A DNA stretch of 64,000 nucleotides, taken from Ectocarpus siliculosus. Taxonomy: Eukaryota; Sar; Phaeophyceae; Ectocarpales; Ectocarpaceae. The stretch covers positions 1,682,785 to 1,746,784 of the forward strand of contig FN649736.1 in assembly GCA_000310025.1 (NCBI GenBank), given 5' to 3'. The notes under the pieces were generated by a model that was not told where the DNA came from, did no database searches, and was given only the letters and a program-made list of their open reading frames with translations. Of the stretch, positions 1 through 64,000 are shown piece after piece; within the stretch, counting starts at the first letter, position 1; each line of letters starts with the position of its first letter. The translations under genes were made by a program, and so were the position numbers.

Positions 1-3000
1 TGCCCCCCCTTTAACCTTCCCCCCTGGCAACCCCTGGTAAATTTTTGGAGGTTCCCGGGAACTTTTTGAATTTTTCCCCCCCCCGGGGGGGGGGGGGGGG
101 GGGGCTATGTGTCTTGAATTTTTTTCTACGAGTACCAACCTATCTCGGAACATGAATTTTGAAGAAGAAATGACAACGGCGTGCACGTGACGCACGTTAC
201 TGCATGCATGTATCGCGGATCGTGTACGTATATCTACAGCAGGTAGAATACACATACATACATGCAGTACATCCCCATGTTCCTACCTTTCGTGCACTTA
301 CTTTAGAGATGGTGCATGAGGAGTGTGTTTGGTGGACTGTTTACTTTACCACCTGCGCGTGCGGTGCGGACAAATATTCTTCCGGAAATAAATGACAACT
401 TGCGGCATTCATTGTGACAGAAAAAACTGGCTCTCGGAACTCGGAACACATCATCACAGGCATCTCGCTTATGTTTGTTTCTCATGATCAGCTGTGTGTG
501 CTGGAGGATCTCTCTGCGGTATGTATGTACTGTATGTGGTCCGGAGGACGACAGACACCGGGTGTGTGTGTAGTGTGCGAACATTAAACTTTACGGAGTA
601 CCACTGATTGATCTAGACTGACTGCTGAATGTATATAGTCTCAGTTGTATACAAGTATTGCTATGGTACAAGCCACACTTGCACACACAGACAGACAGGT
701 CAAAGCGCACGCCACGCGCACCCGAAGTAGTAGCAGCCTAACAAGGCAAACAAGTAAGTGCAGTTTTCTTCTTCTGTTGCTATATGGTATCTATCTGTCT
801 TTAATCCGGAGAGTAGCGTAGACTCCCCCATGACACTCGGTCACAGGGTCCCAGATTGTTTACTGTAGAATATGCGCGTTGTGTGTTTCCACCGCACTGA
901 GACTGACGTCTTTATTGGTCAGCAATTAAGAAACATTCCACGAAGAAAAAAAGGCTCAACTTTTTAGTAAAAATAAGTAACAAAGACTAAGAAACACAGC
1001 TCAATCTCGGCCACAACATAATAAAAAGAAACGTCCTAACAAGAAACAAGCATGATCGATCTTGCGATACCCCCAATACATGAGAAGCAAGGGTTGCTGG
1101 GGGAGGAGCGTATCCAATATGAAACGTTCCATCCACTGCTGCTGCTCCTTCCGTGCTCCCACTCCCCCCGTACCTAGCTGGACAACGTTTTTTTTAGGGG
1201 GGGAGAGTAATTGTTGGCGCTGTCCCCCCCACTTCCGCGTTATTTAGCTACCGACTCGGCGCCGCCGCGGGCCCACTGCTGCATGGATGTTTGGTGTTGC
1301 TGTATGCATCTTCTTAGCCAGATATTAAAGAAAATATGAGAAATAACAGAATCAGGATGATGCGACAGTCCAAAGGAATAAGTAAGAACAAATGCCTTTC
1401 TCTTAAGAAAATGGACGACCTCGGTTGGTCCTTCGACGCAAAGTAAGGGATTGAGCCTCGACCCGATCTTGACGTTTCTTATCTCCGGGCCCGTACTGCT
1501 GTATACTAAAGACAGACAGGTGCACACACATTACATACATTATGGCTACAGCAGGGTGTGCGCCAGAAGCATCAACGTTTGTTCGACAATTAATTATTTT
1601 TGCTCTCAGTGAAAGAAAGAAGACGGTAGTTAGTGGATAAGGAGAGCATGATGACCCATCATGCATGCACGCTCCGAGCGGCCAGCGACGGGCGAGCTGC
1701 ACGCGCCGGCGGGACGGCCCAAAACCACGTCGTCGCACCTGCGTCTCCACCTCGGACCCCTCCCTCCACTCGGGACTGTAAAGAACAAGCGATCTTACTA
1801 GATGGAACTGTCTTCACCACCTCAGGTCTTCTTCCTGCAACGATGCTCCTGCTACCAAGGCAGGAATCCTCTTCAACAGCACGGAAGGAAGTAGACCATC
1901 AACGCTACGAATGCTGTATGACAAGCCTGATCTTCGTGTTTCTGTGTCTTTCGGTGTTGCATGTCTCCGGCTTCGCAACACGTATTATGTAGCCATGTAA
2001 ACTCCAGGCACGCCGTGTCGCCGCCTGACCTTTCTATCTCTTTCGTGTTTAGTTTTTTGCGCAGATTAAATGCCTCTCGGTGTCGTTCGGTTTCCCTCTT
2101 AACTTTGCGTACTACCGCCTACCTTCTCACGAACGATATCCGCGACTTAGACATGTAAGTACCCACGTATATACATCATATTCAGAGTGCCTTATGTTGC
2201 CACGTACCACAATTAGACGAGCGGCTTAGACATGTATGTATGTATGTACGTGTAGATGCCAAGTACATTTAGAGTGAGTGTTGGCTGCCACTTTCTTTCA
2301 AGATGAGTGTGTGTGTGTAGTGTTTTCTACATGTTGAGTGTACGCTAACGATTGGTTCCCAAGGGACCCGTTTGCCGTTCCCGATTACGTCTGAACAACG
2401 CTGTCGCTCTACTTTAACTTTGTGAGTTTTACATTAATTATCAACTTTGCATGAATACATAGCGCCGAAGAATAGTTCCGGCCTAGATTACGCCTTACTT
2501 AGTCTGGAGTATCACATTAGACTTCATAGAGTATCACATTCGAGTTGGGACTGTGTCTATACCTCTACATGTACAGCTGCGCAGTGGGTAACATTAGCAC
2601 CGTCCGTGGCACCAGCATGCTTCGAAATGCTACAGAGTCGGAGGTCCGGCTACAAGAATAGGGACACACACATGTGGGTATCAATCTTTGAATCATGAAT
2701 ACCACCCGATACATGTTTCAACTTGCAGTGCGAGACGAAGAGTTGGGGTGGTATTGCGGGTATTGCGGGTGCGAGCGAGTGCGGCGAGACGAGAGAAAGA
2801 CAGCGACACACGGACACACCAGGCGGACACACCAGGCGGACACGTATGTTAGACAGATGGCGAGAGAGAAAAAACAAGCTTCTCACACACCTGCTGCTGC
2901 AACCTCGAGGCCCGAGACATGATGGCTTCTCCTTTCAACAACCTGGCTGATGCTATCCAGCAAGTAGGGCATGCTCTCGGCATCTTGCTGCTTCGCGCTT

Positions 3001-3321
3001 GCTCGCCTTGGCCTGAGGTGTTGCCTGGCGGCCTACCGAGCAGGGAAGCCGAATGCGGCTGGACCTACAGCAGCGCCGTTAACCGCCCTGTTTGCTGAAT
3101 CCTGCCGGAATTTTCCCTTGGTGACCACTACCCCTCTCTATGTTGGGCCCCACCATGGTGTCGCGCGTGTGGGGCCGTTGTCTGTGGCGTGCGTGGTGTG
3201 TTTGAAGGGGCATGCCCACTCGCCACCACAAGTGGCGGGATTTATTTGGAAAGTTGCCTTGCAGCGCGTTTAAAATGAAGATTGGTTCCAAATATTTGAC
3301 TCCAAATATTTAAGACCGGCC
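1..3321. other. Left end, no supported gene
   Basis: No open frame here joins to others by splice sites and none shows a recognisable motif. The first 110 bases hold a run of nine C followed by about twenty G (76-104), typical of a slipped or poorly resolved sequence. A short tandem repeat of a CGGACACACCAGG unit lies near 2812-2845. I see nothing else that I can name. Confidence 0.4.
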
Positions 3322-3727
3322 CTCAGAACAAGGGTCGTGTTTGTGCAGCCAAAGACCGAAAGGTGCGTCACGAAACTTGGGCACGATGTTTTCAAGATGT
3401 TTTCGCACAACAATCAATCAACAACACGAATACACACCCGCATCCCGTTGTGCCCGCCCTGCTGCCTCGTTTGTCTAACTGGTGCCCACACCGCTCAGGT
3501 CTGATCGCTGTACATTCAGGCTCAGACCTCAGACACACTGCCGGACCAAGAGGGAGGGCGAAGATCCGCAGATTGGCAGAATGGACGAAGATATTTCGAC
3601 CTCTCGGAAACCGATGAAGTTTTTTGTTCTGCCGTTCGGTTTCTTCGGTCTCAAAGAAAAAAAAAAAAAGAACACACAGGAACACGGAATAACATAAGCG
3701 CCCATGAGCGGACCGTGATGTATGTAT
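3322..3727 (+). repeat. Dispersed repeat, copy 1
   Basis: This segment is the same repeat as 52001-52466, in the same orientation, at roughly 85% identity by eye. Shared blocks include the GTGCAGCCAAAGACCG start, a long stretch around the words CCGCATCCCGTTGTGCCC and GACGAAGATATTTCGACCTC, and a purine-rich end rich in A runs. The A-rich tail could suggest a non-LTR retroposon such as a SINE, but I found no clear Pol III boxes. No coding capacity is apparent. Confidence 0.7.
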
Positions 3728-3847
3728 GTATGTGTGTGACACTGCTGTATCGCTGTGGAGCTGCGTTCTCTATGTATGATGTGTCCTCGCATCCAATAAA
3801 GAAATAATGGAACGAACGATTTCTTTCAAGTCTCTTCGTCTCGGAAC

Positions 3848-3985
3848 ACAAATATATAGACCAGCACTCTGTCTGCTCTCGGCTCTCGGGGTTCTCTTCG
3901 CTTTCCGTCTGTCTCATTCCCTCTGCAGACCAGCACTCTGTCTGCTCTCGGTTCGTTCTCTTCGCTCTCCGTCTGTCTGCAGCTC
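3848..3985 (+). repeat. 68-bp tandem duplication
   Basis: Two adjacent copies of a pyrimidine-rich unit beginning AGACCAGCACTCTGTCTGCT start near 3858 and 3928. They differ by a few bases and a small indel. No gene is visible in it. Confidence 0.6.
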
Positions 3986-4014
3986 ATTTCTGCACGCCCA
4001 CGCCCAGCATTCTG

Positions 4015-4534
4015 TAAAAACACACACAGAAAGACTACACATTCGAGATATACCCACAGTCGAACGGGATGTGGTGGAGTCTTTTCAGTGAGTGGAGGGA
4101 AACCGGCTGACAGCTGGAGCTGACCGGCTGGGTAACTTATTTCGAGTCTTTTGTAAGTCTGTACAATATTTGGAACTTTGGAACAAAAATTTGGAATGAT
4201 GAAAACGCCCTCGCCCTTGTGTCCGCACATGTCCCCTGTGAAGGTTACAATTTACAATACACGGCACAACGGAGGGCTTCTCCCCGATATTTTGCCGTTG
4301 ACCCAGTAGAGAACTACAGGGGATGTATTGTAAAATGTAAATTACCTATACAGATGTTTTTGTACTTAGCACCAGCTGGCATCACTGGTATAAATCATCA
4401 GTGTATAGACTTAAAAAGACTCGAAATAAGTCCAGTACCCAGCCGGTTTCCCTCCACTCACTGAAAAGACTCCACCAAATCCCGTTCGACTGTGGGTATA
4501 TCTCGAATGGGTAGTCTTTCTGTGTGTGTTTTTA
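4015..4534. mobile_element. Foldback / MITE-like inverted-repeat element
   Basis: The left arm (4015-4152) and right arm (4412-4534) are long inverted repeats of each other. Matching words include AAAAACACACACAGAAAGAC at the outer end, ATTCGAGATATACCCACAG, and CTTTTCAGTGAGTGGAGGGA. The left arm carries an extra internal repeat of about 20 bases near 4106-4130. The 260-bp core has no gene. Outer-end bases are palindromic (TAAAAACAC...GTGTTTTTA), so a TA target duplication is possible but unproven. Class unknown. Confidence 0.65.
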
Positions 4535-5516
4535 TTATTCCTGAATACTCTGAAATGTATCCACACATACAAATATCCAAATACCCGGTACATACGCGTA
4601 CCACATTGAAAATACGTTTGAAAAACTGAGGGAAATTGCATGCCCTACGACTAAAAGGGTGCCACACACAAAACGCCCGACCAGTACCTAACACATATCC
4701 TCTGCACCACCCCAACATAACATATATGAGACACACAAGACAGCCACCAAACTGTCTTGTTGAGCCTGTTACCCGCAGGGGAGATGTCCCTATATGCTGT
4801 CTGGGAAATCGTAGAAATACAGATACTTTCTGACGCTGCTATGAATCCATTGCTAATCTGTCTCAGACTCTAAGATAGAGATGGGTTCGTTGTGTCCTAT
4901 TAAGAAGAATAAAAAAATGATGAAAACGACCCTAAGGCCACGACATCGGTAACAACAGCAGTGGTCCAAATAGCTCACACCCCTACCTTCCATGACATGG
5001 CGGGCACAGCATACCACCATATCTGCTCACGCCGCGCGCTCGCCCCCACTTCATCCATCTCTGTCTACCCGCGGGCAGCAGGCACTCCCATCGACGTTTA
5101 CCTGTCCTTCCGCGGCTCGAATCGTGTCGCATCGAGCCACCCTGCGCGTCGGAGAAGCCAGAACAAAAACGTGAGTTCCCTTTTGTGGACCGGCCTATCC
5201 GTCCATGCCCTGCTGTCCCGTAGGGGTTTAACGGTGCATTTATTTCTACACGAAGCCGACGGCTCGCGAGTCCCGACAGACAGACCTCTTCGTCTGTCCG
5301 TCCAACAAGCGACTAGCAAGGACACGGGCCTGTCCTGGTCGTTCGGGGTCGCTCTCCGTACGCTGACGGCCGCATTGATTCCTGGGTGGGACAGTCAATC
5401 ACCGTTCGTTTTGTACTCAATCGCTGCAGGTTTATTACATTATTTCGTGCAACCCAGAAGAACACCCATGGCGGCTTCACGAGCGTCTCTTCTCGGGTGT
5501 GCCGCGTTGTTGCTCC

Positions 5517-5869
5517 TATTAGATATATTGGGGGTACTCGTAGCATAGTATGACGGTTGAGATGTCCGGTACGTACGTACGAAAGTAACAGTGATGAGAT
5601 GCGGAGGGATAGGAACTTTCTACATATATTCCTTGGTTGCGAGAGGTATTTGGTGGAGATTCAGAGAGATTCGTTGAGTGACAAAGAGTGAAGGCGTGCC
5701 CAGATACCGTGAAGGTTTGACGAGCACTGGCACGCCCCCGAGGAATACTATACTTTCCAATACTTTTGCATTACGTTTTCAACACGTTTCCTACCCATCC
5801 ACGCTCCGCCATGACCCACCCGCTTTGAGCTCCAACCACAAAGAACCGAGCCACCCGAATTATCGATCA
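5517..5869 (+). repeat. 5' LTR
   Basis: The sequence is identical over 353 bp to 8277-8629. It starts TATTAGATATATT and ends CCGAATTATCGATCA. The first dinucleotide is TA rather than the usual TG, which holds unless the boundary is shifted by a base or two. The LTR contains ACGTACGTAC near 5570 and an AT-rich block TACATATATT near 5620. Confidence 0.9.
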
Positions 5870-5956
5870 CGCTAGCGTATGACACGTCGTCTACTAGATT
5901 CGCGGTCGAGCTTGGTTTAGGAGCATCGCTTTGCGGCGATCAAGAGCAGGGTCACG

Positions 5957-6172
5957 ATGGCCACCAGGCGCGAAGATGAATCCCGCCCAGCAGCGGAAGC
6001 CCGCCAAGCAGCGGAGGACGCCAGGATCGAAGAACTGGTCAACCAGCGAGTAGCAGCTCGGATAAAACACGGGATCCCGAGCTGGAGTTGTGAGCTGCAG
6101 CTGGGTGTGACGACTGCTGCTGTCACCTACTGGAGATGCCAAGCAGCAACACCATCAGCATGCGTCTACTAG
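5957..6172 (+). CDS. Short charged ORF inside the non-autonomous element (possible gag remnant)
   Basis: This frame of 71 codons lies about 90 bp after the 5' LTR, where gag would start. It begins MATRREDESRPAAEARQAAE and is Ala/Glu/Arg rich and probably helical for 35 residues, then becomes Cys/Thr rich. No zinc knuckle is visible. The position supports a truncated gag. The composition alone is weak evidence, and it could be a chance frame. Confidence 0.3.
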   Translation: MATRREDESRPAAEARQAAEDARIEELVNQRVAARIKHGIPSWSCELQLGVTTAAVTYWRCQAATPSACVY

Positions 6173-6402
6173 GGTCGTAGATCCGCTCAGGCACGTGATG
6201 ATCTGTTGATCGTATTACGTCTGAAGTGGTTACTGTGTGCGTGCATGTTGGTCTTCGTAGATTTCGTTTGGGTGTGTACCTTCAGCACACCAAGTTGCGT
6301 TTCTTCTGCATACGTACGTACGTGTCTTCTTTAATCGTGTTATTTCCGAGGTAGACTACAGCAGTAGCAGTAGACCCCTTCCCAGGGCGTTTTATTCTAA
6401 AT

Positions 6403-6804
6403 AAGGTTGCCAGTCACCCACAAAAACTGCGAGGTTGTATGGCTGCTACGCCACGTAAGGTTGCCAGTCATCCACAAAACTGCGAGGTTATATGGCTGCT
6501 ACGCCACGTAAGGTTGCCAGTCACCCACAAAAACTGCGAGGTTGTATGGCTGCTACGCCACGTAAGGTTGCCAGTCATCCACAAAACTGCGAGGTTATAT
6601 GGCTGCTACGCCACGTAAGGTTGCCAGTCACCCACAAAAACTGTGAGGTTGTATGGCTGCTACGCCACGTAAGGTTGCCAGTCATCCACAAAACTGCGAG
6701 GTTATATGGCTGCTACGCCACGTAAGGTTGCCAGTCACCCACAAAAACTGTGAGGTTATATGGCTGCTACGCCACGTAAGGTTGCCAGTCACCCACAAAA
6801 ACTG
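6403..6804 (+). repeat. 54/53-bp tandem array with 107-bp higher-order dimer
   Basis: Units begin AAGGTTGCCAGTCA and start at 6403, 6457, 6510, 6564, 6617, 6671, 6724 and 6778 (last one partial). Spacing alternates 54 and 53 bases. The long units read CACCCACAAAAACTG and mostly GGTTGTATGG. The short units read CATCCACAAAACTG and GGTTATATGG. The dimer of 107 bp is therefore the unit that was amplified. The array lies inside the non-autonomous LTR element. Confidence 0.95.
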
Positions 6805-8276
6805 AAAGATTAGATGAGATTGACAGCGAATCCTATCCAAGCTGCTGCATACCTTCTTGAGTTTTTGAACTTTATGGAAATGCCTTGTCCCGGATGTTTC
6901 AAAAATCCAGAGATTGATCTCCGATTCAATTGTTTTTGCTTTTACGTTGATACGGGGATATGCGAAGGCGTCATGAACCTTTGTACCCTCTACCGACCAT
7001 GAGTTGCGGGTTCTGTTCGTTGCATGTCAAACGGTAGGATTTGTAGGGGACACACTTGGAAATTTGGTCAGGGGCCTGTGTAACCGACAGGATTACATCG
7101 AGAGAGATGATCTCCATTTCGGACCAGAACACTATCTGCACGAAAGCAGCGCAGTGGTAGTACACCAGTAAGAAGATGTGTTGGGTTGTTGATCCGAAAC
7201 ACTACTGTATAAGCTCTAACATGGGTCCAACATTGTTGTTTGCGTGACCGAGGAATAATTAACCTTGTCAGACAAATCACAAGAATCGTTGTGCCATTTT
7301 TGCGAAAGAGGAGTAATTAACCTCAGTCGCAGATTGGCATTCGATTTGATAGGTAACCATGATGTCATATAGAATGCGAAAGACAACAATCACTGCTGCG
7401 CAGAACAGGGGGCGTATTGCAAGGTATTCTCCCCAGCAGTGCCACGTGCTGAATTGACGCTTTGGGTGACTGATTTTGCCTTTGCCTTCCCCTTTCGAAT
7501 GCGCAATCTCCCCTGCACTGTCGAGTCAATCCCTCCGGAGAGACAGCTGTACACACCCCATCCAGACGGATACGTGACACCTGATGAAGCCCGAGCCGCG
7601 GCAATGCCAGCAGAAAAGGGTGCCCGCGGCAGAGGCGAGGGTAGCTACCGCGGGGAAGAAGCAGTGGCAGGAGGAATGGATGAAAGCGCCGGGGTTGATG
7701 GGCCGGCAAATGTAGGAGTTTGAGTTTTGAAAGGATTTGTTTGGTATTGGTTTGGGTTTGGGTTTTGGTGTTGGATTGGATTTTTGTCTTGGAATTTGCG
7801 ATGCTGGAGGATTGTTTTTCCATGAGTTTTCGACTGGATGAATTTCGAATGTTGTTGTTCTTTTGGTCTTTGGTTCTGACTCCGACCCTTCTAAAGGCAG
7901 GTGGTGGATCTCCCAGATCCGGGGGGCACGATGTTCTTTCGGAAGGAAATAATGTAGCTGATGGTTGAATAATGGAGCATGGATCTACGTAGATTATAGT
8001 TGGTAGATTGTCGGGTATGATCGTGAGCAAGGAGTCTTTTGCATTGCACCGTGACTTTGTGATGAACTTGCAGTGAAGGAAGTGTTTTGGGGTCGATTCG
8101 TATTCTGTGATGGAGAGAGAGAGAGAGAGACGAGATTGGACAAGAGAAAAGAGAGAGTCTGGTGAAGGTTGGAGGAGTGTTTGTTGTGTTAAAGTTTTTT
8201 TTTGTTTGTTTTGGAGAGATGGTAAAGAGGAATTTGGTTTTTCTCGGAGCATGACGATGCATACGAGTAGGGGGGC

Positions 8277-8629
8277 TATTAGATATATTGGGGGTACTCG
8301 TAGCATAGTATGACGGTTGAGATGTCCGGTACGTACGTACGAAAGTAACAGTGATGAGATGCGGAGGGATAGGAACTTTCTACATATATTCCTTGGTTGC
8401 GAGAGGTATTTGGTGGAGATTCAGAGAGATTCGTTGAGTGACAAAGAGTGAAGGCGTGCCCAGATACCGTGAAGGTTTGACGAGCACTGGCACGCCCCCG
8501 AGGAATACTATACTTTCCAATACTTTTGCATTACGTTTTCAACACGTTTCCTACCCATCCACGCTCCGCCATGACCCACCCGCTTTGAGCTCCAACCACA
8601 AAGAACCGAGCCACCCGAATTATCGATCA
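8277..8629 (+). repeat. 3' LTR
   Basis: It is identical to 5517-5869. It is followed at once by the GCTCC target duplication and then by the remainder of the interrupted signal-peptide exon. Confidence 0.9.
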
Positions 8630-9218
8630 GCTCCAACGCCAGCGGCTTGGGCGGGCTTCTGGCCAAAGTAAGGACGCCTGTCTATGGATCCGACAGGGCA
8701 TTGATTGCTACGAACAAGGAGTACGAATGGAAGCGAATTCGTGGGGAATCATGCCCATGCATCTTGCTAATCGTGGTTTGGTTGCCGTCTGGCGAAGTTC
8801 GTGTCGGTTTTGGTATATATGGTGACGTCAGAGTGCACGTTTCATCTCCCCTGAGTTGTTGGCCATGGAGGATTTTTGACATAACGGAACGACTTCTCCC
8901 GGGCATAGTGTCTCTAGTTGAGAGAAACCCAAGAAACAAAGGGAGGACGATGATATTGAGCATGCCGATACCAATGGTTACGTCAGAGGTTTGCCTGTTG
9001 CAAGGGACAATCGTTCTAGTGCGGTGTGGTTTTTAATTCCGAAGCAAGTGATCAACTCGGGCACTACGGGAAAGGCTTGGATGCAGCATATCTTGACTGA
9101 ACATGGACCACAAGTTCTGTTTTTTCTGCCGCTGTAAGCGACGGTGTAACTTCATTTCCAACCAAGGAAACATGCTTTTGACACCTTGGCATGCGCGTTT
9201 GTCCAAATCCACCTTCAG

Positions 9219-11290
9219 GTACTTGCGACAGCGTCGAAGTCTCGGGCACCGGTGAACCGCTCGATGGAACGTACACGAACACGCCCTCCCCAGCCTATGA
9301 CCACTACTACTACAGGGCCGGTGGTTTCGATACCTACACATTGTATCATTCTACAGTCTGGTATATCCAAAACGACGACAAGGACTATCAGTACACGGTG
9401 AGCCATGAAGATTTTATGAGTACCTTGGGCATCCTACAGCTGCACCTGCTTCCGACGCGCCCCTTCCACCCATACTATGCGGCTGTGCCCCTCAGATTCG
9501 CGTCTCCTCACCTCATCGCACGAGGCAGCAACCTGTGACGACATATAGAGATGACACTGTCCAGCTTCGTGACGCACCCGGTAGGGCCTGTCCGAAACGC
9601 TACTTGCCCCCTTTCGCGTACCCATATGGTGGCGAGGTGTATATTTGAGTATGTGGCCCGTCGAATGTTTCGTTGTTTCTCTCTTGCGCGTCTACGTATG
9701 CATCGCAGACGAACGACCTCGCTCAGCACCCCGCGGATATAACCTTAGATTGGGCCCAGTGCGTCGGGTTTATTTGCGATGATGATGCAGCGGTGTCACA
9801 ACCTGTTGTCACCTGCATCGAAGGTGAGATGTATCTCGGTAGGACGACCGACTGCGCCGTCTTGGCTTCGCTGCCGTCCGGTGGTCATGGAAAAGTGAAG
9901 AGTAGCCGGTTGTGAAACCGAGAAGTCAAAGCCTGTCGGTCGATATGAGACCTAAGCGTGCGACCTCGTTGAAATATTTCCTCGTGGTTTAGTAAAAACG
10001 TCGTCGCGCATGAGCTCCAACAAGCCATATTGGAGTCGGCATAGGTATACGGTCGACGCGCGTCAGTAGTCCATGAAAATCGTACTCCATCCATTCTGTC
10101 TGGACTGCTTAGTAGTTTCCGAAGGAACCCTGCATTGCGAGCACCTGCATTCCATATGGAGCTTGTCGAGGCTCACGTACGTATTTTGGGCGACAGCATG
10201 ACCATGGGCTTCAGTTTCCTGCACCATGCCCAAACAGCGCCTCGGTCCTGTGCATCTACCGAGCACCCACTCGTTCCACTAATCCTCTACACACGCTGGT
10301 CCCGTCTTAATGTTTTCGCAGATCCTCCCGCGATGGTATCATGTGAGACGAGAGGCGCGCGGGCGTTGACACGGGAGTTGGATGCGGTTCTACGCGTTGC
10401 TCCCTACGATGACGCTTCCATGGCGCTCTGCCTAAAATTCCAATATTCCAATGTACATACCATGGTTTCAGGGGTCTGTCAGTCATCGTTTCCGTAACTA
10501 AGTGCTCACCGATTTGCTCCTCGTCGGTCAAACGACGTCCGTCAATGGACGAAAAAATGTTTTTCAAGAAACATGTGTTACTCACAAGTGAAACCCCCCA
10601 CCGCCATATCTCTGCAATGATTGTATTTTGTCGAAACAGCGACGTGCACCAGCGTCACTGTCTCTCGCCTCGGTGAACCGCTCGATGGAACGTACACGAA
10701 CACGCCCTCCCCAGCCTATGACCACTACTACTACAGGGCCGGTGGTTCCGATACCTACACGTTGTATCATTCTACAGTCTGGTATATCCAAAACGACGAC
10801 ACGGACTATCAGTACACGGTGAGCCATGAAGACTTTATGAGTACCTTGGGCATCCTACAGCTGCACCTGCTTTCGACGCGCCCAGGCCAAACCCCTTCCA
10901 CCCATACTATGCGGCTGTGCCCCTCAGATTCGCGTCTCCTCACCTCATCGCACGAGGCAACAACCTGTGACGGCATACATAGACGAAATTGTCAAACTTC
11001 GTGACGCAACCGGGCCGTCCGAAGCGCTGCTTGCTCCCTTCGTGTGCGGGTGTAGGTGATGAGACGTGATGCGTGTGTATCAACCGAACACCCCGTGCGT
11101 GGCCCGTCTTAAGTTTCGCTGTTCCTCTCTTGCGCGTCTATGTACATGTGTATCACAGACCAACGACCTCGCTCAACACCCCGTGGATATAAGCTTGAAT
11201 TGGGCAAAGTGCGTCGGGTTTATTTGCGATAGTGAACCAGCGGTATTGCAGCCTGCTATCACTTGCGAAGGTGAGATGGAATGCCCCGTT
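9219..11290 (+). repeat. 1.4-kb tandem duplication carrying two exons
   Basis: Segment 9219 to about 9830 (two exons and the intron between) is repeated at 10640 to about 11275. Exons are nearly identical and intron sequence just after the first donor is also conserved (GTGAGCCATGAAGA and the CATCCTACAGCTGCACCTGCT word in both). Divergence rises in the second exon. This is a recent internal gene duplication that doubled the ectodomain without changing intron phase. Confidence 0.85.
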
Positions 11291-11473
11291 CCGAAAACCT
11301 TCGCTTTTGATCAACACTGGCATTCATTTTCTAGGACGCCAATATCTCGACATCGCAGCATTTCTCATCCAACGTGTTTTGTAGCCGGAGAGGATCCTCA
11401 ACTGAAATCTTGTAGAAGCCTTACATTTTGACATATTGTCTAGGTACTCTCAAGAAGCCCAGATGATTGCTTA

Positions 11474-12101
11474 CTGTAATCGACGCTCCGTTCTCACCAG
11501 GTGATACTCTGGCTCCAACTCCCTCCCCAACCCCCAGTGCATCCGATGACGATAGCGAAACCCCAAACCCCAGCCCTACGCCGACCACAGCCAGCCCGGA
11601 ATCTGGTGGTAAGCCCGTGCGTGATGTATGTAGCTATTCTAGGGTGTTCTCGGCCGTTCTATGCAAGGCTTCGTCTTGTTATCAAGCAAGGGCGTCGGGT
11701 ATCGTGCGCACATAGCCTTAGCTTCTTCAGGGGCTTAGCACGCGGATGCATCGATCTGTGAGTGGTTCATGTGCCGCATCAACCCCGACCGTAATCGACG
11801 CTCCGTTCTCACCAGGTGATACTCTGGCCCCAACTCCCTCCCCAACCCCCAGTGCATCCGATGACGATAGCGAAACCCCAAACCACAGCCCTACGCCGAC
11901 CACAGCCAGCCCGGAATCTGGTGGTAAGCCCGTGCGTGATGTATGTAGCTATTCTAGGGTGTTCTCGGCCATTCTATGCAAGGCTTCGTCTTGTTATCAA
12001 GAAAGGGCGTCGGGTACCGTGCGCACATAGCCTTAGCTTCTTCAGGGGCTAAGCACGCGGATGCATCGATCCGTGCGTGGTTCATGTGCCACATCAACCC
12101 C
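11474..12101 (+). repeat. 315-bp tandem duplication of the Ser/Thr/Pro exon
   Basis: Two copies start near 11474 and 11789, offset exactly 315. Each contains a 108-bp exon (11501-11608, 11816-11923), its acceptor and about 180 bases of following intron. They differ at only a handful of bases. Both exons are phase 1-1, so copy number can change without breaking the frame. Confidence 0.9.
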
Positions 12102-13289
12102 GCCCGCGTACTTCCAGTATCACAAGTCAACCGCAAGCCACGTAGTAAGGGGATCGCCTCCAAGCGCCGGTCGAATATCGAAGTTGACGGTGTGTTCGAA
12201 TGCGTTCTCCGGCCCTTCCAGTACACGACCGGTGCATGCAATAGAACGTAGTGACGACGTACTCGGAGCATAGAATAAATACAATGTGGGAAAAACCACC
12301 GAAACGTTTGGAGATTTTCAGCTTCCATGGAGCTCCACGGGGGCGCTTCCGTTGGGCGTGGTAGGGATATCTTGACTCGGTGTGTTGTACACGGAGCCTC
12401 CGTTTTGTGGAGAGGTTCCATGAGCTTATTTTTGAGGGTGACCGTATTCTTCGCAAACCACCAAGCCAACACCTCTCGTAGTATGTATTCATGAAGGACG
12501 AAGAGCTCGTGTGCGCACTACAGGGACCTGCCGTGACCCCTCGTGTAGCGGGGTGGTAGAGGAGGCGAGTTATATGAACACTGACACCCCCAAAAACACT
12601 CAACTCTTCCTCCGTTCTCTATCCTGGCCGTGGAATATTGTCAACATATCCATAGCCCTTTCGTGATGCCATCGCGTGCCCTATGTTGCTGCCGTGTTAA
12701 TGCAGGAACGCCCATCGAGGAGGAGCCCCCCACCCCATCGCCATCGGCAGAAAATGGGGTTACCGACAACACCGATGTCGAGGGCCAGGGCGAAGATGGT
12801 GGGCTTTCGACCGGCTCGATCGTTGGCATCATAGTCGGGGTTTTGGCTGTCCTCCTAGGAGGTGGAACCTTGGTAAAATTTGCGTGCCAACATTCCGAAT
12901 TCCACGTTTGTAATTTCAACGACTGCTTCAACCGTAGGTAGGAGGCGGTCGCCGAGGGGGCTAGTTGCTTTCCACCAAAACCATCAACATTCTAGCGGCC
13001 AGGTCTTGTATGGAATCGTGGGCGAGAGTGCGCTTTTTTCTTGCAAAACGTTTTCTGTCGCTCTCGTTCCTGGCACTGACTCTATGATTTCGTGAAGAGA
13101 AGGCCAAACTCCTCTCGGGTAAAAAGCCCAGGCAAGCGTAGAGAGATGTTGCGACGGCGTTTATTGGCTTGCTAAAGGCAAGTAGTAGGAAGTAGTGCTG
13201 GAGCTTCGGCTTCTTCTTCGCGCTTTTTGGCGTGCCGGCCAAGCAAGTTTAAAGACTATTTCAATGGACAATGTATGCAGCTGGGCGGT

Positions 13290-14000
13290 GTATTTTCAAG
13301 TTACTTCGATACTAGGCGAGGTGCTAGTTTCATTTTTTTTTCTTGAAAGCCCCCCGACACTGCTCGTGCGTGCTGTAGGTTTTTGGCTCGACGTTCTCAG
13401 GACGGAGGGGCGTAAGTACCATTCCCATAGCTCATCGAAAGGACTCGAACCACGTGAGTTAAAACTGTCGAACTTGATGTATCTTGCAACGTCGTCCTCG
13501 GCTGGCGCACTTGCGAGCATCTCATCCTGTTTCCCGTAGAACCACTTGCCGCAGAAGAAGACCATGGTAGCAAAGGGTTTAGCCTGATGTGTACCAGGAC
13601 ATACATGTCTTATTTTACGCGGACGAAACGCAGCGGGACGGGGCTTCAAGGGTGAGTGTCCTCTGATTGCTTCTCTCTCTTGCGCTTCTGGCGCCTCTGC
13701 TCGAGAATATCCTCCTTGTTTCTACTGTAGAATCTCTGCTGCGAAAGCCTGTGTGCCACCCCTTCAACCTCGCTCTTCTTCCCCAGCAACACTAGTAGTT
13801 TCTTCATCTTGTTCCTAATGGCACCCAGATTACGCGTATCACGGATACCCTCTAGTTATGCCTTTGTCTGCTCCAAATCTCTCAATATTTCTGCAAGTTT
13901 TTCCTCTCTCCGATCATCGCGTGTCGCCGGGGCTGGGGCAAGCGAGCACATGGCTTCGTGTCTACGTATGGACAACAAAATAAAATACTTGGTGGAGTGG
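13290..14000 (-). pseudogene. Decayed basic, coiled-coil-like coding region
   Basis: On the minus strand a frame running from about 13960 to 13660 reads as a Lys/Arg/Glu/Gln-rich helical protein, with words such as EKLAEILRDLEQTKA and LSQQRFYSRNKEDILEQRRQ, and is broken by one TAA near 13854. After a one-base frame change near 13645 a second block follows (MVFFCGKWFYGKQDEMLASA, DDVARYIKFDSF) to about 13440. The sequence is protein-like and continuous in sense but broken twice, so I call it a pseudogene. The family is not recognised. A transposon-encoded protein is possible. Confidence 0.4.
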
Positions 14001-14014
14001 GGGTGGGCGAAAAT

Positions 14015-14560
14015 GCCCTTTGGTGCAATCTTTTGGTCCCCCCTGTGGGATGCTCGATGTGGCTGCTCGAGTGTCACACCGGAGGAGCAGCAATAGGAGG
14101 GTCTAGCCTTTTGGTGACAATTATGGTGGCGCCTCTGACCTCTTGACGTGGGCTGCTCGATGTGGCTGCTCGATTGTGACAATTTGGTGGAGCCGAAATG
14201 GCCCTTTGGTGCACTCTTTTGGTCCCCCCTGTGGGCTGCTCGATGTGGCTGCTCGAGTGTCACATCGGGGGGGCAGCAATACGAGAGTCTAGCCTTTTGG
14301 TGACAATTTTGGTGGCGCCTCTGACCTCTTGACGTGGGCTGCTCGATGTGGCTGCTCGAGTGTCACATCGGCGTGGGAGGCACGTGGGGGCGAAAAGGCC
14401 CTTTGGTGCACTCTTTTGGTCCCCCCTGTGGGCTGCTCGATGTGGCTGCTCGAGTGTCACATCGGTCTAGCCTTTTTGTGACAATTTGGTAGTGCCTCTG
14501 GCCTCTTCACGTGCTCGATGTGGCCGCTCGAGCGTCACATCGAGGTTTCAGTAATAAGAG
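14015..14560 (+). repeat. About 190-bp degenerate satellite
   Basis: Units contain GCCCTTTGGTGCA, TTTTGGTCCCCCCTGTGGG and a GCTGCTCGATGTGGCTGCTC motif repeated within each unit. Unit starts are near 14015, 14201 and 14398 (spacing 186 and 197). A partial fourth unit decays to about 14560. Antisense frames through it are repeat artefacts. Confidence 0.85.
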
Positions 14561-15477
14561 AGTCTTGTAGCATTTTTGTGATATTTCGTGTGTGTCCCTG
14601 GGTCTCTTCACGTGTGGGCCCTGGGCCCTGCTCTCTCTGTTTGTAGGGGGTGAGAAGAGCATCATTGTGTGTCTCTCTCAGCTGTACTGCTGTTGTACGG
14701 GGGGCAGGCTGTCTCTCGCTACCTCTCTCTGTGCGGCTGCTTGCATGGGCATGCTCGCGGCGCCGGGTGGGTGGGCAGATGGGCAGGCGGGGGCAATCCC
14801 CCCTCTGTTTGTAGCACGCCTCTATGTTTCTTCTGATCTGGCGCACCCTCCAAGCACGGGATGCTGTGTCTTACCGGCTGTGCCAGACCCTGCGCGCTCC
14901 TCTCCGCCCCTGCCGCGCGCTGTGGTCTGCTGTGCAGTCAGCGCGCACATGTTCCGGTTCGACTACAGCAGCAGTAGTGGTGAAAAAACACAGCAGTCGT
15001 TTCAAATTCTGTCTTTGTCTGTCAAGAGACGGCAGCGCGCTGGGTCTGTAGTGCAATGACTTCGAGATCAGCCCGCAAACACTGCGAGCATGGTGCCCGG
15101 GTCAGTAGCAGCACGCAGGAAGAGATCCAAAAACAATCGGAGGCGGTGGCGGTGGCGCGTGTCGGTTCGTCACATTTTTTAAACTGCGGGGGAACTGTAG
15201 AGAGTGTAGTCGAAACGGCACATAAATTTCCGCCGACTAGACAGCCTGGCCAGCCTGCGCGTACTCGTCTCGTCACTCTGCCTTACTGTGCCACGCCCTC
15301 CGCAGTGGGTACTGCGGGCAGCCACGCTAACGGGAGGTAACAGGGGGCAGTAGCGGTGACGGGGCCATTTCAGAACTTGTCCGGCCGGCGACCGCGCGCT
15401 CATGATACACGACCGAATCGACTTAGTTAAACATGCAGCTGTCGACACATTGCGTCACCATATTGCAAAGACGTCGA

Positions 15478-16000
15478 GATTCAACTTGGAACTCAGTCGA
15501 CACACGCTGCCAGTACGATGCCCCGTATCCACACGTATCGATTGCAAGAACTCCAAGGTCAATCGGAGCATTTGGTCAAAAGATGTATGGCCATGTTTAA
15601 ATTCCGCGGGCCTTTTCTTTTGGTTGAAAAAGAACAAAAAATCCCAATACATATCTGTGTTTTTTTATGTGAGAATTTTTCGCCTGTCTGTACAAATTTT
15701 GGCTGTCATCACACCGCAAATATCCGCCGACCAGTCGCAAATTTGCAACAGGTTGAATTTTAACCTTGAAACCCAACCCAAGATGTCCCGTGTCTGTACG
15801 CGTCTATTGCAAAAAGTCCGAGGTCCATCTGAGCATTTGGCCGGAAGTTATCTCAATTTTAAGATTCCGTCGGCATTTTTTGTCGAAAGGATTAAAAAGG
15901 TTCTGAATCTTCCTACGTGCGAAGTCCCCTCTGCGACAAATTTGGCTTTCACACCTTCGACCTCTGCCGACCAGACGCCGGCGAAGCACGAGACTACAGC
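15478..16000 (+). repeat. Diverged tandem duplication, about 265 bp
   Basis: Two copies share words such as GAT(G)(C/T)CCCGT, ATTGCAA(G)AA and GAGCATTTGG, followed by similar AT-rich stretches. The starts are near 15518 and 15782. They are strongly diverged. An open frame of 244 codons covers both, but the two copies lie in different frames, so I do not treat it as a gene. Confidence 0.5.
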
Positions 16001-16229
16001 CAGCAGCCGCAGTACACCATCTAACCTCTACGAGACCACTGGGAGAGTGTTTCTAGGTGAGTCCCACGCCCCCTCGTCCCCTGACTCGAATTCCGTCCCG
16101 CGCTCGAATGTCTTCCACAGCCGCGCGACCGCCTGAATTTTTATACATCGGTAACGGAGGACACACGTCCGCCGAGGCCAGGGCCCTATTCGTATGGTCA
16201 CGGAGTGCCTTCCCATGCAAAACTGTTTA

Positions 16230-17682
16230 CAGTAGCGGCTACGGTTTAAGAGAGGGTCGGTACAAGCCAATTTCACTCTCTTAAATCCGGCTTTCTGTTA
16301 TATCGTGTTGGCTACGATATAAGAGAGAATTTTCTTAAACAGAATCTCACTTTAAGAGAATTCTCTCTTATATCGTAGACAAAACTGAAGGTCGTGAAAC
16401 AGGGGCTCTCGCGCACTGACTACACTCGAATGCCAAAATAGGTCATAAAGAGAGCGTATCATGCATGTCACTTGCGCAGCTAGCGTTACCACGTCGGGCT
16501 ACCTCCAAACACCGCTCATTCTCTTGGTTGGCAAGCACGTGGACCCAAGCACTGCTGTACGTTGTACGCTTTTGGTGGATCTGCGTTCGGAAAAATAAAT
16601 CATCGTCGTGTGATGCGATGCACATTTTTGCACGTGGACACGTAAAAGGTTTTGGTTGAGTTGTTTTATAGCTGGGTTTCATAGTTGCACCTCTTCTAGA
16701 AGGACAACACGAGGCGACGAATGCACCAGCACTCAAGAACGACGCACCCGTATACACACTGCACCTTCCTCCCACCGTACCCTCAACATATGTAACACCC
16801 TCATACCTCTCATCCCATCGATTTGAACCCCCGACAAAAACACGAGTCAACGAACAAAAAACAGCTTCACAATATCAAAACATCACTCGCCGTACAAATA
16901 ACACAAACCCAAGAAACCAACGCTACCCTGGCGACCTGTCAGCCTGAACACGATCTGCGCTGCAACCGTCAAAGGAAGTCGCTCATGCACGTCTGCTTGG
17001 TTTCCCTCGAACCGTAGGCACTCATCCACGCTAGCTTAGCCTTGCGGAGGTGAAAAGACACTTCGGACATGCGGCACTTCTCGGCAGTATCCTCAAGTTC
17101 ACCAAAATGATTTGCTACATTCGCGTACGGCGGCGGAGCCGGGGCCGCTGCCGCCGCCGACTGTCCCGATTGGCGTAGCTCAACCAGGTCGTCGTCCTCG
17201 TCGTCAGAGGAAAGATCCATGCCCACCAAATTCTCATCACAGAGGTCCTCTACCATCTCTGTAACGATCGCTTCGGCTACCTCCACGTTGTCCTCTACAG
17301 CCTGAAGTCATGCGCTCACGGGGAGGAAAGGCAGTTGTGGCAGATGCGATGCATCTCGGAGGTGCCCTGAGGGTCCACCACACCACAGGTGCCATGGAGG
17401 TACTGCCTGCAGACTCCTCTACATTGGTGGTTTGTGAACGCCGGCGGGCCTGGCGTGTGATCGGGGACAGCCGTGCAGCGACTGCCCGCCACGCAGGGCA
17501 TGGTGTCTGCAGCTGTGTGGGTGTGTGTGTCCACGTGGTTTCCACATTGTTCGATTTAAGAGAAAAATCCCAGCTGCAAAAGGAAATTTCTCTTAAATCG
17601 ATTGTTATTGGTACACGCCAATTCCTCTCTCTTAAATCCGTATTTCTCTTAAATAAGTTCTCTTAAACCGTAGCCGCTACTG
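16230..17682 (-). mobile_element. TA-flanked DNA transposon, pogo/Tc1-mariner-like, deletion derivative
   Basis: Terminal inverted repeats start CAGTAGCGGCTACGGTTTAA at 16230 and end with its reverse complement at 17682. A TA dinucleotide flanks both ends (16228-16229, 17683-17684), as for Tc1/mariner/pogo elements. The motif TTTAAGAGA recurs many times in both subterminal regions, as expected of transposase binding sites. An internal perfect 20-bp inverted repeat lies at 16312-16331/16359-16378. The 1453-bp interior carries minus-strand coding remnants (16969-17534), too short for a full transposase. Confidence 0.75.
16969..17534 (-). pseudogene. Transposase C-terminal remnant (Cys-rich part plus acidic and basic tail)
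   Basis: A minus-strand frame at about 17440-17316 has a Cys-rich segment (words QCRGVCRQYLHGTC and HRICHNC, suggesting zinc binding) and ends at a TGA. Close by, in another frame, 17305-16969 reads an acidic region (DLSSDDEDDDLVEL) and a basic C-terminus (HLRKAKLAWMSAYGSRETKQ, then a stop). The last block resembles the ends of DDE_1/pogo-type transposases, from memory of that family's pattern. The frame break between the parts and the missing catalytic core make it a remnant. It sits inside the TIR-bounded element, which supports the call. Confidence 0.45.
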
Positions 17683-17684
17683 TA

Positions 17685-20600
17685 TTTATTCGTCGTATCT
17701 GGCGACCGGCGTCAACGGCAATTTTTTCAACCATGGGACAGGGGCCCCGGTGGATGTTTTGATGGTAGGGGCACCTGGCCCCCAGTCATTTCCCTGCATA
17801 TCTCCCCACCGTGAACGACTTTGCCCCTGAAACAAGGCACACGTATTCCCCTGACCCGTGGGGACACGCCCAAAGAATAATTTCGAGGATCGGATACGAT
17901 CTCGATTTTTTAGGCCCGCCCAAACGCAAAATAAGCATTTCTACAGCAGCCCATGTACACGTTTCGCCACGGCGTTGCCTGCAGCGCATGTATGTGTGTG
18001 TCGCCCGTATACATGTCCATCCCCGCACAACGATGCCTATGTTCGATGCGTGTGGCACTCTGTGTCCGCCCGGCCGTGTGATGCCTGTCCCCCTGCCCGC
18101 ACCGCGATGCACTGTCATGTGTCACCGCCTGCGATAGTCTATTCATGCACCCCCTCCCCCCCTCCCCGAGCTCATTTTGAGCCATGCTGTCACAGGTGCA
18201 GCGCGAGTCACAAGCGAGAGACGCGAGGAGTACCGGGAACATATTAACCGCAGCTCGCAGGGGGCGTTGGATTGTGCAGCGTATTGTGCATGTATCGTGC
18301 AATTTTTTCATTCATTCGTCCATACAGGATTGGGCCGTACGTTCCATGCAGTGTCTTGTAGAGACGGCTTACAGGGGGTGGGTGTCGAATCGTGATTTGA
18401 ATTAGGTCAAGAAAGTGTACAATACGTCCCTATAGCTAAGAATCGTGCTCGATTCGTGTCAAGTATTTTCAAGTCGTTTTGGACGATTAGTGTATGATTT
18501 GAGTTCCATCACGGGCATTCAGACGGGAAAATATATATGGTTCACCAGTCCCCTCCCGATGCCGGTGTTTGCCATACTTATTGTTTGTCGCGAAAAGAGT
18601 TGCACCCTCTCTTTCGCTCGTCCACCGTATGTACAGGAGTAGACAGAATGCGGAATTTTTCGTCGTGTACCATCAAAGTACAGATTGGTGTTTTCACTGC
18701 TTCACTTGCTTGGTCGAGCATGGTGCGAGAACAACTTCCACTCCCAAGTCGTGTGGCTGCGCCTAGACTCGAACCCAACTCCAGAAATCATGGAGACGCT
18801 ACTTACGTACAAAGGTTGTTGTGAAATGAACCACCCGGGCAAACGGCCGCTACTCGTAGCCGTTATATTTCCCGTCTACCCGCTAGAAGCCGCACTGACG
18901 TTTTATCTGGACTCTGCTGCCCAATGTGCACTCCTTCTGGGAAAATTGCGGAATATCTACACCTCTGGCACCGTGGCAACCGACGCACTCTCACCCAAGT
19001 CATATATGGCACAAACACACGAACATTCCAACGTCAACAGGGTAGCTCCAACAGTGTACTATGAAGAAGAGATCCCATCTACGTATGCATACACTAGGCA
19101 GAAAAATACAAAGAGGGCAGGAGCAAGGGGAAGGACCAAAACGAAGCAAAGCGAACGAGAGAGGCCCCACGGATTGAACAGCTCGGATCTGGCATGCATG
19201 CGAATGAATCGATTGATCGATTTCATTCGAGAATGTGTATCAACGTATGCAAAATGCCCGTGCTACTAGTATCGATCCCCGCCTCTCTTATCAAACTGGT
19301 TCCGAGTTCAATCCATGCCTCACACTGTGGTGATGTTTCGACTGAACCTCGGGTAGGAGGGCGGGGCACAAACTACTTGGTTGGGACGGGGGCCCCGTGG
19401 GGGGTCCCAACATCTCGTCGAGAGAAATGGATCCGGTCCGCGAACCCCTCGCTATTCAGGTAAGTGCGGGCCGCGCATGCGCGTACACCTGCTGTGCCCA
19501 ACGCTTGGTGGGGGAGATTCTTCACCGGTGCCCACATGATTTGCTGCTGCTACCCAGCTATCGTGGTCGGGTGGAGGATGCGAAAGAAGGCGAGAAGTGT
19601 CTTTTGTCCCGAGGTCTACGTACTTTCAATTTTTCACAATTTCGGGCGACGCACCAGCAGCAGAAATAATGAATCGAATCCATCCATCGAACCCAACCTT
19701 TATGTAATACTCCTGAAGATCTAAGGCAGGCCATCATGGGATTATTAACCACCGCATGCCTACGTTGTCGGCTATACACTTGCTTGCTATAGACGATAGA
19801 CCAGAGGGAGGATGACAATCGACGTGTGTCCGGCCACAAGCAGCAACCTTGTGCACTTTCGTGAGAGGGGCTGGACCTAGTGGTGCAGCCGGGCCGCGGA
19901 AGGAAAGTGTTCCCGGACTACTGTACATGTATCTCTGTATGCATACGTGGATGACCATGTAGCTGTATGGTGCAGCCCGAGTCGGAAAATGGTCGTTTGC
20001 TTGACGTCCGTCCCGGACCTCATTGCCTATTTTTTTTCAATTTTTCCCCTGGAAGCTGGCATGCAAAATGTGAAGTTGTTCCGCATCGACATGGAAGAAT
20101 ATGCATAATGTATATGCATGCATATTAGTGAAGGTGTGCGCATCATCGGATTTTTTTTTCCGTAAATGATCCCACACCCCCGCACATGCCCACGCCCGAC
20201 CCGCCATCCATCCGCCTTCCCCACACCAGCGTCAGCAGGCAACAGAGGCGAAAATGACGAGGACGAAGCCATCCTCCGGGAGGTTACGACGCGGGAAGCG
20301 CCTTCCCTGTGGCCATCTATTGCTGTAGCATGGCTTGGCTCTTCGGAGTAAAAGACCGTCCGTCATTGCCAACGGGTGAGCTACAGCAGTAGTCTCTAAC
20401 ATGCATATTCGACGAGAACAAATAATTTGGACACCTGTTCGTTGTTCGTTCGTATTGCAAATACTGCTGAGTATTGGTGCGAAGAATATTTTTAGGTTCT
20501 GGTTCCTCTTGCTTGACGTCGAGCGGGCAACTACTGCCGCGCTTGCAGCCGGCGCCTTGTGGGTGCCCCGAGCAAAGAATATGGCAGTCTCGCGGGGCAC

Positions 20601-22440
20601 ACCATCAGCTCATGGAAGAAGCTTATTCTGCAGTACTTCGGAAACAATTGCATTAGCTTTGCTCCTTTCTCACGCGAACGTCACAACGGCGACAACAACA
20701 GCAGACACGGCGGTTGTCATCACATTCACTTTCTGTAGTCTCGCTTTGACTGAACCACAAGCAAGCGTACACAAGCAGGCCACGCTGCGGCGCCGATCCA
20801 CCTGTCTTTTTCAGTGCTCCATTATCTCTCTCGGACTTGCTGTGTCTGAACCTGAACGTACATGCTTCCAAACTGTTTTCATCACGGTGCCGCCAAAGGT
20901 GCCGAAGGTAGAGTACTGCTGTAGATAGGGGTTGAACCCGGTGTGGGTGTTTGAAGCACTACTACTGTAGCTGAAGTTGGTTCCCACAACAGTCACACCC
21001 GAGTGAATCGTCCGGCAGGGTGCCGGTGTGTCAGACACGACTTGGAGCAGGATACACCCACCATACCTGTTGCATAGTGCGTGCTGCGTCGTAGGAACCG
21101 ATCTACCATCGTTGTAAACCCTGAGACGAATTATCGGACGGCGAGCTGCGCTAGCCTCCAGGAAAGTGTGCTTCAACGTTGTAGGCTTCAATGTCTGTCT
21201 GCATTTATTCATCACTTCAATGTCTGTTTTCATTAAGTCATTGTTCTTCTACGTATCGACCTCTCTCATGCCGGGCATACATGCAGAAATGATGTGTGAC
21301 AGCCGCATCGATCGGTCATAGGACGATTGACCGACTGTGACGGCCAAGACCCGGAAAACGAGTGAACCAGCGCCAAAATAAACGTTCATGATTTTTCGCG
21401 TTGCTTTCCAGTGTTTTGATACCTATTTGTGTTGACTACGCGCTTTCACGGGCGGGTGCACGTATATTTGTCCATACGGCACGCATGATGTTGCACATGT
21501 GCTAATCAACGAGTGAAAATCCATCGACCTGGAGTTAACCTGTTACAAGTGGGTGAGCGACATACAATGCTCTCATCATCATAGGACCAACCTGTACAAA
21601 GTTATGCCGTACAGAAGGCATGCAATAAATGTGAGTCTCACCTCCTCACGCAAGCTCGCGCGCACGCACACCAGGCTGTCGAACGAACGAGAAAGGGGAG
21701 AAGTGAACGAAAACAATTGGCCACTAAAACCCGAGTGTATCATAAGGCGCGTGTACCGTCGGTAGTCCTGTTACGGCGAACGTGCGCAATCCGGCATTTC
21801 CAGTCAGGTGTTTTCGAAAAAGTTCAAAAGCTCTTCGAAAATGTTTCGGGAGCAGCGGGATGATATTCTGGTGCGAGAACAACTACATACTGTAGCCCCG
21901 ACAGCGGACACATGTTGACAAAGATCGTTCCACTTTTCGGTTGACCGTTTTCTTGGCACTCACTTCTCTTTCTTTTTCATATCGCCCGACAGCCTGGTGT
22001 GTGTGGTTGTAGATATGCGACAACGCCATAACAGGAATCCCCCCTTCCCAGAGAACCCATTTTTTCCAAGGCATTTCAATGACGATGCTTGCTGCAGCCC
22101 CGTCCATATCGGCAGCGGTAGCGGCGATGGCGGTGGCAAACTGCCGGGCAAAATTTTGTTTGGCTTTCACATGTAGTCTGCTCCGTTTTCTTGCTCTCTC
22201 GTCGTCTGTGTCCCCGGGCTCCATCCCGCTGCTCTTTGTGCCTTTCGACAACGGGATTGGGTGCGGCAAACAACACAAATCGCAAGTTGTCGTGCTAGAT
22301 ACCGCATCCTCTTGTGCGAACTCAAACCTCGCATAGACTACTGTCTGCGTGAATATCATCTACATAGATAGACAATACATCCATGCGCGTGCATCTGAAG
22401 TCTACACACGGGGGAGAGAGAGTGATTCCGGCACATCATA
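17685..22440. other. Gene-poor stretch
   Basis: No convincing multi-exon gene is visible. The best single candidate is a possible first exon at 19427-19459 (ATG, then MDPVREPLAIQ, ending at a strong donor CAG|GTAAGT). No partner exon was found. Frames at 18685-19269 and 20401-20928 have no motif, no coding-type third-position bias and no splice logic. Confidence 0.35.
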
Positions 22441-22454
22441 TTATTGTCTCACAT

Positions 22455-22925
22455 TTGAAGACGTAGTGAACTCTCCCTCCACAGCAGCGACGCAGCCGGC
22501 CGCGCGCACCCGCCCCTCTTCGTTGCGAGAAGCATTGAGGCCCCCGGGTGGGGGAACATCTCTGCTCCCACTTATCTCTGCTCCCTCTCCCACGGCGAGC
22601 AGGACTTTTCGGCGCAGAGGCCTGCTTGCTACTGATATGAAAGCCAACTCCGGTCCGGCCAGCTGTGAAACGTCGTCCGTCGCCTGTCCCAAGCTCGAGT
22701 TTAACACGGCAAGCGGAAACGACAAACGTGACCGGGAGCTGGCTTGCTTTTTAGCAGCAAGTAGGCCTCCGCCTCCACCGATCCTGCCCGCCGCGAACGG
22801 TATGGGAGCCGAGGTTGCCCGCCCTGGGCGGCCATGCTGCTCGCCGACAAGAGGAGTGGGTGCCGCGGGGCCGGCTTCGTCGCTTCTGTGGAGGGCGAAC
22901 TCACCGCGTCGTCGTTTGCAGCAAT
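22455..22925. repeat. Imperfect 230-bp inverted repeat
   Basis: The left half (from about 22455, words CCCTCCACAGCAGCGACGCA and GAGGCCTGCTTGCTACTGAT) matches the reverse complement of the right half (22925 downward, words CCCTCCACAGAAGCGACGAA and GGAGGCCTACTTGCTGCTAA) with roughly 70-75% identity. The centre is near 22690. Both strands therefore give long, related open frames. It may be a foldback transposon or an old inverted duplication. I see no target duplication. Confidence 0.6.
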
Positions 22926-24236
22926 CATTCATTCTCCCCGCTTGTTGTGCGAGTTGTTTCTTCTCTTTTCAATTCAGATACAGTGCGTATGCACAGATGT
23001 CCTCATACGTTTCATATTTTTTCCGTGTACGACCCCTATCGCAAGTTCTTGAATGTCCTTGCCAACAATTCCTGCGGAGTCCAACAACGACGGGGAGTTC
23101 GTATTACAGTCTGAAATTCGTTCCGGGGACAAGGCTCTTGGGTGTACAGCGTGCAAATTTATGGCCCTTCTCCGACGCAAAACTTGAGCAGCCCTGTACT
23201 GCCCGACATCCATGCGGCCCTGAACGATTAATCCGTGAATGAGTATTTTGATGGATGGGCGAGTTACAACTCCCACCGACATCAGCGAAGCTTTCGCCCT
23301 GTACTCCACGAAGGTCCTGGGGAAGGCACCTGGGAAGTCTAATGACGAGGAGAACGGCATTCATTTGAAAGAAGAAGGGGCGCAGGGTGCATGGACAGCG
23401 AAAACATAAGGATTGTCAATGCACTTCATATTTATAGTCTACATGCCCTTTCGTCCGTCCTTTTCTCGCCTGTCGCTCCCCTTTTCACTTTACTTCCCAC
23501 GATCATCCCAGGGCCCTTCCTGGACGACACGGCGGGAGTTCGGCTGGAGGTAATAGTTTGTTCCACAACGCCCATTTTCTACACGCTTTTTATGGGTCGT
23601 TGGGCACGGCGTAGACATCGGAAGAGAGCTTTCACACGCGAGCAGAGCGAACAATTATCGTACCTGAGATTGTTTGCATTCACATATTGCACCCCCCGGC
23701 ACGGGGATCGAACTTTTGGCGATAGATTGGAGAGTAATAGCAAGAGAATTTGACCCCTCCGCGTTCGGCAGTACCGTTGACCGTCCACAAAAACACATCG
23801 GTTTCGTTGTCTGGCGCATGTACTGACAGCAGAATATTTGAAACTTGAAGTTAGAATTTCCGAGTATTAGTGTCACCAGAAAAAAAATAGACGAGGTTGA
23901 GGGAACGTACAGTACTATCACGGGCAGGGTATTCAGTTGCGGGCAGTTATATACCGGTATGACTGTGCTGCACGTGTCTGTTATGCCGGTGGAATCAGAC
24001 GAGAGGCCCAGAAACCAGTATCAGCCACAGCTTGAGACTCCGAACGATGCCTGAAGGAACCAAACCTCTCACCAGGGAATAAACACCTGTAGTGTATTTC
24101 CTCGCCTTCTTTTCGCGCCCGCGAAGAACATGAACATCGACACAAAATGCATACTGGCACACACACACAATAATTTCGTTGTTGTTGCTACGTCTGTAAC
24201 ATCGTTTGCTCCACTACAATATTCCTCATTTTGCAG

Positions 24237-24420
24237 GACAAGAAGCGCTTTGGGAGGAAGCTGGCGAAGGCGATGAAGAGCTCCCCTCTGGTGACGTCGA
24301 GGCTGTCCGCGAGCTGGTAGAGGAGGCCACCACGAAGGGCTTCCGCTCCGCCACCATCGACGAGGCAGCGAACGATGTCGCCAAACAGGACCAGCAAAAG
24401 AAGGTCTTCGCCTTCTTTCG
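24237..24420 (+). CDS. Single exon of an unrecognised acidic/helical protein
   Basis: The acceptor TTTTGCAG ends at 24236, the exon reads openly in one frame with strong G/C third positions, and the segment ends either at a donor CG|GTGAGA (24420/24421) or at the in-frame TGA overlapping it. The product is rich in Glu, Asp, Lys and Ala (words GDVEAVRELVEEATTKGFRS and DQQKKVFAFF) and probably helical. No family is recognised and no neighbouring exon could be phased to it. Confidence 0.45.
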
Positions 24421-24848
24421 GTGAGAAATGTGTGCAGGCGCTGTTCATATTGTGATGTTTATGTTGCCTTTGCCATGATGGCATGTGGTGTGAGGCCCGG
24501 TAGTCAGTTATCCCCCCGAAAAGTGGTGGGCAATGAATACCATTCGCCAGTCTTTCAAGTGCTTTTTGCGTGCTGGGGGCTTTCGGTGAAGGGCTGTTTC
24601 ATAGGCGGGTTTTCCCAAGATGCCTTCACTCCGTTTTTTTTTTTTTTTCCGTGTAGCGCCCCCCCCCCCGCCCCCCGCCCACAAGTCTTCAGCATGGCTT
24701 GTGTGCGGTAAACGCTTCCCGAAAACGTTCAACAATGGCGGGGTGTCCGTAATCCGACGTGAGATGGCGCCACGGGCCATTCCTGTGTGTTCAGGTCTGG
24801 ATTCTCACACGTACGCCTGGAAAACTATAGGTTCTTACATGTAGCGTC

Positions 24849-25243
24849 ATGCAATCTCCCACACTACCGGCAGTTTTGCGAAACCCCCCACGGAGCAGCT
24901 CATGGGCAGCCCATGAACTGCCCGCTAATTGCCCATCGTGGGCATTTCAACCTAGAACTCGCCAACGGCACATCAACCTAGAACTTAGCGACACCTAGCA
25001 CGTATCGTGTGGGCTTGGGGTTAGGGTTAGAATATAAGCGGTAATAATGCCCTTCCCAAAGCATAAGATCTATGGTTTAGGAGAACACTGGCCCCGGTTG
25101 AACGACACTCATTCGCCGCCTATGGGCTGCCCACAGGCCACCCATGGGCTTGCCCGTGGACCTTCCTCATGGGCTTCCTGTGGGCATGTCCATGAGCATG
25201 CCCATAGGAGGCTTAGCAAAACCGTAGAAAGTGCGGGAGATCC
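24849..25243. mobile_element. MITE with 8-bp target duplication (hAT-like size)
   Basis: Short inverted termini (ATCTCCCACACT near 24854; AGTGCGGGAGAT ending 25241) extend inward with CGGCAGTTTTGC versus the complement of GCAAAACCGTAG. GTAGCGTC is duplicated at 24841-24848 and 25244-25251. The interior is packed with GCCCATGGGC-type palindromic words and has no coding capacity. A GGTTAGGGTTAG word in the middle is too short to be telomeric. The 8-bp duplication fits hAT-type elements, but the termini are not diagnostic. Confidence 0.6.
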
Positions 25244-25792
25244 GTAGCGTCTCACACCATTTGTCGGTTCTTTCTTGCACGCATCCCGTTTCCCGTTTCA
25301 CATCATTGGGCAGGAGCCTTCCCTGTGCCGTCGTCGACCACGTCACGAGCACTTCGCTGGATATTGCGGAACGTTCTACAGTACAGCACCTCGCCCATCA
25401 TATGCTACATTGATGCATTGGAAAATATTATTACGATCTATCATCGATGCATGTGCATACTAATATTTTTGTTGTCTTCACGTCAAATCAGCGAATCACA
25501 TCGATGAATTGATATACATAACAGACTTCGAGGGAATACTGTTGACAAGAGCACTGACACACGTGTCCTCCAGTTCTCTACAACACCTCGAGTTTTTACT
25601 TTTTTTGGTCTTGGAGAGTGCACGTGTTATCTAGAGCCGAGTGGTGGTTGTCTACATTGATCCGATGAGTCCCGATACATACCGTGGGTGCAGAGAGGCG
25701 CGCAGCCCGCGCTGTAAGCTCGTATGCTGTAGGGTGAGGGAGAGAGGTATGTTGACCATGTTACTTGAGCTTCCGCCGTAGGCGCCGCGGCG

Positions 25793-26458
25793 ATGAATGT
25801 CCGCGCCGTCGCCGGTGCCGGTGCCGGTGCCGCTGCCGCTGCCGCTGACGCTGCCGCTGCGGCTGCCGCTGCGCTCCCCGCGGGGGTGGCGTGGGGTGGC
25901 GACGACGTCGTTGGAGCGGTGGCAGGGGGTATGATGGAGGACTCGGATGATGACAGTGACGACGGGCAGACGCTCGAGGACGTGGAGGATGCTGGCAACA
26001 ATGACGCAAGCGCTGGGGGTGGGGGAGGGGGTGGTTTCGGGATGTGGTTTGGAGGGAGGCGCGGGGCAGGGGTCACCACCTTGTGGACGGGTTGTACGGG
26101 CTACGGGAGTACGTTCACGTACACCGCGCCCGCGCGCGCAGAAAGTAGGGGTGGGCTGATGGGAGTACGCCGCTGTCGCCAAAGGACTACTTGGAAACCC
26201 AAGGGCGCACAAAAAAACAATCCTGCACACCCCGAACCCCCCCCTCCCCCCCCGTCGAGGGGTGCCAAAAATGGTTTTTGTTTTCGTGGTACATTGGTGC
26301 ACGGGCTTTCTTGGCTTTCCCTCTCCATTGCGTGTGCTGGCGTGTGCAGGCGTAGTTTGATAACTAAGCTTGAGCTAATTAATGGTATGTACATCCGGCG
26401 CCTCCGGCGCTGGAAGAAGCAGATTGCTCCTTCATATCATAGGTGTGTGATGGGCTAG
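25793..26458 (+). CDS. Ala/Gly-rich, acidic ORF, uncertain
   Basis: This open frame has 221 codons. Residues 1-30 are Ala/Gly from a hexanucleotide (GCCGGT/GCCGCT) repeat at 25805-25870. They are followed by an acidic run (EDSDDDSDDGQTLEDVEDAG), poly-Gly, a Pro-rich part and a basic end. Low complexity explains much of its openness. It lies just upstream of a truncated copia pol but shows no gag or integrase motif. It could be an exon or a chance frame. Confidence 0.25.
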   Translation: MNVRAVAGAGAGAAAAAADAAAAAAAALPAGVAWGGDDVVGAVAGGMMEDSDDDSDDGQTLEDVEDAGNNDASAGGGGGGGFGMWFGGRRGAGVTTLWTGCTGYGSTFTYTAPARAESRGGLMGVRRCRQRTTWKPKGAQKNNPAHPEPPPPPPSRGAKNGFCFRGTLVHGLSWLSLSIACAGVCRRSLITKLELINGMYIRRLRRWKKQIAPSYHRCVMG

Positions 26459-26466
26459 GGACACAC

Positions 26467-26482
26467 TGATCGATAATTCGGG
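26467..26482 (-). repeat. Inverted copy of the copia LTR 3' end
   Basis: The 16 bases TGATCGATAATTCGGG are the exact reverse complement of the last 16 bases of the LTRs at 5869, 8629 and 28907. The match then stops. It lies 140 bp upstream of the first recognisable pol codons of the truncated copia element. Confidence 0.4.
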
Positions 26483-26622
26483 AGGCCGTCGATCAAGGAC
26501 GTCGAGACCTGCCACCGTAGGGCAGCATCGCCCCTCCCGCTCCCCCACCACCGCAAGATACGAGTTTAGCGGGCCATGGGAGCGGGGGGGGCGCAGGAGC
26601 TGGAGGGCCGGGGGGCCTGCAC

Positions 26623-28266
26623 ATGTTCGCAGCAATGTTCGCCACCCGCGAGGACGTGGAAGCCACTCTTCGTGCCAAGCGCCCTCCTGACAAGACGCCG
26701 GACCTCCCTCACTGCCTCGCCAGCGACCTCCGAGTGCCGAAAACGTTCAAGGAGGCCATGCGGTCTCAACATTCAGAGTTGTGGGATGATGCAGTCGGTC
26801 GGGAGTTTTTCGGTCTGTTGGATGCAGGTACTTTTAGTCCGGTGTAGCAACCAGTAGAAAACTTCATCAACGCCAAGTGGGTATTCAACTGTAAGGCAGA
26901 CGAGTACGGATGGCCGACGAAATTCAAGGCAAGACTTGTAGCGCGGGGGGACATGCAGAGGGCTTCGATTGATTTTGGAGAATTGTTTGCACCCACCGTA
27001 CCCGTGTCTAGTGTGCGTTTGTTGGCAGCTTTGGCATGTGAGCAGAACCTTGACTTGTGTCATTTCGATATTCAGCAGGCATTTCTGCAGTCTGAGCTTG
27101 AAGATGATGTTTTCATGCGTCTCCCGCAAGGTTGTGGTAGGTTATCTGGACTGATCGTGAAGCTATGCAAGAGTCTGTACGGTTTGAAGCAGGCGTCACG
27201 ACAATGGCATGCGCACCTGACGAGGTGTTTGTTACTTTTAGGATTTGTGCAATGTTTGGCGGATGCATGTGTTTTTCGATTTATGGAGGATGGATGTGTG
27301 ATCATGATCATCGTGGTCCACGTGGATGACATTTTTGCCGTAGGGAAGAAGGAGAGATGTGACAAGTTTGGCAGAGACCTCAACGAGATGGTCCCCGTGA
27401 AGAACCTTGGGGAGTTGAGGTGGTACTCCGCGTGCTTTTACCAGAGAAATCTAGATAGAGGCCTTTTGAGGATCTCGCAGCAAAGGTTTGCAGAAGAGTT
27501 GACTGCAGAGTACGGCGTTGAGTGGGGGAAGAGTGTGCCCTTGCCTGTGAGCATGAAGCTCACCGACTTTGACGAGAACGAAGCGTGTGCTGATGTCCCT
27601 TTTCGCGAGTTGGTAGGATCCCTGATGTGGTTGGCCACTCAAACCAGGTCGGACATCGCGAATGCAGTACGAGCAGTAGCGCGGTATTGCGCGTCTCCCA
27701 AGATGGTGCACTGGAAGGCAGCACTCGGTATTTTAGGGTACGTGCGTAGGACGAGTTGGATGGGGATTACATTTGAGAGGGGTGTGGTGACTGGCATGAG
27801 CATGCAGGTGTTTGTGGATGCTGACTATGCAAGCAAGGCAGCAGACCGTAGGTCGGTCTCAGGAGGACTAGTGATGTGTGGGGGTGGGTGTGTGACTTGG
27901 TTTTCGAGGACGCAGAAGTGCGTTACGCTTTCCACAACGGAAGCAGAGTATGTGGCAATTGCCGACGTCTTGAAGGAAGTGCTTTTCTTGAGGCAGGTGT
28001 GGCGTTTTATGTTGCCAGATGCAGGTATGCCGTGCTTTCAGGTCTTCGAGGATAATCAGGGAGCGATTCAGATTGCGCACAACCCGATCACGAACTCAAA
28101 CTCGAAGCACATTGATGTACGGCATCACTTTATCAGGGAACTGGTAGAGAGGAAGGGGATTTCGATTACTCATGTGGCGTCGGAGTTTCAGCATGCAGAT
28201 TTCTTGACGAAGGCTATCAGCAAGGAATCTTTTGCGTTGCACAGGGACTTTGTGATGAATTTGTAG
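26623..28266 (+). pseudogene. Ty1/copia reverse transcriptase-RNase H, 5'-truncated, one in-frame stop
   Basis: One frame runs from 26623 to the TAG at 28264, interrupted only by a TAG at 26845-26847. It holds a copia RVT_2 domain: the N-terminal K-A-R-L-V-A-R-G block near 26925, motif A with the FDIQQAFL word near 27065, YGLKQASRQW near 27180, and the HVDD catalytic pair near 27317. A copia RNase H follows, with VDADYA, TEAEYVA and EDNQGAIQIAHNP giving the D-E-D residues, then KHIDVRHHFI near the end. Gag, protease and integrase are absent upstream. The stop and the 5' truncation make this copy inactive. The same family built the non-autonomous element at 5.5-8.6 kb. Confidence 0.93.
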
Positions 28267-28576
28267 TGAAAGAAGTGTTTTGGGATCAAATCGCCTCGTG
28301 TTTTGCCGTGAAGTGGAAGAGAGAGGATATGTACGAGTTTGAACAAGAGATGGAGAGAGTCAAGTGGAGATGGTAGTGTTTTGGAGGGTTAATGTTTGGG
28401 ATTTTTCTTGGTGATTTGCAAGATTTGGTATGCGATTGATTGTTTTCGGAGGTATTGTTTTGGTGTTGGAGTTTTGGATTTTGTCTTGGTTTTGATTTTG
28501 TTTTGGGATGAACAGGTATGAGAAGGATGACTTTGATATTTTGCCGGAACATGACGATACATACGAGCAGGGGGGC

Positions 28577-28907
28577 TATTCGATATACTCGTAGCATAGC
28601 ATGGGGTGGCACATTGCGTATACATATGCGGGGATTGCAGTGACGAACTACGGAGGAACAAGAAGTTTCTTTGTGTTTTCCTTGGGAGTGTAGTAGATTG
28701 GTGGAGATTCATGGAGATTCGTTCTGGGTGTTGAAGCGTTATGCGTGACTTGATGCCGTGATGGAATGACGAGCTCAAGCACGCCCCCGATGAATACAAC
28801 ACGTTTTTCAACACGTCTACACGTCTTTACCTACCCTTGCGGCCCGTCATGGCCGAGCTGCTCTACGCTCCCATCACACACAACTGAGCCACCCGAATTA
28901 TCGATCA
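28577..28907 (+). repeat. 3' LTR of the truncated copia element
   Basis: This 331-bp segment starts after a purine tract (GAGCAGGGGGGC, 28565-28576) and ends CCGAATTATCGATCA. It aligns along its length with the LTRs at 5517 and 8277 but has many substitutions and indels (shared words GTGGAGATTCA, GCACGCCCCCGA and CTACCC). It is therefore much older or from a different subfamily. No 5' partner LTR was found. Confidence 0.85.
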
Positions 28908-28990
28908 GCGCGGACTTAGTGGTCTAGACTAATGGTCAAGGCGTTCTTACACAAGGTTCCACGCACGGGTTCGAATCCCAGTGGTCCACT
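28908..28990 (+). other. tRNA-like sequence with Pol III A and B boxes (tRNA pseudogene or SINE head)
   Basis: A box-like TGGTCTAGACT lies at 28920-28930 (one mismatch to TRGYNNARNNG). A perfect B box, GGTTCGAATCC, lies at 28968-28978. A D-stem can be drawn (GTCT with AGGC), but the acceptor and anticodon stems do not pair well and the T-stem keeps only three pairs. It is probably a decayed tRNA or a tRNA-derived SINE. It starts directly after the copia LTR. Confidence 0.4.
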
Positions 28991-29898
28991 TACACAAGAA
29001 TCACCATTTGGTTACCAAACAGCGGCGTCTGGTGGGGGGTCCGGCCCCGGAGATCTCTACTCATTCCCAAGCCCATGTGATCCGGCCGGGTGCTAACGAG
29101 CTCAGAGCATATCTTTTACTTCGCGGAACTAGACCATCCGGCCAGTCAGCGCTGACTTGCAGGATGGTCTAATTTTACCGATTACACACCTCTAGGTGTC
29201 AGTCTTGAAGTAAGCATATTGCTTGGGGACAAACCCCCAAGCGACAAGCTTTCACAACTTCTCATCAATGCCTGTGCGACAAGTCCACGACATTTGACCT
29301 TGAGCGAATATGGCGAAACAACACAAACAAACGACACACCAGAACCAAATGACACATACCCATGCGTCGAAACGTCATCATCATCTATCCAAGCGTACGC
29401 AAATGAGCCTACGGCGGTGGCATCACCTTCGCCACCGTCCACAATTGGAAAGTACTTTATTGTATTACGCGTCAAGCTCCTTCGTCCTCTCCATCCTCCT
29501 CCCCCCTCCCCCCCCACCCCCGTACACTCAAGCTCGCGCAGGGGCTACGTGGATTGTACCACACACCCGTGCGTGAAATATGCCCCCTTAGATGTAGGAT
29601 TTAGAATGGGCTTGTTTATATAGGAAATTGTATGGCGTTTGGGGGGTGGGGGGTGGGGCCTTCGTACCCCCCCACACCTCCGGAGAGGGCCGAAATATAG
29701 TTTTGGGGTGTCGGAAAAAATATTTTTATGCGCCCTTGGGAGACCGTCAGTGGCACCCTGTCGTTGTACAACGCCAGTAGCACGGCATCTGCCGCCGTAA
29801 AGCGGGGTAAAGACGGATGAGAACACGCCGGGTTATGCTGGCGCCATGACAGCACGTCGAACCAAATAAACGCCACCTCGCACCCTGCCAAGGAATCA

Positions 29899-30316
29899 TC
29901 ACGTGTGGTCAAGATGCTTCGAAATGGTGACACGACCAGCCAAGTTTTTCCTTGTGTGTACCCACACAGTTCTGATGCTGCTTTCTTGGGCCTTGCTGCT
30001 ATCGTTTCCGACGTCGTGTGCATGCAGGGCGGAGTCGTTGACGTCATGGACGAAAATGAGCAACGTGAACAGGACGCCAACGATGGTCAAGCTCTCTGGC
30101 CCAACGACGACAGCAACAACGACGACCACCGGGGTGGCTGGGCCGAAGATTCGGACGAGGCGTGGCAAGGCAAGCCGCCAGGTTCTGGTGCTCGGGCTGG
30201 GGGCGATGCCGCAGACCTTCTGATGCCGCCCCATTGGGCAGCGGTCCAGGCGCATGTCGTGGCATAGCTGGGGGCCGTCGGTGATGCCGGCGCCTTGGCT
30301 GCACACGTGAAGAGAC
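29899..30316 (-). CDS. Terminal exon of a Cys-rich membrane protein, unrecognised
   Basis: A minus-strand acceptor (GATACACAG) ends at 30317. The exon then reads openly to a stop at 29899 with mostly C/G third bases, better than the opposing frame. It begins with a Cys-rich segment (words VCSQGAGITDGPQLCHDMRL and DRCPMGRHQKVCGI), followed by Pro/Arg-rich spacer, a hydrophobic TM-like segment near 30145-30050 (VVVVVAVVV, LTIVGVLFTLLIFV) and a polar tail. A further exon ending near 30360 (words CVERAAHIFHANLANYPSLD) may precede it. Family not recognised. A surface protein is inferred. Confidence 0.4.
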
Positions 30317-30772
30317 CTGTGTATCTTGCCCAATATAGTTTGTCACACACCGCCGCGCATCGAGTGACGGATAGTTAGCCAGGTTGGCATGAAAGATATG
30401 TGCGGCACGCTCTACGCAGGTCGCCGGGCGCTTGGTTAGATGTCTCTGGCATTGATGGCTCCCCACAAAGGACCCATGGCATCTCATGTGAGCAATTTGG
30501 TGTGTGTTGGTGTTTGGCGTGTTGTTCCAGCCGGTGCCAACAGGATGCCGTCGGACGTGTGACTGCTGCAGCCTTTTACGTTAGCGTTGGTGCTGCTGCT
30601 GTAGATCGCTTTGTTGTTCGGCTCGCCGCCGCTTGGTTGGGTTGCTTCTTCGGTACGTGGTCGCGATACCCAGCCACCGCCGTAGCATGAATGTTCGCTA
30701 GCCCTCGATTCTTTGATTGGCTCACGGGTCTGGTAATGAAACGTGAAGTGTCATGTGTGTGTTATGTTTGGT

Positions 30773-30839
30773 AGGACCGCACGCTATGGCACTGGATTTA
30801 ACAACACCGCTAGCAGCAACACCTCTGCACTCACGAGGT
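30773..30839 (+). CDS. Possible small exon
   Basis: It follows an acceptor TTTGGTAG and ends at a strong donor CGAG|GTAAGT. It encodes only about 22 residues (words MALDLTTPLAATPLHSR). Nothing links it to a neighbour by phase with certainty. It may belong to the plus-strand gene whose last exons lie at 32.1-33.0 kb. Confidence 0.2.
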
Positions 30840-32128
30840 AAGTCTGTTTTTCGAATACGAGGCTTGCCCACTATATCAAGGATTGCGCATATTTACTCCC
30901 AAAACGACGGTGTAGTGTTGATGATGACGATGCCAAATACTGATGTCAAAGTGCCCAAACGGTCTTGAGTGAAATGAAGCATGCGTGGTAGATTGTCGGA
31001 GGGCGGCTACCTCACAAACTTCCCCTGCTCCTAGGTAGGGTAAATCTCCTCCTTCTGTGGTGAACGCGCCATCCCTAAACTCGGCCATGAGTCATCCCCG
31101 CCCCGTCTAATCATGATCACTCCCCACCTCGTCTCAAATTGCAATATATTTATCATGTTGGTTTTCTCATGCCTATCTCAAGATATGTTTATTGTGAGGC
31201 CCTCTGAAAAACGTTTTAGTGTGTGTCCCGTGCCGTAATTTGAACTTGTCTTAAGAGAAACCCCACCCGGCAGATTGATCAGGGACTTATCTTTTTTTGT
31301 CATCTTTTTTTTTCATCTACTGTGGTCTCCCCCTGTTGACGAATCCCTCTCTCCCGCCCCCATCCCCTGTATGTGTGTGTTTGCCTCCAACGGTGGGCGC
31401 CTTCGTGGATGGCTGACTCTCGGCATGGCCTGGCGATGTTTCGGCTCTAGCTGCTACAACAGGGGGGGGGCTCCGCAGGTATGTAGGGCATCCCTTCTGT
31501 CTCCTTGCGCGCGGTCGCGCGACTACTCCGCGCTGTTGGTTGTGATGTTTGATCTGTCGACTCATTCACTACTTGTAGGTTCCTTCGTTCACTATCGTTA
31601 GATTCATTAACTATCTTTGTATTCATTCCATATCTGTGGATTTAGTCACTCTCTGCCGAGTCATTCCCTGCTTGAAGGTGTTCTTGCACATGCGGGCGCT
31701 GCTCTGGTATCTCTCGTGAGCTCCTGTTGTGCACCTAGTTTTTTCCTCCGGTATAGGAGAATACTTGTCTAGATGGGGTCGCGTCGCTGTATCAACTTGC
31801 GATGTTTTTAACCCATGCTGCTGTCGTTGGTTTTGTCATCTGTATTCGTACGTATTTTTTTGCTCGCTGACTGATGTGGTTGCTTGCTGCCCGGACCCCC
31901 TAGGGTTCATGTATGAGGGTACCACAGATGCAGTCACGACGGATAGCTGCTGAAGTTTCACTTTTGTTTTGTTAGATTTTTCTGACAAAACATCCAATTC
32001 GTTTCTTCGACAGATAGTCGTGTCTTGTTTCTAGTGCGACACTTACTCGGCTTTCTCTGTTCGCAACCGCTCACCTCTTGACCTCACACGTCGTTCGTCG
32101 TTTTATGGCTGTTGTTACTTACTAACAG

Positions 32129-33049
32129 GTGGTGATGCCCGCCTCGGCAGCCTCACGGGGGGGCACACCACCCCAGACCTGACGGGCAAGCCTCTGAAGG
32201 GGGTGGTCTTCGACCTCAGCCACCTCGGCGTCAGCTGCCAGGTGCGTGTGCAACGCGGGATGTGACCATCTACAGCAGTGCGTGTTTTTGCCGTTCATTC
32301 ACACGTGTTGTTTTTGTACTGGCCCCGGTCATGGCCCTCTGACTACGCCAAGGATCAAAGACAAGATGGGAATGGATGTGGCCTGAACTTGACAAGCTGT
32401 TGTGCCCTACTCTGTCCGTGCATGTCCATGATGTGTGATCTATGTTTTGTTTCTCGTCTCGCTGTCGACAGGATAACCACGACCTGGTGGAGCTGCCCGA
32501 GAGCTACACCGAGCTGTACGGCCTGGCCAAGAGCCCTCACGCTTCGGCGGCGGCGGCGGAGGGGGCTGCGGCAGGGCTAGAGACGGACCCTGCGGTGTGC
32601 CTTGTCTGCGGCCAGGTGCGGTGGCCTTCTTCTCTTGGCTTGTTTTAAGGCGACATATCCTCCTGACCACGTTAGTCACCCGAGTTTGATCAATTAAATT
32701 GTGGGTGACGAGGTTTACGGCCGCCCCTATGTGTGCGTGTTCGGGTCTGGAGGAGGGGGGCATGTGTTCTTCATTTGCTTGACGAGTCGCGATGGCCATC
32801 TGGTGTTGTTTTTGTCTTTCCTGCTTTGATGCGCACGAACGAACGAACGGACGAACGAACGAACGTGTAACGCACGTGTGTTCGGTTGGTCCTTGGGTGC
32901 AGGTCCTCGCTGCCGGGGCGAAAGGGATGGGGCACGTGGGAGAGTGCACCCTGCACGCGAGCGAGTGCGGGGCCGGCGTGGGCGTCTTCTTCCTGGTGCA
33001 GAGGCGAGTGGAGTCGCCGTGGTTTGGCTTCAGAGCGAACGTGCTGTAG
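32129..33049 (+). CDS. C-terminal exons of a UBR1/PRT6-type E3 ubiquitin ligase
   Basis: Three exons join in frame: 32129-32241, 32472-32615 and 32903-33049 (acceptors AACAG, GACAG and GTGCAG; donors CAG|GTGCGT and CAG|GTGCGG). The words DLVELPESYTELYGLAK, PAVCLVCGQ and HVGECTLHASECGAGVGVFF follow the order seen at the C-terminus of N-recognin ligases (UBR1/UBR2, plant PRT6): an LP-x-x-Y block, a CLxCG zinc pair, then G-E-C-x-x-H-A-x-x-C-G-x-G-x-G-x-F. These proteins ubiquitinate substrates with destabilising N-termini. The usual final block (PY-D-YGE and RG-PL-L) was not found. The frame instead ends at TAG 33047, unless a GC donor at AG|GCGAGT (near 33003) leads to an exon I cannot place. 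Upstream exons are not resolved. Confidence 0.72.
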
Positions 33050-33649
33050 ACACGTGCTGTATTATTTTATTGTCTCTTGTGCATCATAAGCTCTTGGGGT
33101 GTGGCTTTCCTGCAGTTTTCGCACGTGTTTGTGGCACATCAGACAAGCGGTGGGGCCTCATTTTTGTATCTGCAGCTGGCCGCCCTCTTTGTTTATTCTG
33201 TACTAACATGTTTGACATGTTGCACCGAACAGCGCGACACGACACGTTTTCGGCGGTTGGCAGGAGAGGTGGGAGCAGGAGAACTTGAGGGGGGTAGAAA
33301 AAACATGCCCATGTATTGCACCTTGCATGAGCTGCCGTCCAAATCGTGCAGTCTTGAACGAACGGTTCACTCAACGACGCCCAAAGGCCCAACCGGTTTC
33401 ATTCATTAGCGGTGGCCAGGAGCGCTGTTGCCATTCGGAGGACAAGCATATCTCCGACCAAAACCAAACACTGATTTCGGACAGCACATCATACGAGCAC
33501 GGCTTGCACCCGGGCAATACGCACAAGCGGCTTTTTACGACGTTCCGCATCAGGGGGATATTTGTACTGATGACAGCCCAAAGCGGATTTTGCCGTCAGA
33601 CCAGAACGGTTCACAGTTGGGACAGCAGCGGGGGAACACACAACCTCAC

Positions 33650-36600
33650 CTGCGGTGAACCCGAAGTCCGCCAGCTTGGCATGCAGCCCATGCCCCTCCG
33701 ACTCAAATACCAAGACGTTTCCCGGCTTGATATCCCGGTGAACCAGTCCCATGGAGTGCATATGGTGGACCCCTCTCGCAAGGTCAACCACCAGCCTGCA
33801 AAGATAACGAAGGTAAACAACGGAAAGGGAGGAATGAGTCAGCGACCAGTCTTGACATAGTTGGTAGCACTGCAGAACTCAGGGAGGCTGAATCGACTTG
33901 AACACACCAGCTGGGTGTCTCGGACGATTTCGACGAAAAGCGCTGTCTACGCCGTCGCAGTCAAGGTGCTATCGCCATCGGCCCAGCAGCTTCCGCCTTG
34001 TCACGACGCACGACCGATCAATACGTTCAAAGTAGGTTACTTTTGGGACGGCCGACGTACCGTATTGGTGGCACTCGTGTGTGTGCAACGGCAGGGGATG
34101 TCGTCTTTACACAAACAAAGAAACACGCGCGACTCATGCCCGTGTATTGTTAGCACTCGACGCCTTCGGCTTCGCGCGGCAGTCGCGAGGGCATCCCCGC
34201 GATTCCTGCTGCCCTATCCCTCCCAGTACCCTGGCGTGGAGAGCAAACGCGCAAATCCCACATCCCAAACGTCCAAACACAGGTCCTCTCCCATGGTGCA
34301 ATCTCAATCTCACCGTGCGAACACCGTCATCTCCACCAACGCACAGAACCTCGCCGACATACTGGCGGCCTGGACGAGAGAGGTCGCAAGGCAAACGGGG
34401 TGTGAGGCGCGGCCGCATCCAACAAACCACATTAGGACTTGAGTGTTTTACATGCCCCTCACCTGGTTGGGGCCCAGCTGGAGGGTGTTGGCCGAGAGGT
34501 GGTCGGATTGTGTCTCAAGCGCAACACTTCTCCTTGCCAAACCTGCTCTCTCCACCCGTGCACACGTACGCAGCAAAAGTGGCAACGTCTAGACAGTGCA
34601 GCAGTACACGGCTCATCTGTGTCACGGTCTTCATGGCGAACGACTGGCCGGGGAGGCTGGCGTACGACACGTCGTCCACTCGTCCGAACGACCCGTACCC
34701 AAGCGGTTGCGCGAGCACCATAGGCATGTCCGCGGTCTTCAGGGCATTGACCGCGAAGCTCTGCACCTGACCGGAGGCACACACTTCAGCGAGGTTGGCC
34801 AGGAATAGGCGCCTGATGCTACCCCTTTGTCGCCATCCCCACCCGACTTGCCTCGACAGACTCGTCAAAGCCGACTGACGAGTCTGCTCGTCAGCTCGGT
34901 CAGTCTGTCCCACGGACGGCGCGCGGATCGAGGGCCCGTCTCCCGGCCCGGCCGTCGACGGTAGCCCTCCCGCCGCGACCGTCGCGGATCGACCCTCCGG
35001 AATACACGGAAGAGCTTCACCCTCCGCCCGAACGCCTCGCGAGAAGGCCTGAAGACCCTGAACCTGCTCTAACTCCTCTCCCTTCACCTCGGCCTTGGCC
35101 TCTAACGCCATCGATGCGATGCTGCCGTCCCGAGCCGTCGCTGCTGACGGTCCCTTGCCTGCGGCGATCCCCGATGGCGAGTCATCTAGGATGGAATTCA
35201 GCGTCTGGACCCGCTTCATCGGTGATGGCAACGGCGGACCCTTGCCTTCAGCCTTGGCCTCTAGAGTATGCGATGTCATGCCGTCCATGTTCTGCAACAC
35301 AAGCTTCTCCTGCCGCATGCCGGCGGCAACGTCTTCACATGTCTTGTCCTCCTTCGTCCAGAGGTGCTCCCCAACGCCAACCTGCCACCGGGCGACAGCA
35401 GCACGAGGATGTCGTTACAAGACAAAACGTTCGTTCATGGTCCACCAATGGACTCTTACGGTCGAAAGGCTATGTGAGGGGGGAGGGGACAATAAGGAAG
35501 CGCGGCGCCGACAAAGAGCTAGCTCTCAATGTGTCAGGGAACGCACAACAACGGGACATCACAACAGTGATCAGTACCTGAATGTGGACATTGCTGTTAT
35601 CGTAAGCGGGTTTCATGCGGGAGGGACACGACTATACCGCCGTGCATTAGCTGGAGTCTAGTGCTGCCAGCTGAAAACACAAGGTGTAGCTGCTTTCTGC
35701 CGTGGTTCTCTGTACAACGGAAGCGATTCTCTGCAAGAAGAGATGTACCCTAAAATCGACCGTGTTTTCCTAGTGCGAAGACTCTTGCTGCATGGGCACA
35801 AGGTGTTGATACATGTCAGCGTAACACGTAAAACAATCTGCATGTATCACCACCTCCCGTTGCGAGACCTCACCCCTTTCCCCTTCACCTCAAGACGGTG
35901 ATCGAACATATCGACACGCCCCTCAGCCCGCATAGCACGGCCCTCCAAGCCCGTCGCCTCCGCCCGCATGCCCTGGTCTGCGGTAGCACCGATCGTCCTT
36001 CCGGAACAGACTTCGCCTGAGAAGCGTTCGTCCCGTGGCTTGCTCTCGATCCGACTAAAGCCAGCGGCGGCCACGTACGAACCTTTCTCTTCGTCCATCC
36101 ACCACCCGGCCGCACTCTCGCGGTGCCCCACCCGATCGTTGCCGGCCTGCATCCTCTCTCGCAGCATGATTGGTTCATGCTGCCGCCCTTCCTGGTGCTG
36201 ACGGCTCGTCTCGCATGATTGACCAACTCGAGGCGCCGCCTCTCCCTCCTCCACGCCCCCCAGAAAGCCGAGAAGGCCGGCGGGTAGCAGAGTCCCCTGC
36301 TCTTGCCCCGCGTGTCCGGTTGTGAGGTTGGATGTGTGTGCCGACTCCACTACCTCTTCCTCCTCCATCTTCTCCTCTTCTTCACCAAGATACCCGAAGA
36401 GGCCCGTTGGCAACACTGCCCCACCACCCCCTTGCGCACGATCTCCAAAGCGTGCTGGGCGATGTGATGATTCTGCCTGCTCATCATGGCGGACTTCGGT
36501 GGTGTTGGCAGCAAGCGTCGCCATCAAGCCCACCGCGGCTTGCCGCCCCCTTTCTCCTCCGCGGTTGTCTCCGATGGCGTCGGCAGGTAGACACGCCTCC

Positions 36601-37866
36601 TCCCCCTGATGGACACCTCCAGAGGATACCTCGGGACGCGGTACGACATCGGTGGCGGCGATGGTGGGCATCCGGACCTCCGCCACCCTCTCTTCCTCCA
36701 CCTTTTCCTCCTCTGCACCCAAATATCCGAAGAGACCCGTCGGCAACACTGCCCCGCCCTCCTGCTCGACATCCCCAAGGCCTGCCGGGAGGTGTGATAG
36801 GTCGAAATCCTCACCATGGTCAAGTGTCGGCACCAAGCCCACCGCGGCTTGCCGCCCCCCTTCTCCTCCTCCGCGGTGGTCTCCGATGGCATCGGCAGGT
36901 AGAAACGCCTCCTCCCCCCTGATGGACATCTGCAAGGGGTACCGCAGGATGCGGTACGACATCGATGGCCGTGATGTTGGGCATCCGGGCCTCCGCCACC
37001 TTCTCTTCCTCCACCTTTTCCCCCTCTTCACCCAAACATCCGAAGAGACCCGGCGGCAACACTGCACCTCCATCCTGCTCGACATCCCCAAGGCCTGCCG
37101 GGAGATGTGATAGGTCGAAATCCTCACCACGGTGAAGTATCGGCAGCAAGCCCACCGCAGCTTGATGCGCCCCTTCTTCTCCTCCGCTGTTGTCTGCGAT
37201 GGCATCGGCAGGTAGAAACGCCTCTCCCCCCTGATGGACACCTGCAAGGGGTACCGCAGGATGCGGTACCACATCGACGGCCGTGATGTTGGGCATCCGG
37301 ACAACCGCCACTCTCTCCACCTCTTCTACACCATCCTCCAAGACACGGTTGAGGCCAGCATGATGTGGTGTCGCCGCAACGATCGCCGCTGCCCCAACTG
37401 GAACTCCAACATGATCAGGGGGTGGCCGTACTCGCGCCTCACCCTGGAGACCCCCACGACCGATGGCGGGAGAGGGCACCCGCCTACCTCGCCGGCCATC
37501 ACCGTTGGTATTGACAACGATTGCTGGAGCCTCCGCGGCCGATCCCTCCTCGATCTTTTCAAGGGCTTGGTTCAGGACAGCGGGACGTACTACCACCGCT
37601 CCTGTCGCTCCTGCCACAGCCCCTCCTTCGGGACCTCTGGTGGGAACAGGTGGCGGCGGGTCGCGTGCCCCTTCCTCCTCATCTCTGAGGTTAGCCGCTA
37701 CGGCCGTGTCGGCGGCTCGTGTCTGCCATGCCGGCAGCTTGCCCTTGTACCACCTCCAGGCACACAGGGCGAATACCCACACTAGTGCGACAGGCAAACA
37801 GGCCTGGGAAGCGGCGGCCAGCAGTACAACAGCGGTGAGGCAGCGATAGATTTTCGGATTTTCCAA
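33650..37866 (-). CDS. Membrane-anchored, repeat-containing protein kinase, probably incomplete
   Basis: Minus-strand exons: 37866-35874, 35381 to about 34620, one or more unplaced, and 33795-33650. Exons 1 and 2 join in phase 0. Exon 1 starts MENPKIYR, then a TM helix (residues about 9-37), a Pro/Glu-rich region and three to four repeats of about 105 residues carrying DLSHLPAGLGDVEQ and a VLPxGLFGYLG word. A one-base C-run difference near 36908 breaks the frame between repeats. Exon 2 carries the kinase Gly loop (PLGYGSFGRV) and the ATP-binding Lys (FAMKTV). The last exon carries HRDIKPGNVL and LADFGF (catalytic loop and DFG). No activation-segment APE or C-lobe was found before 33.05 kb, so the kinase may be truncated. 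Ser/Thr type is inferred from the loop. Confidence 0.68.
36290..37300 (-). repeat. Intragenic tandem repeats, about 315-335 bp
   Basis: The forward-strand word GGCAACACTGC marks units near 36408, 36741 and 37058, and a diverged one sits near 36290. Each encodes an acidic linker, an ARMPNITAIDVV-like block, a LPADAI block, DLSHLPAGLGDVEQ and a GLFGYLG word. Copies are 80-90% similar, so homogenisation or recent expansion is likely. Confidence 0.85.
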
Positions 37867-39227
37867 GGGTTAGACTGTAAGCGAAGTTTGGCGAAGGTCA
37901 CCGTGATATCGGGCTTGCTAGGATTGTCCAGACAACTTGCCTTTTCTTCTTGCGGATAGGTATACTTTCCGCAACATGTGGTGAAAGTTCTAAAGCGGCT
38001 GTTGAGGAGACTGCGGGCCTGCTGTAACTAGTCCGTTGAACCGGAGTCGTGACTATACATTCAAGAAGCAAGACGCTGTTTGTGTCCGCCAATGTTCATT
38101 CTGGACGTCGGGATATAATGCTGTCGGACGCAACAGCCGGGGTCACACAGGAGGAAGGCAAGTTTAAAGAGTTTATTGTGTCATTTTTCTCCACCTTCTT
38201 TACGTTGCTTTCTAACCTCTCTCGCGAGAACACTTCAGCCGTTCCTTTCCCTCTTCAAGCCGTACGTCGAAGTGTCACACAAACTAATCGCTGTCGGTAT
38301 TTGTTTGTGCATGCCTACAAGCAAGAATGTGCAACTGCGGCGAGCTTCGACCTCACGATCCAGATGTTACTAGATAGCTTTCAGGTGCATGCTGATGCTA
38401 TAGCATCCAGTACTGCTCAACCAACCCACTGCTTCTTTGTCACCTCGGCGTTTTTTCTCAAGAAGGGAGCCTGGGTCCTCTTGTTGCTGGTGTCGGCGGG
38501 GGCGATTCGGTCCTCGGGCAGCTGACGACGCCACCTGCAATGAAGGCGATCAAACATTAGGAGTGAAAGCGGTTCGAAGACCGTTGCGAAAACAGACGGG
38601 TGAATACAGCAATGTGCTGCAAACTTTAACTTGCTTGGTTATGGATTGAAGAAGCCATCATCGTGATGTGGCACGGACAAACTGCATGTAGCCTTCAGCA
38701 GAAACGACCATCGCGATGTGTCATGCGGAGACACTTTCGTACTTACGCATCCACATGTGTAACTGCGCTCCTTTTCCACCCTTGATTGGTGGCGCGCAAA
38801 TGTAAGGCAACAGAGTTTTCATACATGCTACGCTACTCATTTTAGCCTACCACGACGGCTGCCGCAGTACTACTGTACTGCAATCCGTTCCTCAATCTGC
38901 GGTGGAACCTCGTGTTTGAATGTCTGAGAAAAACCGGCCGCACTCACCCTGTTGTGTGCCACGATCGGTATGGTAGCACCATGACCCCGGACATCGGCCG
39001 CAAACCACCGAGCCTCCATACTGGGTGCCGTGTAGTAGCTGCCGCTACTTTTGGATTACGCTGGCGCCAGGGAGAGCAAGAAACATGAAGATGAGTTCAA
39101 CTTTGGGTTGGCAACTGGGTTGGGAGTTGTAGAGGGGGGGAAACTTGATTTTTTTCAAATATTGCGCCGCATGTTCCCTTTCGAACCCGGCCGCTGAAAC
39201 GGCCGCCCTCTGGACCAGGAACCGGGC

Positions 39228-39289
<62 letters not shown>

Positions 39290-41559
39290 CTCCCTGGGCG
39301 ATCACGTTAGAAGCCCACTCTTGCTACTGGTGTTTGCTCGTGACCGAAGCACAATGTCAGGGTATCACCCGCGGATGTGTCCCACAACTGTAGGTGATTT
39401 GTTGCTTCTTTGTTTTGTAACGTAAAACACCGATGCCCTCCCACGACTTTCAAACCGAAGAGAGGGCTGAAAAAAAGTCTGAGTATCAACTTTCAGCGGG
39501 GCTTCTTGTCAGCGCCACCTCAACGGGCAGCAAGTCCTGCTGATGATATGGACGCAAAGCGGGCTTCGACAGCGAGCCACACAGTAGTGGCGTGATGCTC
39601 GAAAGAATCCCACCCACAACTCAACGTGTACATCAGAATCCCCAGGAAAATGTTTTCCCTGTTATGCGATATATATATTGGGTTTTTCAGCTTTGGGGAC
39701 GCAATATATATTATTATGGGGGGTGTTTGATTTTATCAATGGGTGTTAGGTTTGGGGAATGTTTTTGGTTTTGGTTTTTGGCAGGCAGTAATATGCAAGA
39801 CGAATGCCTCATGAAACCGAGCACATGACTTCACAACTTCCAGTATACCCCAATATACCTTTGGGCAGCCTCTATACCTTTGGGCAGCCTCCGAACTATG
39901 GGTGCGCTCGCTTCGGCTGAACGGCAACAACACACAACGAGGCAGTAATGATGTGGAAGAGACCACATGGTTGTATTTCTACATTGACTGCAGCTGATCT
40001 CCAACACAGTGTCACGGTAGCATGTGGACGGGTGCTAAATACTGAGAATCATTCCATTTCACGATGGTTTGAGGAGGGCTAGGGTATACCCCAGGGTGTA
40101 CCTGAATCATTGGCGGAGCCCCTCTAGACCTCCGCCTCAACACGTGTTTTGGGTGATCGCTCACTGTTAACACGGCCAATCTCGAAAGAGGAACTTTGAC
40201 CCACCCGCTAAGAAGCAACCAGTCTGTGAGTCAAAGCATGATAGGTAGATCTGGATAGATCTTGCCTAGACCCCCCTTGCTAGTTCCCCCTTGATTAGCC
40301 CCACCTTGATTAGACCCACCGGGATTGTATCCCTTTTGCTAGCCCCCAACTTGAATCCAATGGTAAGATACCATGAAACTGACCATGAAATGGATGAAAC
40401 TAACGGAACCCTAGCCAGTGCTTGTTACGCTAACACATGAGTGAATTACCCTAACCGATAGCGTTATAACCACTGTGACAACATATCTGCCAAAAATATG
40501 TAGACCATCAGCGGGGCGAGAACTGAACACGAAGAGGAAGATAGAACAAGCAACAACAGGTGAAGGAGGCCCAATGGAGAACATGAGTAGAAGCCCCCGC
40601 AGACATGTTGATGTATCTTCATATACTATGTATGATACCTTTTCTGCAGCTAAACAGACTGCACAGCTCTAATCCGGACAGTACCTACCAGCTTCCGTGA
40701 CCCTTCCTCACGGGATTCCAAATCATGGCCTTTTGAAGCGTTTTTTCTTTTCTCGGTCGAACTGAGACTGTTCATCGTCTATCAGCTGGTTAGCGCGGTC
40801 GATGCTAACGATGATGGCACGCACCAACGAATGCCATCCATTCTGATACTACTGTAACCCTACATGAACACTCTCTACATTTTGGCGAAACGTCTAGCTA
40901 CATAGTCTAGTCTAGACTCCTTTCCGTACAAATCATGTGCCTACTTCTACAACGCCTTATTATTTTTACAAGCGGCGGGAAATTGACAGCAGTATAACAC
41001 GCCTACAGTATTTCCATGGACCCCATGAAACAGCAATTCGCCGACTCGTTCCTCTTGCTGTTGGTAGGACCGCCTGGGCATTCTCCCTTTCCATGATTTG
41101 ATTGCAACCGACAAGTTCACGGGTTTGCCTTGAAGAGCTCGGAACACGAGAAGCAATCGCTAGAAGTCGATCGAATTTAATGTTGGGTCAGCAGCATCAA
41201 CATCAAGTACACACCCGAAGAAAAATGTTGTTGTAGGCATCCTCACATGCGAGAAGCATGCTCTCCCCCTCCCCCCTCCGATGGGATGCGATAGGCTTTC
41301 GCTGATGATAAACGAACGCAATATTTGCTTGTCCTGCGGGTGGGGCACTACCCCGCTACACCCCGCAAAACCCTACTGTACACATTGTACCAAAACTCTT
41401 TCCGTGATGATCGTCATACAAAGCCAAGAACCTGTTCTCTGTCACCATGCCACCACCTCCTCGGTCGATGTTCCTTTTTGTCGCGCTGTTGGCTCCCATT
41501 CTTGGCCCTCAGAGCTACTCTTGCTAGCGTGGGGACTGTGCTTCATCAGCACCCTTCAG
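37867..41559. other. Intergenic, microsatellite-bearing
   Basis: Apart from the (TC)29 run (39229-39286) and a small duplication of a TATACCTTTGGGCAGCCT word near 39857-39892, I see no supportable gene. Short frames here lack splice logic and coding-type codon bias. Confidence 0.35.
39229..39286 (+). repeat. (TC)29 microsatellite
   Basis: The dinucleotide run is uninterrupted and 58 bases long. Flanks are unique. Confidence 0.98.
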
Positions 41560-41760
41560 GCGCGTGGGGGTGCGCCCACGATGCAGGGGCGTAAGATCAC
41601 CTGCTGTTGTGGTGGGACAGGAACGCCGCAGCCTTCCACCTCCTCGAAAAGCTCAGCCCACCAGGTCCAGCCAGGAGCCAGGAAGAAGAAATCATCCATG
41701 GGAAAGGGTGACGGGGCCGAAGACTGCTGCGAGGAGGACATGGAGTGCGAATTCGAGTAA
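41560..41760 (+). CDS. Probable terminal exon of a small Cys- and Lys-rich protein
   Basis: The acceptor CCCTTCAG ends at 41559. The frame then runs with G/C-rich third positions to TAA at 41758-41760. The product has a Cys cluster (KITCCCGGTG), a Ser/Pro linker, a basic patch (ARKKKSSMGKGDGA) and an acidic Cys-containing tail (EDCCEEDMECEFE). No family is recognised. A nuclear or metal-binding role would be guesswork. Upstream exons not found. Confidence 0.4.
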   Translation, partial: ARGGAPTMQGRKITCCCGGTGTPQPSTSSKSSAHQVQPGARKKKSSMGKGDGAEDCCEEDMECEFE

Positions 41761-44700
41761 AGGAGGAATACGCGCGGCACAAAAACGAGTGCATCACGGG
41801 GGAAGACACTCAGAACGCTCAGCCAGCCAAGCGTGAGCACGTCTGGGGGCACTAGGCAGAGTATTGATTTATGGAGACTACGTGGATATTAATGGTATGA
41901 TGGACATGCGGGTTTTTCGTGTTGTTTTTTGTTTGATTGCCGTTTGGGGTTTTTTTATGACGTTTGTGGTAAAAGGGGTTGTCATAATAAAAACATACAG
42001 TCTACACCCCTGGTACTCCGTACGTGCTCCGGAAGGGTACATGAATTGGTCAACGAATTGTTGAAACGTAATTTCAGGTGAGTTGAAATCTGAGCATTCA
42101 ACGAACTCGGGAGATGTTTGTACTGTGCTTTGGGGGCAACCAAGTTGACGGTTTCAGGAATAAGGGGAGTTATTCGGATTAATATAGTCTCGTTTTACCG
42201 GGCAGTTCGTGAGGAGGTTTTCTTTCTTCATAGGTCGTATCTCGTACGGAGTACGGGGGGAGTGTTTGGGGTCACTCGGCAGAGTATTGATATACACGGT
42301 CTCCCGCTAGGTGGATGCTGTGGAAGAAGACTCCATCATAGCTGTCTCTCGTTTTATTCTCAAGAACCACACAGCTTGAGCAGCATCGCTTCTCTTCCAG
42401 TCTCTGACGAAGCTGCCCCCGCAAAAACATACCTGTCTGTATAGCTTTGATGAATATAGTGCGATGGTCCTCTCACGCGGCAGGCACCACGTATCGTACG
42501 AGATGGGCAATCGTTGTCAAGTACCAACCCCGTTGAGGAAACAGGAAAAACTAGAGCAAGTCTACAATATTCCCGACAAGTCCCTACTCAAAGCAAAGCA
42601 TCAATAAAACAACCATGATGCCCAGAATGTTGGCCCGGTTACCGTGGCAAGTTTCCGCGATCCTCCCGCGGAAAGTGGAAAGTTCCTCCGGCAACTAGGA
42701 AGTTTCCGCGCAGGGTCCGAAGTTTCCACCAGAACGCCGGACTTTTGCGTTAACGCCGGACTTTCCACGGGAACTCTCCGCGAACCTCACCACATTCTCG
42801 CTGGAGCTTCCAGACTGGTCGACATAGTTCCATTCTGTCCGTGGGAACTTTCCGCCGGAAAATACCTCTGGACGATTTCCGCGAAACGTTACCGTGCAAA
42901 GAGGCTTCCGCCGAAACTCTCTGTAGTAAAAGGTGGTGTGCTTGACCCAAACCAATGGCGTCATTGTTGACGCTGACATTTTCTGCGAACGTGAACGCAG
43001 AAGCACGACTATACGACACATGTCTGTTCCCATCGCACGTCCTTAGATTTTTTCGCAACCGTGCCCTCTACCCCCTCTCCGTCACTGCTGTTCGACAAAA
43101 TACCCTGGGCAAAATTCGGTACAAGAGTGAAGCACAAACTACCGACAGTCGATCGATACCGCTTCTTCGCTGACAGGGAAGACGATATCTGGTAGTTCGG
43201 GAGCGCACCCGTTTCCCCACCCACCCTCGCCGCCGTCACCACGGCCGTGTGCCGTGGGGTGTGTGATTCATCGGGTGGAAACACCACCAATCGGTTGCTT
43301 GTCAACCGCCGAATATGTTTGCAAGTGAAGGGTATTAATCCAAATTCGCTTACGTACCGCAAATCGCTTCAACCACTCATTCAGCCACAATAGTGCCTGT
43401 ACATATGAACGAAAATATGCTTCGATAGCAACGTCGACCGCACCCATCCAATTGTTGCAATAGAAAGGACATAATTTGGAGGAGGTTGTGGCCCGGCTCG
43501 GCTCAAGAAACCATTCATCACTTTCTTCGACGCTTATCACCCCCTTGTCGTTTGAAAGAAGAACGGCGCCTGCCTCCAAATCGCACAAAAGGTGATGAAA
43601 GAATCAAGGATGTACTTCTTGCTGCAGATCAACTCGCGGTCATGGACGGCGACAACAGGATCGCGGCGTTGTACGAAAATGGACATCAGCATCTCACAAC
43701 GTTTAAACGGAAACGTAGGAATCACATGGCACCACGCAGCCGGGACATCCTGATCCTATGGCTTGCCCGCACGTGGGCAAGATGCAAGAATTCATAGTTA
43801 TACCACCTGTGCTGAACAAATGTCTACGCGATTACCCGCAACCCTGTGATCCTCCCCGATCGACTTCAAACGGCCACGCTAAAGGGCTAAACAAAAACCG
43901 AGCCTCACGACAAACAAACAGGGCTTTTCACCGACGACAACACGACAATATCCATCCACACTATTTTCCTGACCACACCAACAAGCAAACACGGGCAGAG
44001 ACACATTCCTTGTTACCAGCTATCGGAGGACACAGGAAATACGCATACACACAACGTACGTATTGACAGAGTTTCCTCGAACTTCAGGTTGTCACGTCAC
44101 ATTGAGGTGAGGCACGAAACAATTGGTACATCAATATTCTACATACGAACACTAGATGGCACCTGCACAGCATGCTGCGCTGCCGAAAATCTTGAGAGTG
44201 ATGGCTCGCTCAATTCAAGCTACCACCACCAGAACGGACCAAAAGAGCGTCGGGCCACAAGGGTGCAAGATGCCGAGTACTGTAGGTCATACGGTTCAAC
44301 CGAAGGAAGCGACGCTGATCAACTCTCAAGTAAACACGTACATGAAGTTTTAGGGTTCGATGATACGGAAACAAGTCATCGATCGCCCCAATCAATCAAA
44401 ACACGAATGCTCTCCATCCACCTGAATCTAATGTGTACATCCATTTCTATGCGTACGTCCTCTAAAGTCGACCTTTATCCGTCGTCCACACTACTTTTAT
44501 AGGTTAAGAACACGAAACTTGATCAAATATACCCCGAACTTGTTCCAAATGAGACCGACAGTCGTCTTTCTTTCGGGCAAACATTTATGAATCAAACAAT
44601 GATTTTGGCCACCCCACATGGTTAGCAAGCAAAATCTAACCGCTTTAAACTCTTTTATCAATCGAATCACCTCGCGCGCATCGTTAAAAAAAAATGAAAG

Positions 44701-45018
44701 GTTTCCAACATGTCTCGAAACCCCGCGCACCGTGCCGCCGTGGCAACGCTGCGGTACCGGGTTTTTGCTCAAGTGATGCTCAGAAAAAGTAAAATTGCAA
44801 CTCCCCGCCAACCCGCAAGAAGAAGAAGAACAACAGCCCAGGGGGGGTCAAGGTGACTCTCGACCAAGCGCGCGAGACACTCCTCCTCCTCCTCTACTAC
44901 CCGGCCATGGCACAATCTTCCTCATTTTCACCACCACTGCACGACTACCCACCACGCAAGGAAGCTTCAGCCAGCTCCACCTCTGGAAGCGTGGGCCAAT
45001 GAAACGGAGAGAGTGACG
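41761..45018. other. Gene-poor stretch with a CCGCGGAA-rich patch
   Basis: At 42640-42930 words such as TTTCCGCG, CCGCGGAAAGT and GGAACTTTCCGCCGG recur in both orientations, which suggests an imperfect foldback structure. A 65-codon frame at 44156-44353 looks coding-like but has no motif or splice partner. Nothing else is supported. Confidence 0.3.
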
Positions 45019-48000
45019 TCACTCTATCGGGCAGAGGTGGTTGAGCATGAGGGTGTTCCACTCCTCGACGACGCCGGTTTCGGACCAGTGCCTGCAGTCG
45101 ATCGGACCGGAAGCCGCACCGCGGCCGTCGTTCTTCACCCGGGGCTGCTTCATGGTAGACGGCTGCAATTCAACAACAATCAATCACGCGAAAACGACAC
45201 GCACGCACGCACGCACGCACGCACGCGGCAGGCGGAGAAGGAGCAGAAACGTTGTTGAAGACCCGCAAGGCTGCAGCAGTAAGTTCGTAATAGTGGTAAT
45301 CCAATCCCCGGTGCCATTGTATGTTCAATTGGTGTCGACGTGGTCTGTGTTAGATCAGGTTGTGGAGCTCATCAAAGCCGGTGCCGTTGTAAACGTTAAG
45401 TTTGGAGGCGACGGGGGCCTGTGTTAGTGTGGCAGGCATCATCGTGCCGCTGTAACCGTCAATTGCTTCGAGAACGTCGTGTGTGCGTCTACATACACAT
45501 GGTACCGCCCACGCACTCACCGGCGCAAAGTGACACGTGTGATGGGCCGCTCCCCGTGGCACCGACATGTCGTAGATTCGAAGCAGCTTGATCCTGTCCT
45601 CGAGACCGTTGTCGCGCACGTAGTTCTCCACCCACTGCACACGGCGGACAAAACAACGGCCGGGAAACAAACAAAGAGGCAGGGCTCGGTGTGTCACACT
45701 ACTGCGTTTAGGTCGCTGCGCGATTCAATAGTAGACTAGAACGTGCCCAGCTTTGTGTGCACGCTGTTTACACTTGTCCTTCCATCAGCCGCCATCGAGC
45801 TTGCACCCGGCTTGCCTGCTAGGCACCCGAGACGATCGGAACGTTCTCCTTGTTATTTGCTTATTTTCCATTTTCCGCCAAAACTTCCAGATATGATGCG
45901 GTTGGTCACATTCTAGAACACCTGAAAGAGCCCCCCCCCACCCCCACCACCCTAACAGATCGCCCCGGGTGCAGTTCTTCGTCGAGTGGTTGGTGAACAA
46001 TCGCTTCGATAAGTGAGAGCTTGCTTCTCCTATGGGAATACTTCTTCCTACAGAACGAGGGGTAGCAGTTGTTTACCGCCTCCGTCGAGACTAGTGTTAC
46101 CACCTAGGCGATCCCGTCGCGAGGGCAACGTCGGCGTGGGCTGAACTACATGCACATTGACAGGTCGAACACCAGGTGACTGTCGCGTACAACTTCGAGG
46201 GGTGGAGCACCAGAAAACATGAAAGAGCAGCGGCAACAACGGCTCACCTCATTTCGGTCGAATACTTTGGGCGGAGTCCCAGTGCACCTCGGTGTGAGAT
46301 CTTTCGCGTCCAGGTCGGCGTAAGAGTCGTAAGACCCATTCGCGGCGGGGAAGTGGGTCGGGGCGATCTCTCTGCACGAAGAGAGAGAGGGAGAGAACAG
46401 AACGACAGATCATGATGAGGTCATATGGTCTATGTAGTGCCGTCGCGAACATCGGATCAACTGACACCGTCCTTGAGAAAAGGGGAGACAGAGGGGAAGG
46501 CGCACATTCCGTCTCGGTACTACGAACGTTCTGCGTGGAAACTGTATCTCTCTGGTTAATCCTTGTGGCGGTTAGCCTCTCTTACGCTCCGCTATTCCCC
46601 TCCCTGAAACGCTGGCGAACCCAATCAGTGAATAGACCGGGGGACAAAGCTGGGCTCTTGAGGCGAATCCCCAAGATGAATGTGCTAGGTAGCAGCAGAC
46701 CCCCCCCGTTGTGTACCTACCTCCAAATGACGGTGGCGTTTTGGCCCAGAACCGCCATGTCTTGGAGGACGGGGATCATGTCCGTCTTGAACTCCTCGTC
46801 GTCCTCGGGTATGTCGTGGTAGTGACCCCCGAAGTTGACCACGAACACGTCCGAGGCTCTCGTCTCGTTGAAGTCGCTCGCGGCCTTCAACAACCTGCGG
46901 CACCAGGAGAAGAAACATCCCCACAACAACAACGCCAGACACACAGCATGACACAGCAATCGTAAAATTGGTCTGTGGCTGTCTACAAACACGCGGTGGG
47001 GATAGATTTCTCTCGCGCGGCATGTGTTGCTTTCAGCTCTTGTTCCCTTTGGAATGATTCAATCTTGATTCCATCCCCAATACCGGGAGGTTTGACCTCC
47101 TTCGCCCTACAAGGTGCATTGATGCAAAATCCTCACCCCTCGCATCATGCCTGTACCGATCATGCTTGTGGTTCATCCCACTCCTTCGCTTGTCGTTTTG
47201 AGTACTCGAGAGCGCCTGTCTACGAGCTGATACAAAACCTTCTCCCATGAGGTCAAGACGTAAACATTTCGTTGCATAAACTGAGTACCACATATACGGT
47301 ACCAAGCAACGACCTTTTTTCCCAAGACGGGGGGGAAAGCACAGGATTTGGTTCCCCGGGGTCGTTTTTCCTTTTTTTGGGGGGGGGGGGGGCGAGGACA
47401 ATGAACTTGGCGCAACATATTTGCTCCTCTCTGCCTCTTTTCTCTCACCAGTGCTCGCCGCTGGGCCTCGAAAGCATCCGCATGTGCACCGAGATTTCAT
47501 TCCCATCGACGTCGAAAGTCTCCCCGTACTCCACTTCGTCCTCCTCCGCTTCCTCTTCCTCCGCTTCCTCTTCTTCCTCTATTTCCTCCTCCTCCACCTC
47601 CTCCTCCTCCTCCTGTCCGTGCCCCTCTCCCCACCACCACCACCGCCCGTGCCTCTGGCTCTTGCGCCTCTTGTGTCCGAGGCCTCTTGTGCCTTTGGTT
47701 TGGGCGGTCTTTATCGCGGTGGTTGTCCTGCCTCGCATGGACAGCTTTACCTTTTCCGATGATGTTGCCCCAGCACGGATGGACTTCTTTTTTCGCGATT
47801 TCTTTTGTGTCAGGGCGGCAATTACGGTCGGTCACAGGGGCAGTCAGGCAAGCAGGCAGAGGCGAGGAGAGACCACGTGGGGAGGGGGGTACGGTGGCGG
47901 CAGTGGGTGGACAGCGACTAGGGGGCGAGAGATGGAAACGTGAGGAGACAGAAAGCGAGAGAGCGTTACCCAAAGAGAAAATTAACCAAGCATCTAAAAA

Positions 48001-48967
48001 CGCAAGTTTCAGTAAGAAAACGTCAACGAAACGTCCGACCCTGCAGCCTTTGCTACAATGCTACATGTACCTCTGCGCTCATATGTTATGCATGCGAAGA
48101 AAAGGTAGTGACTGCAGCGTTGACAATGGCACCCTTTGTACGTACCGAGGGAGGCCAGTCTAGGGAGAACCGCAGGGAAAATCCCGCCAGGAACTAGAGC
48201 TCACTGTCAGCATTTCAACATGTTCAAGTTCAGAAACGAGGTACCTCCACGAGTGTGGTTTCCAAGGAAGAATTTCTGCAAGCCCTGCAATACTCAAGAC
48301 CATATCCACGGAACCGTACACCAATCTCTCACAACTGTCTTGCCTCCAACGAAATCATATCTTGTGACCACCAGCATAGCCCAAAGTTTTCATCGTTTCG
48401 AAACCCGAAGGGAGGCATTCCTCCAGGCTTGTCGCCTGGCTTACCTCTCGCGACACCGGGTGATCTGAAGCTGCAGGCGGGGGGAAGGCGCTCGTGGAAT
48501 AGTCGTAGCATCTCTGGATCCCACCGAGTGAAGGGTGATAGCAGTCAACCAGGGTAAAGTGCTTCGATCCGTCCTCAATATCCAGCTGCCCGGGAGAAGC
48601 AGTAACCGCAGCGGAACGAAAAGGGGCGGGGCAAGGGACGCGTGAACACGAGGCACCTAACCCAATCGAGACACGGCATTCGCGGGGAGCGGCCCTGTAC
48701 AACACTGGGTGTCTTACCGGAAGCAATTGCACACTGTAGAAGAAAACGCACGTTCGCCCCCCACACTCAATCCTCAGATCCCCACGTAAGTTTATTTCCC
48801 CCCCTCTGAGCTACAGGCAGGTAGATCTGCGTCGTCTCCACCTTGCTGTTTCGCGGGGCCCCCTTGGTCATCCAATCTGGGTGCCAGCCCAGCATGCCCA
48901 TGAGGGAGTCCCCCTGCTGGTTCGACAGAGAGTCCCCCAGGAAAATCACTCGTCTCCCCTTCAAGCA
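45019..48967 (-). CDS. PC-esterase (PMR5/TBL/Cas1-like SGNH acyl-esterase family), 5' end not found
   Basis: Minus-strand exons: 48967-48815, 48585-48445, about 47612-47449, 46894-46721, 46371-46248, 45634-45521 and 45162-45019. All assigned junctions keep the frame. Exon 1 has the nucleophile block GRRVIFLGDSLSNQQGDSL (Ser in GDS). Exon 4 has DVFVVNFGGHYHD. Exon 5 has VIWREIAPTHFP. Exon 6 has DRIKLLRIYDMSVPRG. Exon 7 has IDCRHW, the D-x-x-H catalytic pair, then the stop at 45019-45021. This is the block order of plant PMR5/TBL and fungal Cas1 proteins, which acetylate or de-acetylate cell-wall or capsule glycans in the secretory path. An unusual acidic run (about 30 Glu) lies just before exon 4. 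The N-terminal signal anchor was not located. Exon 3's start is the least certain boundary. Confidence 0.82.
45199..45226 (+). repeat. (ACGC)n microsatellite
   Basis: Seven tandem copies of ACGC lie in the last intron of the PC-esterase gene. Confidence 0.9.
47535..47612 (-). repeat. Interrupted GAG/GAA trinucleotide run encoding poly-Glu
   Basis: On the plus strand this is CTC/TCC/TTC-rich and nearly pure pyrimidine. On the minus strand it encodes about 26 residues, almost all Glu, in the third exon of the PC-esterase gene. Such strand-asymmetric runs are prone to length change. Confidence 0.85.
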
Positions 48968-48999
48968 CTGTTTTTTTTTCCAGCGTCGGCACGAAGGCA

Positions 49000-51700
49000 A
49001 GAGCCAAGGTTGTCGGAGGGAGGGCACCGGTCAAGTTTCAGTGGAAGATCGAAAAACCTAGACCCCTGGCAGGGAGGAAGGAGGGGGCGATGATGACGCA
49101 CTTGCGGCGCCCTCGTCGCTATTTTGTGAGTGTGTTTTTTTCAGGAAAGCGCGCCAAACGTGGTCGCTCCGCTGGTCTATCTAGTTGGATAACCTCGCAA
49201 ACCTACAAGGAGCAGATCGTGGCTTCGATTCTCTCTTTTTTTTCACTTCGATATGAGAGGTGGGAAGCAATCAAAGTCGTGAGTGGAACCACCTCTGCCA
49301 AAGACCTCGTAGACGATGAAGTGTTCCGGGTGCGCGTGGCAAACGCGAGAGCCTCAACATGTTGTTGTGTTATGTCCCGGCAAGATACCCCGCGAACGGG
49401 TAGTCTTTTTTCTTTTAGTATAAAGAATTGTTACTATTATATTATTTATTATATATGAAGAATTTCCGGAGAGCAATTTCTTCAGGCGTTGTTGGAGAGA
49501 AATTCCGTCCACGAAAGAGCAAGCGGGGAAGTCGTCGCTACAGATAGCGCCCGCACTTAGACTAAGAACTTGGCAGTTAAGAAATTGAGACTCGAAAAAA
49601 TCAGAAGCTAAGAACTTGAGCACCATTTGTGAGCCCGGTTAAGAACCCCTACACTAAAACCCATATATAATAATGGCGATTTGTAGCCCACAAGAGGATG
49701 ATCAGCAACATAAGAACCCCAGCCTCGGCCGAAACTACACTAGAGGTTCTGAAGTGTGGGCGCCATCTGTATTCCTCCACGCGTGTGCATCAGACCGACC
49801 CCCCAAAATCAGCAATGAAACGGGCTTTTTTTCGTGCCCTACCAAAAACCTTCACGAGAAACGGGGGAGGATGTGTCTTCCGAGAGCGGTGTCCTGAGCG
49901 TTCCACCTACATATTTCGAGTTGTCGCAGTTCTTTTCATGTTTTCAAAAGCGCCCACCCCAAAACTTAAACACGTACCGCACCGAGGAGCGATCGATATT
50001 TCTGCTCCCAAACGCAATGTGAAGGCAGCAGCAACAACACCAACAACAACAACAACAATAGCAGCAAATGTCAGGGTAAACGGTTCGCTCACTCACCGAA
50101 GTGACGTCAGGGGGGGAAGGGAATCGCCTTGCCGTGCAGGGAGAGTCGAAGTAGTAGGAGGCTGCCAAGTAGGAGGCTGTCGAGAATTTTCATGTCGTTG
50201 GGGGGGAGTGGGGCGACGAAACGCCGTTTTGGGGGACGGGAGCGGTATTTGGTCGGAGAAGGCATGGACGTACATGTACGGGCTGCCACGGCAGGTTTGC
50301 GTAAGGTAAGGCGGTGGCTGTTATCGAGTAATGAGTGGTATTCCTGAAGAACCAGGTGTGCCATTCTACTTGTACTCAGGGCTCAGCTTGATGCTCCCAT
50401 TCTTTGTCCACGTGGCACGCACCGTGTTTGGAGTCGCAAGTGTACCGCCTTTCGTAGTCGAAGCGCATCCTCAGCGCGGCAGTCGAAGTCCTCGATGGCG
50501 CCGGGCTCCACCTGTCCTCCGGCGACACGGAGCACTCTTTCCATCCCGACGCCTTCCCGACGACGACGCCCAAGAACCAGAACACGGAGGGCACCAGCAA
50601 GCCGGAGGCAGCGAATGAAGGGGGCGTCGCCGGCCGCTTGCCAGGAGCCTGTTGTCGAGCGCAAAAACATGAATGAATCCAATACACTATCGCCAAGAAC
50701 CTTGGGGGAAATTTTAAGCACAGGAAGGTGCTTGTCACGCGATGCTCCTCTTGGTGCTGAAGACAAAGCCGCGATATCAATAGTCTACCGCGAGTGTGTC
50801 GAGATGTCGAGGTACAACGCTGGAAAATGCAGCTGCTTGCTACATAGATTGCATGCGATGTATGTGGACTAGACCTGACGGCAGTGTAATAAGACACACT
50901 AGTTCCGGCAGTGTGTCCTCTTTCACGTGGCACCAGCTCAGCTACTGGACCCTTGGTATGATGATTCAGTCTACATGTACACCGGTGTCTCTCCTGTTTC
51001 GTACCCGAGGTCGGTCTTGTTTCCTGCATGACTTGAACCAGCAGTACCGAGCGATTGTAAAGGGTGTACAGCGGTACAAAGTAGTTCTTGGTTCTCATTT
51101 TCTGTGTGAAGTAGTATTTTTGTAGCGGCTGTCATCCCTCATATTTCAGACTCCAGCAAGCTCATTCAATAAGTAAGGTTCTCAACGCTCACTGCTGCAA
51201 AGAAGGCACCGAATCCCATCGAGTTTGTCTCGACCTGCGGGGCCATTTGCGGTCGACATCTGGGGTAGTGGCGTCGTAACTTGAGGAGCGTTGATTCAGG
51301 CGGGATCCAAGATCATGAATAATTTGATGCTGCTGGGAGTCGCTGCGATATACAGATGGAGTGATACTTCATACATGTACTTGCTGTGGGTGCCTGCCGG
51401 AGAAGCTAGCTCGCTTGGATCAACAATAGGTAGCTGTCCATTCACATTGAGTAGGAGATGTTCTTGCTGAGCTTGTGTGATGCTTGACCTGGCGCGCGCC
51501 TTGGCGCGAGACACACACAACTGCATCCAGAGCAGTCCGGGCAGGCGGAGCAACAAATCAAAATCAAAATTTTAAAATTTTACACCAAGACACACTTTGA
51601 ACACACCCGTCCGCGTGCCGTCTTGGACCTCTAGGGCAACAAGAGGAACGAGAGGTTGGACAGATGTACAAGCACAACCACGACTAAATCACCAGCGCTG
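49000..51700. other. Possible 5' exons of the PC-esterase gene, unresolved
   Basis: The minus strand at about 50670-50430 is open, follows an acceptor GACAACAG and contains a donor CACG|GTGCGT near 50423. One frame holds words such as GWKECSVSPEDRW and RFDYERRYTCDSKH, the kind of Cys/Trp content seen in PMR5 N-terminal regions. I could not phase it to the 48967 exon. A second minus-strand candidate lies at 51800-51920, ending at a GTGCGT donor. The remainder shows nothing I can name. Confidence 0.25.
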
Positions 51701-52000
51701 TTGGAATACTGCGGAAGCCTAGACAGTTCCAAACAACGCTTCCTCGCGAAAGAAGTGCTTGATGAGCAGAGTATTTCCCGAACGGGGAGCAACGGTAGTT
51801 AGACTCCGTGGTTGACGCACCTGTTCCGATGTTGTTGAAGTTGCTGGCGCCATGGCGATACTCTTCCGTTTCCCGGAACTCGTCCACGGTACCCAGTAGG
51901 AGATCCTGGCGTAAACCGTCTCCCTGTCCTCACTGCTGCACGCTGTGATGGTGTGCTGTTGTGATGGTATGATGGCCAAAATGGCGGTGTTCTGGATGTG

Positions 52001-52466
52001 CTCAGAACAGGGGCGTGTCTGTGCAGCCAAAGACCGACGGGTGCGTCACGGAACTTGGGCAAGATATTCTCAAGATTTTCGCACTATCAATCAAGCACAC
52101 GAAAACACGCCCGCATCCCGTTGTGCCCGCCCTGCTGCCTCGTTTGTCTAACTGGTGCCCACACCGCTCAGGCCTGGTCGCTGTACACCCAGACTCAGAC
52201 CTCGGACACATAGCCGGACCTAGAGGGAGGGCGAAGATCCGCAGATTGGCGAAATGGACGAAGATATTTCGACCTCTCGTTCCTATTGAAACCGATGAAG
52301 TCCGATCTCGAGCAAGTTTCTTTTTTATTTTTCTTAATATATGACACAACGAATCCATCTCTATCATAGAAAAGAGTATTTTGTTCTGCCGTTTTCTTTG
52401 GTCTCAAAGAAGAGAAAAGAACAGAAAGGAACACAGAATAACATAATAAGCGGACCGCGATGTATG
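52001..52466 (+). repeat. Dispersed repeat, copy 2
   Basis: This is the second copy of the repeat at 3322-3727. It carries an extra block of about 80 bases (52298-52378, AT-rich) not in copy 1, and lacks some of copy 1's A run. Blocks on both sides of the extra block align well, so it is either an insertion here or a deletion in copy 1. Confidence 0.7.
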
Positions 52467-53356
52467 TATAAATCATCCTATTTATATCTGAATCGTATGC
52501 ATATTCTCATATTCTCTTCAAGATTCAAGACTGATAAATACCCCGAGGAGACACGGAACAACCCCGGATGAAACACTCGATCGACTCGATCAACCCTTCG
52601 TGTCCACACAAGCAGCACCTCGACAACCAATAATGCCGAGCAGCAGCAATGTTCTCTCTCTCCCTTCACACTCATGGCACCCTCCTCGTACATTATTCAG
52701 GAATTCTTATCGACCTTATATTCCCGGACAGAGGGAGATGATATGCCTATTATGCATACAATCACTGAAAGCTAGACTTCCCGTTACGAAGTAGGAGTAG
52801 CAATACCCCAGTCAAGGCGATGTAGGTTGAAGTTGTGCCGTGAGAAAAATGGGACAAATTTTAAATGGGTACACATTTCGGACAAAGAAGGGTGGGTACC
52901 TTTCGGACAAAAAAAGTGGGTCACAAAGAGAGCAGACAAAGTAACGGTGAGGACGTATGAAAACAAATAGACTATATGATGAGTAGATTCCCGGTGGGTG
53001 AAGCCCACCGGAAATAATTTCGGACAAATTGGGCAGCAACCTGTTGAGGCCTTGCGCGCCACGGCTGGCTGGGTGCTGTATGTAGGGCGAAGACGTGCCC
53101 GAAAGCAAAGTAAAAAAAGTTGATGTGCATGCATGCTATATGCATCGCATTGATTGGCCCTGCCCAGTTTTCCATGCATGCATCTGCTGTTGGGATGTAA
53201 ACCCTGTGTAGGCTGTATCCCTGCCAGTGGCCACCGTGTAGTAACGGTGTGCAGAGGCTCACAGAGTGACTACTGTACAGTACACTTGTGTTGATGATAT
53301 GGTTGTATTGGCGCTTAGTTGGCCGAAAGTAGAGAAGGAGAAAAGAGAGAAGAAAG

Positions 53357-53359
<3 letters not shown>

Positions 53360-53390
<31 letters not shown>
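53360..53390 (+). repeat. (GA)n microsatellite
   Basis: An uninterrupted GA run of about 31 bases lies in purine-rich flanks. Confidence 0.95.
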
Positions 53391-53394
<4 letters not shown>

Positions 53395-53893
53395 AGAAGA
53401 GAGCGCGCTCTCTTCTCGAGAGGGGGCGAGCACCACGGGGGCGAGCCATCCCCTGTCATCACGGAAAGGAAACACACACGGACGGGTGATTGCAACGTAC
53501 CGATCACGGTAGTAGACGGTTAATCCGACCTATGGCAACGTTACTAGAATATCCTATTGGACACAGTCCGGTGACTAGACTTCTACAAGTAAGTATGGTT
53601 CAATGTAAACCCATAGGTGTGTACAATGATCCGATCACTGAATCAATAGACTATACCGAAGATTACCGGTATTACTCCTTAGGTAAGTACCTACATACGT
53701 GTGGTGTACAGCAGTAATCCTAATGACTGACATTGAATATTCCAACATCTGCATTGGAATGAATGATATCTTGAGTGCTTGCTATGCCCTGTCACGAGCG
53801 GTCTCCGCAAACCAAATTTTCGAGTACCCACCTTTTTCAGTCTTGGAAGTGGGTATACCAACTTACTTTTTTTGTCTACTTTATTCCCACCAC

Positions 53894-53924
<31 letters not shown>

Positions 53925-53925
53925 C
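53894..53925 (+). repeat. (TATC)n microsatellite
   Basis: Eight tandem copies of TATC are followed by GTATGTATG repeats. Confidence 0.95.
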
Positions 53926-54957
53926 TGTATGTATGTATCAAGCGACCAAGACAGATTCAGATACTTACTTAAGATAAACAAACACGAAGCGAAGTCCGGG
54001 ATGAGTACCAATCAACCAATAATCTAGAGGATAGTCCTGTGTTCCTTCATCTTGCCCTGCACACATGTTCTTTCGTTTACTTCCTTCTTCGTTTGTTTGC
54101 GTGCTTTCTTTCCTCGATTTTACCGTTGCTCTTCGGTTTTGTTGCCTTTTGACTGGTCCTAGGCTGACGGTATCGACGGCGACCTGGTTGTTGTCTATGA
54201 GATTCTAACTTTTCTCCCCCTCGCTCCCATAGTGCACGGCTGCCTGTCTGTCCCTTCATTTATTTCGTGGCTGGGGTTACTTCCTCCGTCGACAGCAACA
54301 TGTTCTCGGTTAGGGTGTGGAAATGCCGTCTGTCTCTTCTGGCCTAAGAGCGATAGAGCGTATTTTTTCTTCGCTTTTTCGCTCGGCAGTCCTCTCGGCG
54401 AATCCATGTGCGGGTGGGTGTTTATTGTCAGATTATCAGCATCGACCGCGCTAGCCGCTGACCAATGAAAAGACGTAAGTTTCACTGCGGTTGAAAACAG
54501 AACAAAGATGCTTCTAAAAGCCATGATCTGAGACCCCGTGAGGGGTCAGGAGAAGGCTAAACAACTAACTCTCCGGGAAAGAGGCAAGAGGCAGAAGCTA
54601 CAGAAGCTACAGAAGCAACAGAAGAGAGCCGCACGTGTCTATCAAGGCTTCCACAGTGCTCGGGCGGGTGCGGGTGTGGTCGCCAATCTACAGCAATTTT
54701 CTTCTCTCTATCCCTGCCCTATCGCACGACGTCCCACATGAAACACTGCCCAATCTAAATATTATTACCGCCTGCGTTCACCGTCCTTCTTCATCGTGCA
54801 ACGGCGAACGAACGTGCCACCCATCTCTGAAACCCAAACAAGCAACAAACATTTCGTGAAGCGCGGCATGGCGTACGTACGTGAAAACAAAATAAGACAC
54901 ACGCTCCAAGCAGATGCTTGCCTCTGTTGATCGCGAGACAAGAAGAAAACGAGGCAT

Positions 54958-55668
54958 ATGTCGCCTCACGCCTCGTCACAGCCTGTTTTGGATGACCGAC
55001 GTGACTCGTCGGCGCCGAATACAGTCTTGTGGTGTGGGCGAAAGGCCGACCAGACTTCGGGTGTCTCACGGACGTTCGCCCCGATGTCTACGCCCCCCGG
55101 AGGCATGGCTTCGGCTTCTCCCACCGTTTCGGCGGCTCCGGGTGATCTCGTCAACCACGCTGGAGCACAGGGACCTTCGGGACAGCCGCAGGCCCGCCGC
55201 GGTGGCTCGAGTACGCTTGTACCCACCGCGCCCCCTCCGGACCCCTCGCGACGTTCCTCTACGGAGCACCAACGTCGCACGGTGCTGACTGCACCGCCGT
55301 TGCCGAGCGCAAGTAACGGTTTCCCCAAATCGGAAGGTTCATGTTCTTTCTCACGAAATAGCGGTCCAGAGCCTCCCGCGGCCGCTGACCATGTTGGTCG
55401 AGCGCCCGCGATGAAGGCCGCTTTTAATGAACAGGCCTACGCCGACGTTTTGCGCGAAAACGCCCGCGTAGACCGCTTGGTTTCGCACGCTTCTGCGACT
55501 GGTTCACCGCTCTTGCCTGCCTCTCCTCGTAACCCACAATCCGGCCCGCCTTCGGGCGGCACCCAGATTGTCCTGCCGGTTGCCGGTGCCATTTCTCTTG
55601 ATGATATTTCTTCGGGGAAGGTAAGCGCACCCGCGCGGCAGGCCCCTGTTTTTGACGGTTGTCAGTAA
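54958..55668 (+). CDS. Gag-like N-terminal region of the chromovirus
   Basis: The open frame of 236 codons ends at TAA 55666-55668. It is Ser/Pro/Ala rich and probably disordered for 140 residues. A short helical segment follows (FNEQAYADVLRENARVDRL near 55425-55480) and then another Pro/Ser-rich part. No capsid fold or CCHC knuckle is visible. Its place upstream of the protease in the same frame argues for gag. The stop is a single-codon break, since the same frame continues straight into the NADAR domain. The ATG at 54958 is the first in frame, and an earlier start cannot be excluded. Confidence 0.6.
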   Translation: MSPHASSQPVLDDRRDSSAPNTVLWCGRKADQTSGVSRTFAPMSTPPGGMASASPTVSAAPGDLVNHAGAQGPSGQPQARRGGSSTLVPTAPPPDPSRRSSTEHQRRTVLTAPPLPSASNGFPKSEGSCSFSRNSGPEPPAAADHVGRAPAMKAAFNEQAYADVLRENARVDRLVSHASATGSPLLPASPRNPQSGPPSGGTQIVLPVAGAISLDDISSGKVSAPARQAPVFDGCQ

Positions 55669-55686
55669 TACAATAACGATGAGGTT

Positions 55687-56139
55687 TTCCTCTTTTGGAA
55701 ACCGCCGTCCTTTCTGTCTAACTGGACGCCCTATGAGTTCTCGGTTCATGGCATTCGATACGTGTGCGGCGAACAGTTCATGATGGCGGAGAAAGCCCGC
55801 ATTTTCGGCGATGATGCCGCTTATGCCAAAATCATGGCTGCCTCCGACCCGAGAGAACACAAGTCCCTTGGTCGCAAGGTACGCGGTTTTGACCATGCTC
55901 TATGGGAGCTCCGGCGCGAGGATGTTGTCTTTTCGCTTTTGTATGCGAAATTCGCCCAAAATGCTGACGCGCGTGAACGATTGTTGGCTACGGGTGATAG
56001 ACAGATAGCATAGGCCAGTCCTTATGACGGATTGTGGGGCATTGGTGTTGATGCCTCCGATCCGCGTGCGGCGTCGCCCTCCAAGTGGACTGGTGAAAAC
56101 CTCTTGGGCAAAGCGCTTGTTGCGACGCGCGCGCTCCTG
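55687..56139 (+). CDS. NADAR (YbiA-like) domain embedded in the retroelement
   Basis: About 150 codons in the gag/protease frame match the NADAR family block by block: FLSNWTPYEFSVHGIRYVC (the F-S-N...P start), GEQFMMAEKARIFGD (conserved Glu and the A-x-K-A Lys), LGRKVRGFDHALW (G-R-x-V-x-G-F...W), LLYAKFAQN, ERLLATGDRQIA, then ASPYDGLWGIG and ENLLGKALVATR. NADAR proteins act on ADP-ribose-linked metabolites, and some remove ADP-ribose from guanine in nucleic acids. One TAG at 56011-56013 replaces the codon, usually Glu, just before A-S-P-Y-D. Everything else looks intact, so loss is recent or the stop is read through. Family assignment is from recalled motifs, not a search. Confidence 0.88.
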
Positions 56140-56870
56140 CGTGTGCGCCCGGTCGAACCCGATAAGCCTTTACGCCCTGAACACTCGGGGCAACCTGCTC
56201 CCATGTGTCCCACTATCCACAAAATTGCGCCCCCGGGTGAGGACTCTTCGGTCAATGATTCCTCGCCCGAGGACGCGCGCGGCCCGCTGGACGTGCCAGC
56301 CAACACGCCCGCGGACCACTTGAAACAGGTGCTGCATATTGCCTCTGCTGCTTTTCGCGAAGCCGCCGCTTCCTCACCGCCGCTATTGGCGGAACACGGC
56401 CCAGATTTGGTGAGCGGTGATGTTTTTGTAGATTGCGATACCTCTACGACGCGAGTCCGCGTTCATAGTGGTACCGGAGCCGTGTGTACAGCGCCTGGTG
56501 TAGCCCTTTTGGACTCGGGCTCACCTTCATCTTTCATTAGTGATGCTTTCCTTGAAACCATGGAGGCGTCAGGAGCTGCATCTGTCCACAGTCGTCGTTC
56601 GGTGCCCGTTCGGCAGTGGGGTGGTTTTGGCTCTGGAAATGCTCTTGAAACCACCTCATCCGTACGGCTGTCCGTTCAATTTTTTTATGGTGATAGTGTG
56701 CCACCGCTTCGTTAGCGGTGTGGGTGTATGTTGTCCCAGCTGCCGCCATGGGTCATGCCCTCCTTCTTGGATGTGATAGTTGGATGCGTTTTAACTCTCG
56801 TTTGTCCACTACTTTGCCCACGCGGTCGGCAAGTGGACGCATTATGGAGAAACTTTCTCTGTCATCGGAT
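56140..56870 (+). pseudogene. Retroviral-type aspartic protease of the chromovirus
   Basis: After a hydrophilic linker, VALLDSGSPSSFIS at about 56503-56544 carries the D-S-G active site (Asp codon at 56512). The flap-side block and the second hydrophobic block, VVPAAAMGHALLLGCDSW, lie at about 56733-56786 but in another frame. A -1-type change is needed near 56705, next to the TAG at 56713. Such proteases act as dimers and cut the Gag-Pol precursor. The frame change could be decay or an assembly indel. Confidence 0.8.
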
Positions 56871-57544
56871 TTTGCGGCGGGAGCTTCCGCGTATGTCGCT
56901 GGACCCTCCGCCCCCGGGGCATCTTACTTCCTGCGGTACGCCGGCAGGAAGGGTGTCTCCCTTTCCGATAAACCCACTTTGACGAGGGTGAACCTCGTTC
57001 GCAACTCTGGCACCCCTGCTCTCACCGGCAACTATCTTGTCACGTTTTTACCGAAACACGGCGCCCTCTCGGCGTCGGACGCGTTTGTTTCGGACGGGCC
57101 TCAACACATCCCATTGACAGGGTGCGCCGAATTGGAGCCAGGTGAGGTGTTTGGAGTGGCGACTGCCCCACTTGTGCAGATTCCGCTTGCGTCGATTGAT
57201 CCTACACCGCAGACGGCCGAGGGTGTTGGGTTGAGTGACCCTCCGCCGCCAGCCCGTTCCGCGGATGGGCCGCCGTCTCGCGTGAATTCTTTGCATGCAA
57301 ACATCCCGGTTGCGGATCTGGAGCTCTCGGATTCTCCCGCGGCCTCACTGCCGCCGAAACCGCCGCCACCGGATCTGTTGGAACGCCTCTCAGAAGCGCA
57401 GCGAGTGAGTTTTCGCGAGTTGTGGCAACGTTTGCCTGCACATTTGCACGATGTGACTTTTGATTTACATGACTCGGGTTGGACCCCGGTCACCGTCCGA
57501 TTTCGGTTGCTGTTCCGTGAAACCGTTTCGTTTGGAAGTGCCCC

Positions 57545-58380
57545 CGGGAACGAAACCGTTGGCCTCGCATCCCTATAGGCTCAACCCTCTGGTGGAGAAA
57601 AAGGTCGATGCAATTCTCGATCAATACCTTGCTGCCGGTCTTATTCAGCACTCGCAATCGCCGTGGGCGAGCCCTCTGGTTGTCATGCCTAAAAAGGACG
57701 GTAATCTGCGTTTGACCGTGAACTACAAAAAGCTTAACAAATTGTGCAGCCTTGGTCAACAACCGCAGCCGCGAGTTGACCACATCATCGATTCCCTGCA
57801 CAAGGGCAAGGTGTTTTCCATTTTCGATCTTAACTCCGCTTTCCACCAAATCACCGTCGAAGAGGACACGGTTCAGCTTACGGCGTTTTGTACGCCCACG
57901 CAACTTTTCGAGTGGCTCCGTATGCCTCAGGGAAGCTCCGTGGCACCGTCGTGTTTCACCATGGTCATCAACGAAGTGGTTAAAGGTCTGGACCATGTGC
58001 TTGCATACCTGGACGATGTGATTGTGTTTGACGCCGACCCCATCCACCATGTCGCCAACATACGGCTATTTTTGGAGCGTTTGCGCAAGTTCAACCTCAA
58101 GCTTTCTCCTTTCAAGAGTCGCGTCGGCGCTAAGGAGGCTGTTTATTTAGGCCACACAATCTCCCCTGCGGGTGTTAGTCCTCGTGCCGATAAGGTCGAA
58201 GCCCTCACAAAAATGCCGCTGCCTAACAACGTCAAAAAGCTGCGTTCCTTGCTGGGTGGGCTTTCGTATTACCGCAAATTCATCAAGGGTTTGGCCATGC
58301 GCGTGAAACCACTCACAGACCTTTTGCGTAAGGGCGCGAAGTTTTGTTTTACGCCGACTATGGCGGATACCTCTTGGCGA
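57545..58380 (+). CDS. Ty3/gypsy reverse transcriptase
   Basis: The frame holds PLASHPYRLNP, then AGLIQHSQSPWASPLVVMPK and KDGNLRLTVNYKKLN (fingers), VFSIFDLNSAFHQI (motif A Asp), MPQGSSVAPSCFTMVI, AYLDDVIVF (motif C, the Asp pair at 58012-58017), FKSRVGAKEAVYLGH and a thumb ending LLGGLSYYRKFIKG. All catalytic Asp residues are present. The region upstream to 57460 lies in another frame (0 to 1 near 57530). The downstream change to the RNase H frame occurs near 58360. Within these limits the RT is uninterrupted. Confidence 0.95.
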
Positions 58381-58389
58381 AAGTGTCAG

Positions 58390-58810
58390 AACCTCCGGTT
58401 TTGGCTTTCCCGGATTGGGACGCTGTCGCAGATGGCAGCCGCCCTCTCCGGCTTTGCTGTGATGCCTGTATCGATGGTTTTGGTACGGCCCTTGAACAGG
58501 AACAGGCCGATGGTTCCATCCGTCCCATTCTGTTCGTTAGCCGCGCTACGCTCGAATCCGAGCGCAACTGGACAGTGCTCGACTTGGAAGCTGGAAGTAT
58601 CGTGTGGGCAATTAAACGCTTACGCGGCTATTTTTGGTCTACGCACTTTCTGATTTATTCGGATCACAAGGCTTTGGAGAGCATCGTCAAGGTGGGTGAA
58701 CACAACGCCCGCGTCCAACGTTGGCTCGAGTTCCTTTCCTCGTTCAATTACACCCTTGTCTACCGCAAAGGCACTGCCAACGCCAATGCGGATTTTCTTT
58801 CGCGGTTGCC
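58390..58810 (+). CDS. Gypsy RNase H domain
   Basis: The frame starting at 58344 holds PPVLAFPDWD, RLCCDACIDGFGTALEQ (first Asp), NWTVLDLEAGSIVWAIKRLR (Glu), YSDHKALESI (Asp) and RKGTANANADFLSRL, the usual end block of Ty3-type RNase H. It degrades the RNA strand during reverse transcription. All active-site acids are seen. The domain joins RT only after a one-frame change near 58360. Confidence 0.92.
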
Positions 58811-59845
58811 CTTGCCGGCAACCGACACGGATAGACACGGTGACACCAGTATCGCAGTCGATGACGCCGCGGGCGTGTATCTCATTCGTGCGTGCGGACG
58901 GAGTTATCACTCTAGTTCGACGCCGAACATCGGCTTGGGTGGGCTTGACATTGACGATCAACGAGACGCGTTGGCACACGCGCCTCTGACGGAGGATGAC
59001 TTTGGAGACTTCCGCCGTTTTGGGCCACATATGGTCCTGCCGGCTCTGTCGCCCTCCTCCGTAGTTGATTCGTCGAAATTTTCGCCGCCTGGTGTTTTCG
59101 CTGTCGTTTGCGATGCAGCCCCCGAGAGTTCTGTGCCCGATGGACCTGCTCCGGCTTCTGTTTCTGCGGAGACAGACGTCGCTCCCTCGTCCACCGTCGG
59201 AACCTGCTCAGCTGCCCTGTCGCTTTCGCGTGGCCCTCTGATTTCTTCTCGTACCCGGGCGAGAACGAATTCGGCCTCGGGCATGGCTCATAGCCGTCCC
59301 AATTATTTTCCGAAACAACCTCGGGCCGTTGTGGTGCCCAGACCGCCGCGACCTCCTCGAACACCGGCCCGGTCGAGCCGTGCCGCGCGGTCTACGAGAA
59401 CCGTGGGTAGCCCTACTTCTGGCCCGCTGCCTTCTTGGGCGCTGGTTGAAGTGCAGCCGCCGCCGCCCGCGCCTGCTGCCGCCACCCCGGCGCCACCGCC
59501 GCCCGCGGCGCCCATGCCGCCAGTGTTGTCGCCCGCAGGTACTAGCCCTGCGACTTCCGTGGTGCCGCCCACGGCCGCTGAGGAAGCTCACCTCCGCGAC
59601 TGTGTGCATACATTCTCGCATGCCGATTGGGCCCGAGAACAGCTGTCAGAAAGTGAGTGTGTCGCGGCTATACATTTTTTGTCTTTGGGATCCCCGGCGG
59701 TTTTGCCGGATACATTCTGGGATTGCTTGACCTGTGCGCAACGGCCGGCGTTGTCTGATGTTGTCGCCTTCGCAGACGATGGTACGCGATTGTTGGTGCG
59801 AAATTCTGCCCCACTGCCTCTCGGTAGTTCGGGCGGGCGTATCAC
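58811..59845 (+). CDS. Long Pro/Ser/Ala-rich linker between RNase H and integrase
   Basis: About 340 codons are open in the RNase H frame. The middle is dense in Pro, Ala, Ser and Arg (for example PPPPAPAAATPAPPPPAA near 59457-59510). Short ordered-looking parts occur before and after, including CVHTFSHADWAREQLSESEC near 59600. In typical Ty3/gypsy elements this spacer is under 100 residues. No domain is recognised. It could tether the polymerase and integrase or hold an unrecognised fold. Confidence 0.6.
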
Positions 59846-61050
59846 TCGCCTCCCGCCTTTCGAAGACTCCGCGCATATACGTGCCTATGCTATTGCGACC
59901 TTGGGTCCTACAAGCATGTCACGCCACCGCGTCTTTTCACCTGGGCACCGCTCGGACTTTACGTATGTTGGAGCGATTTTTCTGGTGGATTGGGATGGAT
60001 TTGTCCGTTCGTTGGTGGCTTCGGCATTGTTTAATTTCCCAAGCGCGCAAGACTTCCCGGCAAACGTATCGTTGGCCTACGCTCACTCTGCCCCTCCCGA
60101 ATGGGCCGGGTATTGTAGTGAGCGTCGATTTTTTTGGGCCATTGCCGGTCACGTCCTGTGGGAATGCATATATACTTTTGTTTACGGACCGTTTCAGTCG
60201 ACGGGCGGATATGTATGCCACTACCAAGGCGGAATTTACCGCTAAGGGAACGGCTAACATTTTCGTCAACCGCTACATGGCGTTGTGGGTTTGTCCGGTG
60301 ACTCTTCTTTCGGATAACGGTATGCAATTTTGTTCCAAGTTGTCCATGGCTATTTACGGGTTGATGAAGATCAAGAAAGTCACCACCAGTTCGTACCACC
60401 CCCAAACTAACGGTGGGGCCGAGCGTGTTAACCACACCATGGCTCAAATGCTTGCTGTTGTGGTCAATGAGCGTCAGGACGATTGGGACGTCCATCTTCC
60501 CCATGTCGAGTTTGCATACAACAACTCGGTAAACACCGCCACAGGTTTGGCGCCAAATGAAGTGCATATTGGACGGTTGCCCCGTCTCCCGCTTTCTGTT
60601 TTGGACCACCCTAGCGTGGGTGGCCATCAAAGTTTGGATCGAGACCAGCTCGTTTTCTGCAATCTTGCGGTGGAACGCCAGAGACGAGCTTACGCGTTGG
60701 TGCGGGAACAACATGCGATTACGGTGTCGCGTGTCGAACGTCGTAACTCTGCACTGTTGGACGGTCTGCGTCAGATCCCGAAATACGAAGTTGGTGGTTG
60801 GGCTTGGGTCTACAACTCTGCCGCTACTATTCGGCAGGGTGTGCGGAAACACACCCATGATTCGGTGCTCAAAGCGAAGCTTTCGCTCAACTACACCGGA
60901 CCATATAAAATCCTTGCTGTTGGCCCGGCTAAAGCGGAGGATTCACCGGATGGAAAACCTGTGGAGCGCAAACTTCTCTACCTGGACCTGCCGTCAGACA
61001 TGCTGGGACCAGAATCCCGCAACCGTGTCTCCGTCTTGCGGTGCAAACCG
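59846..61050 (+). CDS. Integrase, DDE type, with partly altered zinc finger
   Basis: The frame continues to 61809. The N-terminal HHCC-type finger reads HATASFHLGTARTL...WWLRHCLISQARK: both His and the first Cys are present, but the second Cys position holds Ser. The core has the three acids: Asp at 60127 (VSVDFFGPLP), Asp at 60313 (LLSDNGMQF) and Glu at 60421 (NGGAERVNH), with 35 residues between the last two, the D-D-35-E spacing. After the core come blocks like VGGWAWVYN and LNYTGPYKILAV, typical of the GPY/F module of chromoviruses. It inserts cDNA into host chromatin. The region is uninterrupted and likely functional except for the Cys change. Confidence 0.94.
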
Positions 61051-61159
61051 TGTACCAACCCATACGACACGGATGACCTGCCTAAGTATATGCCGGCCAA
61101 TCTGTCGAAATATGTTTTGCACTCGTATAGTAACAAGTCTCCCCCGTATAATTTGACTG

Positions 61160-61350
61160 CTGATGATATTTTAGCGGAGTCTAGTCGTCTGGATGTTGAG
61201 AATATTTCAGGACACCAAATTGTACGTGGACGCGGTGGTGTGGTAGCTGTCTTGTACCTGACTCATTGGATTGGTTTGTTGACACCGTCGTGGGAAAGGG
61301 AGTCTGATTTGCAGGAATACAGAAAACACATTCTGCTTTACTGGTCTGGT
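61160..61350 (+). CDS. Chromodomain at the integrase C-terminus
   Basis: In the integrase frame, DDILAESSRLDVENI, VVAVLYLTHWIGLLTPSW and ERESDLQEYRKHILLYW follow the chromodomain pattern: a V-E-x-I start, a Y-L-x-x-W-x-G strand and a final helix. Chromodomains of this class guide insertion to marked nucleosomes. Aromatic cage residues are only partly recognisable, so it may be a chromoshadow-like or CHD-II variant. Confidence 0.75.
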
Positions 61351-61499
61351 AACGCTAGTCAGCGCATACAAGGAAACCGAGCTTATCGTAATGCTCGGAT
61401 AGCTTCGGCCGACCGAGAACTTGCTCGGAATCAGGCCGAACGTTTCATTGCTCCTGGGTACGAGTTGGTTTCGCGTGACGTTTGGTTGGCTCGCTTCTC

Positions 61500-61690
61500 T
61501 GTTTCTGTTTTGCCCGTGGGAGCCCACATTTGGTACAAAGCTTTGGATGGACTTTGGTGGCTTGGGCAGATTAGTAGTTTCGTAACAGGCCAGTACATTG
61601 TTCGATTTTTGGACACCCCCGGCCCTCGAAAGCTTTCTCTCCCAGAGTATAGTTACTCCACGGCTTTGGATGCTCCTTGTGGTTCTTGGT
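61500..61690 (+). CDS. Tudor/Agenet-like module after the chromodomain
   Basis: VGAHIWYKALDGLWWLGQIS and YIVRFLDTPGPRKLSLPEY give the alternating-strand pattern of a Tudor barrel: V-G-x-x-x-W...G-x-W-W-x-G-x-I, then Y-x-V-R-F-x-D. This is a histone-tail or chromatin reader fold. The call is by pattern only. The frame then runs on to the TGA at 61807. Confidence 0.55.
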
Positions 61691-61809
61691 GCTTGCAAAA
61701 ACACCGTACTCGTGGTTTGACCAACCCTTCCACGGATGATGGCGTTACGTCGCGAACACCAGGCGTTGTGGCACAGCTGGCTGTTGCCCCATCTGGATCT
61801 GTGCTTTGA

Positions 61810-62499
61810 TATCATGCCGCCTACGGGCCGCTACATGTTTCTTATGTTGTGTTCTACATCGTACGCAGTGGTACGCTAGCGCGTGTTTGGGTGGTGTGAG
61901 CTTCTTCCATTGTTGCAATAGTCACCCCGACCTTTGCGTGCCCAACGCGACCGAACCCCATTTTGATTCAGATTGGTTCCGTCGTTGGCGATGTGATTCT
62001 CAGTAGTCATCACTGTGTGGTGTGGGGATGGTTTGGAGTATTTGTCGGGGATGAAATATTTTCTCTGACCCTAGTTGCTTTTATTTTATCTTATTTTGTC
62101 TGATTTGGACAGTCGCATCTTCGATCTTTATTTGAGGTTGAGTATTGGATTGACGATAAAGTATCTGCATCCACGACTTCCCAGGGTGGGCTAATGTAAT
62201 GGAGCAACTAGTGTATTTGCATTGTACGAGCGTTTCATGAACGTTGTATGAGCGCTTATTGGATATTTTGAATTTTCTTTGGATATGGATATTTGGCGAC
62301 GTTGAGGGGTATTGAAGTAGCTTGAAGGAAGATCAAAATCCCAGCCCCGCTCCCTCACTCTCCGAGTGGGCGCTGAGCGGACCTGGTCTAAGAAGGCTAA
62401 AACAAGAGATCAAACAACAACTGTGAGTACCCGAAGCCAGGAGCAACGAACTTGCTCCCTTCTCTATGTTATTTCTCTGTTCCTCCATAACAACAGACC
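61810..62499. other. 3' flank of the chromovirus, LTR not identified
   Basis: The 690 bases after the pol stop are AT-rich in 62040-62300 and unlike any sequence upstream of the element that I could match by eye. A donor-like ACT|GTGAGT lies near 62419. This stretch may hold a diverged 3' LTR. Confidence 0.3.
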
Positions 62500-62855
62500 A
62501 TCGTCATCATCACAAGAAGAGCAGAACACGCCCATGACAAAAATACTCCCGGCATCTACGTACAGCCTCTGATGAAAGTGTCAGAGTCGACGCACGAGTT
62601 CTCAACACCCCGACTATTCACCGCTATGCCTCCTACGGCCTAACTCCCCCCATCCAGCCACATGCCGGTCGGTATCATCTCCTGTTCCCCGAAAATATGA
62701 TACGCCAACCCCGGCCGCAGCCAATGCCGCAAACCACTCTCAACACCAACGAGGCAGGAGGTCTACAAGTTTCGCTCGATTCCCAGAGCATCACATATAG
62801 ATACGACTGGGCATTCATTGTCCACGGCGCCACAGCGGATCGCAAGAGTGGCTAA
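62500..62855 (+). pseudogene. Coding-like segment with one frame change, unrecognised
   Basis: After an acceptor ATAACAACAG near 62497 one frame reads protein-like words (EHAHDKNTPGIYVQPLMKV). After a shift near 62620 a second frame continues (SYGLTPPIQPHAGRYHLLFP, ITYRYDWAFIVHG) to a TAA near 62855. An opposing minus-strand frame at 62993-62763 (DLATLAIRCGAVDNECPVV) is equally open, so the strand is uncertain. Confidence 0.25.
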
Positions 62856-63219
62856 ATCTCCTGGTAGTACACGAGGAACTCTGCAAGGTCGCGTGCGAAA
62901 GCAACCTTCATGACCCCCCAACAAACCCTTAGCCGCCAGCATGACCGCAACAGCAAAATATGCTCCCCTCGTTGAATCATCATGCCGCGACACAGGCTTA
63001 GCCGCAGTTCGCCATCTTCGAACCCACTACCCAGATCCAAAACCATCCAACAACGTTTTCTTCCCCTCCACCACAAAAAAAAAACATGAACTCTTCAGCG
63101 TTAGGAATGGCTCGAGCACAATCGATAGACACCAGGCACGGATGAACTTGCTGGTAAGCGTCGAACTACTGTACGGCTAACTCAAGAAAAACACTCGAGG
63201 ACCTCCGTCGAGACCCCCC

Positions 63220-63522
63220 CTATCCCCCACGCCCGGGCTCCTCCACGGGTTGTTCTGAACCCTTGTTCACTTCGGCGAGGTGGGAGGTAAACTGGACGAG
63301 AAATTCCATGTCTTCCCTGGTCTCAGGGTCGACCGCCAGGAGGGACGGGAGTACCCCGACAAGCTGATGGTTTGGACAAGGCAAATAGGACAGCGGGAAG
63401 AGCAACATCGCGATAAGCTTTGGAGAACCCAACAAGTCATGGCATTGATGCAAAAAACCCTGCGGAGCAAGTTCTGCAACCAACCATGCCCATCTTCCCC
63501 CTCTGCTGGTCATTTCATTCAT
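63220..63522 (-). CDS. Possible exon of an unrecognised protein
   Basis: This minus-strand frame has strong G/C third-position bias in its last 70 codons (words PNHQLVGVLPSLLAVDPETR and EDMEFLVQFTSHLAEVNKGS) and ends at a TAG. A splice acceptor may lie near 63440. No motif or partner exon was found. Confidence 0.35.
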   Translation of the reverse strand: MNEMTSRGGRWAWLVAELAPQGFLHQCHDLLGSPKLIAMLLFPLSYLPCPNHQLVGVLPSLLAVDPETREDMEFLVQFTSHLAEVNKGSEQPVEEPGRGG

Positions 63523-64000
63523 CGCTGCTTGATGCGGATCTCGCGAGGTGTACCGTTCCCTTTCGAGATGTTTTCACAGGAACTGGACGCAAGCAGTCAC
63601 AGACTGTCTCATAGAGGAAAAAATGGCAAATCGGAGTGACGATGAAACGCGAGTCGTTCATGGCGTCTTGCAATGGCCAGAGAGAGAGAACGGTTTATCA
63701 GCTGCGTTGGTCACGATTCAACGGGCGGACGGCACGCTACTGCATTCACCTTCTCGGACGATTCAAGCGTCGGGTCAAGCTTGTCGGGTGCAAGCCACGC
63801 CATGAAAGACCCGTCTGCCATCGTCCTCCTGGAAACCTCGAACTACCGAGGCACAACAAGGCAGTGAATGAATGACGGGAGTGGAAGGGGGTCCTCTCAA
63901 CATTCACATGGCAATGAACCACGAACACAATTGGAGCCGGAACGCACCCCCTTCTTCCTTCTAACCTATACTCAAGGCTATTCCACGCGGAGGGAACGGA

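What the first reader, a model, noticed from the sequence alone, without database searches (positions are those of the whole stretch)
55687..56139. A NADAR (YbiA-like) domain captured inside a Ty3/gypsy chromovirus, between gag and protease
The domain is in the same frame as the gag-like region upstream and the protease downstream, and nearly every family block is preserved, including the Glu and Lys near GEQFMMAEKA and the closing LWGIG/NLLG blocks. Established knowledge: NADAR enzymes are linked to ADP-ribose chemistry and some reverse guanine ADP-ribosylation by DarT-like toxins. Inference: the retroelement carries an enzyme that removes ADP-ribose from its own RNA or cDNA, a counter-defence against host ADP-ribosylation, or one that processes NAD-derived caps. 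I do not know of a described retrotransposon with this layout, but cannot exclude that it has been noted.
Basis: partly seen in the sequence, partly recalled or inferred. Interest (0 to 1): 0.92.

Follow-up and report, generated by a model that had tools for sequence, protein, structure and literature searches.

The report
Algal retrotransposon with a NADAR domain
A broken copy of a brown-algal jumping gene carries an ADP-ribose-removing type of enzyme domain; relatives in the same genome keep that domain intact-looking, but its presence in such elements was already reported in 2025.

Summary
The NADAR domain is real (PF08719, window 55693-56142, 159.5 bits with one stop inside) and no chance insertion. 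The genome has at least 150 NADAR matches; 121 of 150 have a gypsy reverse transcriptase 1.1-3.1 kb downstream. Six element groups carry it. Between families NADAR is about as conserved as RT, the flanking linkers are not. The three residues needed for guanine-ADP-ribose hydrolysis are kept in all 28 other copies read.

The window copy is dead: 5'-truncated, frame-broken, with a stop at the third catalytic position. In relatives a large Gag ends at an in-frame TGA-C and NADAR opens Pol behind it (18 of 28 copies).

The architecture is published: Dinatale et al. 2025 (PMC12477816) report NADAR at the N-terminus of Pol in one of four Ectocarpus Gypsy lineages, and say that these chromodomain-bearing lineages are not related to chromoviruses. 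Verdict: true, conserved, interesting, already known. The likely role, removing ADP-ribose from guanines of the element's RNA or cDNA, is untested.

The parts
54955..62492 (+). decayed, 5'-truncated Ty3/gypsy copy (window family, here called B)
   Evidence: homology to other genomic copies starts at 54955 (23 of the 41 other rows begin at exactly that base; 7 of the 41 belong to another repeat) and ends near 62492; two blocks 97.5% and 97.0% identical to L036 over 55077-62492
55002..55004 (+). counterpart of the gag stop codon (TGA followed by C); out of frame with NADAR in this copy
   Evidence: TGAC invariant in 6 of 6 aligned junctions
55693..56142 (+). NADAR (YbiA-type) domain; stop at 56011-56013 at the position of the third catalytic residue
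   Evidence: PF08719; residue mapping
56431..56559 (+). aspartic protease, LLDSGSPSSF motif
   Evidence: RVP_2 E 0.0033, 17.7 bits, under the curated cut-off of 20.3; motif by eye here, by pattern or by eye in relatives
57688..58161 (+). reverse transcriptase RVT_1
   Evidence: E 9.7e-31
58437..58745 (+). RNase H (RT_RNaseH)
   Evidence: E 5.9e-28
59881..60054 (+). integrase zinc-binding domain H2C2
   Evidence: E 9.2e-12
60100..60402 (+). integrase core rve
   Evidence: E 1.7e-7, 31.9 bits, just under the cut-off of 32.6
61195..61341 (+). chromodomain-like stretch at the end of integrase
   Evidence: PF00385 E 0.065, 13.6 bits, under the cut-off
62194..62492 (+). 3' LTR; no 5' LTR found in the window
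   Evidence: matches both LTRs of L036, which are 97.3% alike; no direct repeat of 40 or more in 51500-64000

Best explanation
The window holds a dead copy of a Ty3/gypsy element from a lineage, in an Ectocarpus-like brown alga, whose intact members encode Gag and, past a UGA-C stop, a Gag-Pol whose first folded domain is a YbiA-type NADAR enzyme. Shown: the domain, its fold by prediction, its catalytic residues in other copies, its conservation over several families, and the Gag / TGA-C / NADAR-protease-RT-RNaseH-integrase order in one frame. Inferred: ribosomes read through UGA at low rate, so NADAR enters the particle together with Pol; there it removes ADP-ribose from guanines of the element's RNA or cDNA (a lesion that would hinder reverse transcription or translation), which counters host or environmental ADP-ribosylation.
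Against: No activity, substrate, expression or particle data. No DarT match in this genome, in a search blind to introns, so no guanine-modifying host enzyme is identified; other transferase families were not searched. No RNA structure behind the TGA better than shuffles in 5 of 5 junctions; in Tca2 of Candida, which also has gag-UGA-pol, the junction alone did not drive readthrough in yeast (PMC2194720, abstract). For phage NADARs others argue that soluble ADP-ribose derivatives are the main substrates (PMC9503650, passages). 29 of the 150 listed RT matches have no listed NADAR upstream (both lists are capped).
Confidence: 0.45

Rival explanations
1. The element's NADAR acts on small ADP-ribose compounds or on by-products of RNA processing and repair, not on modified guanine in the element's own nucleic acid.
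For: Proposed for viral NADARs (PMC9503650, passages) and, as processing of RNA intermediates, for these very elements (PMC12477816). The family also includes N-glycosidases of riboflavin intermediates (PMC9503650).
Against: All NADARs tested in PMC11833690 reversed guanosine ADP-ribosylation of RNA (passages), and the element domain keeps the ADP-ribose-contact residues of the oomycete enzyme.
Confidence: 0.3
2. The domain works as a binder of ADP-ribose, steering the integration complex to ADP-ribosylated chromatin, alongside the chromodomain-like end of integrase.
For: Chromodomain-like stretch at the end of integrase, weak by profile; published as putative chromodomains (PMC12477816).
Against: Strict conservation of the catalytic Glu residues is more than binding would need (inference); NADAR lies next to the protease, far from integrase.
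Confidence: 0.12
3. A passenger captured and carried without function.
For: The window copy has a stop inside the domain, as do 21 of the 150 listed matches, the window included.
Against: In the pair where dS can be measured best, dN/dS in NADAR is nearly as low as in RT; 129 of the 150 listed matches have no stop inside.
Confidence: 0.03

Closest known systems
NADAR-bearing Gypsy lineage of Ectocarpus, e.g. Gypsy-12_Ec32 (Dinatale et al. 2025, Genome Biol 26:320, PMC12477816)
   Same: Ty3/gypsy element of a brown alga with a YbiA-type NADAR at the N-terminus of Pol and a putative C-terminal chromodomain; highly conserved over the families of one lineage
   Different: No difference found. Their consensus sequences are in supplements that I could not open, so the window family is not matched to a named family. 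Additions here: the TGA-C gag-pol junction, residue mapping, selection figures, and an intron-bearing host relative.
NADAR domains in ORF1 of Tx1 LINEs of the oyster Crassostrea gigas (as reported in PMC12477816)
   Same: NADAR inside a retrotransposon protein
   Different: non-LTR element, ORF1, divergent domain
Orchid Gypsy elements with an AlkB-type m6A RNA demethylase ORF (PMC9289625, passages)
   Same: a Ty3/gypsy lineage that carries an enzyme erasing an RNA modification; shown active in vitro there
   Different: different chemistry, additional separate ORF, recent acquisition in Phalaenopsis orchids
NADARs in polyproteins of positive-strand RNA viruses (PMC9503650, passages)
   Same: NADAR embedded in a replication polyprotein
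   Different: RdRp viruses, not reverse-transcribing elements
P. nicotianae NADAR 8bau and E. coli YbiA 2b3w
   Different: cellular proteins, not part of a Pol; sequence identity 35% and 29%
Tca2 of Candida albicans (PMC2194720, abstract)
   Same: gag and pol separated by a UGA stop
   Different: fungal element; potential 3' pseudoknot there, no structure better than shuffles here

Membership tests
NADAR / YbiA (PF08719) | profile match over the curated cut-off | tested here: met
   159.5 bits against 35.1 for the window stretch; 103.7 and 38.1 in its two open pieces
NADAR / YbiA (PF08719) | fold | tested here: met
NADAR / YbiA (PF08719) | catalytic Glu, Lys and the YbiA-type second Glu (E43, K50, E125 of P. 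nicotianae) | tested here: met
   28 of 28 copies other than the window; the window has a stop at the E125 position
NADAR / YbiA (PF08719) | hydrolysis of guanine-ADP-ribose | not testable with these tools
   needs an enzyme assay
Ty3/gypsy (Metaviridae) LTR retrotransposon | order protease-RT-RNase H-integrase | tested here: met
   RVT_1, RT_RNaseH, H2C2 and rve in that order in 5 natural open Pol frames (rve under its cut-off in L022), and RVT_1 and RT_RNaseH in L036; protease by motif only
Ty3/gypsy (Metaviridae) LTR retrotransposon | LTRs | tested here: met
   L036 has LTRs of 295-298 bases, 97.3% alike; the window keeps only the 3' one
chromovirus | C-terminal chromodomain on integrase | tested here: inconclusive
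   PF00385 E 0.0055, 0.065 and 0.12 in three copies, all under the cut-off
chromovirus | RT within the chromovirus clade | not tested
   no reference RTs at hand; PMC12477816 states that the chromodomain-bearing Ectocarpus lineages are not related to chromoviruses
Gypsy-12_Ec32 lineage | NADAR at the N-terminus of Pol in an Ectocarpus Gypsy element | tested here: met
   the host is Ectocarpus-like by inference: P0003 and P0008 of Ectocarpus sp. CCAP 1310/34 are 95% and 93% identical to the family-A domain
Gypsy-12_Ec32 lineage | sequence match to the published consensus | not testable with these tools
stop-codon readthrough gag-pol | in-frame stop between gag and pol in a leaky context | tested here: met
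   TGA-C in 18 of 28 copies, from families A, C, E and F; a zinc knuckle lies upstream in frame in 10 copies, out of frame in 2 (L002, L028), and is not found in the DNA held for 16. That UGA-C is leaky is recalled.
stop-codon readthrough gag-pol | 3' pseudoknot or stem-loop | tested here: inconclusive
   z-scores from -0.80 to 0.51 in 5 junctions; pseudoknots not modelled

The most novel reading that the evidence does not exclude
An LTR retrotransposon lineage carries, packaged with its Pol by UGA readthrough, a dedicated guanosine ADP-ribosylhydrolase that repairs ADP-ribosylated element RNA or cDNA. This implies an unrecognised nucleic-acid ADP-ribosylation defence against retroelements in brown algae, perhaps fought with a domain taken from the host's own NADAR gene.
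Probability: 0.25. Interest if true: 0.88.

Novelty: already known. Interest (0 to 1): 0.5.

Why it matters
A retroelement that keeps an ADP-ribose-erasing type of enzyme under selection about as strict as that on its reverse transcriptase points to ADP-ribosylation of nucleic acids as a pressure on retrotransposition. Natural roles of nucleic-acid ADP-ribosylation in eukaryotes are poorly known, so these elements are a handle on that question. They parallel the orchid Gypsy elements that carry an RNA demethylase. The presence of the domain is published, its function is not, and the TGA-C junction and the intron-bearing host relative make the delivery and the origin of the domain testable.

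Tried and rejected
Chance insertion into one copy: rejected, six groups carry the domain at the same place. Upstream ORF as gag: rejected. Gag-less family, suggested by L036 where the LTR abuts Pol: L036 looks like an internal deletion, because other family copies match the window further upstream and L002 shows a zinc knuckle upstream. RNA structure as a readthrough signal: no support. A DarT source of guanine modification: none found.

A bacterial origin, as suggested in PMC12477816: unresolved. In the careful tree the elements and the brown-algal stand-alone NADARs lie on one side of a branch with weak support 59/88; element monophyly is not rejected, p-AU 0.48. In the first, quick tree the rows that I had labelled as elements do not form one clade. 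P0083, which has NADAR followed by a protease motif, falls outside both element clades, which speaks against a single capture. The leader FDxTREY shared by elements and brown-algal genes is only suggestive: it could be judged in few proteins and P0023 shares part of it. Labels: P0008, P0010, P0011 and P0018 were called elements by my own judgement (P0010 has the protease motif). Rows left out: 6 for short segments; in the careful tree also 15 named rows and those numbered above P0066 other than P0083. One search listed 120 of 139 matches; P0128 came later and is in no tree.

One search failed on a pattern that was too narrow; the corrected script is, where protease and NADAR-protease linker figures cover only 3 of 5 representatives. 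The alignment is not reliable in the low-complexity start of Pol. Foldseek proper was not run because the machine was busy; the second-look tool was used instead.

Full report
What is there. The window lies in a 189 Mb, 492-contig genome. At 55693-56142 there is a full NADAR domain, 159.5 bits, with one stop inside, inside a Ty3/gypsy remnant of about 7.5 kb (54955-62492). RT, RNase H and both integrase parts follow it, the integrase core just under its cut-off; the protease is weak by profile but has its motif.

The copy is dead. It is cut off at the 5' side: 23 of the 41 other rows start matching at exactly window base 54955 (7 of the 41 belong to an unrelated repeat). It has no 5' LTR that the searches show, two stops before and in NADAR, and the homology to a family-A Pol changes frame four times between 56.7 and 59.9 kb. 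One of the stops sits at the position of the third catalytic residue.

It is one of many. A search with PF08719 gave 150 scored matches, all over the cut-off, out of 230 candidates; 21 of the 150 have a stop inside. A search with the RT of family A gave 150 scored of 418 candidates. Of the 150 NADAR matches, 121 have one of these RT matches 1.1-3.1 kb downstream on the same strand, median 2072; 29 do not, and 29 of the 150 RT matches have no listed NADAR. Both lists are capped, so unpaired items are not proof of absence. I read 28 copies closely: L001-L008 are the eight best NADAR matches, L017-L036 were chosen by me for long open frames, so they favour intact copies. By eye they fall into six groups, A to F; the window belongs to B. 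Polyproteins of this make-up also turned up outside this genome: P0004, P0005 and P0128, organisms not named.

Anatomy of intact members. Five natural open Pol frames of 2,345-2,579 codons read, in order: low-complexity N-terminus, NADAR, protease (by motif), RT, RNase H, integrase zinc finger, integrase core. A chromodomain-like stretch follows, under the curated cut-off in the three copies tested. Upstream lies a large Gag, at least 1,081 codons in L037, with a CX2CX4HX4C knuckle. Gag ends at TGA followed by C, and the codon after the TGA is in the frame of NADAR and Pol. A TGA-C at that place is seen in 18 of 28 copies (A 7, C 6, E 4, F 1). The other 10 are decayed there, lack upstream DNA (L031), or have lost gag (L036). 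Family B copy L002 has an in-frame TGA-C too, among other stops, and the window has it out of frame. The knuckle is in frame upstream in 10 copies, out of frame in 2, and not found in the DNA held for 16. TGAC is invariant in 6 of 6 aligned junctions from five families, with few other fixed bases. UGA-C is known as a leaky context (recalled, no call). Folding of the 100 bases from the TGA is no better than shuffles in 5 of 5. Tca2 of Candida has the same gag-UGA-pol layout, and its junction alone did not direct readthrough in yeast (PMC2194720, abstract), so bypass remains an inference.

Selection. Five representatives with long open frames give 10 pairs. Amino-acid identity is 53-80% in NADAR, 57-91% in RT, 67-93% in RNase H, but 19-43% in the N-terminal part; the NADAR-protease linker, measured in 3 pairs, is 25-41%. 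Synonymous sites are saturated in most pairs, so ratios are rough; in the closest pair, E-F, dN/dS is 0.06 in NADAR, 0.04 in RT and 0.52 in the N-terminal part. Within family A, pairs with dS about 0.1 have dN of about 0.01 (0.008-0.019). Relationships by pairwise identity agree between NADAR and RT (A with B; C, E and F together), which suggests that the domain has travelled with Pol since before these families split; no formal test was made.

Origin. The genome also has a stand-alone NADAR gene in four pieces that I read as exons (L041), related to P0013, P0014, P0017 and P0020, with a Cys/His-rich start. One or more of these relatives is among the six best non-element matches of every family, together with environmental sequences of unknown source. 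In the careful 65-row tree two element clades are well supported (99/97 and 96/87). Their union is not rejected (p-AU 0.48), and elements plus host genes form one side of a branch at only 59/88; P0083, with a NADAR and a protease motif, lies outside both clades. So capture from the host, capture from bacteria, more than one capture, or domestication of an element domain all remain open; the bacterial origin suggested in print is not established.

Prior work. Of the papers listed by searches for NADAR with retrotransposon, ADP-ribose/YbiA, Gypsy/DUF1768/polyprotein, LINE/Crassostrea and transposable element, one describes NADAR in such elements: Dinatale et al. 2025 (PMC12477816; abstract, first part of results section 5 and passages read, supplements not available). 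[quoted passage not shown] Its main text does not contain 'readthrough' or 'stop codon'. A nearby precedent in kind is the orchid Gypsy lineage with an active RNA demethylase (PMC9289625, passages).

Verdict. The counter-modification idea is plausible and testable but unproven. Anatomy and conservation I hold at about 0.97, catalytic competence of intact copies at about 0.75, and action on the element's own RNA or cDNA at about 0.35-0.45.

Noticed in passing
L041 (host contig C24:2124900-2127400, minus strand): Stand-alone NADAR gene of the alga in four pieces read as exons, with a Cys/His-rich N-terminus; 82.8-95.2% identical to P0014 over the first, third and last pieces and about 62% over the second. 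An Ectocarpus NADAR protein, Esi0017_0056, raised stress tolerance in Arabidopsis (PMC7922944, one section and passages read); whether it is this gene is not known.
   Followed up: partly
P0006 and P0007 (proteins found): Very large proteins with NADAR of other kinds: 3614 aa with OTU, NADAR, DUF4326 and a phage-integrase match under its cut-off; 2912 aa with DprA and NADAR. Possibly other mobile or viral polyproteins.
   Followed up: no
L036: Copy of the window family in which the 5' LTR abuts the Pol start, with no gag: an internal deletion, possibly non-autonomous.
   Followed up: partly
window 26848-28266: Ty1/copia-like RT and RNase H open frame on the + strand (by eye).
   Followed up: no
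window 34515-35414 and 35847-37869: Minus-strand open frames: one holds a protein-kinase-like glycine loop, the others hold imperfect repeats around MPNITAVDVVPHPAVPL (by eye).
   Followed up: no
window 53417-53749: Dispersed repeat, 82-84% identical in 7 other listed places, upstream of the element.
   Followed up: no
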